Shown: in pieces, positions 1 through 64,000 of the stretch | Numbering within the stretch: position 1 is the first letter of the stretch | Layout: every line of letters begins with the position of its first letter | Source: Erysipelothrix urinaevulpis | Lineage (GTDB): Bacteria > Bacillota_I > Bacilli_A > Erysipelotrichales > Erysipelotrichaceae | Length of the DNA stretch: 64,000 nt | Reading direction: 5' to 3' | Assembly (NCBI RefSeq): GCF_009828835.1 | Contig: NZ_WTTB01000003.1 | Location: forward strand, 186,001 to 250,000 | Notes under the pieces: generated by a model | Told to the model about the DNA's origin: nothing | Seen by the model: the letters and a program-made list of their open reading frames with translations, nothing else | The model's database searches: none | Program-made: the position numbers and the translations under genes

Positions 1-1181
1 TGGTTTAGAAATATGTTCTCTGTTTTAAGAATCTCGTAAGTATCTCTTAAAGAAAATACAACTCCTTCTAATACAGCATTAACAAAATCTCCTTTTTTAT
101 GTGTTTGATCGATTCCAACAAACGTACCTCGAATTTTTGAATCTAAGTGAGGTGTTCTTTCGCCACTTAAATACGGTGTAAATATAAGTCCGTTTGATCC
201 TGTATTACTTGCTTGGGCATATTCAATCATTTCTTCAATTGTTTCATTCTCAAAAAAAGTGTTTTTTAACCAAGTTAAACTAGAGCCTGCCGCAAGTGTA
301 ACGCCCATTGAATATTCTTTATCTGAGCTTGAATGAACAAATCTATGGATATTCTTATTTCTTTTGTTCATGTAAAAATGATTATTTACTAACAATACTC
401 CTGATGTCCCAATACTTAACATACCTGTTTCAGAATCATTAATTCCTGTCGCTAAAGCGACTGATGCATTATCAGCAGCTCCCGCACAAACATTAATACT
501 CCCAGATAAGGAAAGGTTATCTTTAACTGATTTTTTGAGTTTTCCAGCTACTTCACTTGAGTTTAATAATTTCGGTACTTTATTTATATCAATATTATAA
601 GTATTTAGTATTTCTAAACTCCAATCTTTCTTCGTCATATCCATCAACAATGTTCCGCTAGCATCTGAATAATCCATCGTAAATTCACCTGTCAAATAAT
701 AGACGAGATAATCTTTGGGAAGCATTATTTTACTTACTTTTTCCCAATTTTCTTTCTCATGTTTTTGAAGCCATAATATTTTTGGTAAGGTAAAGCCTTC
801 AAGTGCTACATTTCCTGTAATGTCTACAATATCAAGATTTGAATTTATTTCTTCACATTCATCACTCGTTCTAACATCATTCCATAAAATTGCTGGTCGA
901 ATAACTTTATCGTCTTGATCGAGTAAAACTAAACTATGCATTTGTCCAGCTACAGCAATTGAAGATAAATTATCACTAAAATTATCAATTCTATTAATAA
1001 TTTTTTTTACTACTGATTCAAATGCAATTACCCAATCGTTAGGATTTTGCTCACTATATCCTATTTTTTTGCTAAAAGTGTCATAAGAACTGCTTTCTGT
1101 AATAACTATTTGACCTTTTTCATTTAAAACAGTCCCCTTTAATGACCCAGTTCCTAGGTCTACTCCAAGTACATATTTCAT
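1..1181 (-). CDS. xylB: xylulokinase, 3' part cut by window edge
   Basis: Phosphorylates D-xylulose with ATP to xylulose-5-phosphate in the cytoplasm. My translation of the minus strand from the ATG at 1181 begins MKYVLGVDLGTGSLKG, the phosphate-binding signature of FGGY sugar kinases. GQMHSLVLLD and RPAILWNDVRT follow near residues 80-105, as expected for the xylulose-binding part of XylB. About 393 codons are visible; full-length xylulokinases are around 500 aa, so the C-terminal fifth lies outside the window. It begins 8 nt after the xylA stop and is surely co-transcribed with xylA from the promoter near 2545. Confidence 0.93.
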   Translation of the reverse strand, partial: MKYVLGVDLGTGSLKGTVLNEKGQIVITESSSYDTFSKKIGYSEQNPNDWVIAFESVVKKIINRIDNFSDNLSSIAVAGQMHSLVLLDQDDKVIRPAILWNDVRTSDECEEINSNLDIVDITGNVALEGFTLPKILWLQKHEKENWEKVSKIMLPKDYLVYYLTGEFTMDYSDASGTLLMDMTKKDWSLEILNTYNIDINKVPKLLNSSEVAGKLKKSVKDNLSLSGSINVCAGAADNASVALATGINDSETGMLSIGTSGVLLVNNHFYMNKRNKNIHRFVHSSSDKEYSMGVTLAAGSSLTWLKNTFFENETIEEMIEYAQASNTGSNGLIFTPYLSGERTPHLDSKIRGTFVGIDQTHKKGDFVNAVLEGVVFSLRDTYEILKTENIFLN

Positions 1182-1189
1182 ACTATAAC

Positions 1190-2494
1190 CTAAACCAAAT
1201 AATCATTCAATTTGGATTTTACATATTCAATATGTGAAGAATCGTTTTCTATTTCGTTTAGTTCTAAAGCATACTCATATAACTCAAGAATATTTGTTTC
1301 TCCATCGATTATTTTTTTACCTATTCCATTATTGTATGAGTGATATCGTTTCTCTAATATTTTTTCAAAAAACTTATCTTCAATAATTTTTTCAACTGAT
1401 AATAAGGCTCTTGCATACGTATCCATTCCAGCAATATGTGCAAGCACTAGATCCTCCATCTCAAAAGAACTTCTTCTGACCTTGGCATCAAAGTTTATTC
1501 CACCTACTCCTAAACCACCAGCACGTATAATTTCATAAACTGCAAGAGTTGTATCGGCAACATTAGTAGGGAATTCATCAACATCCCACCCTAATAACAA
1601 ATCACCTTGATTTGCATCAATTGAACCCAACGAATTATTAATCGCTGCAACTCGAATTTCATGTTCAAATGTGTGACCAGCTAACGTTGCATGATTAGCT
1701 TCTAGATTTAGTTTAAAATATTCCATCAAGTCATACTTTTGAAGAAATGATAATGTTGTCGCTGCATCAAAGTCATATTGATGTTTCGTCGGCTCTTTTG
1801 GTTTTGGTTCTAATAGAAATTGCGGAAGATGATCAATACTCTTTGCATAATCAATTGCCATCTTATAAAAACTAGCTAAATTTTTTTCTTCTAAATCCAT
1901 ATCTGTATTTAAGAGTGTTTCGTAACCTTCACGTCCACCCCAAAATACATAATTTTTTCCATTTAACTTTTTACTAATATCTAAGCCTTTTTTAACTTGG
2001 GCTGCTGAATAGGCATAGACGTCTGCATTTGGTGATGTCGCTGCACCATTGACAAATCGAGGATGGGTAAATACATTTGCTGTATTCCATAATAGCTTAA
2101 TTCCTGTCTCATCCATCTTTTCTTTTATAATGTCTGTCATCACGTCTAAATTGGACATGAATTCTTGTAAGTTATTACCTTGAGGAGCTATATCAACATC
2201 ATGGAAACAAAAGTATTCTACATCCAATTTGACTAACAACTCGAAAAAAGCATCCACTCTTTTTTTAGCAGTATCTAACTCATTGTCACCATACCAATTT
2301 CGTTTGTTTACAGAATCTCCAAAAGGATCGTCTCCACCATTAGTCATAGTATGCCAATACGCTATCGCAAACGGTAAATGATCGCCCATTCTTTTACCTA
2401 ATACCAACTTTTCTTTATCGTAGTATCGATATGCATATGGATTCGTTGAATCAACACCTTCAAATTTCACTTTATCAATTTTATCGAAATACAT
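1190..2494 (-). CDS. xylA: xylose isomerase
   Basis: Converts D-xylose to D-xylulose, the first step of bacterial xylose catabolism; a divalent-metal TIM-barrel enzyme of the cytoplasm. The 434 aa length is usual for the long (class II) xylose isomerases. [12 protein letters not shown] around residue 98 carries the catalytic His, and [15 protein letters not shown] holds metal and substrate residues. The start is fixed by AAAAAGGAGGAAGTA just before the ATG. It is the first gene of xylA-xylB, divergent from the ROK regulator. The operator that overlaps its promoter recurs upstream of the ABC importer. Confidence 0.97.
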
Positions 2495-2510
2495 TACTTC
2501 CTCCTTTTTA

Positions 2511-2570
2511 AGTTTGTTAGAAAACTTAACTAACTATTTATAATTTAAACCAATTGTGATAAAATGTCAA
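2511..2570 (-). promoter_or_regulatory. xylA promoter with XylR-type operator
   Basis: On the minus strand TTGACA (2565-2570) and TAAATT (2542-2547) are separated by 17 nt. Just downstream, 2511-2535 reads GTTAGTTAAGTTTTCTAAC within a longer imperfect inverted repeat (GTTAG 2516-2520 / CTAAC 2530-2534). Nearly the same 35-bp block occurs at 9157-9190. A repressor bound here would block transcription initiation. Operator function is inferred from position and repetition. Confidence 0.75.
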
Positions 2571-2609
2571 GTAAGGACATTAAATAACAAATAAAAAGGA
2601 GATGAATTT

Positions 2610-3722
2610 ATGTACCTAAGCAAGAGTAATGTTCGTTTAGCTAATGTTAAGAGTATTCTCAATTATATCTATACGAACCAACCCATCTCAAGAGCTGAGA
2701 TTTCTGTGCAAACCGGATTAAATAAAGCAAGTGTTTCAGAAATTACTAGAGAATTAATCAACAAAAAATTTATACTGGAGACTGGAAGCGGAAATAGTAC
2801 GGATGTCGGTGGTCGAAGACCAATTTTACTAGAGTTTAATCACAAATTTGGAACAGTTATCGGTATCGATATCGGTGTAAACTCAATTCGATATAGACAA
2901 TGCTATTTAAATGGTGATTTAATAACGAAAGACAAAAAGAGTTCAGATAAGGTAAATCTTTACAATCAAATTTTTGAAATCCTTACAGAGATAAACAAAA
3001 ACAAAAAGAAAGTACTCGCCTGCACCATTTCTGTTCAAGGAACAACTTTTGACAATAAAATTATTTTCACACCAAATTATAACGTTTTAGATCTTGAAAA
3101 TTTAAACAATCATTTTAGTTTCCCAATATTGTTAGAAAATGAAGCTAATCTTGCAGCATTTGCTCATTCATTTGAATATTCGGAGTCTAATTCTGCTTCA
3201 ATTACATTAAGAACAGGTGTTGGTTCCGGAATCATATTTGACCATCAAATTTATTATGGTTTTTCTGGTGCGGCAGGTGAATTAGGACATACGATTGTTT
3301 ATCCCAATGGAAGAGACTGTATTTGCGGAAACAAGGGATGTCTTGAACAATATATATCTGAAAAAGCACTTATTAATGATTATAAAAAAATCAAGAACTT
3401 GAGTAATGCATCTGTGAAAAATATTGCAGATGATTTCCATAATGGCGATAGTGAAACAATCGATTTAATTACTAACTTTACTGATGTCTTAGCAATTGGT
3501 ATTAATAATTTTTTCCTTCTGTATGATATTCCTAAAATGTATCTTGTAAGCAACATTAGTTCTATTATTCCTGATATTTCTAATATTATTACAAGTAAAA
3601 TAACTAATGTTTTTATTCAAAACATTGAAATTATCGATTCTCCTTTTTCTAAAGATGCTTCAGCATACGGAGCATGTTTATTCTCAATTAACTATTTTTT
3701 AGATAATTGCGACAAATATTAA
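2610..3722 (+). CDS. xylR: ROK-family xylose repressor
   Basis: A DNA-binding sugar-responsive repressor, probably controlling the divergent xylAB operon and the alpha-xylosidase/ABC operon. The N-terminal winged helix (about 15-80) includes RAEISVQTGLNKASVSEI and GGRRPILLEFN, as in XylR/NagC-type ROK proteins. The C-terminal ROK domain has GIDIGVNS, ENEANLAAF, GVGSGIIFD and the zinc motif CICGNKGCLEQY near residue 247. The length of 370 aa is typical. AAAAAGGAGATGAATTT precedes the ATG. A bidirectional terminator follows. Confidence 0.92.
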   Translation: MYLSKSNVRLANVKSILNYIYTNQPISRAEISVQTGLNKASVSEITRELINKKFILETGSGNSTDVGGRRPILLEFNHKFGTVIGIDIGVNSIRYRQCYLNGDLITKDKKSSDKVNLYNQIFEILTEINKNKKKVLACTISVQGTTFDNKIIFTPNYNVLDLENLNNHFSFPILLENEANLAAFAHSFEYSESNSASITLRTGVGSGIIFDHQIYYGFSGAAGELGHTIVYPNGRDCICGNKGCLEQYISEKALINDYKKIKNLSNASVKNIADDFHNGDSETIDLITNFTDVLAIGINNFFLLYDIPKMYLVSNISSIIPDISNIITSKITNVFIQNIEIIDSPFSKDASAYGACLFSINYFLDNCDKY

Positions 3723-3795
3723 CAGTTAATACAAAATCAAATTCATAATTTGAATTTTGTATAACTCATAACACCTGAGTAACCTTTCCACGATC

Positions 3796-3823
3796 AAAAA
3801 ACCCTACAATTGTAGGGTTTTTT
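3796..3823. terminator. bidirectional terminator between xylR and the alpha-xylosidase operon
   Basis: The perfect stem ACCCTACAATTGTAGGGT has A and T tracts on its two sides, so it can end transcription of xylR (+) and of the converging operon that stops at 3847 (-). Confidence 0.9.
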
Positions 3824-3846
3824 GAATGATTTATTACTTCAATGAT

Positions 3847-6057
3847 TTATTTATCATTATATATTATAACTTCATAGTTTGATAAACCAGTACAATTGAC
3901 AAGTATTTCTCCATCTAAATTCGTTACCTCAATTTTTATATCAAATTCTGGATATTTAAAGATGTGTTCTTGATATCCTTCGTGAGGATTATAAACATGC
4001 ACGACAACATCTTCATTATAGCTGTAGCATGTTTCATCCTGCTTACCATGAATAATAACTGAGTTTTCCCTAACTAATAATGGCATTTGATTATAGTTAT
4101 AAGTCTCATTGATCCACACCCCAACGGAATTGTCATATTGCTTATTTGTTAGAATATTATACCATTTTCCTTTCGGAAGATAATAATCTACATTTCCGCC
4201 TTCCTTAAAAATAGGTACAACTAAAAGACTATCACCAATCATATACTGTTTGTCTAAATAGTGAGTTCCTAGATCATCTTGGAATTCAAGTACCATAGGC
4301 CTCATCATAGGAATTCCATAAACACTAGATTCAACTGCAGAAGAATATAGATAAGGCATCAACGTATTTTTCAAACTCGCAAATTTTCTTGTAACTTCTT
4401 CCGACTTTTCACCATACAACCAAGGCATCCTATACTCAATATTTGCATGGTAACGGCTGTGTGTTGATAACAATCCAAATTGGGTCCATCGCTGGTATAT
4501 TTCTTCTGTAGTGTTGTCTTCAAAGCCCCCAATATCATGACTCCAATATGAAAAACCAGACATCATTAACGATAAACCACCTCGTAGTGAATCAATCATA
4601 GATGTAAATTCCGAGAGATTATCACCACCCCAGTGTACAGGGAACTCTTGAGAACCTACCGCACCTGATCTAGCAAAAACCAATGCCTCGTTTTCACCAA
4701 GTCTTTCTTCTAATAATTCAAATACAGCTTTATTGTATAAGTAACTATAATAATTATGCATATGAATTGGATCTACTTCATTATTATAAATAACATCTTC
4801 TGTCGGTATTCGCTCGCCAAAATCAGTTTTAAAAGAATCTACTCCAATATCAATCAACTCAGAGAGTTTATCTTGATACCACTTGACTGCATCAGGATTT
4901 GTGAAATCAAGAATGCCCATCCCTGATTGCCACATATCCCATTGCCAGACATTTCCATCTTGTTTTTTTAATAAATATCCTTTTTCATTTAATTCATTGA
5001 ACACTTTAGCTTTACGTCCAATATAAGGGTTAATCCACACACAAACTTTTTTTCCTCTGTCATGAATTTTTTTGATCAGACCTTCAGGATCTGGGAAAAC
5101 TTGACTATCCCATTCAAAACTCATCCATTCAAATTCCTTCATCCAGAAGCAATCAAAATGAAATACTTCAAACGGAATTTCTTTTTCAATCATTTGATCT
5201 ATATATTTCAATACTGTTGATTCCTGATAATCTGTACAAAATGATGTAGACATCCAAAGTCCAAATGACCAAGCAGGTGGTAAACTAGGCTTACCTGTCA
5301 GGTCTGTATATGTTTGAAGGGTTTCTTTCATCGTATCACCCAAAATGACACAATACTCTAAAGATTCACCTTCAACACTAAACTGTACTTTAGCTACATC
5401 CTCAGATGCAACTTCAAAAGATACTTTTCTCTTATCATTAACTAATACACCATAAGATTTATTTGAAATGTAAAATGGAATATTAATATAAGTTTGTTCA
5501 CTACTTGCACCTGAATCTTCATTCCAAATATCAACTACCTGACCATTTTTTACAAATGGAGTAAATCGTTCTCCAAGTCCATATATCAATTCATCAGGTG
5601 CAATTGATAATTGATCTCTATAATAGTTTTTTCCATTTTTTTCTTTAATGTATGACTGAGATCGATATAATGATTCAGTCTTTAGTTCACCATCATAGAA
5701 GAATTTCAAGTTAAAGTTTTCACCTTTAGCAATTCTAACCTCACTCAATCCTGTTTTAAACACTATCTCATTCTTATTGTCTTGAATGTTAACATTAGTT
5801 TTGTTTTCTTTAATTTCATAACGAGGATCAAATAATTCTTCAAAATGCTTCATCCTTACTCTTATTGCATCATCAGCTGGACTGTCTATTGTAATCATAG
5901 ACATCCCAATATTTAATGTTGTTCCTTTATGAGTTATTTTTTTAAACGGCGCATATAAAACTAACGAATCATCAAGAATTGTATAGTCCCGTAGTTGCTC
6001 AGAGTAATGCATTTCAAATTCATCTCTAATCAGCCAATATCCATCAGTAAATTTCAT
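3847..6057 (-). CDS. GH31 alpha-xylosidase (YicI-like)
   Basis: Predicted to remove alpha-linked xylose from isoprimeverose or xyloglucan fragments in the cytoplasm; there is no signal peptide. The GH31 nucleophile motif KTDFGERIP (Asp412) and acid/base motif HWGGDN (Asp479) match the E. coli YicI pattern. FGLWMSTSF and FHFDCFWM are also typical of alpha-xylosidases, and the 736 aa length is close to YicI. It is the last gene of the operon SBP-permease-permease-GH31 and follows the second permease by 32 nt. The xylose it frees would feed XylA/XylB. An alpha-glucosidase role is less likely given KTDFGER and the xyl context. Confidence 0.9.
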   Translation of the reverse strand: MKFTDGYWLIRDEFEMHYSEQLRDYTILDDSLVLYAPFKKITHKGTTLNIGMSMITIDSPADDAIRVRMKHFEELFDPRYEIKENKTNVNIQDNKNEIVFKTGLSEVRIAKGENFNLKFFYDGELKTESLYRSQSYIKEKNGKNYYRDQLSIAPDELIYGLGERFTPFVKNGQVVDIWNEDSGASSEQTYINIPFYISNKSYGVLVNDKRKVSFEVASEDVAKVQFSVEGESLEYCVILGDTMKETLQTYTDLTGKPSLPPAWSFGLWMSTSFCTDYQESTVLKYIDQMIEKEIPFEVFHFDCFWMKEFEWMSFEWDSQVFPDPEGLIKKIHDRGKKVCVWINPYIGRKAKVFNELNEKGYLLKKQDGNVWQWDMWQSGMGILDFTNPDAVKWYQDKLSELIDIGVDSFKTDFGERIPTEDVIYNNEVDPIHMHNYYSYLYNKAVFELLEERLGENEALVFARSGAVGSQEFPVHWGGDNLSEFTSMIDSLRGGLSLMMSGFSYWSHDIGGFEDNTTEEIYQRWTQFGLLSTHSRYHANIEYRMPWLYGEKSEEVTRKFASLKNTLMPYLYSSAVESSVYGIPMMRPMVLEFQDDLGTHYLDKQYMIGDSLLVVPIFKEGGNVDYYLPKGKWYNILTNKQYDNSVGVWINETYNYNQMPLLVRENSVIIHGKQDETCYSYNEDVVVHVYNPHEGYQEHIFKYPEFDIKIEVTNLDGEILVNCTGLSNYEVIIYNDK

Positions 6058-6089
6058 TTTATCTCCTTTTTAACGTTTAAGTCTATAAT

Positions 6090-6908
6090 CTATTTAACAG
6101 CACCTTCAGTGATTCCCTCAAGAACATGTTTTTGTGCTTTAACAAACAATATAATAATCGGAATAATTGCAATAACTAAAGCAGCAAGTGCTAAATGCCA
6201 CTGCTTTGAGAATTCCCCAAAGAAATAGAACATCTTTAATGGTAATGTATACATTCCAGGTTTATTAATTACAAGTGATGGAAGTAAATAATCATTCCAA
6301 AACCAAATTGAATTCAAGACTATAATTGTGATAGTTGTTGACTTCAGCATCGGGAAAATCACTCTATAAAAGACCTGCCATGTTGATGCACCGTCAATCT
6401 TAGCCGCCTCATCAATTGATTTAGGTATCCCTTGAAGTGCACCATAATACAGGAAAACGCTCATGCTGCTGGCCAATCCATAATACATAATGATTAATCC
6501 TACTCTATTGAGCATATTAGCTTTCCCAAATATACTAATTAATGGAATCATTATCCCTTGAAAAGGAACGAGTAATCCCATTGCGATAAGAAAGTATATT
6601 CTGTCACTTCTTTTGGATGGACGTCGTGATAAAGCATAGGCGCACATTGACGAGAACAAGACTACTCCAAGTAATGATAATATCGTTATTCCAAAAGAAT
6701 TGAGTGTAGATTTAATAAAATCCAATTTCTCAAATGCTACAACATAGTTACTTAGAGTAAAGACTTTAGGAATTGACAATGTATTTTGAAATATCTCAGA
6801 TTTTGTTTTAAAAGAGTTAATAATTATTAAGTAAAACGGATACAACCATAGAGTTGTTATTAGAAATACAAATAATCCCAGTATGTATTTTTTTATTTTT
6901 TTCATCAT
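6090..6908 (-). CDS. sugar ABC transporter permease (MalG type)
   Basis: Second transmembrane subunit of the importer, COG0395 class, with about six membrane segments. The cytoplasmic EAA loop EAAKIDGASTWQVFYRVIFP (near residue 165) contacts the ATPase. Its ATG overlaps the TGA of the preceding permease as ATGA, so the two are translationally coupled. Substrate is inferred from context to be a xyloside such as isoprimeverose or xylo-oligosaccharides. No ATPase gene lies in this operon. Confidence 0.93.
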   Translation of the reverse strand: MMKKIKKYILGLFVFLITTLWLYPFYLIIINSFKTKSEIFQNTLSIPKVFTLSNYVVAFEKLDFIKSTLNSFGITILSLLGVVLFSSMCAYALSRRPSKRSDRIYFLIAMGLLVPFQGIMIPLISIFGKANMLNRVGLIIMYYGLASSMSVFLYYGALQGIPKSIDEAAKIDGASTWQVFYRVIFPMLKSTTITIIVLNSIWFWNDYLLPSLVINKPGMYTLPLKMFYFFGEFSKQWHLALAALVIAIIPIIILFVKAQKHVLEGITEGAVK

Positions 6909-7774
6909 AACTCCTTTTCTTTTTTTCTAGTTATATAAATCTGTATAAAGGACACCATGGCTACAACTAGTAAAAAGACGGCGGCTTTACTCTGAGCATA
7001 TCCCATGTTTTGTTTTACAAAAGCCTCATTATAAATATTCATGGTTACCATCTGAGTCGATTCATAGGGTCCACCCCCTGTTAATGCCATATTTTGATCG
7101 TAAACTTTAAACGCTCCAGATAACGAAAGAAACAGCGTAACGGTTAAAGCTGGAGCTAGTAGAGGTAACTTAATTTTCCAAAAAGTTGTCCATGCAGAAG
7201 CACCATCTACCCTTGCTGCTTCAATAACACTTTGGGAAATGTTATTAATAAAAGATACGTATATTAGCATTATGTAACCAGCCATTTGCCAGACATAAAG
7301 AATAACGAGTCCCCAGAAACCTGTTGTTGGTGTAGACAACCAATCTTTTAAGAATGCTAATCCTGTTACATCTCCCAAAGAATTAAACGCTTTAATGAAA
7401 ATAAATTGCCAAATAAACCCTAAAATAATACCACCAATTAAATTTGGCATAAAATAAATTGATTTGATTAAATTATTCATTTTAGATTGTTTTCTTGTCA
7501 CAATTAAAGCTAAACCAAGTCCTATAACATTCATTAATATCGTACTCGCAATAGTAAACTTGAATGTAAATATCATGCTATTCCAAAATTTAGTATCCCT
7601 AAATACATTTAGATAATTCTTTAAACCTAAGAATGCTGTTACTTTATTTCCGTTCCATTCAGTTAAAGAATAATAAACTCCAGTCATGAAAGGAAGGATT
7701 ATTGTAATTCCAATCAGTAATAAAGTTGGGAAAATGAATAAATTAAATTCTTTTTTAGAAATTAATCCTTTCAA
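6905..7774 (-). CDS. sugar ABC transporter permease (MalF/UgpA type)
   Basis: First membrane subunit of the importer, COG1175 class, 289 aa with about six hydrophobic segments. The EAA motif EAARVDGASAWTTFWKIKLP occurs near residue 188. The start is a TTG: GGAGGAAAGGGGG lies about 6 nt upstream and overlaps the 3' end of the binding-protein gene. It pairs with the MalG-type permease that follows. Confidence 0.93.
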   Translation of the reverse strand: MKGLISKKEFNLFIFPTLLLIGITIILPFMTGVYYSLTEWNGNKVTAFLGLKNYLNVFRDTKFWNSMIFTFKFTIASTILMNVIGLGLALIVTRKQSKMNNLIKSIYFMPNLIGGIILGFIWQFIFIKAFNSLGDVTGLAFLKDWLSTPTTGFWGLVILYVWQMAGYIMLIYVSFINNISQSVIEAARVDGASAWTTFWKIKLPLLAPALTVTLFLSLSGAFKVYDQNMALTGGGPYESTQMVTMNIYNEAFVKQNMGYAQSKAAVFLLVVAMVSFIQIYITRKKEKEL

Positions 7775-7775
7775 A

Positions 7776-9044
7776 TTATTTCCCCCTTTCCTCCTGCCAC
7801 TTTGTCTTCATCGTAGTTTCGAATTCATCCCACGAAACTTGACCATCAAAATATTTTTGAATTTCTGGGAACATAATCGTCTGACCATATCCATCAGGAT
7901 AACCATTATGAATCCAAGGCACTGTATTTCCATCACTAACATATTTTAAAATTTCTTTTGCAAGAGGACTCATGTCATTATCTTCCTCAAAACTTGAGTA
8001 TGCTGGAATATATTTAAACTCATTCACGACCATCTTTTTGGCTTCTTCGTTCGTATACATCCACTCTAAGAAATCTTTACTTGCTTCAATAATTTTTTCA
8101 TCTTTTGTTTTGTTAATACCCCAATAAAACGGTGGTCCAACAACTATTCTAGGTTTGTAATCTCCAACAAATGTTGGAACAATTGCTAACTTATCAGCAG
8201 CAAATTCTTCACTCATGCTATTCAAAGTTGGTTCAATCCAATTACCTTGATGAATTATCGCAACTTTTTCACCAATGAATTTCTCTTCGACCGATGTACT
8301 ATAATCAATATTTAAAATTGGTTGAAGATTATATTTATTAATCAAGTCTGTATAGTTTTTAAAATCATCACTGTATTTCATATCTAACTCTTTAGCATTA
8401 AATGCATTTATGATATCATTATCAAATTCCGGAGCCATAAATGCAGCACTATACTGTGAGACAACCCAATGTTCTTTCCCACTGAATCCAAAGACTGCTT
8501 CTATTCCCAAATCTTCTTTTTTACTATCTAATGTTTCTACAGCAGAAACAAACGCCTCGTATGAATCAATGGTTTCATAATCAATTCCTGCTTTTTTAAA
8601 TAATTCTTTATTGATCAATAAACCGTATCCCTCTAAATTAACTGGCATTCCTAATACTTTATCATCCAGAGTCACTGCATCTGCAAAACCTGGAAAAACT
8701 AATTCATTAAGCTTAAATTCATTAAGTTCCAACAATTTGTCTTGCCATTTATCAGCACTTGACGTCCCTTCCAACATAAAGATAGATGGTTCATCTCCTG
8801 ATGAAAACTTTGCTTGTAATGCAGCCGCGGCATCTTCACCGCCTCCAACTGTAGTAATGTTTATTTTGGTTCCTTCGTGTTGTTTTTCATATAATTTTGC
8901 TAACTCTTCAAGTTGTGGTGCTGTCTCTACTTTAATATTAAATAAATCAACAGTTACACCCTCATCTTTTTTTTGACATCCAGATAAAATTAATAAACTT
9001 GAAACCATTAGTATAAATACTGTTTTAATTCTGAATTTACCCAT
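7776..9044 (-). CDS. xyloside-binding lipoprotein of ABC importer
   Basis: Extracytoplasmic solute-binding protein of the COG1653 family, captures sugar and delivers it to the two permeases. I place the start at the ATG at 9044 (422 aa) because AAAGGAGAAAATT precedes it; an in-frame ATG 9 codons upstream has no such site. A signal peptide ends in the lipobox ILSGC, so Cys23 is the lipid anchor. Transcription starts at the promoter near 9185-9213, which carries the same operator as xylA, so the operon belongs to the xylose regulon. The exact ligand is not visible; the alpha-xylosidase argues for isoprimeverose or a xyloglucan fragment. Confidence 0.92.
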   Translation of the reverse strand: MGKFRIKTVFILMVSSLLILSGCQKKDEGVTVDLFNIKVETAPQLEELAKLYEKQHEGTKINITTVGGGEDAAAALQAKFSSGDEPSIFMLEGTSSADKWQDKLLELNEFKLNELVFPGFADAVTLDDKVLGMPVNLEGYGLLINKELFKKAGIDYETIDSYEAFVSAVETLDSKKEDLGIEAVFGFSGKEHWVVSQYSAAFMAPEFDNDIINAFNAKELDMKYSDDFKNYTDLINKYNLQPILNIDYSTSVEEKFIGEKVAIIHQGNWIEPTLNSMSEEFAADKLAIVPTFVGDYKPRIVVGPPFYWGINKTKDEKIIEASKDFLEWMYTNEEAKKMVVNEFKYIPAYSSFEEDNDMSPLAKEILKYVSDGNTVPWIHNGYPDGYGQTIMFPEIQKYFDGQVSWDEFETTMKTKWQEERGK

Positions 9045-9156
9045 AATTTTCTCCTTTATCAGTTTTTTCAAACTTATTATATCAACTACTTAAATTTGAC
9101 TACTTTCAACACATTAACTTTAATTATTTTGATATTAGAATCACTCCTCTTTCTAT

Positions 9157-9213
9157 TTGTTAGAATGCCTAACTAACTATTTATAATTTATAATATTATT
9201 TCAATATTGTCAA
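9157..9213 (-). promoter_or_regulatory. ABC/alpha-xylosidase operon promoter with XylR-type operator
   Basis: Minus-strand TTGACA (9208-9213), a 17-nt spacer and TAAATT (9185-9190) repeat the xylA promoter exactly in layout. The perfect inverted repeat GTTAG-AATGC-CTAAC (9159-9173) overlaps the likely start site, with a further CTAAC at 9173-9177. The remaining intergenic DNA (9214-9457) is AT-rich. Its only signal is an extended -10 (TGGTATAAT, 9427-9435) for the helicase gene. Confidence 0.78.
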
Positions 9214-9457
9214 GCCATTTCGCATTGTTCACCGTTTAATAAGTATTTATTAATGAGTGTTTATTCTGATTAGAGCTTATAGCTTTGATGTTTTTAGATA
9301 GCCCTTACATATTGTCTCATATTAGATACAGTTTGTTGTATTTATTTTGAAATCTTGTTTTAAATTATAGCTCTCACGTTTTTATCAAGACTTTGTCGTT
9401 CACGCTATTCATGTTTAAATCCTTTCTGGTATAATTGTTATTAAAAGGGGGATTATT

Positions 9458-12298
9458 ATGAAAAATTCTAGAGAAATTTTAACAAGTTTGCATACTTCTC
9501 ACATTGATCACAATCACTCATCCGATTATACTTTTCAAACTGAGTTATTAACAAACGATTCAAACTGGAATCGAAAGGTCTTGACTAACCTTCGAAATGA
9601 ACTGTCAACGTGTGAAGAATTTTTGTTTTCTGTTGCATTTATTACAGAAGGTGGTTTGACTACTCTTGCAAACCAAATGAAAGAAACCGTAAACCGGAAT
9701 GTTAATGGAAAAATTTTGACCTCTAGTTATCTTGAGTTCAATGATCCAAAAACTTTTAGAAAACTCTTGAGTTATCCTAACATTGAAGTTCGTGTGTACG
9801 ATGAAAAACCTCTTCATTCCAAGGGATATATCTTTGCAAAGAAAGATCATTACAATTTAATTCTTGGTAGTTCCAATCTTACCCAAACAGCTCTCACTCA
9901 AAACAATGAATGGAATATTAAACTAAGTTCTCTGAATTCGGGTCGTATTGTCAAAGATTCACTCGAAGAATTTTATCGTTCTTGGAATAATGCAACCGTA
10001 TTAACTGATGAATGGATTACTGAATATGAAAAAAGTTATATAAAACCGACTCTAGATGTTAAATTAAACAAGCCAGGGCATATTATTCCAAATACAATGC
10101 AAACCGAAGCCCTTAGAAATTTGGAGAACTTACGCGATAAACAAAAAAATAAAGCTCTACTTATTTCATCAACTGGTACCGGTAAGACATACTTGTCTGC
10201 TTTCGATGTAAAAAACGCGAAACCTAAAAGAATGTTATTTGTGGTACACAGAGAACAAATTGCGAAAGACGCTCTAGAAAGCTTTAAACGTATTATGCCT
10301 GAAAAATCATATGGTCTGATTTCAGGATCTTGTAGCGATTACAATAAGGATTATATCTTCACCACAATCCAATCTTTATCTAGAGATAACACTTTAAATA
10401 AATTCTCTAAAGAACACTTTGATTATATTGTAATTGATGAAGCTCATCATTCAGCGGCTAAATCTTATTTAAAAATAATTAATTACTTTACACCAAACTT
10501 TTTACTTGGCATGACCGCTACACCTGAACGTAGTGATAATTATGATATTTTTGAAATATTTGATTATAACTTGGCTTATGAGATACGGCTGAATGATGCT
10601 CTTGAAGAAAATATGCTATGTCCTTTCCATTACTTTGGTGTCAATGATTTAACCCTAAATAATGAGTCGATCGATGAATTTTCAGATTTTAACCTGCTTA
10701 CCGATGACCAAAGAGTTCAACATATAATTGAAAACACCGAATATTATGGTTATTCTGGCAGTCGCTTAATGGGATTAATTTTTGTAAGTAGAAACGAAGA
10801 AGCTGAAATTCTTTCAAAAAAACTTAATCTACAAGGATTAAATACGATCGCATTATCCGGTAAAAATTCCCAGTGGGAACGCGAAGCAGCAATTGAAGAA
10901 CTAACTTCAGAAACAGGCAAACTTGATTATATAATTACTGTCGATATATTCAATGAGGGTATTGATATCCCTGAAGTCAACCAGATTGTGATGCTTAGAC
11001 CAACACAGTCTGCAATAATATTTGTTCAGCAACTTGGTCGAGGATTAAGAAAATTCCCTAACAAAGATTATGTTGTTATTATTGATTTTATAGGCAACTA
11101 TAAGAATAATTTTTTCATCCCTATCGCTCTTTCTGGAGATAAAAGTTATAACAAGGACACAATTAAAGAATTTCTGATCGAGGGTAACTCTAAATTGCCT
11201 GGAGCCTCAACGATGGACTTTGATCAAATTTCAAAAGAAAGAATCTACAAAGCTGTCAATCAGGAAAACTTTTCAACAATGAGACATCTTAAAGAGCAAT
11301 ACTCACTTCTTAAAAATAGATTAGGAAAAATACCGACTTTAGTTGATTTTATAAACCATGATTCAATTGATCCTCTAGTAATCTTTAAAAACCCTTCATT
11401 TAACACCTACAATGACTTTTTACAAAAAATTGACAAGAATTATAAAAGTAATATTTCTACCTATGAAAATCAATTCTTGTCTATGATTACACTTGAGTTT
11501 TTAAATGGAATGAGGTTAGATGAAATAGTTTTATTAGAAAGCCTAATCAATAATCAATCCATTACACATAAACAGTTTAAATTAATGTTTCCTAATGAAG
11601 CAGTACGAGAATCTCTCTATCATTTATTTAATTTGTCTTTCTTTGTTGCCAATGACATAAAAAAATACGGTATTATTTCTCCAATAGTTTTTACTGAAAA
11701 TAGTATTTCATTTAATAGCGACTTACAAAATAGTCTTGAATATAACAATGAATTCAAAAATCAATTCCTTGATATTATTGAATTTTCTAAGAAAAGAAAT
11801 AAGCTCAAATATTCAGATACTTTGGTTTCTTCAAATATGGTTTTGTATGAAAAGTATACAAAAAAAGAAATGTGTCGATTATTTAATTGGCATACCGATG
11901 AAAAAGGCGTAATCTATGGTTACCGTTTTAAATACAATACATTTCCAATTTATGTTACTTATCACAAAAAAGAAGATATTTCTGATTCAATTAAGTATAA
12001 TGATGGTTTTATCTCCCCAAGTTCTTTTGCTTGGCAAACAAAGAACCGAAGAACACTTGAATCTAATGAAGTACTTCAACTTCAAGAAGCAATGGATATG
12101 AATATTCCAGCCCAGTTATTTGTACAAAAAGAGGATACTGAAAAAGGTGTTTTCTACTATCTAGGTGAAATGGATCCAGTTGCATTTGAACAAACAACGA
12201 TTATAGACGGGAACAACGAATTGCCTATTGTTAATATTGAATTTGAACTAAGAACTCCTGTGAGAGAGGACATTTACGATTTTATCGTCAATAACTAA
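9458..12298 (+). CDS. PLD-like/superfamily 2 helicase/DUF3427 protein
   Basis: A 946 aa multidomain protein. The N-terminal phospholipase D-like region has LHSKGYIFA (His120, Lys122) and GSSNLT (138-142), half of an HKD nuclease fold. The DEXH helicase core follows: STGTGKT (238-244), VIDEAHH (Asp327-His330), GMTATPER (351-358) and helicase motif VI QQLGRGLRK (524-532). The C-terminal third matches my recollection of DUF3427. Such proteins process nucleic acid and are suspected in defence or repair; no substrate is established here. It is monocistronic between metabolic operons, with its own promoter (TATAAT 9430-9435) and the RBS AAAAGGGGGA. Confidence 0.85.
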   Translation: MKNSREILTSLHTSHIDHNHSSDYTFQTELLTNDSNWNRKVLTNLRNELSTCEEFLFSVAFITEGGLTTLANQMKETVNRNVNGKILTSSYLEFNDPKTFRKLLSYPNIEVRVYDEKPLHSKGYIFAKKDHYNLILGSSNLTQTALTQNNEWNIKLSSLNSGRIVKDSLEEFYRSWNNATVLTDEWITEYEKSYIKPTLDVKLNKPGHIIPNTMQTEALRNLENLRDKQKNKALLISSTGTGKTYLSAFDVKNAKPKRMLFVVHREQIAKDALESFKRIMPEKSYGLISGSCSDYNKDYIFTTIQSLSRDNTLNKFSKEHFDYIVIDEAHHSAAKSYLKIINYFTPNFLLGMTATPERSDNYDIFEIFDYNLAYEIRLNDALEENMLCPFHYFGVNDLTLNNESIDEFSDFNLLTDDQRVQHIIENTEYYGYSGSRLMGLIFVSRNEEAEILSKKLNLQGLNTIALSGKNSQWEREAAIEELTSETGKLDYIITVDIFNEGIDIPEVNQIVMLRPTQSAIIFVQQLGRGLRKFPNKDYVVIIDFIGNYKNNFFIPIALSGDKSYNKDTIKEFLIEGNSKLPGASTMDFDQISKERIYKAVNQENFSTMRHLKEQYSLLKNRLGKIPTLVDFINHDSIDPLVIFKNPSFNTYNDFLQKIDKNYKSNISTYENQFLSMITLEFLNGMRLDEIVLLESLINNQSITHKQFKLMFPNEAVRESLYHLFNLSFFVANDIKKYGIISPIVFTENSISFNSDLQNSLEYNNEFKNQFLDIIEFSKKRNKLKYSDTLVSSNMVLYEKYTKKEMCRLFNWHTDEKGVIYGYRFKYNTFPIYVTYHKKEDISDSIKYNDGFISPSSFAWQTKNRRTLESNEVLQLQEAMDMNIPAQLFVQKEDTEKGVFYYLGEMDPVAFEQTTIIDGNNELPIVNIEFELRTPVREDIYDFIVNN

Positions 12299-12345
12299 GA
12301 AAAGAAAACCGTTCCTTAAAAAACAAGGATTCGGTTTTCTTTTCT
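12298..12345. terminator. bidirectional terminator overlapping two 3' ends
   Basis: The arms AGAAAAGAAAACCG (12298-12311) and CGGTTTTCTTTTCT (12332-12345) pair perfectly, with an inner TCCTT/AAGGA stem. The hairpin overlaps the helicase stop on one side and contains the last codons of the Nudix gene on the other. Confidence 0.85.
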
Positions 12346-12741
12346 TTCTTTGAGATATTTTGAATTCTTAAGTAAGTCTACTATTTGTATATCAGCAGGT
12401 ACCCAGTCTAACCCTGATAATTCATCAATCATTAACCATTTTGCATCAGAGTGCTCGTTTAGTACTAATTCTCCATATTTTATTTCACAAAAAAACAAAT
12501 GCATAGTTAAATGAAATGAATCATATTGATAAGTAATTGTGTCAAAATATTGATTTACCTTTATATCTACTGATAATTCCTCTTTGATTTCTCTAATTAC
12601 CGTTTCTTCATGTGTCTCTCCTGCTTCAACTTTTCCACCTGGAAATTCCCATTGACCATCAAATTCTTCACCGATTCGTTTTGTTACTAAGATCTTGTCA
12701 TCCTGTAATATTACTGCTGCTGATACTTCAATTCTCTTCAA
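12316..12741 (-). CDS. Nudix hydrolase, MutT-like
   Basis: Hydrolyses nucleoside diphosphate-linked compounds, probably sanitising oxidised dGTP. The Nudix box GGKVEAGETHEETVIREIKE (near residues 36-55) continues EELSV; Ser replaces the usual Gly near its end, a substitution common in MutT relatives. I place the start at TTG 12741 (141 aa, MKRIEVSAAVI) because AGGAGG lies 9 nt upstream. The GTG at 12750 directly abuts that site and is too close. It follows the membrane-protein gene by about 20 nt and probably shares its transcript. Confidence 0.88.
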   Translation of the reverse strand: MKRIEVSAAVILQDDKILVTKRIGEEFDGQWEFPGGKVEAGETHEETVIREIKEELSVDIKVNQYFDTITYQYDSFHLTMHLFFCEIKYGELVLNEHSDAKWLMIDELSGLDWVPADIQIVDLLKNSKYLKERKENRILVF

Positions 12742-12762
12742 ATAACTCACCCTCCTACTTCT

Positions 12763-13764
12763 TTATTCATCTAACCAATTTACGGTTGTTTTCATAATCG
12801 GATACTCAGTTTTCTCTACATATCTTAACATACTTGTATCTATTTTTTGACTACATTTTATCTCATTATTATCTTCTGAACATTTCAATTCAGTGACTAA
12901 AAAATAATTATCAGTATTTTTTAAAATTAAATATTTTTCATCATTTTCAGCAAGCAAGATATTATATTTAGAAAATACTCTCATTCCTGGCAATGCCAAA
13001 GATGCGTGCATATATCCTATTGATCCAGGCAGTATGACAACTGCTATTAAAAAGAATACAGACAGTGATTTTAAATTTAGAGTATAAGTCGTATCCACTT
13101 CAAGTGACTTTACTTCTTCCAGTGAAAGGAAAACACAGTAAAACACTGACGCCAACGAAATTTGAATCAATAAGCAATAAAAAACAATAATTACATAACC
13201 ATTATTTCTAAATGTTATTATTAGCAATACAACGATACAGTAAAAAGTTATTAGTAGTATTTTAAATAGTTTGTTCTCCTCTTTATCGTCAATTTTAATC
13301 ATAATCTTGATAATTGATCGATAGTTTAAAAATACGCTAAGAATCATTATCAAAGCAGAAATCACTTTTAATTTGAACGATGATATTTTTGACAAAAAAG
13401 TTAAAGTAAAAAGAAAAAACACTCCATAATTTGATGTGTAGATTGATTGAATAATTCGTTCCGCAATTGATTTCTTATTCTGGGATTTTTCATCAATTGA
13501 GAGTACTCTTCTTGCTTTCCTCCATGTCGATTCATCTATTTTCTTCATTAGTATCCCGAATAATACAAATACACTAAACGTCAACAAAAAATTAATCATT
13601 ACATGCTTGTCTGATTCTATAATTTGTAAAGATGCGCCAATCTTGAAGTAAAAAAAATGCAAGTACACTTTTGTTATAAAATAGGATATTGGGCCTCCAA
13701 TCAAAATAATTTTTTCTATGTTATTAAGAAAACTTCGTTTATTTTTAAAATTAATATTCTCCAT
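12763..13764 (-). CDS. multispanning membrane protein, function unknown
   Basis: I do not recognise this family. About seven hydrophobic segments can be seen, for example IILIGGPISYFITKVYLHFF near residue 20, INFLLTFSVFVLFGILM near 43, and SVFFLIAVVILPGSIGYM near 230. A hydrophilic tail of about 80 residues follows. The start is the ATG at 13764 (333 aa), preceded by GAGGGGTGAAATT; the TTG 15 nt upstream lies before that site. An extended -10 (TGGTATAAT, with TATAAT at 13784-13789) gives it a possible promoter just after the response-regulator gene, so it may or may not belong to that operon. Confidence 0.7.
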   Translation of the reverse strand: MENINFKNKRSFLNNIEKIILIGGPISYFITKVYLHFFYFKIGASLQIIESDKHVMINFLLTFSVFVLFGILMKKIDESTWRKARRVLSIDEKSQNKKSIAERIIQSIYTSNYGVFFLFTLTFLSKISSFKLKVISALIMILSVFLNYRSIIKIMIKIDDKEENKLFKILLITFYCIVVLLIITFRNNGYVIIVFYCLLIQISLASVFYCVFLSLEEVKSLEVDTTYTLNLKSLSVFFLIAVVILPGSIGYMHASLALPGMRVFSKYNILLAENDEKYLILKNTDNYFLVTELKCSEDNNEIKCSQKIDTSMLRYVEKTEYPIMKTTVNWLDE

Positions 13765-13792
13765 AATTTCACCCCTCAAAATAATTATACCA

Positions 13793-14557
13793 TCATTTCC
13801 CGGTTGAATAATACATCTTCACAATCTTGGGTGGAACCCCTACAACCTTACTGAAAACTTGATTGAAATATTTGTAATCATTATAGCCTACCATCTCTGC
13901 TATTTCGTACATCCTGTATTCATGGAGTTTAATGAGGTCGATTGACTTTTGAATTCTAAACAGAGTTAAGTACTCGTTGAATGTCATATTTAGGTGTTGT
14001 TGGAAGCGTGAGTTGATGGATGTTGTACTTTTGTCTGTTACCTCGACTAAGTCTTCTAATGTTATTTTAGCTTGGTAGTTCTCTTCGATATGTTGTAATG
14101 ATTTTGATAAAGTGATGGATACTGTTTTATCGACCTTAGATAAAATTTGGTATCGATCTTCTTTGGGTTGTGTTAGGTTTTTTAACTTGTCTGATCGTTG
14201 TTTTGCCTTATCAAGAGTTCTTGATAGTTGTTCCTTTTCTATTGGTTTTAAAAGGTAATCGACGACGCCAAATTTAATTGCTTGTTGCGCATATTTAAAT
14301 TCTGAATGGCCACTTAAAATGACAATAGAGTATGTATTCTCTGGAAGTGCTTTTAATAATTCGATACCATCCATGATGGGCATATTTATGTCGAGCAAAA
14401 TAATATCAGGATAAGTATTGGCGATAGTCGTTAATGCTTCTTTACCATTACTTGCTTCGCCTACTAACTCAAGGGACTCTTTTTCCCAATCGATGGAACG
14501 AATGAGTCCTTTTCGTATAATAGCTTCGTCTTCTACAATACAAACTTTATATAACAT
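13793..14557 (-). CDS. YesN-like response regulator, receiver plus AraC HTH
   Basis: Partner of the upstream sensor kinase. The receiver domain (1-120) has the acidic pair EDE at 9-11, the phospho-acceptor Asp56 in DIILLDINMPIMDG, and Lys104 in YLLKPIEK. A C-terminal AraC-type DNA-binding domain (about 150-254) contains IAEMVGYNDYKYFNQVF. The 254 aa length equals that of small HptR-type regulators. Its ATG lies 11 nt inside the end of the kinase gene behind AAAAGGAGGATTAA. By analogy with other YesN-type systems it should activate the ABC operon in response to an extracellular solute. Confidence 0.92.
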   Translation of the reverse strand: MLYKVCIVEDEAIIRKGLIRSIDWEKESLELVGEASNGKEALTTIANTYPDIILLDINMPIMDGIELLKALPENTYSIVILSGHSEFKYAQQAIKFGVVDYLLKPIEKEQLSRTLDKAKQRSDKLKNLTQPKEDRYQILSKVDKTVSITLSKSLQHIEENYQAKITLEDLVEVTDKSTTSINSRFQQHLNMTFNEYLTLFRIQKSIDLIKLHEYRMYEIAEMVGYNDYKYFNQVFSKVVGVPPKIVKMYYSTGK

Positions 14558-16136
14558 TTAATCCTCCTTTTATTACAATTTCAACGATTGTATTTTGTTG
14601 ATCACTGTATATTTTGAACTGAGCATTTTCTTCATAGGTTAATTTTATTCGTTGGATGACTGATTTTATTCCATACCCTTGATTGTGATCATTTATATGA
14701 TCGTAATTATTGAGTTCTTCCACTTTTTGAGGATGCATTCCGCCACCATCATCAATAACATAAATGTATAAATCTCCATCTAGAAGATAAGCTGTAATAT
14801 TTAATTCTAAATTCATTTTATTGTGGAAGCCATGCTTTAGACTGTTTTCAATGAGGGGTTGTAGTAATAGTTTGGGAAGTTTAAGATCAAGTACTTCTTT
14901 ATCAATATCAATCGTATAAGTAAATCGTTCTTGTAATCTTGTTTTATGTATCTCTAAGTATTTCTTAATATACTCAAGGTCATCAGAAAATTTTATGTCT
15001 TTATCATTATCGTTGATACTATACCTTAGTAAAATGGTTGTTTTCACGATTAATTCACTCGCTAACTCAGGATCATCATCGACAAGGTACTTAATGGTTT
15101 CTAGTGTATTAAATAAGAAATGTGGATTGAACTGGGCTTCTAGTTGCTTGATTTCCGCATCTTTATTTAAAACTAAGAGTCTTTGATTTCTGGTAATTAA
15201 TTCATTCAGTCTTTGATTCATACGATTGAATGCGATTCCTAAGTCTTTAAATTCATCGTTTGACGTTATATTAACACAGGTTTCGATATTACCTGACTCC
15301 ATCTCTTTAACAGCTTCGTGTAATTGTTTTATAGAATAGCTAAAATCTTCACCTATTCTCTTTGCATACTTTTCATTAAGTTTTTTCATCAGACCATATG
15401 TTATAAGCAAAGACAAAGAAACGATCATCATGATGACCGAGTAAAAATTGTTCTTTAAGTAAAAATAAACAACTAAATTATGATCAATAGGTTTTCGGAC
15501 TAGTTTGTATCCATTATCTTTTTCGAGATTGACTTTATGTGTATTGGACATAAATTCTTGGCTAGTTGATGCAAATACATTATCGAAAGTATCACTTATA
15601 ACTAGATCATTTTGAATCATATCGAGAGGTTGAAGTGACTTAATATTGGGAATAAAATACATGTAATAAGATTGATGATTTTTATAACTGTAGACTAGGT
15701 AACTTTGATCACTGTCGATCGGACGATAAACTGTTGTATTCCATTCATTGATTTCTTGATTTGATAAAATTACACGATTAAATATCTTTAAATAGTCACT
15801 TCCTTCTAGAGATGGTTGACTAATAGCTTGTACATCAAAGTTTTTATCGTAAATAATTACTTGTAGTCCATCCGATATATCGGATCTTAACTTATATAAG
15901 TTTTGATAAACCGAATTAGTCGTGCTTAAACCATTTTTTCTTATTTTAGTCAGTGATGTTGAAATTTCTCGATTAATTGTTTGCTTAACACTATAAACTC
16001 GATATATTCTTGTATAACCGTAGAATATAATAAATAAAACTAAAACCATACCTGCTACAACCAAAAAAGGGATACGTCCATATTGAATGAATGTATCCTT
16101 TATTTTTTTCTCAAATGTTGTCGTTTTGTTTTCCAT
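14547..16136 (-). CDS. YesM-like sensor histidine kinase
   Basis: Membrane sensor of the two-component system. One membrane helix lies at about 22-44 and a second at about 231-250, enclosing an extracellular domain of about 185 residues. A HAMP-like linker follows. The phospho-acceptor motif EAQFNPHFLFNTLETIKYL (His339) defines the His_kinase (YesM) family. LLQPLIENSLKHG (Asn431) and DDGGGM (462-467) form the ATP-binding domain. It lies 13 nt downstream of the ABC permease, so kinase, regulator and transporter are one operon. Its closest known logic is S. aureus HptS, which senses hexose phosphates together with a binding protein. Confidence 0.92.
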   Translation of the reverse strand: MENKTTTFEKKIKDTFIQYGRIPFLVVAGMVLVLFIIFYGYTRIYRVYSVKQTINREISTSLTKIRKNGLSTTNSVYQNLYKLRSDISDGLQVIIYDKNFDVQAISQPSLEGSDYLKIFNRVILSNQEINEWNTTVYRPIDSDQSYLVYSYKNHQSYYMYFIPNIKSLQPLDMIQNDLVISDTFDNVFASTSQEFMSNTHKVNLEKDNGYKLVRKPIDHNLVVYFYLKNNFYSVIMMIVSLSLLITYGLMKKLNEKYAKRIGEDFSYSIKQLHEAVKEMESGNIETCVNITSNDEFKDLGIAFNRMNQRLNELITRNQRLLVLNKDAEIKQLEAQFNPHFLFNTLETIKYLVDDDPELASELIVKTTILLRYSINDNDKDIKFSDDLEYIKKYLEIHKTRLQERFTYTIDIDKEVLDLKLPKLLLQPLIENSLKHGFHNKMNLELNITAYLLDGDLYIYVIDDGGGMHPQKVEELNNYDHINDHNQGYGIKSVIQRIKLTYEENAQFKIYSDQQNTIVEIVIKGGLNVI

Positions 16137-16149
16137 ATATCTATTATAC

Positions 16150-17814
16150 CTAAATACTTACATTTTTACCTTTAGATATCTTCATAAAGATTAGAAGTGA
16201 GATAATTGTTAGTGTTGTAAGAATTGCTGAAAGTGCGGCGGCTATTCCATAATTTCCACGTATAACTTGCGTATAGATTGAAACTGTTAATGTTTGAGTT
16301 TTGGCGGTGTAGAGAATAATGGCTGTGGATAACTCTGAAATCATAGTAATCCAACTTAGAATTGCCCCTGAAATAACCCCAGGTGCCATCATTGGAACTG
16401 TTATTTTAAAGAATGTTTTTGATTGCGATGAACCAAGTGAAATAGCAGCTTCTTCGACCGATGGTGAGATTTGTTGTAGGATTGCGACGGATGATCGTGT
16501 TGTATACGGAAGTCGCCTAATCACTAAGGCAATAATCATAATCGCATAGGTTCCTGTTAAAAAGAATGGTCCTTTTGATAAAGTTGTTAATAAAGCTATA
16601 CCCAGTACAGTTCCTGGAATAATGTAAGGAACCATCGTTACCGCATCTAAAGCAGCCGTCAATGCATTCTTCCGTCTAACTGCGATATATGCAATTAATA
16701 CAGCTAACAATACAATTATTATCAGTGAAATACCAGGGATAAAGAAAGTATTTTGGATACTATTTCCAAGACGTGTAAATGCTTGGCGATAACTGTCTAA
16801 TGAGTAACCATCAACGAAAATTAAACCTGATGTTTTTAGAAATGACGTATAAAATACATAGATTTGTGGCATATAAGATAATGCAACAACACCATATGTA
16901 AAAATGTATACAAACGGAGCCATCTTTTTCGACATTTTCTTTGGCTCAATACTATGTAATGCACTCATTTCAAATTCATTTCGATTGGACAACCAGCGTT
17001 GTGTTAGAAAAAATGCGGTTGTTAAGATAATTGCAATGACTGAAATGGCAGAGGCAAAGCCTGTATCTCCCCCCACTTCTGATATAAACTCATCAAAAAT
17101 TAAGCGAGGAAATGTTCTGTAGCCTTCCCCAATCAACATAGGTGTACCAAAATCAGCGAATGCACGCATAAACACTAGCAAAGCACTGGCATAAATAGTG
17201 GGTTTGATTAAAGGAATCACAACACGTCTAAATCGTTCAAATCCTGTTATCCCCATGCTTTCTGATGCTTCAAATAAGGTGTTATCTACATTTTCCAAAG
17301 CCCCTTGGACATAAAGGTATACCAAAGGATATAATTGAAGGGTCAAGACTAATAGAATTCCCTTGAACCCATAAATATCGGGTATGGCCAAACCAAATGT
17401 ATTCAATAAAAATTTAGTTATCAAACCATTTCGTCCTAGTAACAAGATCCATGAATAAGCCCCAATAAAAGGAGCTGACATTGAGGATAGTATAATCACA
17501 ACGTTCAAAACCTTTTTACCCTTAATCTCATAAACAGATGTGAAATAAGCTAAAGGTACCCCTATACAAAGTGCCAAAATAGTTGCAAGTGCTGTCACTT
17601 TAAATGAATTTAGAATTGTACCGAAATAGTACGACTGACCGAAAAACTTACCAAAATTAGCCCAGGTTACTGCATTTGTATTTGAATCAATAAATGACTG
17701 TTTTAATAAATTTGCAATTGGATAAACAAAGAAAGTTGCGTATAAAAGTATTATGATTAAAGTACTAACTTTCCAAAAATCGAGGTTTATTTTTTTACTT
17801 CTACTCGTAAACAT
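16150..17814 (-). CDS. Fbp/Afu-type ABC permease, two fused membrane domains
   Basis: A 554 aa permease containing two BPD_transp domains, each with about six membrane segments. The EAA loops are EASESMGITGFERFRRVVIP (about 183) and EAAISLGSSQSKTFFKITVP (about 455). This fused layout is typical of the FbpB/AfuB/ThiP group. Its ATG overlaps the ATPase gene by 14 nt behind AAGGAGTGG. Family members move ferric iron, thiamine, phosphonates or sugar phosphates; sequence alone does not separate these. Confidence 0.92.
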   Translation of the reverse strand: MFTSRSKKINLDFWKVSTLIIILLYATFFVYPIANLLKQSFIDSNTNAVTWANFGKFFGQSYYFGTILNSFKVTALATILALCIGVPLAYFTSVYEIKGKKVLNVVIILSSMSAPFIGAYSWILLLGRNGLITKFLLNTFGLAIPDIYGFKGILLVLTLQLYPLVYLYVQGALENVDNTLFEASESMGITGFERFRRVVIPLIKPTIYASALLVFMRAFADFGTPMLIGEGYRTFPRLIFDEFISEVGGDTGFASAISVIAIILTTAFFLTQRWLSNRNEFEMSALHSIEPKKMSKKMAPFVYIFTYGVVALSYMPQIYVFYTSFLKTSGLIFVDGYSLDSYRQAFTRLGNSIQNTFFIPGISLIIIVLLAVLIAYIAVRRKNALTAALDAVTMVPYIIPGTVLGIALLTTLSKGPFFLTGTYAIMIIALVIRRLPYTTRSSVAILQQISPSVEEAAISLGSSQSKTFFKITVPMMAPGVISGAILSWITMISELSTAIILYTAKTQTLTVSIYTQVIRGNYGIAAALSAILTTLTIISLLIFMKISKGKNVSI

Positions 17815-18901
17815 CGTTCACCACTCCTTCGACAAGATTAAGTTTGCCATCAGAAGTATAAATATTTATCTTTTCTTTAGAGATCCCTAAATAAACAACA
17901 TCACCAGGTTGGTAGTGGTTCTTTAAGGACGATTCAGTCACAACATCGACCATATCCCCTGTGTTTAATTCCATTCTATAGTGGGTATTAAGTCCTAAGA
18001 ATGTGCTAGTCTTTATTGTTCCTACCAATGATGTCTTTTCAGTAGTGATATAGAATTCTTCAGGACGAATTGAAACTTTCACATCCATATCTTCTTTATG
18101 ACTTGTAAACTCAATTTTATCTGTCGATAGCTTAATATTATTGTTCAAAATCAAATCATTCTGTTGCAATTGAGCATCAAGAATATTCGAACGACCAATG
18201 AATGTTGCTACAAAAACATTTGAAGGGCGATGGTATATATTTTGTGGTGTACCTACATGTTGAATTTCACCAAGATTCATCACAGCAATACGATCTGAGA
18301 CTGACATTGCCTCTTCTTGATCATGTGTAACATAGACAGTTGTTATATTAACATCTTGTTGAATTTCTTTGATTGCTGTTCTCATATCAACGCGTAACTT
18401 AGCATCAAGATTTGAGAGAGGTTCATCCATCAACAAGACATTCGGTTTGATGACGATTGCTCTAGCTAAGGCAACACGCTGTTGTTGTCCACCCGATAAA
18501 TTTTCTGGCAAACGATCTGCAAAGTCTTCAATTTGCATGGTTTTTAAAATTTCATTAACTCGCAATTGTATTTCATCTTTTGAAACTTTTCTATTTGTTA
18601 ACCCAAAGGCAATATTTTGTCTCACGGTTAAATGAGGAAAAATAGCGTAGTTTTGAAAGACCATTCCTATATTTCGACGTGAAGGTTCCATGTCGTTTAT
18701 TCGATCCTCATTAAAATAAAAATCTCCACCTTCAATGCTATTAAATCCTGCAATCATTCGTAGTAACGTTGTTTTCCCACAGCCTGATGGACCAAGGAGG
18801 GTGAAAAATTCACCCTCCTTGATTTCAACAGACAAATTAGGGATAACAGTGTTTTCACCATAACGTTTAATTGCGTTTTTTACTGATATATTAACACTCA
18901 T
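17801..18901 (-). CDS. Fbp/Pot-type ABC transporter ATPase
   Basis: Powers the importer encoded around it. Walker A GPSGCGKTT (about 38), signature LSGGQQQRVALARA (about 135), Walker B VLLMDEPLSNLD (about 155) and H-loop VTHDQEEA are complete. A C-terminal TOBE-like domain (about 290-350) is typical of the CUT1/ferric/polyamine ATPase group. The start has GGAGTGGATTAGG upstream. It is tied to this operon by the overlap with the permease and is not an obvious partner of the xyloside importer. Confidence 0.93.
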   Translation of the reverse strand: MSVNISVKNAIKRYGENTVIPNLSVEIKEGEFFTLLGPSGCGKTTLLRMIAGFNSIEGGDFYFNEDRINDMEPSRRNIGMVFQNYAIFPHLTVRQNIAFGLTNRKVSKDEIQLRVNEILKTMQIEDFADRLPENLSGGQQQRVALARAIVIKPNVLLMDEPLSNLDAKLRVDMRTAIKEIQQDVNITTVYVTHDQEEAMSVSDRIAVMNLGEIQHVGTPQNIYHRPSNVFVATFIGRSNILDAQLQQNDLILNNNIKLSTDKIEFTSHKEDMDVKVSIRPEEFYITTEKTSLVGTIKTSTFLGLNTHYRMELNTGDMVDVVTESSLKNHYQPGDVVYLGISKEKINIYTSDGKLNLVEGVVNDVYE

Positions 18902-18913
18902 CCTAATCCACTC

Positions 18914-19927
18914 CTAGTTTTGTAATTTAGCAAATAATTCTGTATAACGTTTTACAATGTCCTCTTTATGTTCTGTGACATATTCCATGTCTTCAAAGAT
19001 TAATGGCAATGTACTGTAATCTTTCAAGTGATCACCTGTTTTCACATCTTTTCTAACAGGTCGATTGGTTAAATCTGACCCAAAAATAGTTTGAACTTCT
19101 TCACTTAAAATAAAGTCCATGAATTTCTTAGCGTTTTCTTCATTTTTAGTTCCTTTAATTATTCCGGCACCTGCTGGTAAGAAAACACTTCCTTCTTTTG
19201 GATAAACAATTTCAATGTTTTTTGCTCCATCTTGAATTAATTTTGAAACAGGATCTTCATAGGTTAGTCCAACCCACATTTCTCCATCAACGACTGATTT
19301 ATAAACTGAAGATGATCCTGATTGAATTTTGCCATCCCATTGTTTAACAAGTTTTTCGACATAGTCCCAAGCTTCATCATTCATGTAATCTTTGTCAGGA
19401 CTCATGGCTAATAGAATATTAGTTAACTGAGCAAAAGCACTTGATGAGTTGGCAGGATCAGCTGTCGCAATCTTTCCTTTTAATTCAGGTTGTAATAAGT
19501 CTTCATAACTTTCAATGGTTAAATCTTCTGTCAATTCTTTATTCACAACTAAAACAGAACCATCAAGTACGTTGTAAGTAATGAACCCTGTATCGTTCTT
19601 ATACTCATCCACGACATTCGTATCTTCAGTCGATACATAATCCATGAATAGATCTTTGTTTGATAAGAACTGGGTATACGTTCCTCCAAATAAAACATCA
19701 CCATACGGGTTTGCTTTCTCAGATTCAATTCGTTTAATCAATTCCCCTGTACCAGCAGAAATTAATTCAACCTTAACTCCCTCTTTATTCTCAAATAAAG
19801 GAATTACAGCATTAATCATTCCTTCACTGTTTGGTGAGTAAACAACAAGCTTTTGCTCATCCTCTTTCTTTGCACCACATGCAGTTAATAATAATGTAAC
19901 TAATAAAACTGAAATTATTTTCTTCAT
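18914..19927 (-). CDS. FbpA/AfuA/HptA-like solute-binding lipoprotein
   Basis: First gene of the operon: binding protein, ATPase, permease, kinase, regulator. The signal peptide ends in the lipobox LLTAC, lipidating Cys17. The body (LVVYSPNSEGMINAVIPLFE, then ADPANSSSAFAQLTNIL and GIIKGTKNEENAKKFMDFIL) is of the iron/sugar-phosphate binding-protein class. The FbpA iron tyrosine pair is not obvious at the usual C-terminal position. With the YesM/YesN pair this resembles AfuABC/HptRSA sugar-phosphate loci, so a phosphorylated sugar is my favoured ligand; ferric iron remains possible. Confidence 0.88.
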   Translation of the reverse strand: MKKIISVLLVTLLLTACGAKKEDEQKLVVYSPNSEGMINAVIPLFENKEGVKVELISAGTGELIKRIESEKANPYGDVLFGGTYTQFLSNKDLFMDYVSTEDTNVVDEYKNDTGFITYNVLDGSVLVVNKELTEDLTIESYEDLLQPELKGKIATADPANSSSAFAQLTNILLAMSPDKDYMNDEAWDYVEKLVKQWDGKIQSGSSSVYKSVVDGEMWVGLTYEDPVSKLIQDGAKNIEIVYPKEGSVFLPAGAGIIKGTKNEENAKKFMDFILSEEVQTIFGSDLTNRPVRKDVKTGDHLKDYSTLPLIFEDMEYVTEHKEDIVKRYTELFAKLQN

Positions 19928-19958
19928 TTTATTCCTCCTGACTAAAGAATATCACTCA

Positions 19959-19972
19959 TGTAAGCGCTTTTA
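19959..19972. promoter_or_regulatory. cre-like site upstream of the Fbp/Afu ABC operon
   Basis: TGTAAGCGCTTTTA matches the CcpA consensus TGNAANCGNNNNCA except at the penultimate base. On the minus strand it overlaps TATAAA, a probable -10 for the binding-protein gene, so catabolite repression is likely. Confidence 0.65.
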
Positions 19973-20008
19973 TACCTAATATAGGACAAATAAGGGGAAT
20001 ATATCAAA

Positions 20009-20041
20009 AAAAGATTGAGTTTTCTAAGGACTCAATCTTTT
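20009..20041 (-). terminator. terminator of the inositol-type operon
   Basis: The arms AAAGATTGAGT and ACTCAATCTTT enclose a 9-nt loop, followed on the minus strand by a run of seven T. It lies 5 nt after the iolD stop. Confidence 0.9.
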
Positions 20042-20045
20042 CAAA

Positions 20046-21896
20046 TTAATATTTTCTTGTTTGTTTGACTGCTTCTTTCATTTCATCATATTTCTTTTGA
20101 ACATTATCATTCGCTGTAACTTCACTCACACCAACTCTCCACCAAGAGCTATAACCTTCTGTCATTGTCTTAGGCAGAACTTTAATGTCGAATAAGCATG
20201 CTCTAGTTTGTGTTTTTGAATCTTCTAGAGCGGCAAGTAATTCTTGTTCATTGTATATTTTATAGGTTTTTGCACCTAAACTTTGGGCGTTCATTGCGAA
20301 ATCAATTGGGACATAATCGCCACTTAATTGATCTGTTTTCTCATCTCGGTATCTAAAGACTGTTCCGAATGATTCACTCCCTTGGTTGTTTTGTAGGTTT
20401 TCAATACATCCCCAACCATGGTTGTCCATGAGGATTATATTAATTTTAATTCCTTCTTGGATTGCTGTGAATAATTCACTGTGCCCCATCAGATAACTAC
20501 CGTCGCCACACATTGTATAAACTTCTTGTGTTGGGGCTGCCATCTTCACACCTAGTGCTCCGTTGACTTCATAACCCATGCATGAGAAACCATATTCAAC
20601 ATGATATGTTTCCGGTGTCGAGGGTCTCCATACACGTTGTAAATCTCCTGGTAAACTTCCCGATGATCCAACAACAATCGCATCTTTGGCAATAGTCTCA
20701 TTGATAATTCCTAAGGCTCGAGTTTGCGAGAAGCCATAGCCTGGTTTGTGGTTGTAAAGTGCATCCACAATGCTGTCCCATTCTTCTTTAGCTTTCACAA
20801 TTTCATCTGTGTAGCTTGATTTATAATCTTGAAGTTCTTTTCCTAAAGTTTCTAAACCAAGTTTAGCGTCACCGACGATTGCGGTAGCATTCATCTTTAT
20901 ACTGTCAAACGTATTCACATTGAGAGTGATGATGTTTGCTGACTCTTTAAACAAGCCTTTTGATCCTGTAGTGAAATCACCAAGACGGGTTCCTACAGCT
21001 AAAATAAGATCTGCTTCTTTTGCTATTTCGTTTGCTGCTTTGCTACCCGTGACACCGATTCCACCAAGCATCAGTTCATGATTCCAAGGAAGCAAGCCTT
21101 TACCAGCTTGTGTTTCTCCCATTGGAATATTAAATTGTTCTGCGAAGTCTTTCAGTGCTTCACCAGCTAAACTATACCGTACACCACCCCCGACAACAAT
21201 CAAGGGTTTCTTTGCTTCTTTGATTTTTTCGGCTGCTTCTTTAATTGAACGATCGCTTGGAATGGGACGATCCATATACCAAACACGTTTGTCAAAAAAC
21301 CAGCGTGGATAATCATAACTTTCGGTCTGGACATCCTGAGGTAAAGCGATGGTGACAGCACCTGTATCACTAAAACTTGTGAGTGTGCGCATTGCATTCA
21401 TCATGGCACTGATCAATTGTTCAGGACGATTGATGCGATCAAAGTATTTTGATACGGCTTTAAATGAATCGTTGGCTGTAATCCCGACGTTATATTCTTG
21501 TTCAATTTGTTGAAGAACAGGGTCTGGTTGACGGTCTGCAAAGGTGTCACCAGGTAATAGAAGTAATGGAATACGATTGGCTGTTGCTGTTCCTGCTGCA
21601 GTGACCATATTTAAAGCACCCGGTCCGATTGATGACACACAAGGAATAATTCCTAAACGATTTTTTTGTTTAGCATAGCCAATTGCTGCATGTGCCATAT
21701 TTTGTTCGTTATGACCTTGGTAAAATTTGATGGATTGTCCAGGTTCTTGCAAACCTTGCCCAACTCCCAATACACAACCATGACCAAAGATTCCAAACAT
21801 ACTGTCTACATATTTATGGTCTTCTCCATCAATTGATACATATTGTTGATCGAGAAACTTTAGCAATGCTTGGGCCATTGTTAATTTAATTGTCAT
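20046..21896 (-). CDS. iolD: 3D-trihydroxycyclohexane-1,2-dione hydrolase
   Basis: ThDP-dependent enzyme that opens the six-membered ring of 3D-(3,5/4)-trihydroxycyclohexane-1,2-dione to 5-deoxy-D-glucuronate. At 616 aa it is slightly shorter than B. subtilis IolD but spans the whole fold. The N-terminal FGHGCVLGVGQGL and YQGHNEQNMAHAAIGYAK match IolD, where Glu activates ThDP. The C-terminal MCGDGSYLMGHSELFTA through ILMDNHGWGCIENLQ is the ThDP/Mg motif (GDGS...N). It is the last gene of the operon, 9 nt after the transaldolase gene, with RBS AAGGAGGGTCT. This unusual reaction ties the operon to cyclitol catabolism. Confidence 0.95.
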   Translation of the reverse strand: MTIKLTMAQALLKFLDQQYVSIDGEDHKYVDSMFGIFGHGCVLGVGQGLQEPGQSIKFYQGHNEQNMAHAAIGYAKQKNRLGIIPCVSSIGPGALNMVTAAGTATANRIPLLLLPGDTFADRQPDPVLQQIEQEYNVGITANDSFKAVSKYFDRINRPEQLISAMMNAMRTLTSFSDTGAVTIALPQDVQTESYDYPRWFFDKRVWYMDRPIPSDRSIKEAAEKIKEAKKPLIVVGGGVRYSLAGEALKDFAEQFNIPMGETQAGKGLLPWNHELMLGGIGVTGSKAANEIAKEADLILAVGTRLGDFTTGSKGLFKESANIITLNVNTFDSIKMNATAIVGDAKLGLETLGKELQDYKSSYTDEIVKAKEEWDSIVDALYNHKPGYGFSQTRALGIINETIAKDAIVVGSSGSLPGDLQRVWRPSTPETYHVEYGFSCMGYEVNGALGVKMAAPTQEVYTMCGDGSYLMGHSELFTAIQEGIKINIILMDNHGWGCIENLQNNQGSESFGTVFRYRDEKTDQLSGDYVPIDFAMNAQSLGAKTYKIYNEQELLAALEDSKTQTRACLFDIKVLPKTMTEGYSSWWRVGVSEVTANDNVQKKYDEMKEAVKQTRKY

Positions 21897-21905
21897 AGAC
21901 CCTCC

Positions 21906-22967
21906 TTATTGTTTTAATTGTTCTTTACGGATAATGACAAGGAGTTCATCATAGCCCCCAAAGAATTGTGTTAATGTTTTTTGTGTAGCACCTAAATGAA
22001 CAAAGTCTTCTGGTTTCATCCCTTCGGCAAGATACATCTTTTTGAAATCATCAACGTGCAAGAGTTCATCAATGATTGCTTGATCAACGGGCACATCAAT
22101 ACGTGATTCTACCTTATAATCCCCTTCATTGAATTTTTTAATCCATTTGTGTGGGATTGTCATTTCTAAATTACCACCGACAAAGTCTAACCATTGATTG
22201 TCGAAACGGTAAGCTGCTGCAAGCAAGGTAGTTCTGTAGCCTTTTTCTTGGAAAATTGTGTAAGCATTTTTCATGACGCTAACACCTGCTAATTCAAGAG
22301 CTTCTGGGCTCAAGTTTATGCCTTGAGTTTCTGCAGCTTCTTTGGTCCAATCACCAACACGTCCGACCATAATAGTACAGACAGGGTGCATGGTGGATGA
22401 GTCAAGACCTTCTTCTTCACGACGTTTTAATCCACGCTCGACAGCTTCTGCCACCGCTACGGCTTGGGCAACTGAGAATGATACTGTGGCATTGATACTT
22501 ACACCGCGATATGTTGCTTCTTCAAAGGCTTCGATTCCTTCTTTTGTTGATGGCATTTTGACTTGCATGTTTGGAGCAAGTGTTGAAAAATACTCAGCTT
22601 GATCCGCCATTTTTTCTGCACTACGGTAATATTTTGTATTCGTTTGAATTGAAATACGGCCTTTTTGTCCATTTGTTTCTTTGAAAATTGGCTCGAGAAG
22701 TTTGGCTCCTTCAATCGCTGTCATTTCAATAATTCTCCATGCAATTTCATCTTCTGTTTCGTTTGGATATTTCGCAACCATCTCTTGAATAATTGGTTGG
22801 TAAGTATCAAATTCTGCTTCAATAACATTCTTTACAATTACTGGGTTTGTTGTTGCTCCAACGGCTCCATATTCAATCGCATACTCTAATTCTGATATTG
22901 AGCATGAGTCGTTCCAAAAATCTGTTCCGTATTTTACGGCTGTTTCGTGTAATGGGCTTTTATACAT
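21906..22967 (-). CDS. transaldolase-family enzyme in an iol operon
   Basis: A Schiff-base class I aldolase fold. GAVGATTNPVIVKN (about 36-50) is the first transaldolase signature. MQVKMPSTKEGIEAF, with the Schiff-base lysine near residue 137-139, and GVSINATVSFSVAQA are the second and third. AGGAGG lies 6 nt before the ATG at 22967, giving 353 aa; an ATG two codons upstream abuts the Shine-Dalgarno. It sits between iolA and iolD where kinase (iolC) and aldolase (iolJ) genes would be expected; neither is in the window. I infer that it cleaves 2-deoxy-5-keto-gluconate and transfers dihydroxyacetone to glyceraldehyde-3-phosphate. Direct aldolase action on the phosphorylated ketose is the alternative. 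Confidence 0.85.
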   Translation of the reverse strand: MYKSPLHETAVKYGTDFWNDSCSISELEYAIEYGAVGATTNPVIVKNVIEAEFDTYQPIIQEMVAKYPNETEDEIAWRIIEMTAIEGAKLLEPIFKETNGQKGRISIQTNTKYYRSAEKMADQAEYFSTLAPNMQVKMPSTKEGIEAFEEATYRGVSINATVSFSVAQAVAVAEAVERGLKRREEEGLDSSTMHPVCTIMVGRVGDWTKEAAETQGINLSPEALELAGVSVMKNAYTIFQEKGYRTTLLAAAYRFDNQWLDFVGGNLEMTIPHKWIKKFNEGDYKVESRIDVPVDQAIIDELLHVDDFKKMYLAEGMKPEDFVHLGATQKTLTQFFGGYDELLVIIRKEQLKQ

Positions 22968-22977
22968 TGTCATCCTC

Positions 22978-24423
22978 CTAGCTCATCCAATCTGCTTTTT
23001 CTTCTGTATTCCATTTTGTTGTAATTTTTGTTAAATGTGACCAGAAGTCTAATGATAATTTACCTGTAATATCACCAAATCCGTATTTTGAACCCTTGAT
23101 TCCACCAAATGAGAATGGCTCACGTGGTACAGGAACCCCAATATTGACACCTAACATACCTGCTTGTAATCCTCTTAAAGCTTCATCAGATACACGACCA
23201 TTTTGAGTAAAGACTGAGCCTGCGTTTCCATAAGGTGATGCTTGTTGAATTTCAAGTGCTTCTTTTAAGTTGTCTGCTTCTACTACTTCTAAGACTGGTC
23301 CAAAGACTTCCTCAAGTGGCATCTTGTCTTGTAATCCACGCCAGTCAATTACGGTTCCACCAAAGTTATAACCTGGTCCGTGTTTTTGTGTGCGTCCATC
23401 AACAAGAATTTTTGCTCCGAGTTTTTCGGCATTTTCGATATAGTTTTCGATTTTTGCAATGGATTCCATTGAAACGATTGGTGGGATATCGACGCCTGCT
23501 TTTTGTGCTGTAATCTTTTCAACAACACTGTCTAAGATATGCTCTGAATCTCCTAGCATAACCATGACAGATGCCGCCATACAACGTTGCCCTGACATTC
23601 CAGTAGCTGATGCAACAATGTCAGATGGTGCACTGACTGGATGTGCATCTGGAGCCACGACAAGATAGTTTTTAGCGCCACCTAATGCAAGTGAACGCTT
23701 TAAGTTTGATGTAGCACGTTTGTAAACAATTTGCGCAACAGGTGTTGATCCTACAAATGATACAGCTTGAATTTGTGGGTGATCACTGATTGCTTCAACA
23801 GCATCCTTACCACCATTGAAAATATTGAAAATTCCATCAGGTAAGCCAGCTTCTTTCCATAATTTAGCCATCATTGCTGCACTTAAAGGTGTTAATTCTG
23901 ATGGTTTCACAATGATTGCATTTCCCATTGCGATGGCATTAGGAACTGTCCAGTGAGGAACCATTACAGGGAAGTTAAAAGGTGTAATGCTTGCGACGAC
24001 ACCTAATGGACGTCGTTCAGTACGACACACAACTCCACGACTGACTTCTTCAATTTCTCCTGCGGCTAATTGAGGAATAGAACATGCAAATTCTGTTAAT
24101 TCGATTGCCTTGTCAATTCCAGCGTATGCTTCACCCATGCTCTTACCATTTTCTTCATGGTTGATGACTGCTAATTCTTCTCTGTGTTTCAAGAGTAGGT
24201 TTCGATAGCTATATAAAACTTCCGAACGTTTCTTAAGGGTTAGTGCACCCCATGCTTGTTGAGCGATTGTGGCTGCTTCAACAATTTCATCAAGTTCTTC
24301 TTTTTTTGAATTATATGTTTGAGCAATTAATTCGCCATTCACTGGTGAGTAAACATCGATTAATTCACCCTTACTTTCTAACCATTGTCCATTTCCGTAA
24401 TTCTTTGATATTCCGTACTTCAT
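22978..24423 (-). CDS. iolA: malonic/methylmalonic semialdehyde dehydrogenase
   Basis: CoA-acylating aldehyde dehydrogenase that turns malonic semialdehyde into acetyl-CoA and CO2 with NAD. The catalytic Cys281 is in SGQRCMAASVM, the oxyanion Asn150 in ITPFNFPVMVPHW. The general base Glu of ordinary aldehyde dehydrogenases is replaced by the LGGAKN motif (247-252), diagnostic of the MMSDH/IolA subgroup. The 481 aa length is normal. AAAAAAGGAGAAATT precedes the ATG. Its stop codon overlaps the RBS of the transaldolase gene, suggesting coupling of the two steps. Confidence 0.95.
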   Translation of the reverse strand: MKYGISKNYGNGQWLESKGELIDVYSPVNGELIAQTYNSKKEELDEIVEAATIAQQAWGALTLKKRSEVLYSYRNLLLKHREELAVINHEENGKSMGEAYAGIDKAIELTEFACSIPQLAAGEIEEVSRGVVCRTERRPLGVVASITPFNFPVMVPHWTVPNAIAMGNAIIVKPSELTPLSAAMMAKLWKEAGLPDGIFNIFNGGKDAVEAISDHPQIQAVSFVGSTPVAQIVYKRATSNLKRSLALGGAKNYLVVAPDAHPVSAPSDIVASATGMSGQRCMAASVMVMLGDSEHILDSVVEKITAQKAGVDIPPIVSMESIAKIENYIENAEKLGAKILVDGRTQKHGPGYNFGGTVIDWRGLQDKMPLEEVFGPVLEVVEADNLKEALEIQQASPYGNAGSVFTQNGRVSDEALRGLQAGMLGVNIGVPVPREPFSFGGIKGSKYGFGDITGKLSLDFWSHLTKITTKWNTEEKADWMS

Positions 24424-24436
24424 AATTTCTCCTTTT

Positions 24437-25219
24437 TTATTTAATTAAATGTTCAAAATATGGGTCGTTATAGAATTTCCATGTTCTTGTTGGTCCAGCC
24501 ATAACGTTTAAATAATATAGATCATAGCCTGGAGGAACCGCAACTGGGTGATACCCTTCTTTAACTAAGACAGCACTATCATGCTCTACAACAAAGACTT
24601 CATCCACAGATTTGTCATCATTGTATACACGTTGTAAAGCAAATCCTCCTTCTTGAGGGTTTAACTTATGGTAGTATATTTCTTCTAAATAAGATTGGTT
24701 TGGTAGATCATCTTCATCATGACGATGGGATGGGAAACTTGACCAATTTCCACCCTTTGTGATGACTTCAACCACTAATAAACTTTCTGCTGGTTCAGTT
24801 TCAGGAAGAATGTTTTTTGCTGTTCTTTGTATTTGACCATAGCCACGGTGTTCAACACTCATTGTTTCTGGCTTAATAATTCGACTTGGCATTTCTTTTG
24901 ATGATGGGGAGGTACAGATTGCTAATTCGACAGATGTAGTAGCAGTAAATGTTAATTGATCACCAAGTCCTAAATAGATCGCATAGGGAGCCACCTCTGC
25001 AAAAACAGTGTCTCGATTTCCAATATGTTCTAATGGATTATTGCCAACAGCAACATCGCCATAACCATATAATAAGACTACACATTGTTCTGTATTATCC
25101 AGAGCATTCACAGTATAACTTTGTTTTTCTTCTAATTTCACGATTTGTAAACCAGTGTATTCCATTTCTTCACCCATCGTAACAACAATGGGTCTATTTT
25201 TTTCAATTCTTGCTTTCAT
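24437..25219 (-). CDS. iolB: 5-deoxy-glucuronate isomerase
   Basis: Cupin-fold isomerase converting 5-deoxy-D-glucuronate (the IolD product) to 2-deoxy-5-keto-D-gluconate. SSFPSHRHDEDDLPNQSYLEEI, here given as its key parts SFPSHRHD and YLEEIYYHKL, includes the metal-binding His and Glu residues of IolB. The C-terminal GYHPVAVPPGYDLYYLNVMAGP is also typical. Length 260 aa is near the family norm of about 270. AAGGAGTAATTA precedes the ATG. It lies 13 nt from iolA and 3 nt from the upstream regulator gene. Confidence 0.94.
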   Translation of the reverse strand: MKARIEKNRPIVVTMGEEMEYTGLQIVKLEEKQSYTVNALDNTEQCVVLLYGYGDVAVGNNPLEHIGNRDTVFAEVAPYAIYLGLGDQLTFTATTSVELAICTSPSSKEMPSRIIKPETMSVEHRGYGQIQRTAKNILPETEPAESLLVVEVITKGGNWSSFPSHRHDEDDLPNQSYLEEIYYHKLNPQEGGFALQRVYNDDKSVDEVFVVEHDSAVLVKEGYHPVAVPPGYDLYYLNVMAGPTRTWKFYNDPYFEHLIK

Positions 25220-25222
25220 TAA

Positions 25223-27208
25223 TTACTCCTTTAAAAACTTATGTAAATGATTCCATAATGATTCTTGTGTATCAATCTCATCAAGACCTTTAATAAAGTT
25301 TAGATCATGACTTAAGCGATGAACATCTGCAATACTATGCAAGTGATCTTTCGATGTTTTGGCTGCAATAAAGAAAAATAAACGTCCTTCACGATTGTAA
25401 GGAAATTTAGTGGCTTCTTTAACAAAAACAACACTCACACTGGGTTTAAGGATGGAGGCATCGATATCTCCATGCGGTAAAACAATCCCATTTCCGATAA
25501 CATAATGACCATCATATTGTTCACCAATTTCAACAATCTCGTCCACATAGTCATACGTTACAATCCCTTGATCAACTAACAATTCTCCACTCATTTTAAC
25601 GGCTTTTTGCCAAGTTGGTACGCTCTTAACCACAGCAATTGCCTTAAAATCTAAATATTCTTTTAAAGAACGTGAACTTCGATTCATCGTTTGATGGTCT
25701 AATTGGTCATGTATTATTTGTACTTTTTCTTCTAACTGATCATTTATTTGTCGATAGCCTTCAAAATGTGCCGATAATAAGACATGATCGTCATCAGTCA
25801 TCAACGGTGAAACCTGAATAATCGGAATGCCTTGATAGTCCTGACGATTTAAATTAACCGTTGTCACAATTGCATCTAAATCTTTGACTTGCATATCATG
25901 AAGTCGTTGTGAGGCCACTAAAGCGACAATCTCAACATTGTAATCTTGTTTGAGAGTTTGATTCATAATTTGAGACGTTCCAAATCCTCCACCACAAACA
26001 AGAATAATTCGCTTCGCCTGAATCGTTTTGCTTCGCATCCTCTCAATACCTGCAAGGACGTGTAAGGTTATCAAATAAACTTCAGTATCTGTGATGAGTT
26101 CAGCATCAATAAAGTCTAGCTTTAAGAGCGAATCCCTGACAATATCCAAATATTTTTTTACTGAATCACTTTCACTTAACACAATATCGACATCGTTATT
26201 AATACCTCTCAACATCCGATAAATTGTCGGTCTAATATGATTCAATAAACCTTCTAAAAGACGATCATCTTGGGTTAGATCATAGCCGCTAGCCTCTGAG
26301 ACTTCTTTGATAATATGATTAATTATTAGAACAATATCAACCCAGCGTTCCACAATAATACTACTCGACTCATTACCAAGAATTCCTACCGACTGATTTG
26401 ATATCCAAATAATGTCTTGTTTATCCAAACTAACACCTAATATCTTATTCAATCGATCAACATAACTCGCAATCACGTTATACAACGCTTGATCTCTAAT
26501 CGTTTGTTTACTTTCTATCGTATGATTATTTATTTTAGCCAAATAAGCAATCAAAACAATGACCCGAATTGATTCATAATAATTCGTATTGTCATTTTGA
26601 AATTGAGCCGAGATTTCTTGAAATAACTCATACAATTCTACTTGATCAATATCCAATAATTGTGAGGATAAATAATCATTGGTTGGATTTAATATACTTG
26701 TTGTTTTTAATTGATTCTGACTCATTAACAAGGCTGCCGAGATTTCATGAAGTTGAACATTTCGTATCACCAATTCATCAGCAACAATGCTATTTTCCAC
26801 AACTGATAATCGTTCATCTAAATTTTTTATTACGTCTGTTAAATCAGAACGAATCGAGGTACGACTAACCTCCATCTCTTTTGACAACAACGTCAAATTA
26901 ACATGACGTTCTATCAATAAGCGTGTTTTAACATAATCCATTCTTTCAAGTTTAGTATACTTATTCAAAGCTTGTAAAATTCCAAGGACATCCGTTTCAT
27001 TGTATTGAGATGGTATCGTAAGTTCTCCAGCTTTTTCTCGTGTAATTTCTGGAATATTGTACGCTTTTAAAACATAGTTTAAATTGTCTAGATCATACCG
27101 TAAGATACGATCACTAATATCTAAACGATTTAAAACATCTTGTACTTTTATCTGTTGCTTATTTTTTAGAAACTCAGCCAACACGATGACTCTTGAACTT
27201 ACGTACAT
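25223..27208 (-). CDS. PRD-containing transcriptional activator with EIIB and EIIA domains
   Basis: A 661 aa LicR/MtlR-type regulator. N-terminal helix-turn-helix segments cover about 1-140 (VQDVLNRLDISDRILRYDLD, then LLSKEMEVSRTSIRSDL). Two PTS regulation domains (about 190-400) follow. Next come an EIIB-like P-loop with CGGGFGTSQ (about 405) and a C-terminal mannitol/fructose-type EIIA with GIVLPHGDID (His near 577). Phosphorylation by HPr and by the operon's own permease would report substrate flux. It is embedded in the middle of the 11-gene operon, so positive autoregulation is likely. It should bind DNA, since it lacks a CAT RNA-binding domain. Confidence 0.92.
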   Translation of the reverse strand: MYVSSRVIVLAEFLKNKQQIKVQDVLNRLDISDRILRYDLDNLNYVLKAYNIPEITREKAGELTIPSQYNETDVLGILQALNKYTKLERMDYVKTRLLIERHVNLTLLSKEMEVSRTSIRSDLTDVIKNLDERLSVVENSIVADELVIRNVQLHEISAALLMSQNQLKTTSILNPTNDYLSSQLLDIDQVELYELFQEISAQFQNDNTNYYESIRVIVLIAYLAKINNHTIESKQTIRDQALYNVIASYVDRLNKILGVSLDKQDIIWISNQSVGILGNESSSIIVERWVDIVLIINHIIKEVSEASGYDLTQDDRLLEGLLNHIRPTIYRMLRGINNDVDIVLSESDSVKKYLDIVRDSLLKLDFIDAELITDTEVYLITLHVLAGIERMRSKTIQAKRIILVCGGGFGTSQIMNQTLKQDYNVEIVALVASQRLHDMQVKDLDAIVTTVNLNRQDYQGIPIIQVSPLMTDDDHVLLSAHFEGYRQINDQLEEKVQIIHDQLDHQTMNRSSRSLKEYLDFKAIAVVKSVPTWQKAVKMSGELLVDQGIVTYDYVDEIVEIGEQYDGHYVIGNGIVLPHGDIDASILKPSVSVVFVKEATKFPYNREGRLFFFIAAKTSKDHLHSIADVHRLSHDLNFIKGLDEIDTQESLWNHLHKFLKE

Positions 27209-27220
27209 GTTTTACGCTCC

Positions 27221-27985
27221 TTAAAGTAATGTTTTCAAATGATTTAAACTACGTTCAATGCTATTAAACATCCCAATTTTACTGTAATCTTGTTCAATAC
27301 AGAAATACTCAACACCATGTTCTTTTCCAAAATCAATAATAGCTTTAAAATCAACATCTCCATCACCACAAGCGACAAGATTATTTTCAAAATCATTGGG
27401 ATCTAAACTCGTGATGCAATCTTTCATATGAACAATTGGCATTCTACCTGAGAAATAGTGCATTTCTTTTAATGGATCATGACCAGCAATGCTCATCCAA
27501 TAAGTATCTGGTTCTGCATAAATACCGATTCCATTGACGGGATCCGTAATATACTGCATAACTTTACGACCATTAATTGTATTGTTGTAGTCATATTCTG
27601 GACAATGTAATCCAATTGAAAAACCAAGTGTTGATAACTTTGAAGCAGCTTCTATTAATGCTTCTTTTGTCTTAATGTAACCGTCTGTAGTTTGATCTTC
27701 ATCTTCAATGTACTTGTCATAAAGAACTTTACAGTTAAAGACGTAAGCTTCTTCTAATATTCCATCAAGATCGTTGAAGAATCGATCATGTTTGATGTGT
27801 AATCCAACAACTTCAAGTTCATATTTTTTTAGTAGATTCGCAAATTCATACATGTCATTACCACGCATACCATCGACTTGTACATATTTAAAACCCATTT
27901 CAGCAACCTGTTTCAACGTTCCTTCTAAATCTTTTTCAATTTCTTTTCTAAGTGAGTAGAGTTGTAATGCAATTTTAGCTGTCAT
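27221..27985 (-). CDS. IolE/IolI-like TIM-barrel isomerase or lyase
   Basis: Sugar phosphate isomerase/epimerase family (AP endonuclease 2 fold), 254 aa. Metal-ligand-like residues occur in GLHIKHDR, GLHCPEYDY, YAEPDTYWM, MPIVHMKDC and EYFCIEQDYS. Members in inositol operons include IolE (dehydrates 2-keto-inositol) and IolI (isomerises inosose). Relatives elsewhere cleave 3-keto-glycosides by beta-elimination. In this operon it lies between the aldo/keto reductase and the downstream ring-opening genes, so it should make the IolD substrate. The RBS is TTGGAGGATTAAT. Which of the three activities applies cannot be read from sequence. Confidence 0.82.
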   Translation of the reverse strand: MTAKIALQLYSLRKEIEKDLEGTLKQVAEMGFKYVQVDGMRGNDMYEFANLLKKYELEVVGLHIKHDRFFNDLDGILEEAYVFNCKVLYDKYIEDEDQTTDGYIKTKEALIEAASKLSTLGFSIGLHCPEYDYNNTINGRKVMQYITDPVNGIGIYAEPDTYWMSIAGHDPLKEMHYFSGRMPIVHMKDCITSLDPNDFENNLVACGDGDVDFKAIIDFGKEHGVEYFCIEQDYSKIGMFNSIERSLNHLKTLL

Positions 27986-27986
27986 A

Positions 27987-28940
27987 TTAATCCTCCAAAT
28001 TTAAATAGTTTACGTCTGCTTCATTTAGTTCTATTTTCGCACCCTCGATTGATGATCGTAATTCTTCAATACGTTCTGACCCAATGGCTGCAGCTGTTGG
28101 GAATTTTTGATTCAAAACGAATGACAATGAAATTTGAATGGGTGATACATTTTTCTTTTCAGCCATTTCCACAGCACGATCGAAACGTTTCCAGTTGTTG
28201 TCATTATAGAAGACATCAACCATTTCTTCATTTTCTAACTTGTCTGGTGCGAAGGCGCCTGAGAAGAATCCACCTGCTTGTGATGACCATGATAATAGTG
28301 GCATCTGTGTTTCTTTATGGAAGTCAATCATTGTCTGATCGGCTGTAACACATCCTGGCCAACGTGGTTTATTGACTTCAGCTAAACTAAGGTTTGGACT
28401 ATTAAATGTGAACGGTCTTAAGCCTTTTTCTTTCGCATAATTATTTGCTTCAATAATGCGATCTGTCTCCCAGTTAGATGTCCCAATTGCATAAACTTTA
28501 CCTTCTTGAATCATTTCGTTCAATGCTTCCATTATTGGGCCTACCTCTTGAGTGATATCATCACGATGTAAAGCAAATAATTCTACATGATCAGTTCCAA
28601 GCATTTCCAAACTCTTTTCAATATCTTCACGGATTGCAGTTGGATTGACACGTGGTGTATCTGGAAACTCACGAACTGGATGACATCCTTTTGTAAAGAT
28701 AACGACGTTATCACGGTTGTTTTTTTCTTTCATCCATGTGCCAAGTGCTAACTCACTGTGACGATAATGACGCGCTGTATCAAATGTTGTGCCGCCATTT
28801 GCAATAAATTCATCTAAGATGGGAGCTGCTACATCCATGTTATCTTTTCTTAAAAAATCTCCTGATCCCATCATAATTTGTGATAATTCAATATCTATAA
28901 TTTTATTATCTTTTAAACCTTCTACTTTAATTGTTCTCAT
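27987..28940 (-). CDS. aldo/keto reductase
   Basis: NAD(P)H-dependent oxidoreductase of the COG0667 class, 317 aa. The catalytic tetrad is visible: FDTARHYRHSE (Asp and Tyr near 54-59), IFTKGCH (Lys near 84) and LFALHRDD (His near 125). The ORF overlaps the upstream deaminase gene by 14 nt, with AGGAGGGCATC before the ATG. B. subtilis iol contains an AKR, IolS, of uncertain role. Because no IolG dehydrogenase is present in the window, I infer that this enzyme oxidises the cyclitol ring before the TIM-barrel enzyme acts. Confidence 0.9.
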   Translation of the reverse strand: MRTIKVEGLKDNKIIDIELSQIMMGSGDFLRKDNMDVAAPILDEFIANGGTTFDTARHYRHSELALGTWMKEKNNRDNVVIFTKGCHPVREFPDTPRVNPTAIREDIEKSLEMLGTDHVELFALHRDDITQEVGPIMEALNEMIQEGKVYAIGTSNWETDRIIEANNYAKEKGLRPFTFNSPNLSLAEVNKPRWPGCVTADQTMIDFHKETQMPLLSWSSQAGGFFSGAFAPDKLENEEMVDVFYNDNNWKRFDRAVEMAEKKNVSPIQISLSFVLNQKFPTAAAIGSERIEELRSSIEGAKIELNEADVNYLNLED

Positions 28941-29673
28941 GATGCCCTCCTAATAGCTTTGCTGCACCTTTATCAATATAGAGATAACCTGATGCATGAT
29001 TTCTAACTAAACTTGAAGGCACTGCATTTGATACTTCACCTTCAACAGTTGCTTTGATAATTTCTGCTTTCTTTTCAGCATTCGCAATTAATATCACGTG
29101 CTTCGATGCTAACAATGTCTTTAATCCTAAGGTAATTCCTACTTTTAAATCCAATTCTGTGTCAAAATATTTCTTGCCGACTTCTTTGGTCACTGGATCT
29201 AAAGGAATAATACCGGCTTCAAGTTCTAAATCTGCTCCTGGTTCATTAAAACCAAGATGACCATTCATGCCAATTCCTAATAGTGATATATCAATACCAC
29301 CAAGCTCTTTCACAATCGTTAAAATACGCTGTGATTCGGCTTGTAAATCAGTAGCCTTACCATCAAAAAAGTGCACATTATTCTCTAAGTCTATGCCTAA
29401 AGGAGTGTAAAGTGCATCATATAATGTTTGATTTGTACTTCCTTTTGTGTCATATCCTAAACCACCCCACTCATCGAGTGAAACAAAATGAACTGATGAT
29501 AAATCAATGTCATCATTATTCTTCATTTTTATGAGGTTTTGGAATATTTCGAGTGGAGTTTCTCCGCCTGCAAAACATAAAACTGCATCGGGTTTTTCGT
29601 TAATTATTTCCACAATTTTATTGCATGCTGCTTGTGAGGAAGCTGCATGATTCTTTGAAATGATAATTTTCAT
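28927..29673 (-). CDS. glucosamine/galactosamine-6-phosphate deaminase-isomerase family
   Basis: Member of the NagB/AgaI family, 248 aa, which converts amino-sugar 6-phosphates to ketose phosphates and ammonia. LCFAGGETPLEIF, SLDEWGGL and GIGMNGHLGFNEPG mark the active site. Canonical NagB has DGH at the last motif; here Asp is Asn (NGH), as I recall for E. coli AgaI. The ATG at 29673 is chosen because AAGGAGATATATT precedes it. It is the first enzyme after the PTS genes, which suggests that the imported compound contains a hexosamine phosphorylated at C6. Activity with the Asn variant is uncertain. Confidence 0.85.
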   Translation of the reverse strand: MKIIISKNHAASSQAACNKIVEIINEKPDAVLCFAGGETPLEIFQNLIKMKNNDDIDLSSVHFVSLDEWGGLGYDTKGSTNQTLYDALYTPLGIDLENNVHFFDGKATDLQAESQRILTIVKELGGIDISLLGIGMNGHLGFNEPGADLELEAGIIPLDPVTKEVGKKYFDTELDLKVGITLGLKTLLASKHVILIANAEKKAEIIKATVEGEVSNAVPSSLVRNHASGYLYIDKGAAKLLGGHHENN

Positions 29674-29730
29674 AATATATCTCCTTAAAAGTAACAAAGT
29701 TAAGGCAGTAACCTCAACTTTGTTTGATTA

Positions 29731-31050
29731 TTAAAAGTCTAAGTTTAATGCTTCTATTTCTTTATCTCTATCTGTTTTTTCAACTGAATCTTTAACATCC
29801 AAACTACGTTCATACATCTTAAAGAATGGGTAATACATTAAGATTGCTAAACCGATAATTACAAAGAACAGTACAATTGCTCGCCAATCCATTGTCGTTA
29901 AATATTGCGCTAAAACTACAGGAACACCACCAACATGCACGACAGGTGGTCGAACTATTCCCCATTTAAATACCATAAATGATAATGCTGATAATAAAGG
30001 AACTCCAAATACAAATGGAATAAATAGGTAAGGATTAAATGCAATCGGCAACCCGAACACAACGGGTTCAGAAATTGTGAAGATCATTGGAACAAATGAT
30101 GCTTTTCCAATCGCCTTTAAATCTTTACGTTTACTCATAATCGCTAAAATAACAAGAGCCCCTGTGATTCCACTTCCTGTCGCTCCCATAAAGTAGTCCC
30201 AATATGTTGGCGCAAAGACATGTGGAATCGCTTGTCCAGCTTGATATGCTGCGGCATTTGCAGCTAAGTATTGAGTCATAAACGGCATAACAAATCCGAT
30301 GAGGATTGCATAGCCATTTAATCCAATAAACCAAAATAACATTTCTAAAAATGAGATGATGATCACTGCCCACACAGTATCAATACTTCCTAAAGAGGGT
30401 GCTAATACAGATGTAAATGCTTCAGGAACAATTTGACCACCAGTCAACGCTCCAACCGCTAAATTAAGTCCTAATGCTAATAATAAGACTGTAATCATTG
30501 GAACAATTGATTCAAAGGTTTGAGAAATCATTTCTGGTAAACCTTCAAATCGCATCGTAAATTTATGTTTAATAAAGAAACTCATAATTTCAACGGATGT
30601 AATCGAAGCAATAATTGAAACAAATAATCCACGTGAATCTAAGTATTGCGTATCCATCACACCATCCACAATCTTAACGTTTAAGATCATCGTTGCAATA
30701 ACTGCCCCAATAATCCCATGAGTAATGGGAACATTCAACGTTCTTGAATGATTATATGAGATTGAAATTGCACTGTATAATGCCAGTAACCCAAAAGTAA
30801 AATTAAAGGGTAAATTAAGAATTTCCGCATTGTTAACAAAGAAATTATGAATCGCTCCACCAGCAGGAAATAATTGTCCAATTGCTGAAATAACGAGCGT
30901 AAATGATCCTACCATCAAGACTGATATAAGTGCCATCATTCCATTCTTAATGGATTGAATATGACGTTGTTTTTCAATCTTTGAAGCAATAGGACCCAGA
31001 TGAACTTCCAACATATCAACAGTTTTTGTCATTAAGTTTTTCGATGTCAT
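29731..31050 (-). CDS. PTS lactose/cellobiose-family EIIC
   Basis: Membrane permease of the PTS, 439 aa with about ten hydrophobic segments. It forms the channel that moves and presents sugar for phosphorylation by the IIB encoded just upstream. GLNGYAILIGFVMPFMTQYL and ISEPVVFGLPIAFNPYLFIP are hallmarks of the cellobiose/diacetylchitobiose/lactose IIC family. Its ATG follows the IIB stop by 1 nt, with GGAGG 9 nt upstream. This family usually carries disaccharides, which bears on the substrate of the inositol-type operon. Confidence 0.94.
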   Translation of the reverse strand: MTSKNLMTKTVDMLEVHLGPIASKIEKQRHIQSIKNGMMALISVLMVGSFTLVISAIGQLFPAGGAIHNFFVNNAEILNLPFNFTFGLLALYSAISISYNHSRTLNVPITHGIIGAVIATMILNVKIVDGVMDTQYLDSRGLFVSIIASITSVEIMSFFIKHKFTMRFEGLPEMISQTFESIVPMITVLLLALGLNLAVGALTGGQIVPEAFTSVLAPSLGSIDTVWAVIIISFLEMLFWFIGLNGYAILIGFVMPFMTQYLAANAAAYQAGQAIPHVFAPTYWDYFMGATGSGITGALVILAIMSKRKDLKAIGKASFVPMIFTISEPVVFGLPIAFNPYLFIPFVFGVPLLSALSFMVFKWGIVRPPVVHVGGVPVVLAQYLTTMDWRAIVLFFVIIGLAILMYYPFFKMYERSLDVKDSVEKTDRDKEIEALNLDF

Positions 31051-31051
31051 C

Positions 31052-31399
31052 TTAGTTTGCCTCCGTTTGATTTATTCGTAAATAAATCGCTTGTTTAAGG
31101 ATATTGGCGCCATTAACTGTTCCATAATCTTTGGTATCAATGACCTCAATGGGCTTTCCACGCTCATCACAAATTTCTTTTAAATCTAAGAATCGATGTT
31201 TGATTTGTGGTCCGATCAGGACAACATCAAAGTGATCGATGTATTCTTTAATATCACTTGCAGGATGTGCTTCTATTAAAACATCAACATCCTTGAGTGC
31301 TGTACTGCCTGCTGCGATTTCTCGCATCTTTGTTACCATGACGCCTGTTGACGCCCCTAAATTACAACAAAGCAAAATATTAAGTCTTTTAAAGTCCAT
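31052..31399 (-). CDS. PTS lactose/cellobiose-family EIIB
   Basis: Cytoplasmic phosphocarrier of 115 aa. ILLCCNLGASTGVMVTKM, near the N-terminus, holds the phosphorylatable cysteine (Cys12) and P-loop. I choose the ATG at 31399, 7 nt after the IIA stop; a TTG farther upstream lies inside the IIA gene. The upstream AAAGAGAG is a weak RBS, so translation may rely on coupling to IIA. Confidence 0.9.
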   Translation of the reverse strand: MDFKRLNILLCCNLGASTGVMVTKMREIAAGSTALKDVDVLIEAHPASDIKEYIDHFDVVLIGPQIKHRFLDLKEICDERGKPIEVIDTKDYGTVNGANILKQAIYLRINQTEAN

Positions 31400-31406
31400 G
31401 AATGAT

Positions 31407-31706
31407 CTACTCTCTTTCTTTATACCCTTCAATTAACTCTTCCGCAATTGATTCAAACATAACTGTATTCATCAATGTATCCTGCGCATGGATAACAAGT
31501 AAAGACAGTTGGTTATTAATATCTGGAATTTCCATCAGCACCTTGTTGATGCGTTGTGCTTCAAGAATTGAGGCTTGAGCCTCCTTCATCAAGACAACTG
31601 AAGATTCGTAATCTTTACGTCTTGCAGCTTGTATTGCTGTACGTAATGTTGCGAATGCATCACCTGCATATGAAATAATTCCAAAACTTGTTTCTTCTAT
31701 ATTCAT
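31407..31706 (-). CDS. PTS lactose/cellobiose-family EIIA
   Basis: Trimeric helical phosphocarrier of 99 aa. LLVIHAQDTLMNT carries the active-site His73, and GDAFATLRTAIQAAR is the typical N-terminal helix. The start is the ATG at 31706, with GGAGG 5 nt upstream; another ATG four codons earlier overlaps that RBS. First gene of the 11-gene operon; the promoter is near 31743-31771. Confidence 0.92.
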   Translation of the reverse strand: MNIEETSFGIISYAGDAFATLRTAIQAARRKDYESSVVLMKEAQASILEAQRINKVLMEIPDINNQLSLLVIHAQDTLMNTVMFESIAEELIEGYKERE

Positions 31707-31742
31707 AAAGGCCTCCACTAATGATTAACTAATCACACTTAG

Positions 31743-31771
31743 ATTGTAACCTCTTACAAATCAGCAAACAA
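31743..31771 (-). promoter_or_regulatory. probable promoter of the inositol-type operon
   Basis: Minus-strand TTGTTT (31766-31771), a 17-nt spacer and TACAAT (31743-31748) precede the IIA gene by about 37 nt. The -35 is weak, which suits an activated promoter. Elements of identical sequence and spacing occur at the lacF promoter. Confidence 0.55.
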
Positions 31772-31816
31772 TTCCCAACTTTTGTAATTGTAGTAGACAA
31801 AATATTCCATGGATAA

Positions 31817-31830
31817 AAATGTAAACATTT
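31817..31830. repeat. inverted repeat upstream of the inositol-type operon
   Basis: AAATGT-AA-ACATTT, 6-bp arms with a 2-bp spacer, lies about 45 nt upstream of the proposed -35, just beyond the antiterminator stop codon. Position suits an activator site for the PRD regulator of the operon; this is inference. Confidence 0.4.
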
Positions 31831-31836
31831 CATAAT

Positions 31837-32706
31837 TTAATAGTCAATAACTTCCACCTTGTAATTATTTTGAATCATCGAATGAATGTGAAGTGCTAAA
31901 TATCCCACTTCACTTTCTTCGAGTTTGATGTGATAAATCTTTGATATATGGTCTGCAACCATCGTTGCAATTAGGTATTCTTGGGGTGCAAGTGAAGCAA
32001 TTGAAGCATTCAAATTATTTTGTACAGGAATTTGTTGAACCGAACGACGAATTGCAAATTCTAGATGATTGACAAATCGCATATAATAACGCGAACTAAT
32101 CTCTATTTTTTGACCGATTTCTCGTTCTATAATCATTCGGACTTCATAATTAATTTGATTAAACTCCAAGACTTCAGATACACCTTTTTTTGTTAAGGAT
32201 GCATGAACATGAAGCACAATAAAACTTAATTCATCTTTTGGAAATGATAAATCAGTGTTTTCATTAAGGTACTTTAAAACCCAACCAGCAAATTCAAACT
32301 CTTCTTTGTAATAAATTTTTAATTCGTTCATAAATGGATACGTGATGTTTATACCTTGTTCCAAACGCTCAATTGCGAAGATCAAGTGATCAAGTAGAGT
32401 TATGTTTAAATTGGGATTAATGGCTTGATCAAAGACTTCATTTGCTTTTTCAACAATTTCTTGAACCGCTTGAATTAGCTTCTCATCTTTTGCTCTTTTT
32501 AAAATCGAATGATACGTTTCTGCTTCGTCACCTTCAAGCACAAGTAAGTTTTTTTCAATGGTTTCAGGCAATGTTATTTCCTCGCCAATATTTCTACGGA
32601 AACCAATTCCTTTGTGAAACAAAATTCTTTTCTGTTGACTTGTGTTATGACTACACATCACGGAATTGTGGTTTAGTACTCTTATAATTGTGTATTTATT
32701 GTTCAT
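31837..32706 (-). CDS. BglG/LicT/GlcT-family transcription antiterminator
   Basis: RNA-binding antiterminator of 289 aa. An N-terminal CAT domain (about 1-60: TIIRVLNHNSVMCSHN, FHKGIGFRRNIGEEI) is followed by two PRDs (about 65-165 and 170-285) with the expected histidines in LDHLIFAIERLEQ and FVNHLEFAIRR. It would bind the RAT hairpin in the leader of the glucose-class EIICB gene, upstream in the same transcript, and allow read-through past the overlapping terminator. PTS-dependent phosphorylation of the PRDs should couple this to sugar supply. The RBS is GAGGAAAAAGC. Confidence 0.93.
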   Translation of the reverse strand: MNNKYTIIRVLNHNSVMCSHNTSQQKRILFHKGIGFRRNIGEEITLPETIEKNLLVLEGDEAETYHSILKRAKDEKLIQAVQEIVEKANEVFDQAINPNLNITLLDHLIFAIERLEQGINITYPFMNELKIYYKEEFEFAGWVLKYLNENTDLSFPKDELSFIVLHVHASLTKKGVSEVLEFNQINYEVRMIIEREIGQKIEISSRYYMRFVNHLEFAIRRSVQQIPVQNNLNASIASLAPQEYLIATMVADHISKIYHIKLEESEVGYLALHIHSMIQNNYKVEVIDY

Positions 32707-32718
32707 GCTTTTTCCTCG

Positions 32719-34086
32719 CTAATCTAGTTCTTTTTCAAATTCTTCAACCAATTTTAGGAAATCAATTGATTGATTGGCTTCTTTTGTGAATGTCATGATT
32801 GGATTGGTAAAGAGGATAATATCACTCTCACGATGGCCTTCCACTCGAACATAACTATTTGATTTTAAATCAATGTCATGTGTTAAGGAACAAGATTCAT
32901 GGGTATGAACTATTTTTCCATCGACAATGACCTTCCACTGAATTGGTGTTTTTGATCGACCCATCATCGTATAAAGTCCTTCATCAACACGTGTTAATGG
33001 ATGAACAATCTTACCACTTGATGATTTATATTCAAATTCTACATCGTCATAACATGTCACAATGATTTTCCCTTGTTTTAAACCATCATAGAGATTGTTG
33101 ACGGATAAACCATCACAATGAATCGATGTTGTAGGGTAACCAATTGGGTATTTGTTATAGTAATTTTCTTTATGAGCATCGCTACCACCAACCCCTATAA
33201 GACAAATTCTATTTTTCCATAAAAAGTCGAAAAATAAAAGAGCTTTGTGATTATCTGTTTCCACTTCCCACAAATGAGGTGAATTGATAACCTCAAGATG
33301 GGTTATGTATTGCATATCAATATGATGTTGAAGATCAATCCCTTTAGCAAATGGATGATTAATACTAATTGGATGACCTTCCTTACTCAAATGCTTAAAT
33401 AAATCATTTAAAACATCCGATTTTGTGTCATTCTTAATAAAATAGGGTTGATAATCAATGATTCCGTTATAACCGTAGACATTGTAATGCCCAAAGTTAT
33501 CAAACGTAATCTCAACACCTGGAATAATTGGAGCCTGAATATTAGGATAATGCGTTGTTGCAATTGAATGTTCCGTGTGTGATAAGTAATCCAAACCACT
33601 TCGTTCAAATTCTTTCGCAATTTTCTCATAAGTTATTCGACCATCTGATGAATCAGAGTGTAAATGGATATCACCTTGATAATATCGACTTAATGTATTC
33701 CATACTTTAGAAAAGTCTTGAGTGTAAATTGATGTGTTTGCGTGGCTAGGAGCTGTGTTAGCTTCTTCAATATTGATTTCAAATCGACCACCCACTTGGT
33801 ATGGTTTAATAATTTCTAAAACCCATGCTCCTTCAACAATTTCTGTTCTTGTTGCACCATTGCTTAACATCGCCGTTAACTCGCCAAAGTAAAGATATTT
33901 TTGACGTGTTTTCATGGTGAATTGGGCCACTAATTCCTTATGAGGATTTCTTAGATGAATTAAAACATGTTCGAACGGAACCTCGACAAGTTCTAAACGT
34001 AAGAGTTTAGGGCTTGTCGTTTGATTCCAAATAAATTCAAAATATTCATAGTGTTCATTAACATTAAAATCACCTGAAAATTTCAT
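32719..34086 (-). CDS. CehA/McbA-like PHP-domain metallohydrolase
   Basis: A 455 aa protein in two parts: an N-terminal beta-rich region (about 1-125) and a PHP phosphoesterase domain. Metal ligands can be seen in GDIHLHSDSSDG (His141, His143), YLSHTEHS (His170, His173), GVEITFDNFGH (Glu192), SINHPFAKG and GGSDAHKEN. There is no signal peptide, so it acts in the cytoplasm. Its ATG follows the EIICB stop by one nucleotide and the RBS is poor, implying coupling. It could hydrolyse a phosphate ester or diester brought in by that permease. The true substrate is unknown. Confidence 0.82.
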   Translation of the reverse strand: MKFSGDFNVNEHYEYFEFIWNQTTSPKLLRLELVEVPFEHVLIHLRNPHKELVAQFTMKTRQKYLYFGELTAMLSNGATRTEIVEGAWVLEIIKPYQVGGRFEINIEEANTAPSHANTSIYTQDFSKVWNTLSRYYQGDIHLHSDSSDGRITYEKIAKEFERSGLDYLSHTEHSIATTHYPNIQAPIIPGVEITFDNFGHYNVYGYNGIIDYQPYFIKNDTKSDVLNDLFKHLSKEGHPISINHPFAKGIDLQHHIDMQYITHLEVINSPHLWEVETDNHKALLFFDFLWKNRICLIGVGGSDAHKENYYNKYPIGYPTTSIHCDGLSVNNLYDGLKQGKIIVTCYDDVEFEYKSSSGKIVHPLTRVDEGLYTMMGRSKTPIQWKVIVDGKIVHTHESCSLTHDIDLKSNSYVRVEGHRESDIILFTNPIMTFTKEANQSIDFLKLVEEFEKELD

Positions 34087-34087
34087 A

Positions 34088-35725
34088 TTACAGCCCTAAT
34101 TCAAAGCGAACATCTGCACTGACTGATGCAACATGAGCACCGTAAATAATTTGAACTGCATTGTCTAGACGAATGACACCCATTGCTTCGAGTGAGTTTT
34201 TCCATAAATAATCAGGGCCAACTTTTTCTGCATCTTTAACAACAACACGTAAACGTGAAATGCAATTATCCACATCAACAATGTTTTCTGCTCCACCCAA
34301 TGCTTCAATAATGCCTTGAGCTAGAGCTTGATCCGCGTCTTTTTTACTTAATTCTTTAATTTCTTTTTGTTGTTCTTCATAATCTTTCTTAGAATATAAT
34401 TTAATGTCTTCTTCACTTTCTAAACCTTCTTCACGTCCAGGTGTTTGGACTTGGAATTTTTCAATTAAGAATTTAAAGATGAAGTAAGTTGCTATGAAAA
34501 AGAGTGGGAATAAGAATAGGTATGGTTTCATATTTAGTTTTTCAGGTCTTAAGAAGAATGGTATCCAGTCTTTAAGATTTCCCTGATAAATTGATACTTT
34601 AAAGAATTCTGATAACATTTCAGCAAGTGCTGCTAATGGAACATGAACTAGGAAATATAACCAAGGTGCAACAAACAAGAACGTAAACAAGATTGGCTCT
34701 GTAATCCCAAATAATGTTGTTGATAGAATTGTTGGAATAAGAAGTCCAGCAACTTTTTTCTTGTTTTCTGGTTTCGCTGTTTTATAAATAGCAAATGCGG
34801 CTCCTGGGAATATTGCAAAGTTAACAATTCCTGAGCCTCCCATAAATGCTCTGACTAATAATTTGTCTGGTGTTGGTGATGCAAGTTGTGCTAATTGAAT
34901 TGCTGCATTACCTGTAACCAATACGCCATCAACAACCATGCTTCCACCAAGTTCTGTCCAACGCATTGGCAATGACAAGAGTGGGTGTAGACCAAATGGA
35001 ATGAGTGATTCCACAACTAAACGATAAATAAATGTACCCGCTAAACCACTATCATGAACAAATTGTGCAAAACTTCCAAATAATGAACCAATCAATGGCC
35101 ATGAGAAGTTAAAGAAAATCCCTAAAGCTCCCCCTGCTAGTAATGATAAGATTGGAACGGTACGTGTTCCTGAGAAGAATGATAAGACCATCGGTAATTT
35201 CGTACGATAGAATTTTTGATGAATAATTGAAATGATTGTTCCTACTGCAATACCACCAAAGACACCGGTACGGTATGTGAAGAACCCAAGTTCAGTTGTA
35301 AATAACGCAGCTTGTTTTGACGCTTCAATAGGATCAACCCCTGCATCAATTAACCCTTGAACAGTTTGTGTCGCTGCACTTAAACCAGCTTGTTTTAAGA
35401 ATGTTTGGATTGTTGCTTGCATTGCTAACCATGCAACTAAGGCTGAAAATGCTGCCCATCCTTTTTCATTTTTAGCAAGTGAGAATGCAACCCCAACTGC
35501 ATAAAGTACTGAAAGGTTTCCAAAAATAACATCTCCTAGCCCTTTCAAAATTAAGAAGAATGTAAAGATAGCACCATTTTCATAGGTACTCCAATTAATA
35601 CCAAGGGCAGATACAGTCATTTCATTTGTAAATGCTCCCCCTAAACCTAAAAGCAACCCACCAAGTGCAACCAGTGCAATTGGAACTAACATTGCCTTTC
35701 CGTATGTTTGTAACTTTTCTCTCAT
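34088..35725 (-). CDS. PTS glucose/maltose-class EIICB
   Basis: A 545 aa permease. The EIIC part (about 1-430) has about ten hydrophobic segments, with GGSMVVDGVLV and GITEPILFTFLFVAPW typical of the glucose superfamily. The EIIB part (about 460-545) contains DVDNCISRLRVVV with the phosphorylatable Cys. No EIIA domain is present, so it borrows one, as MalX/GlvC types do. First gene of the operon with the PHP hydrolase and the antiterminator. The RBS is AAAAGGAGGCTAAT. Substrate not resolved; an alpha-glucoside or related sugar is plausible. Confidence 0.92.
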   Translation of the reverse strand: MREKLQTYGKAMLVPIALVALGGLLLGLGGAFTNEMTVSALGINWSTYENGAIFTFFLILKGLGDVIFGNLSVLYAVGVAFSLAKNEKGWAAFSALVAWLAMQATIQTFLKQAGLSAATQTVQGLIDAGVDPIEASKQAALFTTELGFFTYRTGVFGGIAVGTIISIIHQKFYRTKLPMVLSFFSGTRTVPILSLLAGGALGIFFNFSWPLIGSLFGSFAQFVHDSGLAGTFIYRLVVESLIPFGLHPLLSLPMRWTELGGSMVVDGVLVTGNAAIQLAQLASPTPDKLLVRAFMGGSGIVNFAIFPGAAFAIYKTAKPENKKKVAGLLIPTILSTTLFGITEPILFTFLFVAPWLYFLVHVPLAALAEMLSEFFKVSIYQGNLKDWIPFFLRPEKLNMKPYLFLFPLFFIATYFIFKFLIEKFQVQTPGREEGLESEEDIKLYSKKDYEEQQKEIKELSKKDADQALAQGIIEALGGAENIVDVDNCISRLRVVVKDAEKVGPDYLWKNSLEAMGVIRLDNAVQIIYGAHVASVSADVRFELGL

Positions 35726-35773
35726 ATTAGCCTCCTTTTAACGATATGAGTGGGCTAATCTGAGTAAAAGAAA

Positions 35774-35799
35774 AGCCCAAAAAAAAGATTTTTTGAGCT
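35774..35799 (-). terminator. leader terminator controlled by antitermination
   Basis: Minus-strand hairpin with arms AGCTCAAAAAA and TTTTTTGGGCT followed by a TTTTCTTTT tract. It lies between promoter and EIICB start codon and shares its first bases with the 3' end of the RAT element, so only one of the two can form. Confidence 0.85.
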
Positions 35800-35822
35800 A
35801 ATGCCTGTCTCCAGTTACATGC
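35797..35822 (-). promoter_or_regulatory. RAT antiterminator element (GlcT/LicT type)
   Basis: Minus-strand GCATGTAACTG-GAGA-CAGGCATTAGC: a CTG/CAG upper stem closed by a GAGA tetraloop, with internal loops containing AA and GG, then a GC lower stem. It resembles the ptsG RAT core GTTACTG...CAGGCATGAG as I remember it. It is the expected target of the antiterminator gene two genes downstream. Confidence 0.8.
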
Positions 35823-35830
35823 TTAACACT

Positions 35831-35859
35831 ATAATAACAACCCATGAAAGCGTTGTCAA
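35831..35859 (-). promoter_or_regulatory. EIICB promoter containing a cre site
   Basis: Minus-strand TTGACA (35854-35859), 17-nt spacer, TATTAT (35831-35836). TGAAAGCGTTGTCA at 35845-35858 fits the cre consensus TGNAANCGNNNNCA completely and lies in the spacer and -35, so CcpA should repress. Nothing else is evident between this promoter and the Crp/Fnr gene end at 35935. Confidence 0.85.
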
Positions 35860-35934
35860 CGAACAATGTGAATTTTAGATAACTTCTAACACATTTTTTC
35901 ACAATATATACATTCTATTAACATATCACTAACA

Positions 35935-36594
35935 TTATTCATCGTATTTTAACAATGTAATCATATTATTTTTTCTATAAATCAATCCTTCATCTTCAAT
36001 TTTTTTAAACTTTCTCGACAATGTTTCTGGTGTTGTTCCCAAAAACTCCGCCAATTCTTTCATCATTAAAGGTAACTTGAATTTTTGGCTGTTATTTAAC
36101 TTACTTAAATTTATTAGATACGTATTTAATCTTTCTTCAACTTTTTCAGTTGTTAAGAAATATGTTTGCTGTTCAAGTTCCTGCAATTTTTTTGCGTTAT
36201 CTTCTAACATTTTCAAGGCAATTTTAGGATGTTGGATTAATATTTTTTTGAAATCGTCTTGGTTTATGATACATAAATTTGTATCGTCTAATGCTTTACC
36301 ATATCTATTTTCATTCTCTACTCCAAATAGTTGATTTTCACCCTCGTAGTTTCCATTTTCTACTATTCTTAAAAGTTGTTCATTGCCATTTTTTGAAAGT
36401 TGATATACTTTCATTTTTCCACTTTCTACGACAAGAAGGTTAGAATTATCATCAGGTGAAAAAATTGTTTCGCCTTTTTTATAATTTCGATGCTTAATCA
36501 AACTATTAATTATTTTTAAATCTTCTTGTGAAAGGTGATTGAATAAATCTACAGAAGAAACACACATGATTGAATCATGACAACATTCTTTCAT
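35935..36594 (-). CDS. Crp/Fnr-family regulator with N-terminal cysteines
   Basis: A 219 aa regulator with a cyclic-nucleotide-binding-like beta-barrel (about 15-125), dimer helix, and C-terminal winged HTH (MKELAEFLGTTPETLSRKFKK, about 178-197). The N-terminus MKECCHDSIMC places Cys4, Cys5 and Cys11 where FNR-type proteins hold a redox or metal centre. Its ATG overlaps the TGA of the HMA gene (ATGA). As last gene of a metal ATPase operon it probably senses metal or redox state and controls the operon. No binding site was identified with confidence. Confidence 0.88.
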   Translation of the reverse strand: MKECCHDSIMCVSSVDLFNHLSQEDLKIINSLIKHRNYKKGETIFSPDDNSNLLVVESGKMKVYQLSKNGNEQLLRIVENGNYEGENQLFGVENENRYGKALDDTNLCIINQDDFKKILIQHPKIALKMLEDNAKKLQELEQQTYFLTTEKVEERLNTYLINLSKLNNSQKFKLPLMMKELAEFLGTTPETLSRKFKKIEDEGLIYRKNNMITLLKYDE

Positions 36595-36818
36595 CTTACA
36601 TTGACCTTTTTCACTTCAAAACCTACGTTTTCAATCGCATCAACAATCTTTTCTGGTGTTGTCATTGATGCATCAAATTCAGTTATTAATTTACTTGCAT
36701 TAAATTTTACAGTAGTTTTATCTTTAATCACGCCTGTTTGCTTATTGACGGCTGCTTCTATTTTTTGAACACAAGTAGGACAGACTAGTTCTTCTAATTG
36801 TAAGGTGAGTTTTTTCAT
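36591..36818 (-). CDS. HMA-domain metallochaperone (CopZ-like)
   Basis: A 75 aa heavy-metal-associated domain protein. VCPTCVQKIE holds the CxxC metal pair at about 13-16, followed by the typical beta-alpha-beta pattern ending DAIENVGFEVKKV. The neighbouring P-type ATPase has no HMA domain of its own, so this protein probably supplies it. It overlaps both neighbours by 4 nt. Confidence 0.9.
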   Translation of the reverse strand: MKKLTLQLEELVCPTCVQKIEAAVNKQTGVIKDKTTVKFNASKLITEFDASMTTPEKIVDAIENVGFEVKKVNVR

Positions 36819-37090
36819 TTATTTTCTCCTTTTTTATATAGTTGTTCTAACATCTGATATGTTTTTTTATACGTATCACATACATCTTCCGGTACTTTAA
36901 AATTATTTGTCGAAAAATTTATTGTATCAAGAGTTTTTAAAAATTGTTCTTCATCATCTATATTTCTTTCTAATTCCTTAAATAAATGACGTAACTCGAT
37001 CACTTCTGGATGATTTTTTGCATGAGCTTTAGTCAATGCATTGGTATAAAGATCTAATATTTCTTTATTTGTTTCAAAATATTTTTTCAT
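36815..37090 (-). CDS. small helical protein of a metal ATPase operon, unknown
   Basis: A 91 aa acidic, probably all-helical protein that I do not recognise. It has one cysteine (EDVCDTYKK) and three histidine/acid clusters near the middle (AHAKNHPEVIELRHLF). AAAAAGGAGAAAGT gives a firm start 15 nt after the ATPase gene, and its stop overlaps the HMA start as ATGA. Tight coupling on both sides argues that it is a true part of the metal system, possibly a metal-binding or sensing accessory. Confidence 0.75.
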   Translation of the reverse strand: MKKYFETNKEILDLYTNALTKAHAKNHPEVIELRHLFKELERNIDDEEQFLKTLDTINFSTNNFKVPEDVCDTYKKTYQMLEQLYKKGENK

Positions 37091-37105
37091 ACTTTCTCCT
37101 TTTTA

Positions 37106-38944
37106 TTATAATCTATATTTTTTTAGACGTATAGCATTCAATATCACCAACAAAATACTTCCTTCATGAAGCAACATTCCAATAGACATATTCATCCAAT
37201 CACTAACAAATAAATTTATCACTAAAAATAATACAACAATAATTGAAATAACAATATTTTGAATCATATTATTTCGTGTCGCTTTACTTAATCCATAAGC
37301 AAAAGAAATATTTTCATCTAATAACACAATATCAGAAGTTTCAATGGCAACATCAGTACCATTACCCACTGCTATACCGATATCTGCACTCACAATCGAA
37401 GGACTGTCGTTGATTCCATCACCAATAAAAGTTACTACTTCACCTTTTTCCTGCAGATTGTTAATGAACTTGGCTTTATCTTCGGGCATTAAACCACCAT
37501 AAGCCTCTTTGATTTCCAATTCGTTAGCAATGATCTGTACAGAATCTGAATTGTCCCCTGATAATATTACAAATCTGTCGATTCCTAATTTTTTTAATTG
37601 TTTTATTTCATCAGCAATATTTTTTTTAAGTGCATCTTGAACTATAAATACCATTTGAATCTTACTGTGTACCGCAACACAGGCTATAGAAAATCCTTTT
37701 GCTTCACTTTCTTTTATATCTTTTTCTACTTCTGCACTCCACTCAACATTTTCTTGTTCCATAAGAGCTGTGTTTCCTACCAAAATCCTAAGTTTCTTTA
37801 CATTTGCCTCAATTCCTAAACCTTTGTGAACACTAGTATTCGATACCTTCAATGAATTAAATTCACCAATATAGTCTAAAATAGCTTTTGCTATAGGATG
37901 ATTTGATTCTTGTTCAATACTTCCGACGTAATCTAAAATCTCAACATATTCATTCGAATAATTAAAAACATTGTGGACCTGAGGACGACCTGTTGTTAAT
38001 GTACCTGTTTTATCAAAAGCTATCACCGATGTCTTACTGAAGGTTTGTATTATTTCACTTCCTTTTAATAAGACACCATGGGATGCTCCATTTCCAATAC
38101 CAGATACATTTGAAATAGGAACTCCAATAACTAATGCTCCAGGACATCCAAGAACTAAGATTGTTATTGTGGTCTCAATATCACGACTCAACAGATAATA
38201 AATAAGTGATAATAGTAGTATTAGAGGGGTGTAGTATCTTGAAAATTGATCAATAAATCGTTCAAGTTTACTTTTTCTATCCTGTGCATCTTCTACTAAT
38301 TCAATAATTTTTCCAAACACAGTATCTTCTCCAACTTTTGTTGCAAGCATTTGTAATGTTCCATTATCTAACATAGTTCCAGCATAAATTTGCTCATTTT
38401 GTTCAACCCATCGTGGATAAGGTTCTCCTGTAATATTCGCTTCACTAACATACCCTTCTCCACTTATAACATGACCATCAACTGGTATTTTCATTCCCGT
38501 TTTAATAAGAAGAATATCATTAATATTAATCTCATCAAGATCTATTTCTTCGAATTCATCATGGTTTATTTTCCTCAAAGCTACATCTGGCATCATACTA
38601 ACTAAATCTTTAATTGAATTTCTAGTCTTTTTGATTGTTTTTTGTTCTAAGTATGAGCCAAAGAGAAATAAAAACGTTACGATTGCTGCTTCTTCATAAT
38701 TTTTTATATAAAAAGCACCAAATACTGCAATACTAACGAGTAACTCTATACTGACAATCTTTAGCTTTATGGCACTGATTGCTTTATAAAACACTGGTAA
38801 AACACCAATCAAACCTGCTATTAGCAAAGCAATTTCTGTCAATCTAGATTCTTTTAATACAATACTAAGTACGAACGATAGTATAACCATCGTTCCATTG
38901 ATATACATGAAATAATCACCATGCTTCATCATCATTTTTGTCAT
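37106..38944 (-). CDS. P1B-type heavy-metal ATPase with CPG motif
   Basis: A 612 aa ATP-driven metal pump with no N-terminal metal-binding domain. The actuator motif is ITGEP (171-175), the phosphorylation motif is AFDKTGTLTTGRP (Asp311), the nucleotide-domain motif is SNHPIAKAIL, and the hinge is GDGINDSPS. The metal-translocating helix reads LGCPGALVIG, so the usual CPC/SPC is CPG (267-269). The last helix has HEGSILLVILNAIRL, like zinc/cobalt/iron-type pumps. I start at ATG 38944, with GAAGGTG upstream; a 37-codon in-frame extension lacks an RBS. Metal specificity is open. Confidence 0.88.
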   Translation of the reverse strand: MTKMMMKHGDYFMYINGTMVILSFVLSIVLKESRLTEIALLIAGLIGVLPVFYKAISAIKLKIVSIELLVSIAVFGAFYIKNYEEAAIVTFLFLFGSYLEQKTIKKTRNSIKDLVSMMPDVALRKINHDEFEEIDLDEININDILLIKTGMKIPVDGHVISGEGYVSEANITGEPYPRWVEQNEQIYAGTMLDNGTLQMLATKVGEDTVFGKIIELVEDAQDRKSKLERFIDQFSRYYTPLILLLSLIYYLLSRDIETTITILVLGCPGALVIGVPISNVSGIGNGASHGVLLKGSEIIQTFSKTSVIAFDKTGTLTTGRPQVHNVFNYSNEYVEILDYVGSIEQESNHPIAKAILDYIGEFNSLKVSNTSVHKGLGIEANVKKLRILVGNTALMEQENVEWSAEVEKDIKESEAKGFSIACVAVHSKIQMVFIVQDALKKNIADEIKQLKKLGIDRFVILSGDNSDSVQIIANELEIKEAYGGLMPEDKAKFINNLQEKGEVVTFIGDGINDSPSIVSADIGIAVGNGTDVAIETSDIVLLDENISFAYGLSKATRNNMIQNIVISIIVVLFLVINLFVSDWMNMSIGMLLHEGSILLVILNAIRLKKYRL

Positions 38945-39122
38945 ATTTTCACCTTCTTTTCTACCACTAGTATAATTGGAATAAACACCAAAGTAATTGA
39001 TACCCATCAAGTTTCTATATCTAATTATGCTTTTAGACAACCAATCTTTGCCCACCTGACGTTAAACGAAAAATAGATTCAAATCACAATGTTACTATCA
39101 ATAGTTGAACTTTAAAACACAT

Positions 39123-39163
39123 GAAAATAGACAAACTTTTTTGAATAAAGTCTGTCTATTTTC
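39123..39163 (-). terminator. terminator of the 6-phospho-beta-glucosidase operon
   Basis: The arms GAAAATAGACA (39123-39133) and TGTCTATTTTC (39153-39163) form a stem just after the GH1 stop at 39171, ending in a TTTTC stretch on the minus strand. Confidence 0.8.
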
Positions 39164-39170
39164 ATATACT

Positions 39171-40607
39171 TTATAATTCTTCTCCACGGGTGTGGATGAT
39201 ATCTTTATACCAATAAAAAGAATCTTTTCGATATCGCTTATAGTTACCCGATCCATCATCATTTTTGTCCACATAAATAAATCCATATCTTTTCTTCATT
39301 TCACCTGTGGTCGCGCTGACAAGATCAATGGGTCCCCATGTTAAATATCCAATAACCGGAATACCATCGTCTATTATACATTTTTTTAGTTCCTTTAAAT
39401 GTTTTTCTAAGTAGTCAATTCGATACTGATCATGGACTGTTTTGTCTTCTTCTAACATGTCGACTTCTCCTAATCCATTCTCAGTAATCATGATTGGTAA
39501 ATTATATTTACGATAGGTATGGTTAACGGAGTATCTTAAGCCGATGGGATCAATTGCCCAACCCCATTGACTCTTTTCCAATAAGGGATTTTGATAACCT
39601 GTAAACAAGGTTTTATCATGATCATCACCTTTGGGCTTCATGACACTAGAACTGTAATAGTTCAAACCAATAAAGTCGAGTGTTCCTTCCTTAAATGCAT
39701 TTAAATCTTCAGTTTCCTGCTCAATTTTTATTCCAAAGCGTTCATATTCTTTGAGTTTATATTGAGGGAATTCGCCTTTACACATTGCATCAATTTGATA
39801 GTAATCACGATCCGTTGCATGAAGAGCATCCAAGGCTGTTTGTGGATCAGAATTAATGGGATAAACAGGTGTTAAACCAAACACACAGCCTATCTGATTC
39901 GTTTGGTCAATTGTTCGACCCAAAGCGCAAGCCTTTACGCCTGCAAGTGTCATATTATACCCTATTTGCGCTAAGGTTTGTTTTGGATTTTCCATATCAC
40001 TATATTTTAATCCCGCAATCATATACGTGAAAATATCCGATGCATCTGTTTGGGGATCAATGTGATTCATTTCATTAAATGTTACCCAGTACTTGACCTT
40101 ACCCTTTAAGGCTTCAAACATTGTTTCAGCAAATTTCAAATAAAGATCAATTAAGATTCTATCTGTCCATGAGTTATACTTATCAACTAATGCTTTCGGT
40201 AATTCAAAATGATATAACGTTACAATTGGCTCAATATTATTTTTTATTAAGCAGTCAACCAAATTTTGGTAATAGTTGATCCCAGCTTGGTTGGGGTATT
40301 CATCATCACCATTCGGATAAATTCTTGACCAATCCACAGAAATTCTAAGCGCCGTAAATCCCATTTCAGCAAATAATCTAATGTCTTCTTCATAGCGATG
40401 ATAAAAATCAATGCCCGTATGGGAAGGATAAACTTTATTCAAGTCAATGTTTGAGGTGAATGATCGAGGAGTATCGACAGATCCTTGAGTCGCGAAATCC
40501 ATGATACCAGGACCTTTACCATCATGATTCCAAGCACCTTCACATTGATGAGCGGCGATACTTCCGCCCCAATAGAAATTTATTGGAAACTTTTCTTTTT
40601 TCATCAT
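39171..40607 (-). CDS. GH1 6-phospho-beta-glucosidase
   Basis: Hydrolyses phosphorylated beta-glucosides delivered by the PTS. The acid/base Glu is in VTFNEMNHID (about 178) and the nucleophile in MITENGLGEVD (about 379). [17 protein letters not shown] near residue 440 is the 6-phosphate binding loop of phospho-glycosidases, so the substrate is phosphorylated. The 478 aa length is typical. It ends the operon of PRD regulator, EIIBC, histidine phosphatase and this gene. Confidence 0.93.
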   Translation of the reverse strand: MMKKEKFPINFYWGGSIAAHQCEGAWNHDGKGPGIMDFATQGSVDTPRSFTSNIDLNKVYPSHTGIDFYHRYEEDIRLFAEMGFTALRISVDWSRIYPNGDDEYPNQAGINYYQNLVDCLIKNNIEPIVTLYHFELPKALVDKYNSWTDRILIDLYLKFAETMFEALKGKVKYWVTFNEMNHIDPQTDASDIFTYMIAGLKYSDMENPKQTLAQIGYNMTLAGVKACALGRTIDQTNQIGCVFGLTPVYPINSDPQTALDALHATDRDYYQIDAMCKGEFPQYKLKEYERFGIKIEQETEDLNAFKEGTLDFIGLNYYSSSVMKPKGDDHDKTLFTGYQNPLLEKSQWGWAIDPIGLRYSVNHTYRKYNLPIMITENGLGEVDMLEEDKTVHDQYRIDYLEKHLKELKKCIIDDGIPVIGYLTWGPIDLVSATTGEMKKRYGFIYVDKNDDGSGNYKRYRKDSFYWYKDIIHTRGEEL

Positions 40608-40621
40608 ACTTTCTCACCATT

Positions 40622-41374
40622 CTAGTCTAAATGACGAATGTCATTGATTGATTCGATTGAATATTTTCCATTTGAATATTTTAGAATCGTGATACTAGAG
40701 TTTTCAATAATTTCACCATTGTAAACACCTGGCAATGCAATCTCCATCATTGTCGGGATCATCCCACCTGAAGAAACAACTAAAATATTTCCGCCTTTCG
40801 ATTCTTTAACTAGTGTATCAAGTGCGTCTGTTCCTCTTTCAACAATTTCATCGTAACTTTCCGCAGCTTTTAAAGGATCTAAAGCAGCAATTTCATCTGC
40901 GGCTCCACGATCACCAATTTTAGCCATCAATGCTTCGTAGTCAGTCCAATCTTCATCAAATGTGAAACCATGCTTTTCCATAATAGGTGTCCACATTTCG
41001 GCATTGGTTTTACCTTCAAAGCCACCATAGTTCCATTCTTGGAATCCTATATGTTCATTGAAAGGTACTTCTTTTTTATTGTTCTCTTCGATTATGATTC
41101 GTGCTGTATTTCGCTGGCGACCTAAATCTCCTGTATAAACAGATTCAAATTCAATATCCTTCAAGGCAACACCGGCTTTTTTTGCACCTTCGATTCCCGC
41201 TTCTGTTAATGGAGAATCTGCAAACCCTTGAACTTGTCCTGTCGTGTTAAAAAACGTCTTGCCATGGCGCACTAAATATACCGTAAATTCATCACTCTTT
41301 GTCTCTTCTTTTGTTGCTGTACATCCTGTAATGAGTAAAACGAATAGTAATAAAACTGACAATTTTTTCTTCAA
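40622..41374 (-). CDS. histidine phosphatase family lipoprotein
   Basis: A phosphoglycerate-mutase-like phosphatase of 250 aa carrying a lipoprotein signal: the lipobox LLITGC puts the anchor at Cys18. The active site is YLVRHGKT (Arg36, His37) followed by QGFADSPLTEAG; GGFEGKTNAEM and VSSGGMIPTMM complete the family pattern. It should act outside the membrane, an odd place for an enzyme encoded between a PTS permease and a cytoplasmic phospho-glucosidase. It might dephosphorylate sugar or other phosphates at the cell surface. The gene is 15 nt upstream of GH1 and 18 nt downstream of the permease. Confidence 0.88.
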   Translation of the reverse strand: MKKKLSVLLLFVLLITGCTATKEETKSDEFTVYLVRHGKTFFNTTGQVQGFADSPLTEAGIEGAKKAGVALKDIEFESVYTGDLGRQRNTARIIIEENNKKEVPFNEHIGFQEWNYGGFEGKTNAEMWTPIMEKHGFTFDEDWTDYEALMAKIGDRGAADEIAALDPLKAAESYDEIVERGTDALDTLVKESKGGNILVVSSGGMIPTMMEIALPGVYNGEIIENSSITILKYSNGKYSIESINDIRHLD

Positions 41375-41392
41375 TTTTTTTCTCCTTTTATT

Positions 41393-42976
41393 TTATGCTT
41401 CTTGTTCTTGTTCTAACATTTGTTTATCCATAATTCTAAAGAATGGGTAATAAATTACAACTGAAATAACAACAATAAGTCCTGACCATACCGTTGTAGG
41501 AATATCGCCACCACTCATCGCATAGCCGACAAATACAGGTGGAATAGTCCAAGGAACGTTACCAATAATTGGCATTGATATTATATTGTTAGTCATAAGA
41601 ATATACGTTACTCCTGCAATTAATCCTGGTGTTAAGACAAAAGGTAATAAGAAAATTGGATTAAAAGCTATTGGCGTACCAAAGATAATTGGTTCGTTAA
41701 TGTTGAAGATTCCAGGCCCCAGTGACATTCTTCCCAATGTCTTAAACATTTTACTTTTTGCTGTGAATGCCATCAGTAATACTAGGCCGATTGTTGCTCC
41801 TGTACCACCTGCCCAAATCATCGTATCGACCGAATTGGTTGCGACAAATTCAACTGTTTTTCCTGCTGCATATGCCGCTTCGTTCGCTAATGAGTTTGAT
41901 GTTAAGAATGCTTGGAATACTCCAATAACCACTGCTGAGTTAATACCTAAGAAGAAAACCATAGCACATAACATATGATAGATAACATAACCTGGTAATG
42001 TATTTAAGAATTTTGAAAGTGGTGATAATAATAGCATAATGTTATCATTCAAATTAAATCCAAAAACAACACTAATCAAAGTAAATCCACCTAAAATTAC
42101 AATGGCTGGCAACAAGGATAAGAATGACTCTGTAATCGCCTCTGGCACGCCTTCAGGCATTCGAATAGCAATCTTGTGTTCTTGGAATAGTTGTAGGATT
42201 TTTACACTAATAATCGCGACCAAAATACCTGTCATTAAACCCGATACACCTAAGCCATCAACATTTAAAACTGGCCATCCTTCAACAATCGAACTTTGTG
42301 TAATTAGAAATCCTACAACCGCTGTCACAACACTTGTAATTGAGATTGTCTTATATTCTATACTTGCATAATATGCAATTGTAGCTGTTGTAATTAACCC
42401 CATCATCCCTGATGTGAATGCATAAATCGTATTAAAAAAATCATTACTTGGTGCTAAGAAATTCGCAATTCCTTCATGTGGAAAGTTTGTTAGCAGTATT
42501 GATATACTTCCTAAGATTAAAAGCGCTACTGTTGCCGACATTCCATCACGAATTATTTTTAAAACTTTATTACTACCTAATTTGCTTGCAAACGGTAATA
42601 AATACTTCTCTAACCATTGAGATAATTTTCCCATTTCTTCTTCCTCCTTATATTTTCGATTAATATTTTGGATTTGAAAAAGAAGTTGCTTTCCATGCAT
42701 ATGCCCATAATCATTGTCATTAATTAGCATGACAGTTACATCATATGGTTTCGCCATTGCCTTAATTCTTTGATATTCAAAATCAATTTGTGGAGCAATC
42801 AGTACATAGTCGACTAAATGAATATATTCTTGTACCCGCCCAACATCAACCGATGAAATTAAAAAATCAAGACCTAAATGATTAACCTCTTCTCTGAGTG
42901 ATTTTACCATGATGCTTGAAGACATTCCTGCCGCACAGCATAGGAGTATTTTTTTACTGCTCTTCTCTTTATCCAC
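41393..42976 (-). CDS. PTS lactose/cellobiose-family EIIBC fusion
   Basis: EIIB (about 1-105, KILLCCAAGMSSSIMVKSL with the active Cys) is fused in front of an EIIC of about 415 residues with ten or so hydrophobic segments and NEPIIFGTPIAFNPIFLLP. The start is GTG at 42976; the nearest RBS, AAAAGGAGG, lies 11 nt upstream, slightly long. B-before-C fusion is less common than the C-B order of LacE. No separate EIIA is encoded in this operon, so a IIA from another system must serve. Substrate: probably a beta-glucoside, from the linked GH1 enzyme. Confidence 0.92.
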   Translation of the reverse strand: MDKEKSSKKILLCCAAGMSSSIMVKSLREEVNHLGLDFLISSVDVGRVQEYIHLVDYVLIAPQIDFEYQRIKAMAKPYDVTVMLINDNDYGHMHGKQLLFQIQNINRKYKEEEEMGKLSQWLEKYLLPFASKLGSNKVLKIIRDGMSATVALLILGSISILLTNFPHEGIANFLAPSNDFFNTIYAFTSGMMGLITTATIAYYASIEYKTISITSVVTAVVGFLITQSSIVEGWPVLNVDGLGVSGLMTGILVAIISVKILQLFQEHKIAIRMPEGVPEAITESFLSLLPAIVILGGFTLISVVFGFNLNDNIMLLLSPLSKFLNTLPGYVIYHMLCAMVFFLGINSAVVIGVFQAFLTSNSLANEAAYAAGKTVEFVATNSVDTMIWAGGTGATIGLVLLMAFTAKSKMFKTLGRMSLGPGIFNINEPIIFGTPIAFNPIFLLPFVLTPGLIAGVTYILMTNNIISMPIIGNVPWTIPPVFVGYAMSGGDIPTTVWSGLIVVISVVIYYPFFRIMDKQMLEQEQEA

Positions 42977-43047
42977 CTTTACTATATCCTCCTTTTTATA
43001 CTACTTCCTTAGAATGTTTTTCCTTTGATTTTCTAGTTTAAAGGAAA

Positions 43048-45003
43048 TTACTTGAATAAGCGGTCAATATCATTCGCCTGTTCATCTTGCGCAAGACTAT
43101 ATAAAATTGCTTTAAGCGTTTCTAACGTTGGGGTTTTCGAAAATTCCAGCATCGCTTTACTATCCAACGCAAGTGCAGACAATACTTCGTGAAAGAGGCT
43201 TAATGATTCGTTTTTATTTTTCGATACACTCATTAACAAAACGAATTTAACATAGTTTTCTTTCCAAATAATCGGTTTTTCTAAAACACCTATCGCAACA
43301 AATGTGGAAGAGGTTATAGCTTCCATCGGATGGGGCATTGCGATTTGGTTTCCAAACTCAGTTGAAGCATACTTTTCTCTTTTTAGAACTGACTTTTCAA
43401 ACGACTTCGGTAATGGCTTTACAGTTTCGATTCTCGAACACATTTCTTTAATGATTTGTTTGGAATCAGTCCCTTTTAAATCAGTAAAAAATAAATCTTT
43501 TGAGAAATAATCTTCAATGAAATCAAAGTTATCCTCATCACCTTTTAATAACCCAGAGATGCCCTTAACATCATCAGAATTAAGAAAATAATTAACTTCG
43601 ATCATCGGTATTGAAACCTGTTGGTGAATAGGGACAGTGCTCAAAATCAAATCATAATCGTCTAGATTCATTGTATCTAAAGCATACAGTTCACTCACAT
43701 CTAATTTATCAATGCTTTGACCAAATTGTTGTTTCACTTTATGATAAAGGATCTGTGAACTTCCAACGCCTGTTGCACAAACAATCAAGACATTCTTCTT
43801 ACTCGATTGTTCTTGAAAGTTTTCAATTGATAAGGCAATGTGTAAGGCTATGTAGCCAATTTCTTCTTCACTTATCGTGAACCCCCAATGTTTAGAAATA
43901 ATGAAAGCAACCCCAACCGCTATCTCAAATGCAAGGTTTTGTTCTAACTTAATCGTAGCGAGTAAAGGGTTTTCTATCCTTAGTCCATATTCCAATCTGT
44001 TTTTCATCGGTTTAAAGTGTAGTGATAACGCTGTATACAGATCGAGATCATGGGCGAGGTTCATGTTGTAATTCTCTTCAATATACATGAATATTTCTTT
44101 AAATAATCTATCATTTTCTTCAAAAGATATTTTATTTGTCTTAATGTGCTGAGATGATTCTTTTCCTGTTAAGTGCATTGCAATATATAGTCTTTCACTC
44201 GTTGGTAATTTTGTTTTATATTTTATTTCCAACTGATCACACAGCACATTCGCTAGATCATAAGCCTCACTTTGAGCCAAGTCTTGAATGTTGCCAGGTT
44301 GGGGCACATAGTAATGATCCTTCATTCTTATCAAGGTAATAATTATATGAGTGACTAAGTTTTTAAACCCCAAATCGGTGAGGCGAAATTCATGTTCATG
44401 CATTAATTTTAGTAAGATATCTGATATTTCGTTATAAATACTTTCTTTATCACGTTCTACAATGATTTCACTGTATGTGTTGGCACCGTAAAAATAAAGA
44501 GAAATTGCTGACCGGACTCTCATTTCAGAGCCTGTAATCTTCAATCCAAAGGCAGGTTTACTTATTATTTCTAATTCAAAATACTCCAACTTTTCTTTAA
44601 CCTTAATTAAGTCATTGTCAAAGGTTGATCGCGATATATATATTTCATCTGCTATAGTTTCAGCTTTTATATAGTCATGACTCACCAATAATCTTTGAAT
44701 TATATAATGAATTCTCTCATCAGGTTCACGAGGAATTGACTTCATCTTTAAATTAGTATCTTTAATTGAGTCTGATAAGTAAGTGTAATAAGCTTCCTCA
44801 TCCACAATTTTAAGCTTATATCCACGACGATGAATCGATTCAATCTCAACACCAATTGCTTTTAAGTTTTCTTTTTCTTTATTTAATTCGTTTCGTAAAG
44901 TACGTGTTGTTATTCCAAGTTCAAAACAAATTTCTTTTCCGCTAAGAATCGCGTCTTTATCGTTCAGTATTTTTATTATTTGAATCATTCTATTGGAAAT
45001 CAT
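43048..45003 (-). CDS. PRD-containing transcriptional activator (LicR/BglG-like)
   Basis: A 651 aa activator. Two N-terminal HTH segments (SGKEICFELGITTRTLRNEL and AETIADEIYISRSTFDNDL), two PRDs (about 180-390), an EIIB-like domain (IVCATGVGSSQI, about 400) and a C-terminal EIIA domain (NQIAMPHPMEA, His near 555). The start is ATG 45003, 9 nt after GGAG; an upstream ATG overlaps that RBS. It leads the operon it should control, so autoregulation is likely. A 5-bp-arm inverted repeat overlaps its -35. Confidence 0.92.
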   Translation of the reverse strand: MISNRMIQIIKILNDKDAILSGKEICFELGITTRTLRNELNKEKENLKAIGVEIESIHRRGYKLKIVDEEAYYTYLSDSIKDTNLKMKSIPREPDERIHYIIQRLLVSHDYIKAETIADEIYISRSTFDNDLIKVKEKLEYFELEIISKPAFGLKITGSEMRVRSAISLYFYGANTYSEIIVERDKESIYNEISDILLKLMHEHEFRLTDLGFKNLVTHIIITLIRMKDHYYVPQPGNIQDLAQSEAYDLANVLCDQLEIKYKTKLPTSERLYIAMHLTGKESSQHIKTNKISFEENDRLFKEIFMYIEENYNMNLAHDLDLYTALSLHFKPMKNRLEYGLRIENPLLATIKLEQNLAFEIAVGVAFIISKHWGFTISEEEIGYIALHIALSIENFQEQSSKKNVLIVCATGVGSSQILYHKVKQQFGQSIDKLDVSELYALDTMNLDDYDLILSTVPIHQQVSIPMIEVNYFLNSDDVKGISGLLKGDEDNFDFIEDYFSKDLFFTDLKGTDSKQIIKEMCSRIETVKPLPKSFEKSVLKREKYASTEFGNQIAMPHPMEAITSSTFVAIGVLEKPIIWKENYVKFVLLMSVSKNKNESLSLFHEVLSALALDSKAMLEFSKTPTLETLKAILYSLAQDEQANDIDRLFK

Positions 45004-45030
45004 AGTATCACACTCCATTTTAATAGTAGC

Positions 45031-45070
45031 ATATTAATACACTAAATTACGTTTGGCAAAAATTAGCCAA
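45031..45070 (-). promoter_or_regulatory. promoter of the PRD/EIIBC/GH1 operon with inverted repeat
   Basis: Minus-strand TTGCCA (45054-45059), 17-nt spacer, TAATAT (45031-45036). TTGGC (45053-45057) and GCCAA (45066-45070) form an inverted repeat with an 8-nt spacer over the -35. A TATAAT at 45092-45097 on the plus strand probably starts the divergent two-gene unit. Confidence 0.65.
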
Positions 45071-45122
45071 GACTTTCTTCCACCTTTTTTTTATAATAAA
45101 ACTAACACGAAGGAGGAAAGCA

Positions 45123-46004
45123 ATGATTGAGACAAAAGCAAATATAATTCGCTGGTTAGCATACTGTGATGAATTGAATGTTTATCCATGGGAGTATGAT
45201 TTTAAGCAAACCTACAAACTTGCAACAATCCAAGATAATCAAAACGGAATAGACATGCTGATTGATTATAAAAATTATCAATTTGACGAACAGGGATTCT
45301 ATCTCAACCCCAACGACCCCATTCAGCGGCAAGGTAAATACGCAGATGCTGATAAAGAGGCTCACGAAATTTACAAAGTACTGTGGCCTGTCGATAGCAG
45401 CGGTATAATTCGGGGTGATGTTATGAACTCTTTTATCACAACATTTAATGCAGCTTACAAGCAATCAAAATCATATGACAAAGCAAAGAAGCATCAAGAC
45501 AGTTATTATAAAAACTTAAAAGAAAGTTACAAAAACTCTGAGCTAATTATTGATAACCTTGAAGGGTTTAATCGATTTGGAAAGTTGACACATACACTGG
45601 GTAACTTTATCGTTCTTCCTCATTGGATGAATACCGGTCGGGCATCTTTTTCAAAAGACTACTGGGATGTTACTTTAGCTTCACTTAAAGATTTTCTCGA
45701 ACCGATTCATGCTTGGAAAAATTTTATTGAAGTCTATCAACTTCAAGTCTATGTCAATAAAAAATCATTAACCATTAATCCATTGTGGAAAAACCACTTA
45801 AAACACTATGGAAAAACAAACGCATACACTCCGCAAAACAATGAAGAATTTTATACATTTCTAAACACCGTTAATCAACGAATTGAATATCGTGGTAAAT
45901 TATTGACGAAGTTCTTATTGGAATCGCTTGATTTAAAAGATCATCATACTTATTCACTTGTTAAAAATTTACCTATTTATTATGCCGATGATTTATACTA
46001 TTAA
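45123..46004 (+). CDS. protein of unknown function (possible DUF1524-like core)
   Basis: A 293 aa soluble protein with an excellent RBS (AAGGAGGAAAGCA). I cannot assign a family with confidence. Near residue 155 it reads FGKLTHTLGNFIVLPHW, reminiscent of the conserved H(T/S)xGN segment of DUF1524/HNH-type proteins and of some uncharacterised DUFs, but no full HNH motif is evident. It is rich in Tyr, Lys and Asn. It is followed 18 nt later by a second unknown gene, so the two form a small operon divergent from the PRD regulator. Confidence 0.72.
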   Translation: MIETKANIIRWLAYCDELNVYPWEYDFKQTYKLATIQDNQNGIDMLIDYKNYQFDEQGFYLNPNDPIQRQGKYADADKEAHEIYKVLWPVDSSGIIRGDVMNSFITTFNAAYKQSKSYDKAKKHQDSYYKNLKESYKNSELIIDNLEGFNRFGKLTHTLGNFIVLPHWMNTGRASFSKDYWDVTLASLKDFLEPIHAWKNFIEVYQLQVYVNKKSLTINPLWKNHLKHYGKTNAYTPQNNEEFYTFLNTVNQRIEYRGKLLTKFLLESLDLKDHHTYSLVKNLPIYYADDLYY

Positions 46005-46022
46005 GTAAGAGGAGCAAAATAC

Positions 46023-46946
46023 ATGACCAATAACAAACAAAGAATTTACAATTTCCCACACGATACCTATACTTTGGTTGACATTGAAAAAATCAATCTT
46101 GATTTAGAAAATAAAATGCATGGTGGACGCAAGGATATCTTTGAAAACATGACAACTTTGCATCAATACTTTGCAGAAATCTATACAGATTCAAGTGGCA
46201 ATGAAATATATTCTTATGATGATATTCGGCGGTTTTTGGGAAGAAAAAAAGGAGGAATAAGTCATAAAAAAGCAATGACTTTGGCCAATGAGTTTGGGCT
46301 TATTTTGAAAAATGATGAAACATTTTATATGACGGATATCGAGGATGTGCTGCAAATTTTGACCTATCAAAAAGTGAGCGACATTCGCAACTATTTAGAG
46401 CCTATGGACTCTTTGGAAGGTATACTTACCGGATTTCGTGACATTTTACTAAAATTAGAATCATCTCAGCATTTTAACTATATTCCAAATACGACACTTG
46501 ATGGATTTGCTTTTTTTGGCGAGTGGATTTGTGAGCTCAATCGTGCCATCTTTAAATTAACGCTTGGTAACTTGGAGCTTAAAACAAAACTGATGACCAT
46601 CCTTGAAGAAATTGAGTTTTTTATTCGTCAGTACGAGGTTCCTGGCGTAGTTGAACGATGGTTGGAAATTAACCCATCACTTGCATATTATGATGTCGTT
46701 TATCAGATCATGGATGAGCATCCTCAACTCTACGAAAAGATTCGAACCAAACATCATTCTCTGAGCTTTTCTTTTTATCCAAGCAAAAAAGATCTCATAA
46801 ATCGAAATCAATATTTTGAGTCAATTAACAAGAATAACACAAAAAAAAATCTTCAATATAGTCAACAAAGACTGTTTCAAAATGAATTAGAAAAAACGTT
46901 AAACCTCATTATTGATCATGACCTTATCGATTATTTACATAAATAA
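46023..46946 (+). CDS. protein of unknown function, operon partner of 45123-46004
   Basis: A 307 aa soluble protein preceded by AAGAGGAGCAAAATAC. The N-terminal third (about 45-105: YSYDDIRRFLGRKKGGISHK, KAMTLANEFGLIL) looks like a helix-turn-helix or small winged domain. The rest is helical (EEIEFFIRQYEVPGVVERW). No catalytic motif is recognised and there is no signal peptide or membrane segment. The pair ends at a strong bidirectional terminator, so they are an isolated two-gene unit among sugar operons. Confidence 0.7.
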   Translation: MTNNKQRIYNFPHDTYTLVDIEKINLDLENKMHGGRKDIFENMTTLHQYFAEIYTDSSGNEIYSYDDIRRFLGRKKGGISHKKAMTLANEFGLILKNDETFYMTDIEDVLQILTYQKVSDIRNYLEPMDSLEGILTGFRDILLKLESSQHFNYIPNTTLDGFAFFGEWICELNRAIFKLTLGNLELKTKLMTILEEIEFFIRQYEVPGVVERWLEINPSLAYYDVVYQIMDEHPQLYEKIRTKHHSLSFSFYPSKKDLINRNQYFESINKNNTKKNLQYSQQRLFQNELEKTLNLIIDHDLIDYLHK

Positions 46947-46993
46947 AAAAACTGAGTGCTGCCTCCTAATTTGGAGTCTGTACTCAGTTTTTT
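46945..46993. terminator. bidirectional terminator
   Basis: The arms AAAAAACTGAGT (46945-46956) and ACTCAGTTTTTT (46982-46993) with an inner CTCC/GGAG stem lie between the convergent ends of the unknown two-gene unit (+) and the EamA gene (-). Confidence 0.92.
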
Positions 46994-46998
46994 AAAGT

Positions 46999-47859
46999 TT
47001 ACACATTACTTTTTTTACTTGAACTCATAACAACTGCTAGCATCAATAATCCCATACTAATTCCAGATTTAACTGTAATTTTTTCACCCAGTAAAATTAT
47101 CCCAAATAAGGTTGCGAAAAGCGCTTCTGTTGATAATACGACTGACAAAGCTGTTGGTGATAATGTTTTACTAGCAAATAATTGCAGTAAGTACGCAATC
47201 AGCGTTGAAAAAATGACTAAATACCCAATGGATACAACGGAACTAAGATTTAAAGTGGCTAGAAATGAATAATCATCAATAATTAGTGAGGCAACAAGTG
47301 AAATCATCCCTGCGACCACCATTTGCATAAATGTTGTTAGTAGCGTACCAACATCCTTGGCTTTGCTTGAAAAAACCACATGTAATGCAAAGAATACTGC
47401 ACCAATTAATGAATATAAATCCCCCATATTAAAGCTAAGATTCACACTACTCATTGTTAATAATGCAACTCCAAGCAAGGCTAAAAGACTCGCTAAATAG
47501 TCTTTTCTATCCGTTTTTGTTTTAAGAATCACACTGGCTATAAATGGTGTAAATACAACATTCAAAGCTGTTAAAAAGGAATTGTTTGATACAGTTGTAG
47601 CTGCATTACCAATCGTTTGAAAATAAAATGCTAAGAACAAAAATATTCCTAAGGGCGCAGTTTTTATCAACTCATCCTTGTGTGCTTTCAGTATTGTCTT
47701 ATAACCAAAAATAAATAAAACAATTGCAGAAAGTGTAAACCGTATGGCAAGGGTTGCCATCGCTGGAATTTGTTCTAAAGCATAGGAGGTGGCTACAAAG
47801 CCACCTCCCCAAATCATTGCAGCTAAAAATATACTTAGATATGCTTTCTTTTTTAACAT
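46999..47859 (-). CDS. EamA/DMT-family permease
   Basis: A 286 aa membrane protein with about ten hydrophobic helices in two repeats of five, as in drug/metabolite transporters. GGGFVATSYALEQIPAMATLAIRF at the start is given by the shorter motif FVATSYALEQIP, and STEALFATLFGIILLGE near residue 245 is the classic EamA signature. The ATG overlaps the stop of the GatZ/KbaZ gene (TAATG), so it is the last gene of the lac operon. It could export a sugar or overflow product; the substrate cannot be told. Confidence 0.88.
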   Translation of the reverse strand: MLKKKAYLSIFLAAMIWGGGFVATSYALEQIPAMATLAIRFTLSAIVLFIFGYKTILKAHKDELIKTAPLGIFLFLAFYFQTIGNAATTVSNNSFLTALNVVFTPFIASVILKTKTDRKDYLASLLALLGVALLTMSSVNLSFNMGDLYSLIGAVFFALHVVFSSKAKDVGTLLTTFMQMVVAGMISLVASLIIDDYSFLATLNLSSVVSIGYLVIFSTLIAYLLQLFASKTLSPTALSVVLSTEALFATLFGIILLGEKITVKSGISMGLLMLAVVMSSSKKSNV

Positions 47860-49157
47860 TATAAGGACAACTCTTTGATATTTGTTGCAAAGACATAATC
47901 ATCAAGGTAAACATTGATATAGTCTTTAATTAACTCATTAACATTATTTTTTACTTTTCCTTCTTTAACGTTTCTATACTGAATTGGCAAGTATTGTGAG
48001 AGAAGATTAAGTGGAATTTCTTGATTTGAAAGATTACTCTCAAGTTTACTAATTGCTTCAGAAACTGCAGGTTGTGGAAGGTAATAGCGAGCACGATCAC
48101 TAAAACTAAATTTACGTTTTCGTGCTTGTTCCTCTTCTGTACCATGGTAGTATTTTTGCCAGTTTTCTGGTGACTCAATCATCGTATTTTCTAAAACGTC
48201 AATAAACTTCGAAGAGTCTTTCACTAAATTATCTTCAATGTGGCTTAAAGCAAATAAAGCTTCACGATAGGCAAGTGTTAATGCTGGTCCTACTTTTAAA
48301 ATATTAATGCCATCTTCTACCATATTCTTCAGTAACATCGGTGTTTGATAATCCGTTGAATGTCCCTCAAACACAATATTAGGATAGTTGGATTTCAAGT
48401 GATCAACTAGCTCTTTTGCTTTTTCACGATTATAGAAATCAATGTTTTCATCACCAAATTCTACTCCAGGTTGAACAACAATTGCAATGATATCATCAAA
48501 CATATCGTCTAAATTGGCTTCAGAAAACTTAGTCTTAAATACATTATATGTTGTGTCTAGATCATCAACTGATGTGACAACCATTTCTTCAATTTCTTGA
48601 GATCCTCCTGGAATTGGTACTTCTGAACCAATGATGTAAACTGGAGGTATTGCATCGATATTTTCTTTTTGTAAATCCGAAAATGCTTTTTTACATGATT
48701 GGGCTAAACGTACAGTACGATTAGCAATTATTTCATCGCTTAGTTTCGAATTTTTATCATCATTCGCAACTTTCATGGACGTATCTAAATGAATCTTAGT
48801 AAAACCTGCATAGACATAATCATAAACAAGTTGTTCTGCATTTTTCATGGCTTCATCTTCATCTAAATTAACCCATGTCAATGGTCCTAAGTGATCACCA
48901 CCTAATATAATTTTATCGTGTGGGAAGTCTACTTTATCTGCAAGTTCATAAACAAAGTTTCTAAAATCCAAAGGCTTCATGCCTGTGTAACCACCAAATT
49001 GATTTACTTGATTGGCAGTCGCTTCAATCACAGCAACACTGTTGTCTTTTTTAGAACGTTCAAGAACCGCTTCAATAACTGTTGAATTTGCCGTACATGC
49101 TGAGTATATTCCTATTGCTTTTTTATTGTTTAATTTCTTTAATTGATTTTCCATCAT
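47859..49157 (-). CDS. GatZ/KbaZ-type protein, candidate tagatose-6-phosphate 4-epimerase
   Basis: Class II tagatose-bisphosphate aldolase GatZ/KbaZ family, 432 aa. GIYSACTANSTVIEA, GGYTGMKPLDF, LGGDHLGPLTW, KIHLDTSMKVA, EGHSTDYQTP and KVGPALTLAYREALFAL are all conserved, including putative metal-binding His residues. The start overlaps the lacB stop (TAATG). Enterobacterial GatZ/KbaZ is viewed as a partner of catalytic GatY/KbaY, which is absent here, as are lacC and lacD. I recall that some relatives have fructose/tagatose 4-epimerase activity. Inference: it converts LacAB-made tagatose-6-phosphate to fructose-6-phosphate. A paralogue lies at 60950-62248. Confidence 0.9.
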   Translation of the reverse strand: MMENQLKKLNNKKAIGIYSACTANSTVIEAVLERSKKDNSVAVIEATANQVNQFGGYTGMKPLDFRNFVYELADKVDFPHDKIILGGDHLGPLTWVNLDEDEAMKNAEQLVYDYVYAGFTKIHLDTSMKVANDDKNSKLSDEIIANRTVRLAQSCKKAFSDLQKENIDAIPPVYIIGSEVPIPGGSQEIEEMVVTSVDDLDTTYNVFKTKFSEANLDDMFDDIIAIVVQPGVEFGDENIDFYNREKAKELVDHLKSNYPNIVFEGHSTDYQTPMLLKNMVEDGINILKVGPALTLAYREALFALSHIEDNLVKDSSKFIDVLENTMIESPENWQKYYHGTEEEQARKRKFSFSDRARYYLPQPAVSEAISKLESNLSNQEIPLNLLSQYLPIQYRNVKEGKVKNNVNELIKDYINVYLDDYVFATNIKELSL

Positions 49158-49672
49158 TAATCTACATAACACCCTTTCTCCCAATCATCCAAGAATTTAT
49201 CAAATGTATCTTCATAAAATTTGTATGTTTTTTGATCAATTAAGCGATCAATTTCCTCAACTTTTTTAACATTGTCCACACTTGCATCAAATTCTGTTGT
49301 TAGGAATGTTTCTACAATATCTTCAATGAGCCCAAATCCTGCAATTCTGCCGCCAAATCCAATAATATTTGCATTATAAGTTTCTCGTGCATCTTTTGCA
49401 GTTGCTACATCTCGTACAAGTGCTACACGTGTACCATAAACTTTTTGTGCAGCGTTGGTAATTCCAACACCTGTTCCACATAATACAATTCCTTTATCAA
49501 CAACGCCTTGAGAGACTAATTCTCCAACCCTTTTTCCATAGATTGGATAATGAGTCCGAACATTATCATATGTTCCACAATCAATTACATCATGTCCTTG
49601 ATTAATTAATTGATCCCTTAACCGATCTTTAACATCTGTGACAATATGGTCACAACCAATCGCTATTCTCAT
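49157..49672 (-). CDS. lacB: galactose-6-phosphate isomerase subunit B
   Basis: With LacA it isomerises galactose-6-phosphate to tagatose-6-phosphate. The 171 aa sequence begins MRIAIGCDHIVTDVK and contains VIDCGTYDNVRTHYPI, CGTGVGITNAAQKV, RVALVRD and NANIIGFGGRIAG, all characteristic of LacB rather than RpiB. The ATG overlaps lacA by 4 nt (ATGA). Gene order lacA-lacB is the usual one, but the lacC and lacD that normally follow are replaced by a GatZ-type gene. Confidence 0.97.
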   Translation of the reverse strand: MRIAIGCDHIVTDVKDRLRDQLINQGHDVIDCGTYDNVRTHYPIYGKRVGELVSQGVVDKGIVLCGTGVGITNAAQKVYGTRVALVRDVATAKDARETYNANIIGFGGRIAGFGLIEDIVETFLTTEFDASVDNVKKVEEIDRLIDQKTYKFYEDTFDKFLDDWEKGCYVD

Positions 49673-50103
49673 AAGTTTGGCTCCTCTAACATGGAATCAA
49701 GCATATCAACACGTATTTGATGTCTTCCGCCTGCGTAATCATGTGTTACAAAACGATTCACAATACCACGCATTACATCATTACCAATAATATCTTGTCC
49801 TAAAGTTATAATATTGGTATTGTTGTGATCACGTGTCATCAATGCTGATTGTTCATCATTGAGTTGTGCACAAATAATGCCTTTGTATTTACCTGCGACC
49901 ATAAATGGACCATTGCCCGTGCCATCCACTACAATTCCAAATGCGTTATCTTCTAGTACTTTTTTCACAACATTTTGTGTTGCGGAAATGGTATTTGCAT
50001 CCTTTTTTGTTAAATCTTCATACGCAACATCTAATTCATCAAGATAAAGAAGCACGTTATTTTTTAATTCTAATCCGTCTGGTGTTGCTGAAATATATAT
50101 CAT
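49669..50103 (-). CDS. lacA: galactose-6-phosphate isomerase subunit A
   Basis: A 144 aa RpiB/LacA-fold subunit. YEDLTKKDANTISATQNVV, DNAFGIVVDGTGNGPFM, HNNTNIITLGQDIIG and GGRHQIRVDMLD match LacA. It works as a heteromer with LacB in the tagatose-6-phosphate pathway. The gene lies 16 nt downstream of the phospho-glycosidase gene, with an AGGAGGTACAT RBS. Confidence 0.96.
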   Translation of the reverse strand: MIYISATPDGLELKNNVLLYLDELDVAYEDLTKKDANTISATQNVVKKVLEDNAFGIVVDGTGNGPFMVAGKYKGIICAQLNDEQSALMTRDHNNTNIITLGQDIIGNDVMRGIVNRFVTHDYAGGRHQIRVDMLDSMLEEPNL

Positions 50104-50119
50104 ATGTACCTCCTAAAAA

Positions 50120-53229
<3,110 letters not shown>

Positions 53230-53238
53230 TTTCTTCTC

Positions 53239-53550
53239 CTATTCACTGATTTTTTTAACTAAAATCACTTCAATAACATCACGCAATAATACAGTTCCCA
53301 TGAGATGGTCTTGCCCATGCACCATTGTCAGGCTGTAAGGAAGATCAATCCCCTGAGCTTCCTTTGCAAGCATATCCATCTGAGTTTGGTGAGCATCTCT
53401 TATTAATTCTTGTGCTTCATCAAACAATACTTTAGCACTTTCATAATTTTCATCTAAAATATGATTCAGTGCTACCATTAATTTAGATTTTGCTTCTCCT
53501 GCATAAGCAACTATCTCAAACCCTAACATTTGAACATCCGTTTTATCCAT
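53239..53550 (-). CDS. lacF: PTS lactose-type EIIA
   Basis: A 103 aa helical phosphocarrier. LTMVHGQDHLMGTVLLRDV carries His78, the same position as in lactococcal LacF. I place the start at ATG 53550, with AAGGAGGGATTTA upstream; an upstream in-frame extension runs through the cre site and has no RBS. First structural gene of the lac operon. Confidence 0.93.
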   Translation of the reverse strand: MDKTDVQMLGFEIVAYAGEAKSKLMVALNHILDENYESAKVLFDEAQELIRDAHQTQMDMLAKEAQGIDLPYSLTMVHGQDHLMGTVLLRDVIEVILVKKISE

Positions 53551-53562
53551 TAAATCCCTCCT

Positions 53563-53610
53563 TGATAGCGGTTGCAAATGAATTGTAACACACGAACAAA
53601 CAAAAAACAA
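53563..53610 (-). promoter_or_regulatory. lac operon promoter with cre site
   Basis: Minus-strand TTGTTT (53605-53610), 17-nt spacer and TACAAT (53582-53587). TGCAACCGCTATCA (minus strand of 53563-53576) fits the cre consensus TGNAANCGNNNNCA completely and covers the start region. The -35 lies inside the long lacR hairpin stem. Confidence 0.75.
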
Positions 53611-53646
53611 CACCAAATGTTCGTTTGGTGTTGTTTTTTGTTTGTT
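53595..53646. terminator. perfect 23-bp inverted repeat between lacR and lacF
   Basis: The arms at 53595-53617 and 53624-53646 pair over 23 bp around the loop TGTTCG. The inner stem AACACCAAA/TTTGGTGTT followed by GTTTTTTG makes a strong terminator for lacR. The loop and flanks contain the CGAAC/GTTCG words also seen upstream of lacR, so it may double as an operator. Confidence 0.85.
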
Positions 53647-53657
53647 ATTCGAACATT

Positions 53658-54419
53658 TTATAACACTTTAATGTTCTTTTCATAACGTTTAAGCACATTT
53701 TGATCTGTTTGACTATCTGTTATTAAATAATCACAATCACTTAAATTGTAGAAGTGATAAAAGTCAACTTGATCTAATTTTGTATTATCTGCAACAATAT
53801 ATTTAATTGTTGCATTATTTAAGATCTTTTGCTGAGTTATACCCTCTTCCTCATTGTAGTTCATTATGACATCATCATCAATAGCGTTAACCCCAATAAA
53901 TGCTTTATGAACACGAAGGTTCTCGAGTGATTCATTGGCTAACGTTCCCACAAATGAGCTCGTTCGTTCTCGAAAGGTTCCTCCAATTAAGATTAGACCT
54001 TTATTTTTTTGAGCTTTAAGCTTCATGAAGAGTGCCAGAGAGTTTGTAATAACTTTCAATGTTTTTTCTTCAATCAATTCAGAGACTAATTCAATTGTTG
54101 TTCCTGCACCTAAGAAAATTAATTCATCATTTTCAATTTGTGCTGCAATTTTACGAGCAATTTCATGTTTCAATTCTATATTCATTGACATTTTATGATC
54201 ATGACTTAATTCACTATACACTAATTCTGATTTACGATTGTTGGTTATTTTAGACGCTCCACCATGTAATCTTTTAATGAGGCCTTGTTTTTCAAGTTCG
54301 ATAAGATCTCTTCTGACAGTCATTTCTGAAACTTTATATGTTTCACTTAAATCTTGTACTGTTACCATTTTATTCTTTTCAATCTGTTTTAGAATAAGGT
54401 CTTGTCTTTTATTCTTCAT
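53658..54419 (-). CDS. lacR: DeoR-family repressor, LacR-like
   Basis: A 253 aa DeoR-type repressor of the lac operon. The N-terminal HTH (VTVQDLSETYKVSEMTVRRD) is followed by KQGLIKRLHGGA, and the C-terminal sensor domain (IFLGAGTTIELV, VITNSLALFMKL, LIGGTFRERTSSFVG) binds a sugar phosphate, in LacR tagatose-6-phosphate. The ATG at 54419 is chosen for its GGAGGATATT; an upstream in-frame extension is unsupported. It is transcribed separately from lacF and probably represses itself through TCAAACAT-like boxes. Confidence 0.92.
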   Translation of the reverse strand: MKNKRQDLILKQIEKNKMVTVQDLSETYKVSEMTVRRDLIELEKQGLIKRLHGGASKITNNRKSELVYSELSHDHKMSMNIELKHEIARKIAAQIENDELIFLGAGTTIELVSELIEEKTLKVITNSLALFMKLKAQKNKGLILIGGTFRERTSSFVGTLANESLENLRVHKAFIGVNAIDDDVIMNYNEEEGITQQKILNNATIKYIVADNTKLDQVDFYHFYNLSDCDYLITDSQTDQNVLKRYEKNIKVL

Positions 54420-54436
54420 AATATCCTCCACCATTA

Positions 54437-54490
54437 ACTTTATCACATATTCAAACATCTAACAACATTTTTGAACATCAACTCGAACAT
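54437..54490 (-). promoter_or_regulatory. lacR promoter with candidate LacR boxes
   Basis: Minus-strand TTGTTA (54460-54465), 17-nt spacer, TAAAGT (54437-54442). On the plus strand, TCAAACAT (54451-54458), TTGAACAT (54471-54478) and TCGAACAT (54483-54490) repeat one word, and a fourth copy, TCGAACAT, occurs at 53649-53656. Repetition around lacR suggests DeoR-type operators; this is inference. Confidence 0.5.
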
Positions 54491-54665
54491 TATAGATGCT
54501 AAAGGGGTCTTATATCTTAATTATTTTTATGAATCTAGCTCTATCTTCTTCAAAGAACTTACGTCTAAACCATGCTTTAACCAAATTCGATCAAATTCGT
54601 ACAATTAATGCTTATCTTTTATTTTTACTATGATATAATTATTTGTATATTGAAAGGGGATTCAC

Positions 54666-55367
54666 ATGTCAAATCTTACACATTTATTTGATATTTATAA
54701 GGATAAGAATCATAAGGATTATTTATTCGCCAAAAAAATAATTCATAAAATTCTTTTTTTTGGTTTAGCAACATGTTTTTGGATATTTATAGTAATAAAA
54801 GAGTATGTTTCTAATAACCCTGCAAAGCAGCTTTGGTTATTGTTTGGTTTATTTATTTTAGCGAAATTAGTCATTGAAGTCGTATTTTCTTTGAGTGTTA
54901 TCAACACGTATTCCGCTTTGATTGAGGATGAAAACGCAAGTAATTCTCGCTTAGCGAAATGGATGTCTAAACGTTTTTGGAAGTATTATAACAAAAAAAC
55001 ATACGGTTGGAAGTTTATGGGGTCTTACAACACCAACAAGTCTTACACTGAAGGTGCTTATCGTGGAAAAAGAAATGCATCAATGGGTGATGATTTCATC
55101 GGAGCTTTCGGACCTGCTTTACGCATTACCAAAGCAACCTACGACCCGTTCTTCAAACGTAAATTTAAGTTTATGTTTGAAAACTTAGCAATCCTTATAA
55201 ATACACTAAATCACTACGCAGCACAACCCTTTATTCTACCTGAAGAATACAGTCTTCTTGATGATTTTAACCAATACAAGCAAGAAACATCAAACCAGGC
55301 TTATTATGAGGGTCAAAGAGAATTTGATCGTGGTTACTATGACGCTCAAAATGATGACAACTATTAA
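54666..55367 (+). CDS. small membrane protein of unknown function
   Basis: A 233 aa protein with two N-terminal membrane helices (about 28-45, LFFGLATCFWIFIVI; about 56-78, LWLLFGLFILAKLVIEVVF). A cytoplasmic domain rich in Tyr, Lys and Asn follows and ends in an acidic YY/DD tail (GYYDAQNDDNY). No family is recognised. It is monocistronic with an extended -10 (TGATATAAT, TATAAT at 54634-54639), RBS GAAAGGGG and its own terminator. The 54491-54633 stretch upstream shows nothing else that I can support. Confidence 0.75.
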   Translation: MSNLTHLFDIYKDKNHKDYLFAKKIIHKILFFGLATCFWIFIVIKEYVSNNPAKQLWLLFGLFILAKLVIEVVFSLSVINTYSALIEDENASNSRLAKWMSKRFWKYYNKKTYGWKFMGSYNTNKSYTEGAYRGKRNASMGDDFIGAFGPALRITKATYDPFFKRKFKFMFENLAILINTLNHYAAQPFILPEEYSLLDDFNQYKQETSNQAYYEGQREFDRGYYDAQNDDNY

Positions 55368-55384
55368 GATGTAAGTTTAGATTT

Positions 55385-55424
55385 AAAATGCCAAGATTTC
55401 TCGAATTGAGATCTTGGCATTTTT
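55385..55424. terminator. bidirectional terminator
   Basis: The arms AAAATGCCAAGAT (55385-55397) and ATCTTGGCATTTT (55411-55423) separate the membrane-protein gene (+) from the PTS IID gene ending at 55444 (-). Confidence 0.9.
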
Positions 55425-55443
55425 ATTATATCGTTAGTGTGTA

Positions 55444-56361
55444 TTATTCTGCTTCTTCTGCTGGAAGTTTATACCACTCTACCAATGGTGTATAACCACC
55501 ATCAAGTGCCTCTCCGTCTGCATCTAATGCGCCTGAATCAGCGGTCCATATTCCAAACGCTGTACCAGTTAAACCAATAACCAATAAGAGTACGATTGCT
55601 TTGGTTGGTGTCCAATTTTTCTTCTTAACTAAGAAGAATAGTAACAATGTAATCGCTAAAGGAATCAGTTGTGGTAAGATACCATCTAGAATTTTTTGGA
55701 AATTAATGACAGCTCCTCCACCTTGGTCATAAATGACTCGAATTCCTGTTGCACCATAGTTTGAGACTAATGCCCCAACAATAAAGACCCCTAAGATACT
55801 TGCTGATCGGGTAAATTCTTTCGCATTATTGGTAAATAAATCAATGGCATTAATTCCTAATTCATATGATTTATGCATTAAGAAATAACGAATCGCAAAT
55901 TGAGCTGCGTTAAAGATTAATAGGAATAATATTGGCCCTAAAATCTGACCTTGAATTGCCATATTGGCAGTTAGTCCTGCTGTAATTGGAACTAAAGTTA
56001 ACCAGAATAAAGCATCTCCAATTCCACCTAAAGGTCCCATTGCAGCAACCCTTACCGCACGAATTGTTGGTATATCTGCTTTTTGTTGTTCCAATGACAA
56101 GACGATACCCATTACGAATGTAACAAGGAATGGGTGAGTATTAAAGAACTCTAGGTTATGTTTCATTGAACGTGATAAATCTTCTTTATCAGTATGAATT
56201 TCCTCTAATCCAGGTAGGATTGAGTATAACCAACCACCGGCTTGCATTCTTTCATAGTTAAACGATGCTTGTAAGAATAATGATCGCCAAACCATTTTAT
56301 TGAGTGCTGATTTACTAATATTTTTTGCAGGTGTTAGATTTTCATAATTATTATATTCCAT
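55444..56361 (-). CDS. agaD: PTS mannose-family EIID
   Basis: A 305 aa membrane subunit of a mannose-superfamily PTS. RSLFLQASFNYERMQAGG, LEFFNTHPFLVTFVMGI and AAMGPLGGIGDALFWLTLVP are EIID hallmarks. It pairs with EIIC to form the channel. The ATG at 56361 lies inside the end of the IIC gene (11-nt overlap) behind GGAGGTGACGAAG; an earlier in-frame ATG lies before that RBS. The galactosamine assignment rests on the linked AgaS gene. Confidence 0.88.
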   Translation of the reverse strand: MEYNNYENLTPAKNISKSALNKMVWRSLFLQASFNYERMQAGGWLYSILPGLEEIHTDKEDLSRSMKHNLEFFNTHPFLVTFVMGIVLSLEQQKADIPTIRAVRVAAMGPLGGIGDALFWLTLVPITAGLTANMAIQGQILGPILFLLIFNAAQFAIRYFLMHKSYELGINAIDLFTNNAKEFTRSASILGVFIVGALVSNYGATGIRVIYDQGGGAVINFQKILDGILPQLIPLAITLLLFFLVKKKNWTPTKAIVLLLVIGLTGTAFGIWTADSGALDADGEALDGGYTPLVEWYKLPAEEAE

Positions 56362-57160
56362 CTTCGTCACCTCCAGTTGATTCAATAGACTTTATTTTTG
56401 TATTCATTTGGAAATCATAAATTGCAATTGCTAAACCAATTAAAGCAATAATTAAGAGTGCTGAATCTTTCAAGGATCCAATTCCACCAACAATGGATGC
56501 GAATGCAAATCCAAGTAAGAAGAATCCCCAAAGTTCACCAGACAACATAATTTTCATTAAAATAGCAAATCCAACATAACGCATCATGTTACCAGCAGCT
56601 GCTAATCCAGCCATAAACCAACTGTTATCTGCTGCCCATTGCATGATACTTGAACTCATTCCTGTACCGACCTTCATTCCAATCATGACGATAATTGCAA
56701 ATAATGTACCAATGATTAACATACCAAGATAATTTATTCGCTCAATCCCTTTAGGATCAGCATTCTCAGCTGCAAGATCTGCTCTTGCCATTAAAGGTGA
56801 CATTAATGTAAATGCAGTTGTAACGGCATACTGTCCAAGCAATGCGAATGGAACGGCTAGACCGACTGCAGCACTTGCATCAATACCTTGAATACTTATT
56901 GCAAACACTGTTGCCATGATTCCACCGATAACTGCGTTAGGTGGCTGTGCACCTCCAATAGGCATACTACCGATTTGAATCAGTTGATATGTACCCCCTA
57001 CTGCTAAACCAATCCCAATATCTCCTAAGATCCAACCAACAATCGGGCCAAGCACAATAGGTTGATACAAGGACTCTAGAAAGCTAAATTGGTCAATTGC
57101 AGCAATAAAGGCGACGATAAATACTAATACATATTGTACTATTGTAAAGTCTGCTCCCAC
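56351..57160 (-). CDS. agaC: PTS mannose-family EIIC
   Basis: A 269 aa membrane subunit with about seven hydrophobic segments. DQFSFLESLYQPIVLGPIVG and IQIGSMPIGGAQPPNAVIGG match the mannose/N-acetylgalactosamine IIC family. The start is GTG at 57160, 7 nt after GGAGG. It lies between IIB and IID genes in one operon. Confidence 0.88.
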   Translation of the reverse strand: MGADFTIVQYVLVFIVAFIAAIDQFSFLESLYQPIVLGPIVGWILGDIGIGLAVGGTYQLIQIGSMPIGGAQPPNAVIGGIMATVFAISIQGIDASAAVGLAVPFALLGQYAVTTAFTLMSPLMARADLAAENADPKGIERINYLGMLIIGTLFAIIVMIGMKVGTGMSSSIMQWAADNSWFMAGLAAAGNMMRYVGFAILMKIMLSGELWGFFLLGFAFASIVGGIGSLKDSALLIIALIGLAIAIYDFQMNTKIKSIESTGGDEDGI

Positions 57161-57172
57161 TTTTTTTCCTCC

Positions 57173-57652
57173 TTATTCTTTCAAAATTTTATCTATGTTC
57201 TCTTTGGATTCGTTTGGTACTTTTTGAATTTCCAAAACGACACCCAGGTCATTCAATTTTTTAAATGCTTCGACATCCGCATCATCAACAGCGACAGTTT
57301 GTGCTACTTGTCTTTTTCCATTGGACATGTGCATATTTCCAATATTTACCTTTTTTATTGGAACACCACCCTCAACAAGTGTTAAGACATCTTGAGGGCT
57401 TTCACAAATAATGAAAATTTTCTGCTTCGACGATGCTTTATGAATCGTTCCAATAGTCTTTTCTAAGGTCCAATAACGTGTTGTAGCATAACTTGGTGCT
57501 GCCATATTCATAAGACCTTGTCTCATTTTATTTGTAGACACCTCATCATTTGCTACCAATAGTAAATTGGCTCCTACACTTGATGACCACTGAGTTGCAA
57601 CTTGACCATGAATCAAACGATTGTCGATTCGAGTCAGAACAATATTTGGCAT
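57173..57652 (-). CDS. agaB: PTS mannose-family EIIB (galactosamine type)
   Basis: A 159 aa phosphocarrier. RIDNRLIHGQVATQW contains the active-site His15, and the continuation NLLLVANDEVSTNKMRQGLM is closest to the AgaB/GalNAc subgroup in my recollection. It opens the IIB-IIC-IID operon, divergent from the AraC regulator. The IIA partner lies at 59348-59776. Confidence 0.88.
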   Translation of the reverse strand: MPNIVLTRIDNRLIHGQVATQWSSSVGANLLLVANDEVSTNKMRQGLMNMAAPSYATTRYWTLEKTIGTIHKASSKQKIFIICESPQDVLTLVEGGVPIKKVNIGNMHMSNGKRQVAQTVAVDDADVEAFKKLNDLGVVLEIQKVPNESKENIDKILKE

Positions 57653-57668
57653 ACAATACCTCCTCCTA

Positions 57669-57682
57669 TGTAAGCGCTTAAT
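57669..57682. promoter_or_regulatory. cre-like site upstream of agaBCD
   Basis: TGTAAGCGCTTAAT has a perfect TAAGCGCTTA palindrome but lacks the terminal CA of the cre consensus. It lies in the leader of agaB, downstream of a weak promoter (CATAAT on the minus strand near 57699-57704). The poor -35 there fits dependence on the divergent AraC activator. Confidence 0.55.
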
Positions 57683-57826
57683 CTTTGTACATTCTAATTA
57701 TGACATAGTTTCACATAAATTAATTTACACTATTCATTTGCATGTTTGCACTTTTGACCAAGAAAATATTAAAACTTTGTAAATTCGCAAAGAACGTATA
57801 TACTTAATTAAAGGGGGATGCATAAA

Positions 57827-59017
57827 ATGTATCTAAAAACGACAAGTCCACAGTACTATAATTTTGGTTATATTTCCGATGCTAAACACACATATGATAT
57901 TGAACAAAGAATATACTCTAATCGTAAACCCGGCTTTTACAAAGCGTTTGACTGTGAAGTTTCCTATAAGGTCAATGATGGGATTGCTCTTTTAGTTTTA
58001 TTGGATGAAAACAACGAACACCATCAATTTGTCATTCACCGAGAATCTGTTGTTCATGAGAATATCCCTCATGTTCTTATACCATTAACAGACTATGTAA
58101 ATCTTGATGTCTCCAAATTTACAAACAATTCATTCAAAGAAAAAACTATCCCTACACAAGAATCGATCAAGTACCAACCCATTCAATCAGAAGTTTATGT
58201 TTCAGATATTTACTCTTATTATTATAGTGTTAAAGGTCAACGTTACTTTTTCTTAGGAGAATCTCATTCGTATTGGGAACTTACATATGTAGATACAGGC
58301 GAACTTATTTCAACCGTTGATGGTATTGAACATACCTTAAGCAGTCAAAATATAATGATATATTTCCCGCAACAATTTCATCAACAGAAAATTAAAACAG
58401 GTAAAGCATGTTCCTATTTAACGATTATGTTTGATTTAAAAGTATCAAGTGAGAATGTTTTTGACTTGAAAAACAAAGTGTTAGAATGTACTGATGATAT
58501 TCGTCATCTTATTCAACAGTATATTAAACAAGCAACATTAATGGAGTCTCACAATCAGCCTTATTCTCGAAGTTTAATGATTGCTCACCTTCAAGAAATC
58601 ATTGTCTATCTTTTACAAAACAATGCTGGCGTGAGCGATGAATTATTCCTCACAAGTGCAAACCCTGTTCAGACAAACTTTGAAAATGAAACAATTGATG
58701 AAATCAATAGCTTCATCCTTAGAAATATGGATAAAAACCTCACTGTAACGGATCTATGCGAGCACTTCTCATTTAGTCGCTCCTCATTACAGCTTCTCTT
58801 TAAAAAGCATTTGGGCTTACCACCCAAAGAGTACATCAATGACTTAAAGATGAAAGAAGCACAGCGTTTGGTCAGTTCGAATAAATATACATTAACTGAA
58901 GTTGCTCATCGATTAGGCTTCAGTTCAATTCACTATTTCTCTAGAAAATTTAAATCGCATTTTGGCATTACACCCAGTGAATATTCTCGTTCGATTTTTA
59001 AATCCAATGAGGTATAA
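57827..59017 (+). CDS. AraC-family transcriptional regulator
   Basis: A 396 aa regulator. The N-terminal half (about 1-270) is a sensor with a cupin-like stretch (YVDTGELISTVDGIEHTLS, then MIYFPQQFHQQ). The C-terminal AraC domain (about 290-390) has LTVTDLCEHFSFSRSSLQLL and LTEVAHRLGFSSIHYFSRKF. The start at 57827 gives 9 nt from GGGGG; an in-frame ATG three codons earlier abuts the RBS. It sits between the two halves of the galactosamine PTS locus and probably activates both. Confidence 0.9.
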   Translation: MYLKTTSPQYYNFGYISDAKHTYDIEQRIYSNRKPGFYKAFDCEVSYKVNDGIALLVLLDENNEHHQFVIHRESVVHENIPHVLIPLTDYVNLDVSKFTNNSFKEKTIPTQESIKYQPIQSEVYVSDIYSYYYSVKGQRYFFLGESHSYWELTYVDTGELISTVDGIEHTLSSQNIMIYFPQQFHQQKIKTGKACSYLTIMFDLKVSSENVFDLKNKVLECTDDIRHLIQQYIKQATLMESHNQPYSRSLMIAHLQEIIVYLLQNNAGVSDELFLTSANPVQTNFENETIDEINSFILRNMDKNLTVTDLCEHFSFSRSSLQLLFKKHLGLPPKEYINDLKMKEAQRLVSSNKYTLTEVAHRLGFSSIHYFSRKFKSHFGITPSEYSRSIFKSNEV

Positions 59018-59046
59018 AAAAACGATCACAATCATGATCGTTTTTT
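59017..59046. terminator. bidirectional terminator overlapping yajC stop
   Basis: The arms AAAAAACGATCA (59017-59028) and TGATCGTTTTTT (59035-59046) pair perfectly around CAATCA. It serves the AraC gene (+) and the kbaZ-agaS-IIA-yajC transcript (-), whose last stop codon lies within it. Confidence 0.92.
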
Positions 59047-59332
59047 AGTTAATTATATTGTTGATGCTATACAGTGCAACTTCAATTTCGCTTCCATCAT
59101 GCAACTTAATGATTGCACTCACATCTTTATCTTTAACCCTTACAAATTGACCGATTAAACCATTTGCAAATAAAACTTGGTCGCCTGGTTTTAAAGTGTC
59201 AATGAGTGTTCCACTCCGATTCTCTGTTTTTTTCATTACACTTTTAGTTCTAAAAAAATAAACGCCAATAATTGCAATAATAATAATGATAACGGTCATT
59301 GCTGTGTACAATACAACGTGCCAAGGTGTCAT
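59045..59332 (-). CDS. yajC: YajC-like preprotein translocase auxiliary subunit
   Basis: A 95 aa membrane protein: one helix (about 8-28, VVLYTAMTVIIIIIAIIGVY) followed by the YajC core GTLIDTLKPGDQVLFANGLIG and IIKLHDGSEIEVALYSI. Canonical YajC associates with SecDF. A copy inside a sugar PTS operon is recurrent in Bacillota, which hints at a second role near the permease. Last gene of the kbaZ-agaS-IIA-yajC operon. Confidence 0.85.
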   Translation of the reverse strand: MTPWHVVLYTAMTVIIIIIAIIGVYFFRTKSVMKKTENRSGTLIDTLKPGDQVLFANGLIGQFVRVKDKDVSAIIKLHDGSEIEVALYSINNIIN

Positions 59333-59347
59333 CGTAATTTCCCCTTT

Positions 59348-59776
59348 CTAGATACCATCGCTTTCGTTTTCTTCTGTATCTAAATCTTCATAGACAAATC
59401 GGTAGACTTGATCTTTCCCTGTTTGTTCAGCATTCATTGCTAGGTCTTTTGCTGTTTCTATAAACTGTCTGGACATAATGGCTTCAATCAACATGGCAAG
59501 ATTGGTTCCAGTTAAAACCTCACAGTGTTCATATTGACTTGCGACCATCACACTTTCCCTAAACGGCGTTCCTCCCTTTAAATCAGTAAAAATTAGTGTT
59601 CCTTTATCACTAGAGACTGCATCAATTGCTTGTTTTAAATTATCAAGTAATTGATGTTCTTCGCCTTCCAAGAAGGACAAAACCTCAAATGAATCTTGTG
59701 GACCTGCGATCAATTCAACGGCAGTTTTCAATCCATTTGCAAATTCACCATGTCCTACAACTACAATTCCAATCAT
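59348..59776 (-). CDS. agaF: PTS mannose-family EIIA
   Basis: A 142 aa EIIA domain. IGIVVVGHGEFANG holds the phosphorylated His9, and GTLIFTDLKGGTPFRESV is the conserved active-site loop. It donates phosphate to the IIB encoded at 57173-57652. Its ATG overlaps the agaS stop by 4 nt. Confidence 0.92.
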   Translation of the reverse strand: MIGIVVVGHGEFANGLKTAVELIAGPQDSFEVLSFLEGEEHQLLDNLKQAIDAVSSDKGTLIFTDLKGGTPFRESVMVASQYEHCEVLTGTNLAMLIEAIMSRQFIETAKDLAMNAEQTGKDQVYRFVYEDLDTEENESDGI

Positions 59777-60936
59777 GATGCTTCCTCCTCAAAGTCATAT
59801 AAGATTACGCCTTGAACAACACGGTTTACTTCACCACTTGGCCAAGGATTGTCAGGTCCCTTGCCTACTTGCAACGCTTTAAATAACGACATCATTTGAA
59901 CATACAAAGAACTCGCCAAAACCGAGAGGTCTTTACTTGAATTATAGGTTACCGGAAGATAAATATCAACCAATGACTCAAGATCATGATCATGTAACTT
60001 ATCAACAACCATAATTTTGTTCCCTTTTCTTTGACTTGCTACTTCTTTGATTAAATCAATTTGGTACTTACGAGTGTAGTGATTGTTTGACATCAAGACA
60101 ACCATCAAGGTTTCACTATTTAAGATTGATTTAGGTCCATGTCTAAAGCCTAAAGGGGTATTATAGGCTACAACAGTCTCACCAGCAGTTAACTCTAACA
60201 TTTTTAATGATGCTTCATGGGCCAATGCCTCAAGTTCATCATCACCAATATAAACAATACGGTTAAAATCAAAGGAATCAATGATTGCTTCTATTTTTTT
60301 GTAATCGTTTAATCGTATATCATTCGCTTTTTCTATTGCTTCATCTACTAACTCTTTTTCTGACTCGATTGTATCAAGATTAAAAGCCAAATATGCAGCT
60401 AAAACCATGTTCGTATAGCTACTTGTCATTGCAAAAGATTGATCATTTGTTTCAGGAGGCAACTTAATCGAATAGTAATTTTCACCTTCTCTTAACGCTA
60501 ATTTCCCCTCATGATTACATGTAATAATTAAGTGACTGACATCCGGATTTATTTGATTAGCAAGATCAACACTTGCGATAGACTCCGGTGAATTTCCACT
60601 TCTTCCAAACGAGACAAGTAAAATCTTACCTTCTTCATGAATATGACGTTTTGGATTCGCAACAATATCGGTTGTTGGAATACTTAACACGCGATCAAAG
60701 TATTTTTCTTGTAAGAGCGGAACTAGCGTTGAACCAACAAACTCACTTGTTCCAGCGCCTGTAAATATAATGGTACCTTCTTTTTTAAAAGGTTCAATAT
60801 ATGTCGATAATGAATATTTTTGATTTTCAATTAGTGTCTTTGTTTTTTCCCAAGTGTCAGGTTGTTGATAAATTTCATTGGCTGTATTGTACCCATTTAA
60901 TTCTTTCCATTTTTCAACTTTTTTACCTAAAATCAT
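59773..60936 (-). CDS. agaS: AgaS-like SIS-domain galactosamine-6-phosphate deaminase
   Basis: A 387 aa protein with two SIS sugar-phosphate isomerase domains. IIFTGAGTSEFVGSTLVPLL opens the first, LVSFGRSGNSPESIASVDLA follows, and ETVVAYNTPLGFRHGPKSIL lies in the second. AgaS deaminates and isomerises galactosamine-6-phosphate to tagatose-6-phosphate and ammonia. No agaA/nagA deacetylase is in the window, so galactosamine is the simplest substrate, or the deacetylase lies elsewhere. It lies 13 nt after the GatZ/KbaZ gene. Confidence 0.92.
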   Translation of the reverse strand: MILGKKVEKWKELNGYNTANEIYQQPDTWEKTKTLIENQKYSLSTYIEPFKKEGTIIFTGAGTSEFVGSTLVPLLQEKYFDRVLSIPTTDIVANPKRHIHEEGKILLVSFGRSGNSPESIASVDLANQINPDVSHLIITCNHEGKLALREGENYYSIKLPPETNDQSFAMTSSYTNMVLAAYLAFNLDTIESEKELVDEAIEKANDIRLNDYKKIEAIIDSFDFNRIVYIGDDELEALAHEASLKMLELTAGETVVAYNTPLGFRHGPKSILNSETLMVVLMSNNHYTRKYQIDLIKEVASQRKGNKIMVVDKLHDHDLESLVDIYLPVTYNSSKDLSVLASSLYVQMMSLFKALQVGKGPDNPWPSGEVNRVVQGVILYDFEEEAS

Positions 60937-60949
60937 AGTTCTAAGCCTC

Positions 60950-62248
60950 CTAAAATAATTTATCTATCTGTGTCGCATAGTGATAATCTTCATAATATAA
61001 CTTAATATAATCTTTAATTAAAGCAGTCGCTTCCAGTTCAATTAATCCTTTTTGAACCTTGCGATATTGATAAGGTAAATGTTGAGATAAAACATTCATA
61101 GGAATACCTGTTTCATTGATATTCTTAATGAGTGTTGTAATTGCTTTTTGAACATCATCTTGTGGTAAATAATATCGAGCACGATCACTGTAACTAAATT
61201 TGCGTTTTATAAATAACTCTTTCTCATTTCCATGATAGTGATTCTTCCAATTTTTAGGTTCTTTCATCATTGATTGTTCTAAAACATCGATAAAATTAGA
61301 AGGGTTTTCGACTAATGTGTCTTCGATATAACTTAATGCAAAGAGTGCTTCACGATAAGCAAATGTTAAAGCAGGGCCAACCTTTAAAATATTGATCCCA
61401 TCTTCGACCATTTCTCGTAAATGTTCTGGTGTTTGGTAGTCTGTTGAGTGTCCTTCAAAGACTAATTGTGGATACTTTGTTTTTAGTGTTTGACTTAAAT
61501 CTTTTGCTTTCTCTCGATTATATTGGTCAATCTCTGCATCGCCAAATTCTACCCCTGGTTGAACAACTATTCCAATCACCGCATCGAAAACTTCCATCAC
61601 ATCTAACGCAGCAAATGTTTCTTTAAATACACCATAGGTTGTTTCAAAGTCCTCAACTGATGTTACTTGCAATTCCTCTTCTTCTTCCTGAGCTCCACCT
61701 GGAATTGGGACTTCCGATCCTATAATAAATGCAGGGAAAACTGCATCTTTATTTTCTTTTAATAAATCTTGATATCCTCTCAATGCTTCTTTGGCTAAAA
61801 TTGCTGAACGTTTGGCGATTGTTGCATCCGATAATCTTTCATTTTGGTCATCATCTGCTACTCGCATTGAAGTATCTAAATGAATCTTTGTAAAACCTGC
61901 TCTTACGTATTCATATACCAAGACTTTCGCAAGTTCCATCGCTTCATCTTCATTTTTATCTGTCCATGTTAAAGGACCTAAATGATCGCCTCCTAAAATA
62001 ACCATCTCGTTTGAGATTCCTACTTTATTCGCAATATCATAAACATAATCTCTAAAGTCTGTCGGTTTCATGCCGGTATATCCACCGAATTGATCCACTT
62101 GATTAGCAGTGGACTCGATAACAACTGGTGCATCATGATCGCGTGCAAACTCTAAGGCTGCTTCAATAGCTGTTCCATTTGCAGTACAAACAGAATAAAC
62201 TCCTACTCCTTTCTTATTATTTAACTTAAACAATACATTTTTTTTCAT
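60950..62248 (-). CDS. GatZ/KbaZ-type protein, second paralogue
   Basis: A 432 aa member of the class II tagatose-bisphosphate aldolase GatZ/KbaZ family, clearly paralogous to 47859-49157. GVYSVCTANGTAIEA, GGYTGMKPTDF, LGGDHLGPLTW (86-96), KIHLDTSMRVA, EGHSTDYQTP and KVGPALTFAYREALFAL are conserved. The ATG at 62248 is chosen for GAGGTGATAGAT. First gene of kbaZ-agaS-IIA-yajC, with no kinase or catalytic KbaY nearby. Inference: a stand-alone enzyme that turns AgaS-made tagatose-6-phosphate into fructose-6-phosphate. The classical view, an aldolase helper subunit, would need partners elsewhere in the genome. Confidence 0.9.
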   Translation of the reverse strand: MKKNVLFKLNNKKGVGVYSVCTANGTAIEAALEFARDHDAPVVIESTANQVDQFGGYTGMKPTDFRDYVYDIANKVGISNEMVILGGDHLGPLTWTDKNEDEAMELAKVLVYEYVRAGFTKIHLDTSMRVADDDQNERLSDATIAKRSAILAKEALRGYQDLLKENKDAVFPAFIIGSEVPIPGGAQEEEEELQVTSVEDFETTYGVFKETFAALDVMEVFDAVIGIVVQPGVEFGDAEIDQYNREKAKDLSQTLKTKYPQLVFEGHSTDYQTPEHLREMVEDGINILKVGPALTFAYREALFALSYIEDTLVENPSNFIDVLEQSMMKEPKNWKNHYHGNEKELFIKRKFSYSDRARYYLPQDDVQKAITTLIKNINETGIPMNVLSQHLPYQYRKVQKGLIELEATALIKDYIKLYYEDYHYATQIDKLF

Positions 62249-62579
62249 ATCTATCACCTCTTATCTCAATGCTATCAAAGTTTTTTTGCTAATTATTTAG
62301 GTTTATGATGAATTCCCTTGTACAATTCAACAAAGTTATCAAGAATACGATCTAATATTGAAACATCTTCTTGATTGACTTCACACAATCCCCTTATATA
62401 ATTCACAATAAAACGAACTATTTACACTATTTATTGTCGTGATTCTTGGTGTTTTTAGGAAAATTTGTATCGTGAACAAGGAATCATCGGAATACACCTC
62501 TGTTTTGTTTGATGAATATTTTCTCTTGATTTTGGTATCTCTTGCTACCTTGGTGGAATATGATGTTGATTCAAGCAAA
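62249..62579. other. intergenic region upstream of the GatZ/AgaS operon
   Basis: A likely minus-strand promoter is TTGAAT, 17 nt, CATAAA around 62306-62334, with a TTGTACAA palindrome in its spacer region. ACAATAAA (62405-62412) and TTTATTGT (62430-62437) form an 8-bp inverted repeat with no T tract. A 65-codon reading frame here has no RBS or family resemblance. I see nothing else. Confidence 0.4.
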
Positions 62580-62624
62580 TAAAAACAACCTCTATCAACA
62601 AGGAAAGATAAAGGTTGTTTTTTA
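62580..62624 (-). terminator. terminator after the CstA-type gene
   Basis: The arms AAAAACAACCT and AGGTTGTTTTT (with inner TATC/GATA pairing) lie just after the stop at 62634, with a T tract on the minus strand. Confidence 0.8.
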
Positions 62625-62633
62625 TGTGTTTAG

Positions 62634-64000
62634 TTATTGTTCTTTTTTGAATTTTTTAACACGATACACAAAGTAGATAAATGAAGCTAGGGCAACAAGT
62701 GCTCCGACTGGATTTGAGATTGAGGTTGGTAATCCAAATCCTTCAGGTGCTTGAAGCAAGTAAGTTGCTGATACAGCAGTCATAAACACAGCTGGTAAAG
62801 TCGTCATCCAATGGGACTTGTTTTTATGGACTAAGTAACTTGATGATGTCCACAGAACAATCATCGCTAATGTTTGGTTTGACCACGAGAAATAACGCCA
62901 AATAATATCAAAGTTCATTCGGGTTAAGACAAAGCTAACCGCAAACAATGGAATCGCAAGAATTAATCTATTTTTCTTTTCAACTTGATTAAAATTCATC
63001 GCATCCGCAATCGTCAGACGAGCTGATCTAAATGCTGTATCTCCTGAAGTAATTGGAGCAGCGATAACACCAATGATTGCTAGTATTCCACCAAATTTCC
63101 CTAACATTGCTAAAGATATATGATTTACAACAGCTCCTGGTTGTCCGCCACCAGCACCGTAATAAAACTCACCTAATCCTTCAACGCCACCAAAGAATGC
63201 CATTGCAGCTGCCGCCCAAATGATAGCGATAATTCCTTCCGCAATCATGGCACCAAAGAACACTGGACGTCCTTGGTTTTCGTTTTGTAAGCAACGCGAC
63301 ATCATTGGAGTTTGTGTTGCATGGAATCCGCTGATCGCACCACATGCAACAGTGGTAAACAACATCGCCCAAACTGGTAATCCTTTAGGATGCAGACTTG
63401 TAAATGAGAAGGCTGGTAAGGTATAACCGCCTGTAAACAAGGAAATTCCAATTCCACCTGCCATGATTAACAATGTTAACCCAAATACAGGGTATATTTT
63501 ACCAATTATTTTATCAATCGGTAAGATTGTCGCTAAGAAATAATAAACAAAAATTATGATTAACCACGTGTCAAAGTTATCCATTCCTGGAATCCCTAGA
63601 CCTGCTAAAAGGTTTGCTGGACCCGTCATAAAGACTGTACCAACTAACATCAATAACACAACCGAGAAAACTCGCATTAACTTACGCGCCGGTTCACCTA
63701 AGTAAACACCCACAATTTCTGAAACACTTTTTCCATCATGACGAAGTGATAGCATCCCAGTAAAATAATCATGGACCCCGCCTGCAAACACACTTCCCAG
63801 TGCAATCCAAATAAATGCCATCGGCCCAAAGAGCGCACCTTGGATGGCTCCAAATATTGGTCCAAGTCCAGCAATATTTAATAACTGAATTAAGAAAACT
63901 CTCCCCTTTGACATCGGCATATAATCAACACCATCTTGTAGTCTGTAAGCCGGTGTTTCTAATTCTGGTTCTGGTCCAAAATGCTTTTCAACAATCTTAC
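62634..64000 (-). CDS. cstA: CstA-family carbon-starvation/peptide transporter, 5' end cut
   Basis: A multispanning membrane protein of the CstA family, linked in E. coli to peptide and pyruvate uptake under carbon starvation. The reading frame stays open to the window edge: about 26 codons precede the internal ATG at 63920 (including KHFGPEPELETPAYRLQDG), so that ATG is not the true start and about 454 codons are visible. NIAGLGPIFGAIQGALFGP, SVFAGGVHDYFTGMLSLRHDG and GAISGFHATQTPMMSRCLQN are CstA hallmarks. At least ten hydrophobic segments can be counted. It is unlinked in function to the adjacent galactosamine genes. Confidence 0.92.
   Translation of the reverse strand, partial: KIVEKHFGPEPELETPAYRLQDGVDYMPMSKGRVFLIQLLNIAGLGPIFGAIQGALFGPMAFIWIALGSVFAGGVHDYFTGMLSLRHDGKSVSEIVGVYLGEPARKLMRVFSVVLLMLVGTVFMTGPANLLAGLGIPGMDNFDTWLIIIFVYYFLATILPIDKIIGKIYPVFGLTLLIMAGGIGISLFTGGYTLPAFSFTSLHPKGLPVWAMLFTTVACGAISGFHATQTPMMSRCLQNENQGRPVFFGAMIAEGIIAIIWAAAAMAFFGGVEGLGEFYYGAGGGQPGAVVNHISLAMLGKFGGILAIIGVIAAPITSGDTAFRSARLTIADAMNFNQVEKKNRLILAIPLFAVSFVLTRMNFDIIWRYFSWSNQTLAMIVLWTSSSYLVHKNKSHWMTTLPAVFMTAVSATYLLQAPEGFGLPTSISNPVGALVALASFIYFVYRVKKFKKEQ

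Follow-up and report, generated by a model that had tools for sequence, protein, structure and literature searches.

How is inositol catabolism finished in a bacterium whose operon carries iolB, iolA and iolD and neither iolC nor iolJ? The question is raised by a locus of Erysipelothrix urinaevulpis lying in the window considered here, i.e. the whole 64,000-nt stretch of DNA that was analysed. The canonical pathway, known from B. subtilis and Salmonella, is composed of IolG-E-D-B-C-J-A (PMC9430895, PMC8355322). The window shares with it IolD, IolB, a putative malonic-semialdehyde enzyme and probably the same net products; it differs in lacking IolC and IolJ, in place of which a transaldolase-fold enzyme is found, and in missing IolE too. 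Judging from sequences, an unusual transaldolase seems to stand in for the kinase and the aldolase that usually finish the inositol pathway, both in E. urinaevulpis and in operons from several further phyla.

The iolB-iolA-transaldolase-iolD block is on the minus strand and makes up the 3′-terminal part of a PTS unit of 14 genes, the first of which starts from 35725. The preliminary description had reported these four genes as adjacent and tightly coupled, and their common strand and gaps of 4-13 bp agree with it. Precisely, the intergenic gaps are 3 bp between the regulator and iolB, 13 bp between iolB and iolA, 4 bp between iolA and the transaldolase gene and 9 bp between the latter and iolD. 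The claimed overlap of the transaldolase RBS with the iolA stop can be read directly in the junction TGAGC TAG GAGG ATG. The features are the following:

20005..20038, minus strand: hairpin and T-run 3′ of iolD, probable end of the unit (AGATTGAGT...ACTCAATCTTTTTTT)
20046..21896, minus strand: iolD, trihydroxycyclohexane-1,2-dione hydrolase (ThDP); TIGR04377 923.1 bits, curated equivalog cut-off 715
21906..22973, minus strand: transaldolase-family protein of 355 aa, proposed 2-deoxy-5-keto-D-gluconate (DKG) transaldolase; PF00923 142 bits
22978..24423, minus strand: iolA-like, probable malonic-semialdehyde dehydrogenase of the CoA-acylating type; nearest profile the CoA-acylating MMSDH (TIGR01722), slightly under cut-off (409.5 bits vs 448.5)
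24437..25219, minus strand: iolB, 5-deoxy-glucuronate isomerase; TIGR04378 292.5 bits, curated equivalog cut-off 205
25223..27208, minus strand: PRD/EIIA-type PTS-controlled transcription regulator, 3 bp ahead of iolB; PF00874, PF00359
27221..27985, minus strand: AP_endonuc_2 TIM barrel; PF01261 39 bits, IolE model just 20.6 bits vs cut-off 290
27987..28940, minus strand: aldo/keto reductase; PF00248 163 bits
28927..29697, minus strand: NagB-like amino-sugar-phosphate deaminase/isomerase, start codon uncertain; NF001684 193 bits vs cut-off 326, PF01182
29731..31050, minus strand: PTS lactose/cellobiose-family EIIC; TIGR00410 231.7 bits vs 236, PF02378
31052..31432, minus strand: PTS lactose/cellobiose-family EIIB; TIGR00853 83 bits vs 110
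31407..31718, minus strand: probable PTS lactose-family EIIA; an ORF assigned by reading and position
31837..32706, minus strand: LicT/BglG-type antiterminator; PF00874, PF03123
32719..34086, minus strand: possible PHP-type metallohydrolase; weak PF02811, E 0.036
34088..35725, minus strand: PTS glucose-family EIICB, opening the unit; PF02378, PF00367
35774..35799, minus strand: terminator-like hairpin in the leader, candidate LicT target
35831..35859, minus strand: promoter-like site TTGACA-17-TATTAT with TG, 11/12 matches, the best of the region by consensus scan alone

The presence of IolB and IolD makes DKG the expected intermediate. Counted against a transaldolase acting on DKG here were the lack of IolE, for which there was no match at E ≤ 1e-4 across the window genome, and the PTS, which would normally bring in a phosphorylated substrate. 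No iolG-like gene was seen in the operon. The AP_endonuc_2 TIM barrel is a possible stand-in for IolE and the aldo/keto reductase, possibly, for IolG. An entry of PTS-phosphorylated inositol as DKG-6-P was ruled out on chemistry, because C6 of DKG corresponds to the aldehyde carbon in 5-deoxy-glucuronate, which has no place for a phosphate until IolB has acted.

The preliminary description had found no iolC- or iolJ-like gene in the operon or the window, and had named co-regulated iolC and iolJ genes elsewhere in the genome as evidence against its reading. In the whole assembly, 92.8% complete, there was no match at the IolC level (top score 93.7 bits vs a cut-off of 300), and the three clear PfkB proteins look ribokinase-, fructokinase- and KDG-kinase-like. 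True class II aldolases number just two, namely the general FBA and another that adjoins a mannose-type PTS; both sit elsewhere, and no IolJ aldolase was found in or near the iol genes.

The window transaldolase belongs to the PF00923 transaldolase/FSA superfamily, with which both the profile score and the predicted fold agree, and it is far under the cut-offs of the NCBIfam transaldolase equivalogs (116 vs 367, 83 vs 234 and 72 vs 396). The predicted structure (pLDDT 96.7) matches the classical enzymes of Neisseria (3clm, Z 39.7, 2.0 A over 321 residues) and Corynebacterium (3r5e, Z 38.3). Asp22, Asn43, Lys139, Asn161, Thr163, Arg205 and Arg256, corresponding in this order to TalB D17, N35, K132, N154, T156, R181 and R228, are invariant in 110/110 members of the clade. 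The fold, the Schiff-base lysine (Lys139), the equivalents of Asp17 and Asn35 and both phosphate-binding arginines are shared with classical transaldolases, whereas the identity is only about 21-26% and the acid-base residue Glu96 of TalB is Gln in 110/110 members. Moreover, the position of TalB Phe178, or of the active-site Tyr of FSA, is occupied by Met202 (Met in 109/110 members), and Ser176 and Ser226 are changed to Thr and Ala. The changes at Glu96 and Phe178 set the clade apart from ordinary transaldolases. In the tree, the window protein is among clostridial iol-operon transaldolases and apart from the PTS/Fe-ADH transaldolases of its own family, with a weak exact placement.

We consider it probable that this Schiff-base enzyme closes an inositol-type pathway by converting DKG and glyceraldehyde-3-phosphate (G3P) to malonic semialdehyde and fructose-6-phosphate (F6P), the substrate, acceptor and products being inferred. 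DKG, which as previously proposed suits a transaldolase as donor in both its carbon skeleton and its stereochemistry, would be cut between C3 and C4, so that malonic semialdehyde is freed, and the dihydroxyacetone held on Lys139 would be handed to G3P to give F6P. Malonic semialdehyde would then be consumed by IolA-type, Fe-ADH or other aldehyde enzymes, and F6P would return to G3P via PFK and FBP aldolase, the phosphate being paid by PFK. Since F6P must recycle through PFK, the net reaction would be DKG + ATP to DHAP + malonic semialdehyde, as for IolC and IolJ. The idea of a route without ATP was therefore dropped on stoichiometry: there is no net saving after recycling through ATP-PFK, except if a PPi-PFK is used.

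We surveyed 80 named loci of the clade, obtaining the gene maps of high-GC loci by tblastn. An iol core gene was within 9 kb of the clade transaldolase in 35 loci, and at least two were within 7 kb on the same strand in 19 (loci L094, L096, L107, L112, L121, L153, L156, L166 and L170 are examples of the adjacency); in Holdemania (L079) the order is iolD-iolE-iolG-iolA-transaldolase. Such operons occur in Clostridia, Erysipelotrichaceae, Fusobacteriota, Spirochaetota, Chloroflexota and others. No iol gene was nearby in about half of the loci surveyed, and in close Erysipelotrichaceae relatives without IolD the neighbours are a fructose PTS, a class II aldolase, an RpiB-like protein and an Fe-ADH. 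A malonic-semialdehyde-consuming enzyme was found at about 16/28 transaldolase-iol loci vs 0/10 transketolase-type loci (p 0.002); the Fe-ADH family of the former is also found in iolC-iolJ operons (L258, L259). IolC exceeded the cut-off in 11/42 clade-bearing genomes, including 4/19 with the transaldolase inside the iol operon. A strict mutual exclusion with IolC is ruled out by a Fusobacteriaceae MAG, Acidaminobacter and two Lachnospiraceae MAGs (L103, L115, L158, L159), in which IolC and IolJ stand together with the clade, and by the Clavibacter plasmid pCI3, where iolC is near a 45%-identical homologue. The proposal that a transaldolase closes the pathway thus stands as regards its recurrence in iol operons far beyond the window, often without IolC and beside malonic-semialdehyde enzymes, and is weakened by the coexistence with IolC and by the non-iol PTS clusters.

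We also considered a set of genomes sampled by IolD, blind to the transaldolase, consisting of 28 of 393 Clostridia-class genomes and 3 Erysipelotrichales. IolC exceeded the cut-off in 13 of these 31, leaving 18 without it; the transaldolase was in the iol operon of 7/18 IolC-less genomes vs 0/13 with IolC (Fisher p 0.025). The co-occurrence with iol genes in the absence of IolC is seen in this sample, and the IolC/IolJ of some clade operons keep it from being a rule. A transketolase/malate-type gene set was in place of the transaldolase in 10/18, so that one or the other was found in 17/18 and a single genome was placed with neither. We lean towards three closings of inositol catabolism, i.e. 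IolC/IolJ, the transaldolase route of the window and a transketolase route, the last two mirroring sulfo-TAL and sulfo-TK. In the transketolase route DKG and G3P would give Xu5P and D-malic semialdehyde, which a type II GAPDH, a PGK-like kinase, a Ni-dependent malate racemase and malic enzyme would carry to pyruvate.

A plain FSA-type aldolase, which would split DKG into malonic semialdehyde and dihydroxyacetone, the latter to be phosphorylated or reduced elsewhere, is unlikely. E96Q/F178Y makes TalB an aldolase. The Gln at the transaldolase hallmark Glu96 is as in FSA, and engineered TalB E96Q variants exist as PDB entries (4rz5/4rz6, 9qpk); against this, the FSA tyrosine is replaced by Met202, both phosphate-binding arginines are retained and the fructose-6-phosphate aldolase model TIGR00875 gives 48 bits vs a cut-off of 246. 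No DhaK/DhaL motif occurs in any scanned locus, so free dihydroxyacetone would be without an evident local sink.

That the substrate is a different related keto acid (derived from some other isomer of inositol, or a sugar acid supplied by a PTS), while a kinase and an aldolase that escaped recognition deal with DKG in the window operon, is quite improbable: it would suit the co-occurrence with IolC/IolJ, the PTS-linked clusters without IolD, the missing IolE and the incomplete assembly, but DKG is what IolB and IolD lead to, the transaldolase is in the iol operon of 7/18 IolC-less IolD genomes, and nearly all the others of these carry the transketolase-type set. Most improbable is a pentose-phosphate transaldolase of the ordinary kind, present in sugar operons as a passenger. 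The fold, the catalytic lysine and the relatives adjoining fructose-PTS, aldolase and RpiB-like genes agree with it; it is disfavoured by the position among iol genes, which recurs in different phyla, by the altered active site in all members and by a separate TalC-type transaldolase in the window genome (C1:3382-4083).

The transaldolase shortcut has so far been described only for the sulfosugar sulfoquinovose, on which sulfo-TAL sulfoglycolysis acts by a ketol-isomerase and then a transaldolase (SftT/BmSF-TAL; PMC11659671). As there, an anionic ketose that bears no phosphate would donate dihydroxyacetone to G3P, with F6P as the product, in the version proposed for the window; unlike there, the substrate would be inositol-derived. 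Membership of the window enzyme in the SF-TAL subfamily is unsupported, since SF-TAL proteins have about 220 aa vs 355 and their chains score under classical transaldolases (Z 22 over 199 residues vs 39.7 over 321). Likewise, sulfo-TK sulfoglycolysis (PMC11659671) is an analogue of the transketolase-type iol operons, with C2-sulfonates vs the proposed malic semialdehyde and then malate. In agreement with the preliminary description as regards the transaldolase, no literature linking a transaldolase or a transketolase to inositol cleavage was found among open PMC papers, a weak absence.

IolC counts as a core gene in surveys, which explain clusters that miss a single core gene by incomplete genomes, assembly errors or frameshifts (PMC9430895). 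If the transaldolase reading is true, at least some one-gene-short iol clusters encode a complete pathway of a different type, current counts of inositol users among anaerobes are too low, and the predicted fermentation balance shifts; transaldolase and transketolase closings would be a solution to which evolution has come repeatedly for ketose acids without a phosphate. The transaldolase closing is directly testable, since there are cultured carriers: Holdemania massiliensis, Petroclostridium sp. X23 and Anoxynatronum buryatiense.

In the window, the operon is read from the minus strand in the following order:

27208-25223, minus strand, ORF encoding a PRD regulator
25219-24437, minus strand, iolB, above the equivalog cut-off
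24423-22978, minus strand, iolA, nearest to MMSDH and slightly under the cut-off
22973-21906, minus strand, transaldolase (TAL), passing Pfam PF00923
21896-20046, minus strand, iolD, above the equivalog cut-off

The preliminary description had presented the last four genes as adjacent and tightly coupled, with the transaldolase ribosome-binding site overlapping the iolA stop. Both points were confirmed: the successive gaps from regulator to iolD are 3, 13, 4 and 9 bp, and the iolA/transaldolase junction reads TAG GAGG ATG. TAL passed none of the NCBIfam transaldolase and fructose-6-phosphate aldolase (FSA) models. The iol block appears to be the 3′ part of a single unit led by a PTS gene and controlled by LicT, because no long gap interrupts the genes lying 5′ of it (the PRD regulator, a TIM barrel of the AP_endonuc_2 family, an aldo/keto reductase, a NagB-like protein, a lactose-family PTS, the LicT antiterminator, a glucose-family PTS gene and, between the latter two, a possible PHP hydrolase), the first gene of the unit has a leader hairpin and a strong promoter-like site in front of it, and a hairpin with a T-run lies 3′ of iolD. 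Within this unit, positions 27221-35725 hold two PTS systems, the NagB-like protein, the aldo/keto reductase, the TIM barrel and LicT, which suggests a conjugate of inositol or of an amino sugar as substrate; the PTS and NagB-like protein might speculatively hint at the latter.

IolC and IolJ were also sought outside the operon, across the draft genome (1.91 Mb, 92.8% complete). The best IolC match scored 93.7 bits against a cut-off of 300, the PfkB proteins resemble ribokinase, fructokinase and KDG kinase, and of the class II aldolases one is the general FBA and the other adjoins a mannose-type PTS. IolE is also absent from this draft; speculatively, the TIM barrel and the aldo/keto reductase might carry out the first pathway steps.

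A homologue of TAL is present in 36 of the 295 genomes of the order. Its usual neighbours are a fructose PTS, an RpiB-like protein, an Fe-ADH and a class II aldolase, and in some cases a distant IolB is present too. In Erysipelotrichaceae loci L045 and L040-L064, a conserved fructose-PTS, class II aldolase, RpiB-like, GldA-like and DeoR cluster is divergent from TAL and Fe-ADH; some of these loci also have transketolase halves or a distant IolB. Of 248 relatives identified in a named scan, 80 were kept; an iol core gene lay within 9 kb in 35 of these loci, and 19 had two or more on the same strand within 7 kb. Examples are Petroclostridium X23 (iolB-iolD-TAL-iolE-iolG), Mahella (iolG-iolD-iolE-TAL-iolB-MMSDH), Treponema (iolG-iolB-iolD-iolE-TAL-MMSDH) and Holdemania massiliensis (G175, locus L146; iolD-iolE-iolG-iolA-TAL). 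The latter species has two near-identical copies, L079 within the iolD-E-G-A operon and L043 in a cluster of IolB-like, Fe-ADH and PTS genes, which suggests the same reaction in both settings. The window TAL groups with clostridial iol-operon members and not with the PTS/Fe-ADH clade of its own family (long branch, weak local support), and the GC content of iolA-TAL-iolD is 39-40% versus 33.9% in the window; both fit a horizontal gain of the module. In five spirochaete loci (L113, L116, L128, L142, L160), TAL is followed by an EutE/SauS-type CoA-acylating aldehyde dehydrogenase, often in a stretch without iol genes. A further transaldolase subfamily (L073-L078, 23-29% identical) lies in fructose-PTS clusters and has Asp17 replaced by Asn and Arg181 by Ile, yet Gln at Glu96.

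We also considered a sample drawn by IolD, consisting of 28 IolD-bearing genomes out of 393 of the Clostridia class and the three Erysipelotrichales ones. IolC was above cut-off in 13 but not in the other 18. TAL was inside the iol operon in seven of the 18 (G000, G175, G191, G630, G634, G702, G742; in G191 the gene is mostly N, with legible first residues) and in none of the 13 (Fisher p = 0.025); G786, which has IolC, carries two copies outside the iol operon. Among 42 genomes picked for carrying the clade, IolC did not reach the cut-off in 31, including 15 of the 19 with TAL inside the iol operon; two contig-end fragments in G659 (L164) may be a split IolC, and as many of these genomes are MAGs, some absences may be gaps. 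Strict exclusivity did not hold: TAL coexists with IolC/IolJ in L103 (iolA-TAL-iolC-iolJ), L115, L158, L159 and Clavibacter pCI3. Replacement of IolC by TAL is common, not universal. On plasmid pCI3 (L265/L267), a 45%-identical homologue lies a few kb from an iolC-aldolase-iolB-iolD-Gfo/Idh cluster. For Megamonas funiformis, iolB, iolD, iolE, iolG and iolI were reported as expressed, and iolC is not among the listed genes (PMC12130570).

The AlphaFold2 model of TAL (pLDDT 96.7) is nearest to classical transaldolases (3clm, Z 39.7, 2.0 Å over 321 residues; 3r5e, Z 38.3), while sulfofructose transaldolase and FSA match in the barrel alone (Z 20-22). Asp22, Asn43, Lys139, Asn161, Thr163, Arg205 and Arg256, equivalent to D17, N35, K132, N154, T156, R181 and R228 of the reference transaldolase TalB, are kept in 110/110 clade members; E96 is Gln, S176 Thr and S226 Ala in all 110, and F178 is Met in 109. 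We take R181 and R228 to be phosphate-binding and E96 to be catalytic in TalB. Since both arginines are retained, the alignment suggests a phosphorylated partner, hence a transfer reaction, though they could instead hold the carboxylate of 2-deoxy-5-keto-D-gluconate (DKG). It is also possible that TAL is a plain aldolase, Gln at the Glu96 position being the FSA state, but the DhaK/DhaL motif is absent from every locus scanned.

The proposed transfer agrees with the structure of DKG, HOCH2-CO-CHOH-CHOH-CH2-COOH, whose fructose-like geometry, (3S,4R) from the ketone end, we derived ourselves from established chemistry. Cleavage at C3-C4 of this arrangement would therefore give enzyme-bound dihydroxyacetone and malonic semialdehyde. 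An MMSDH-type, EutE-type acylating ALDH or Fe-ADH lies by about 16 of 28 TAL loci versus none of 10 transketolase-type loci, so these companions fit malonic semialdehyde as the product; the same Fe-ADH family also accompanies canonical iolC-iolJ operons. The route had been proposed to work without ATP, which does not hold unless a PPi-PFK is used: fructose-6-phosphate would be recycled by ATP-PFK and FBP aldolase, and the net balance, DKG + ATP to DHAP + malonic semialdehyde, would equal that of IolC and IolJ. With exclusivity and ATP so corrected, the original observation holds and its interpretation has partial support: TAL operons are a genuine form of inositol catabolism, met with repeatedly, in which a transaldolase-fold enzyme would replace IolC/IolJ.

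In 10 of the 18 IolC-less genomes, the iol operon holds part or all of another set, namely a split transketolase (subunits within the stretch read in seven of the 10), type II GAPDH (418 bits, cut-off 185), a kinase resembling PGK, a LarAH6-family Ni-dependent malate racemase (604.6, cut-off 500) and a malic-enzyme-like protein. Locus L245:178-6716 (G1008:C13:3000-22500) carries the whole set; the others are L240, L242-L244, L246, L247, L249, L251 and L252. A transketolase acting on DKG would leave 3-hydroxy-4-oxobutanoate, whose oxidation would yield, by Fischer projection, D-malate, so that a racemase would be needed before an L-malate-specific malic enzyme. A route from DKG to Xu5P and D-malic semialdehyde, then malate and pyruvate, is possible. 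Among the open PMC papers searched, we found none linking a transaldolase or transketolase closing to inositol; the TAL-type and transketolase-type iol operons mirror sulfo-TAL and sulfo-TK sulfoglycolysis, respectively (PMC11659671).

Follow-up and report, generated by a model that had tools for sequence, protein, structure and literature searches.

A phosphotransferase-headed iol operon of Erysipelothrix urinaevulpis that may degrade a glycosyl-inositol

Gene content of the operon

The window analysed here, a 64,000-nucleotide stretch of the Erysipelothrix urinaevulpis genome (contig NZ_WTTB01000003.1, positions 186,001 to 250,000), carries on its minus strand eleven genes that form one operon in the order EIIA-EIIB-EIIC-NagB-AKR-TIM-regulator-IolB-IolA-transaldolase-IolD (Table 1), with intergenic gaps from EIIA through IolD of -26 to +57 bp. 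A first-pass annotation had placed a PTS, a NagB/AgaI-like enzyme, an aldo/keto reductase (AKR) and a TIM barrel at the head of this operon without a glycosidase, and all six of these genes are confirmed on that strand. No glycosidase gene lies within the eleven-gene operon; the nearest is a GH1-like gene (39171-40607) about 7.5 kb upstream, in a separate unit. A phosphonate-type ABC transporter comes after IolD in the window.

Table 1. Genes of the E. urinaevulpis operon (positions in the window)
Product	Position	Strand	Evidence
PTS EIIA, lactose/cellobiose family	31407..31718	-	PF02255 73 bits, TIGR00823 63.8 bits; ATG start 31706; phospho-His in HAQDTL
PTS EIIB, lactose/cellobiose family	31052..31432	-	TIGR00853 83 bits, PF02302; Cys in LLCCNLG; 64% identity to Listeria
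PTS EIIC, lactose/cellobiose family	29731..31050	-	TIGR00410 231.7 bits (cut-off 236), PF02378; 61% identity to Listeria
NagB/AgaI-like isomerase-deaminase, divergent subfamily	28927..29697	-	PF01182; likely start 29673
Aldo/keto reductase (AKR), proposed IolG-replacing inositol-ring oxidase	27987..28940	-	PF00248 163 bits; tetrad D/Y/K/H
TIM barrel, putative metal-dependent beta-eliminase in place of IolE	27221..27985	-	PF01261 39 bits; H/D/H/E metal site
PRD/EIIA2-type PTS-controlled transcription regulator	25223..27208	-	PF00874, PF00359
IolB, 5-deoxy-glucuronate isomerase	24437..25219	-	TIGR04378 292.5 bits, cut-off 205
IolA-like CoA-acylating (methyl)malonate-semialdehyde dehydrogenase (MMSDH)	22978..24423	-	TIGR01722 409.5 bits, cut-off 448.5
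Transaldolase, proposed 2-deoxy-5-keto-gluconate (DKG) transaldolase replacing IolC+IolJ	21906..22973	-	PF00923 142 bits, cut-off 27
IolD, trihydroxycyclohexane-1,2-dione hydrolase	20046..21896	-	TIGR04377 923 bits, cut-off 715

The PTS proteins exceed the cut-offs of their three Pfam families and have the phospho-His and phospho-Cys residues. PTSs of the lac family usually take disaccharides, and the operon resembles disaccharide operons of the lac/cellobiose family in its EIIA, EIIB and EIIC genes, their active-site His and Cys, and its PTS-controlled regulator, but it differs from them in having no phospho-glycosidase. The NagB-like protein is 33.5% identical to B. subtilis NagB, falls below every cut-off of the curated NagB and AgaI models (193/326, 166/236.9 and 166/271 bits) and scores nearly equally on galactosamine-6-phosphate isomerase models. 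Equivalents of the catalytic Asp72, His143 and Glu148 are present (in the motifs LDEW and NGHLGFNEP); the phosphate loop, in this protein and its 45% identical Listeria counterpart (see below), is AGGETP or AGGDTP rather than ATGGTP (ATGxTP), and in both the phosphate-binding Arg172 is replaced by Lys. It is a second paralogue, and a canonical NagB is encoded in the same genome.

Both IolB and IolD are genuine members of their families, above the curated cut-offs. Canonical myo-inositol catabolism of the B. subtilis type proceeds through IolG-IolE-IolD-IolB-IolC-IolJ-IolA, and of these the operon shares IolD, IolB and then an IolA-like dehydrogenase; it differs in having an AKR, a TIM barrel and a transaldolase, and in entry, which is through a PTS and not through an inositol permease. 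A whole-genome profile search found no IolE match at E <= 0.001, no IolG above the cut-off (best 181/355 bits) and no IolC above the cut-off (TIGR04382; best 93.7 bits, cut-off 300), so an IolE or IolC hidden elsewhere in this genome was rejected. GFO/IDH dehydrogenases are present elsewhere, three of them in non-iol surroundings, and a non-canonical IolG-type dehydrogenase may exist among the other genes of the genome.

Occurrence of the module in Listeria and Enterococcus

The front half of the operon is not unique to the window and has counterparts in Listeria monocytogenes and Enterococcus faecium. The L. monocytogenes lmo0873-0879 region contains EIIA-EIIB-EIIC-NagB-AKR-TIM as a stand-alone operon with the same gene set and order; it differs in its regulator, which is placed before the PTS, and in that the iol genes are outside it, in an iolABCD operon elsewhere on the chromosome that, unlike the window, has a canonical iolC and no transaldolase. 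One whole L. monocytogenes chromosome contained no IolE or IolG above the cut-off (maxima of 38/290 and 193/355 bits, respectively). The iolABCD genes are found in at least 97% of L. monocytogenes genomes (PMC9430895), and the PTS genes lmo0874-0876 reportedly show increased expression inside host cells in every strain examined (PMC3464598); the open literature searched held nothing relevant that links lmo0383-0386 to inositol. On E. faecium megaplasmids a single same-strand block holds contiguous AKR and TIM genes, a lac-type PTS with its regulator, iolB, iolC, iolD and two alpha-mannosidases, GH38 and GH125, which may serve N-glycan mannose; this cluster has no NagB, IolE or IolG. The TIM barrels of Listeria and E. 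faecium are 63% and 58% identical to that of the window and the AKRs 57% and 50%, the E. faecium EIIC is 31% identical, and among the three systems the regulators are only 19-27% identical. No close copy of the module, above about 31% identity, was found among 272 same-family, ~390 class-level and ~390 phylum-level genomes, draws that seemingly contained neither Listeria nor Enterococcus.

These arrangements bear on whether the operon handles one substrate or two. The E. faecium AKR and TIM genes lie apart from those of the PTS and adjoin an ABC sugar transporter, and such a layout, like the phosphonate-type transporter next to IolD in the window, would suit a PTS and NagB that serve an amino sugar or amino disaccharide while the AKR and TIM barrel act as IolG and IolE on free inositol from another carrier. 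We consider this division unlikely; in Listeria the PTS-NagB-AKR-TIM operon stands alone and includes no inositol carrier, and neither a NagA nor a glycosidase is there to prepare an amino-disaccharide.

The AKR, the TIM barrel and their probable substrate

The TIM barrel is not an IolE by profile (20.6 bits on TIGR04379, cut-off 290). Its best match in the PDB is 8BVK (E 2e-18), which is AtOGE, a Mn-dependent 3-keto-glycoside beta-eliminase with metal ligands H132, D163, H189 and E233 (PMC10628242). The aligned H, D, H and E are kept in the window, Listeria and E. faecium proteins, and the module also shares with AtOGE and the C-glycoside eliminases (PMC10628242) their superfamily and a co-encoded oxidising partner. 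It differs from them in that partner, an AKR, and at the position of the catalytic AtOGE residue His134, where each of the three module TIM barrels has Pro (H[CN]PEYD), so that another base must act. A further motif, HIKHDRF, is specific to the module and may form a phosphate site. The His134 equivalent is retained in IolE and in ~30%-identical relatives of the TIM barrel; where IolE rows read HHHMGT the window protein reads HCPEYD, and the second His of IolE is missing. An AlphaFold model of the window TIM barrel, built without homologues, had a pLDDT of 38. The AKR has a complete D/Y/K/H catalytic tetrad and a fold unlike the GFO/IDH fold of IolG, in whose family (TIGR04380) it does not fall. 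AKRs ordinarily reduce, and the literature search turned up none that oxidises inositol; AKR relatives in Paenibacillus and Sinorhizobium have neither iol genes nor a TIM barrel gene alongside.

Because the pair recurs in Listeria and E. faecium, and neither the window's genome nor the Listeria chromosome searched has an IolE or IolG above the cut-off, the AKR and TIM barrel most likely replace IolG and IolE. That the closest solved relative of the TIM barrel is AtOGE rather than IolE supports a mechanism of oxidation followed by elimination, for which a glycosidase would not be needed. Since a PTS, an oxidising and an eliminating enzyme seem to stand in for the two opening enzymes of inositol catabolism, the substrate is probably a sugar-linked inositol and not inositol itself. 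We propose, at about even chances, that the operon degrades an O-glycosyl-inositol. The PTS would import the glycoside and phosphorylate its sugar at C6, the AKR would turn one hydroxyl of the inositol ring into a ketone, and the metal-dependent TIM barrel would expel the glycosyl oxygen beta to that ketone to give a sugar-6-phosphate and the 1,2-dione that is the substrate of IolD. The NagB-like enzyme would then convert the released hexosamine-6-phosphate to a ketose phosphate. The oxidation proposed here is on the aglycone ring, in contrast to that of the AtOGE systems, so the sugar would leave intact as its 6-phosphate.

The TIM barrel's similarity to AtOGE, an enzyme of 3-keto glycosides, and the GFO/IDH dehydrogenases that adjoin its ~30%-identical relatives could also point to oxidation on the sugar: the AKR and TIM barrel would be a two-protein analogue of GH4 that oxidises C3 of a 6-phospho-hexosaminide and eliminates the aglycone, with the iol genes processing an inositol aglycone or being incidental. 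This seems improbable, as it would yield free inositol, which the window's genome and Listeria (no IolE above the cut-off) seemingly cannot use, together with a 3-keto amino sugar, which is not a substrate of NagB.

The first-pass annotation had suggested a hexosaminyl-inositol, with the GlcN-inositols of GPI anchors and mycothiol in mind, and its mechanism is the oxidation of the inositol ring and elimination proposed here; it is partly supported. The AKR and TIM barrel very probably do supply the IolD substrate, given their recurrence beside iol genes in the absence of IolE and IolG and the AtOGE-like barrel, and Listeria keeps the phosphorylating importer, the deaminase-like enzyme and the lack of a glycosidase. 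Against the proposal count the altered phosphate loop of the NagB-like protein, its Lys for Arg, its paralogy and its absence from the E. faecium cluster. As to the substrate, which can only be predicted here, a stereochemical calculation finds that only O6, O3 or O2 leaving groups on D-myo-inositol give the natural IolD/IolB product. An O6 leaving group with a C2 ketone gives the natural D-product, so GlcN-1,6-inositol of the GPI type fits, and the mycothiol-type GlcN-1,1-inositol is excluded because neither possible ketone position yields the 5-deoxy-D-glucuronate configuration. Glucosamine alpha-1,6-myo-inositol or a GPI-type glycan fragment is the most probable candidate; nothing relevant on bacterial GlcN-Ins catabolism was found in the open literature searched.

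An O3 linkage with a C1 ketone is also stereochemically natural, and a neutral-sugar inositol glycoside such as the O3-linked galactinol, with the NagB-like protein as an aldose-ketose isomerase for hexose-6-phosphate, would suit that protein's divergent phosphate loop and its galactosamine-6-phosphate isomerase scores. We think this substrate no more probable than a GH4-like pair, as the LDEW and NGHxGFNEP motifs are of the deaminase type, the operon has no tagatose-6-phosphate pathway genes and the E. faecium alpha-mannosidases are left unexplained. The simpler option also raised at first, PTS phosphorylation of free inositol or an inosamine, survives in one form only. An inosamine was rejected, as NagB requires an acyclic aldose or ketose phosphate rather than a cyclitol amine, and a phosphate at a retained ring position was rejected by carbon mapping because the IolB step or the aldol split would be blocked; the carbonyl that the oxidation creates would end up as the 5-deoxyglucuronate aldehyde, where no phosphate can sit. 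By that mapping the sole compatible position would be the one to be eliminated, from which the TIM barrel would expel phosphate, a group that leaves easily, after AKR oxidation, to give the IolD substrate. Such a route accounts for the missing glycosidase and for the presence of a PTS alongside iol genes; we nevertheless find it a little less plausible than the two-substrate division, and only marginally better than galactinol, given the disaccharide preference of lac-family PTSs and the lack of any role in it for the NagB conserved in the window and Listeria or for the E. faecium alpha-mannosidases.

The transaldolase and the wider meaning of the pathway

The transaldolase is of the long (355 aa), TalA/B-like type and has weak similarity to 8BC3 (E 4e-6). 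Its VKMPST, GRVGDW and AYRFDN motifs align with those of 1f05 and cover the active-site Lys and the phosphate-binding Arg (GRxxDW, xxR). In about 35 of 75 loci a relative adjoins iolD, and some of these loci have IolG, E, D and B and lack IolC and IolJ. The enzyme probably replaces IolC and IolJ: after IolD and then IolB had produced DKG, it would take the dihydroxyacetone unit from DKG, add it to glyceraldehyde-3-phosphate to give fructose-6-phosphate and release malonate semialdehyde, which the IolA-like enzyme would convert to acetyl-CoA. The literature search found nothing relevant on a transaldolase in inositol catabolism. The sulfofructose transaldolase BmSF-TAL of sulfoglycolysis is alike in splitting a C6-acidic ketose and passing a three-carbon unit to glyceraldehyde-3-phosphate; the window enzyme differs in being TalA/B-like and in its proposed acidic product, malonate semialdehyde.

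In its most specific form, which is tentative and rather unlikely to hold in every part, though ahead of each alternative above, the proposal is a bacterial route dedicated to the conserved GPI core, in which the PTS would import GlcN-alpha1,6-myo-inositol, the AKR would oxidise it and the TIM barrel would expel the amino sugar; E. faecium would trim its substrate beforehand with GH38 and GH125, Listeria would use the route inside host cells, and the operon in the window would add a kinase-free transaldolase finish.

The chemistry of IolD and IolB and AtOGE-type elimination are known; what would be new is a variant of inositol catabolism with a PTS, AKR and TIM barrel front end. If the proposal is true, glycoside cleavage by oxidation and elimination reaches the aglycone side, and a transaldolase is a second means of completing the pathway when IolC and IolJ are missing. 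The proposal assigns a definite role, open to experiment, to the iolABCD genes of L. monocytogenes, whose tested chromosome had no IolE or IolG above the cut-off, and ties them to a PTS reportedly induced within host cells; an intracellular GPI-core route in Listeria, if real, would explain why it has these genes without IolE and IolG. Glycosyl-inositols, possibly including the glycans of GPI anchors, would then count among the carbon sources open to Gram-positive bacteria that live in the gut or inside cells.

The PTS-iol operon and its relatives

The operon consists of eleven genes with intergenic gaps of no more than 57 bp, and its EIIA, EIIB and EIIC belong to the lactose/cellobiose family. 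IolB and IolD score above curated cut-offs, and the IolA-like protein and PTS subunits lie slightly to well under the equivalog cut-offs and well over those of Pfam. As the first-pass annotation had described, a PTS, deaminase, aldo/keto reductase (AKR) and TIM barrel gene set is present at the coordinates given, with no glycosidase within the eleven-gene operon, and iol genes share that operon. The adjoining upstream genes are possibly a separate phospho-sugar unit.

Features of the window (operon, 31718 to 20046) and of loci fetched from other genomes
Position	Strand	Feature
31837-35725	minus	LicT-like antiterminator, PHP-domain protein, glucose-family EIIBC; directly upstream of operon
31407-31718	minus	EIIA
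31052-31432	minus	EIIB
29731-31050	minus	EIIC
28927-29697	minus	NagB-like
27987-28940	minus	AKR
27221-27985	minus	PF01261 TIM barrel
25223-27208	minus	PRD-type regulator
24437-25219	minus	IolB
22978-24423	minus	IolA/MMSDH-like dehydrogenase
21906-22973	minus	Transaldolase
20046-21896	minus	IolD
13793-19927		Phosphonate-type (PhnS2/T2/U2-like) ABC transporter, two-component system; 118-bp gap after IolD
L115 20424-21281		E. faecium plasmid: truncated GH125 exo-alpha-1,6-mannosidase adjoining IS30-type transposase
L160 5828-7831		Sinorhizobium medicae pSymA: AKR relative fused to GFO/IDH dehydrogenase
L139 8983-10939		Paenibacillus cellulosilyticus: AKR relative adjoining GFO/IDH dehydrogenase

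The PTS-NagB-AKR-TIM module is present in the window as had been proposed, but its setting is broader, since translated searches of plasmid records (several of them mis-filed chromosomes) found two close relatives, in Listeria monocytogenes and on E. faecium megaplasmids. The L. monocytogenes PLSDB "plasmid" records NZ_LR134399, NZ_LR134402 and NZ_CP030101 are evidently chromosomal. The Listeria module is a stand-alone operon near sigB with the order BglG-type regulator-EIIA-EIIB-EIIC-NagB-AKR-TIM, which we take to be lmo0873-0879 in EGD-e numbering. Its PTS is named in papers as lmo0874-0876. The E. faecium block lies on one strand and encodes AKR-TIM, an ABC sugar transporter, a regulator, lac-type EIIA-EIIB-EIIC, YitT, a GH38 alpha-mannosidase, a C1-type peptidase, iolB, iolC, iolD, an Fe-alcohol dehydrogenase, a GNAT protein, an IS-interrupted GH125 alpha-mannosidase and ScrK; no NagB is found in this block. 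Module copies are 58-63% identical in TIM protein, 50-57% in AKR and 19-27% in regulator; the window's EIIC is 61% identical to that of Listeria versus 31% to that of E. faecium, and its NagB is 45% identical to the Listeria copy.

The operon NagB retains the deaminase catalytic motifs LDEW and NGHLGFNEP, but its phosphate loop is AGGETP versus ATGGTP and its phosphate-binding Arg is Lys, changes shared by the Listeria module NagB. Because a canonical NagB adjoining NagA is encoded elsewhere in the E. urinaevulpis genome, these changes mark the module NagB as a dedicated, divergent paralog. Judged by these motifs, the suggested action on an amino sugar would fit some amino-sugar phosphate, and the case for plain GlcN6P is weakened; that the operon encodes no NagA agrees with free GlcN rather than GlcNAc.

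Putative replacements for IolG and IolE

Searches of the E. urinaevulpis assembly (1.91 Mb, about 93% complete) gave no IolE match at E ≤ 0.001, and top scores of 181 bits for IolG (cut-off 355) and 94 bits for IolC (cut-off 300). Its four PF01261 proteins are endonuclease IV-like, epimerase-like (beside an ABC sugar transporter), xylose-isomerase-like (in the window) and the operon TIM barrel, so within this assembly the last is the only good candidate for making the IolD substrate. GFO/IDH-type dehydrogenases are encoded elsewhere in the genome, and a non-canonical inositol dehydrogenase may be among them.

The best solved relative of the TIM barrel is 8BVK (E 2e-18; next relatives about 5e-6), which is AtOGE, an Mn-dependent O-glycoside beta-eliminase that acts after C3 oxidation and has metal ligands H132, D163, H189 and E233 and catalytic H134 (PMC10628242). 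All four ligands are kept in the module TIM proteins, but each of the three has Pro at the H134 position, within the motif H[CN]PEYD; IolE sequences and 12 relatives of roughly 30% identity retain His there. The motifs HIKHDRF.ND (residues 60-72) and H[CN]PEYD (125-134) set the module proteins apart from all relatives sampled, and residues common to the three and absent from relatives, notably K65 and H66 (in HIKHDRF), R41, D132 and K91, could form a new base or phosphate site. The AKR sequence has a complete catalytic tetrad, and AKR and TIM probably replace IolG and IolE.

Stereochemistry and the candidate substrate

When all ketone/leaving-group pairs on D-myo-inositol were enumerated for 5-deoxy-D-glucuronate after IolD hydrolysis, only three passed: ketone C2/leaving O6, ketone C1/leaving O3 and ketone C4/leaving O2. 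C2 is the carbon normally oxidised by IolG and GPI anchors carry glucosamine at O6 (GlcN-alpha1,6-inositol), so the C2/O6 pair matches both; the O3 linkage of galactinol is also allowed. The first-pass scheme of oxidation followed by elimination holds in outline, but its mycothiol example is ruled out, as the O1 linkage fails to give 5-deoxy-D-glucuronate. Its simpler option, PTS phosphorylation of free inositol, would work only with phosphate as the leaving group, since carbon mapping shows that either IolB or the aldol split would be blocked if the ring kept its phosphate. There is an even chance that the substrate is an O-glycosyl-inositol whose sugar is phosphorylated and then eliminated as sugar phosphate; that it is specifically GlcN-1,6-inositol or a GPI fragment is rather unlikely.

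The lower pathway and Listeria

C3-C4 of 2-deoxy-5-keto-gluconate (DKG) have the D-threo arrangement, as in fructose, so the transaldolase could split DKG; it would release malonate semialdehyde and hand a dihydroxyacetone unit to glyceraldehyde-3-phosphate. Its relatives occur in 75 loci, about 35 of which have iolD within the fetched stretch. The Petroclostridium cluster, which those of Sarcina and Holdemania resemble, encodes IolG, IolE, IolD, IolB and transaldolase without IolC or IolJ; in selenomonads the transaldolase sits between IolJ and IolC, and the iol clusters of E. faecium and Listeria retain IolC and lack a transaldolase of this kind. Its place beside iolD in clusters lacking IolC and IolJ suggests a kinase-free lower inositol pathway, and the open literature searched held no description of either this pathway or a transaldolase in inositol catabolism. 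IolD is missing from the Erysipelotrichaceae loci L058, L061, L062, L019 and L020, which encode an IolB-like isomerase, a class II aldolase, a member of this transaldolase family and an Fe-alcohol dehydrogenase; they may represent a different way into DKG-like acids.

Standard descriptions give Listeria as inositol-negative, and its iolA-iolB-iolC-iolD operon is separate from the module. One whole Listeria chromosome record has no IolE (best 38 of 290 bits) or IolG (193 of 355) over cut-off. In a survey that accepted three of the four core genes as a positive, at least 97% of L. monocytogenes genomes were reported to carry iol clusters (PMC9430895), and every strain examined in another study reportedly up-regulates the lmo0874-0876 PTS within host cells (PMC3464598). 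AKR and TIM as the missing first half of the Listeria inositol pathway would resolve the puzzle of its iolABCD genes.
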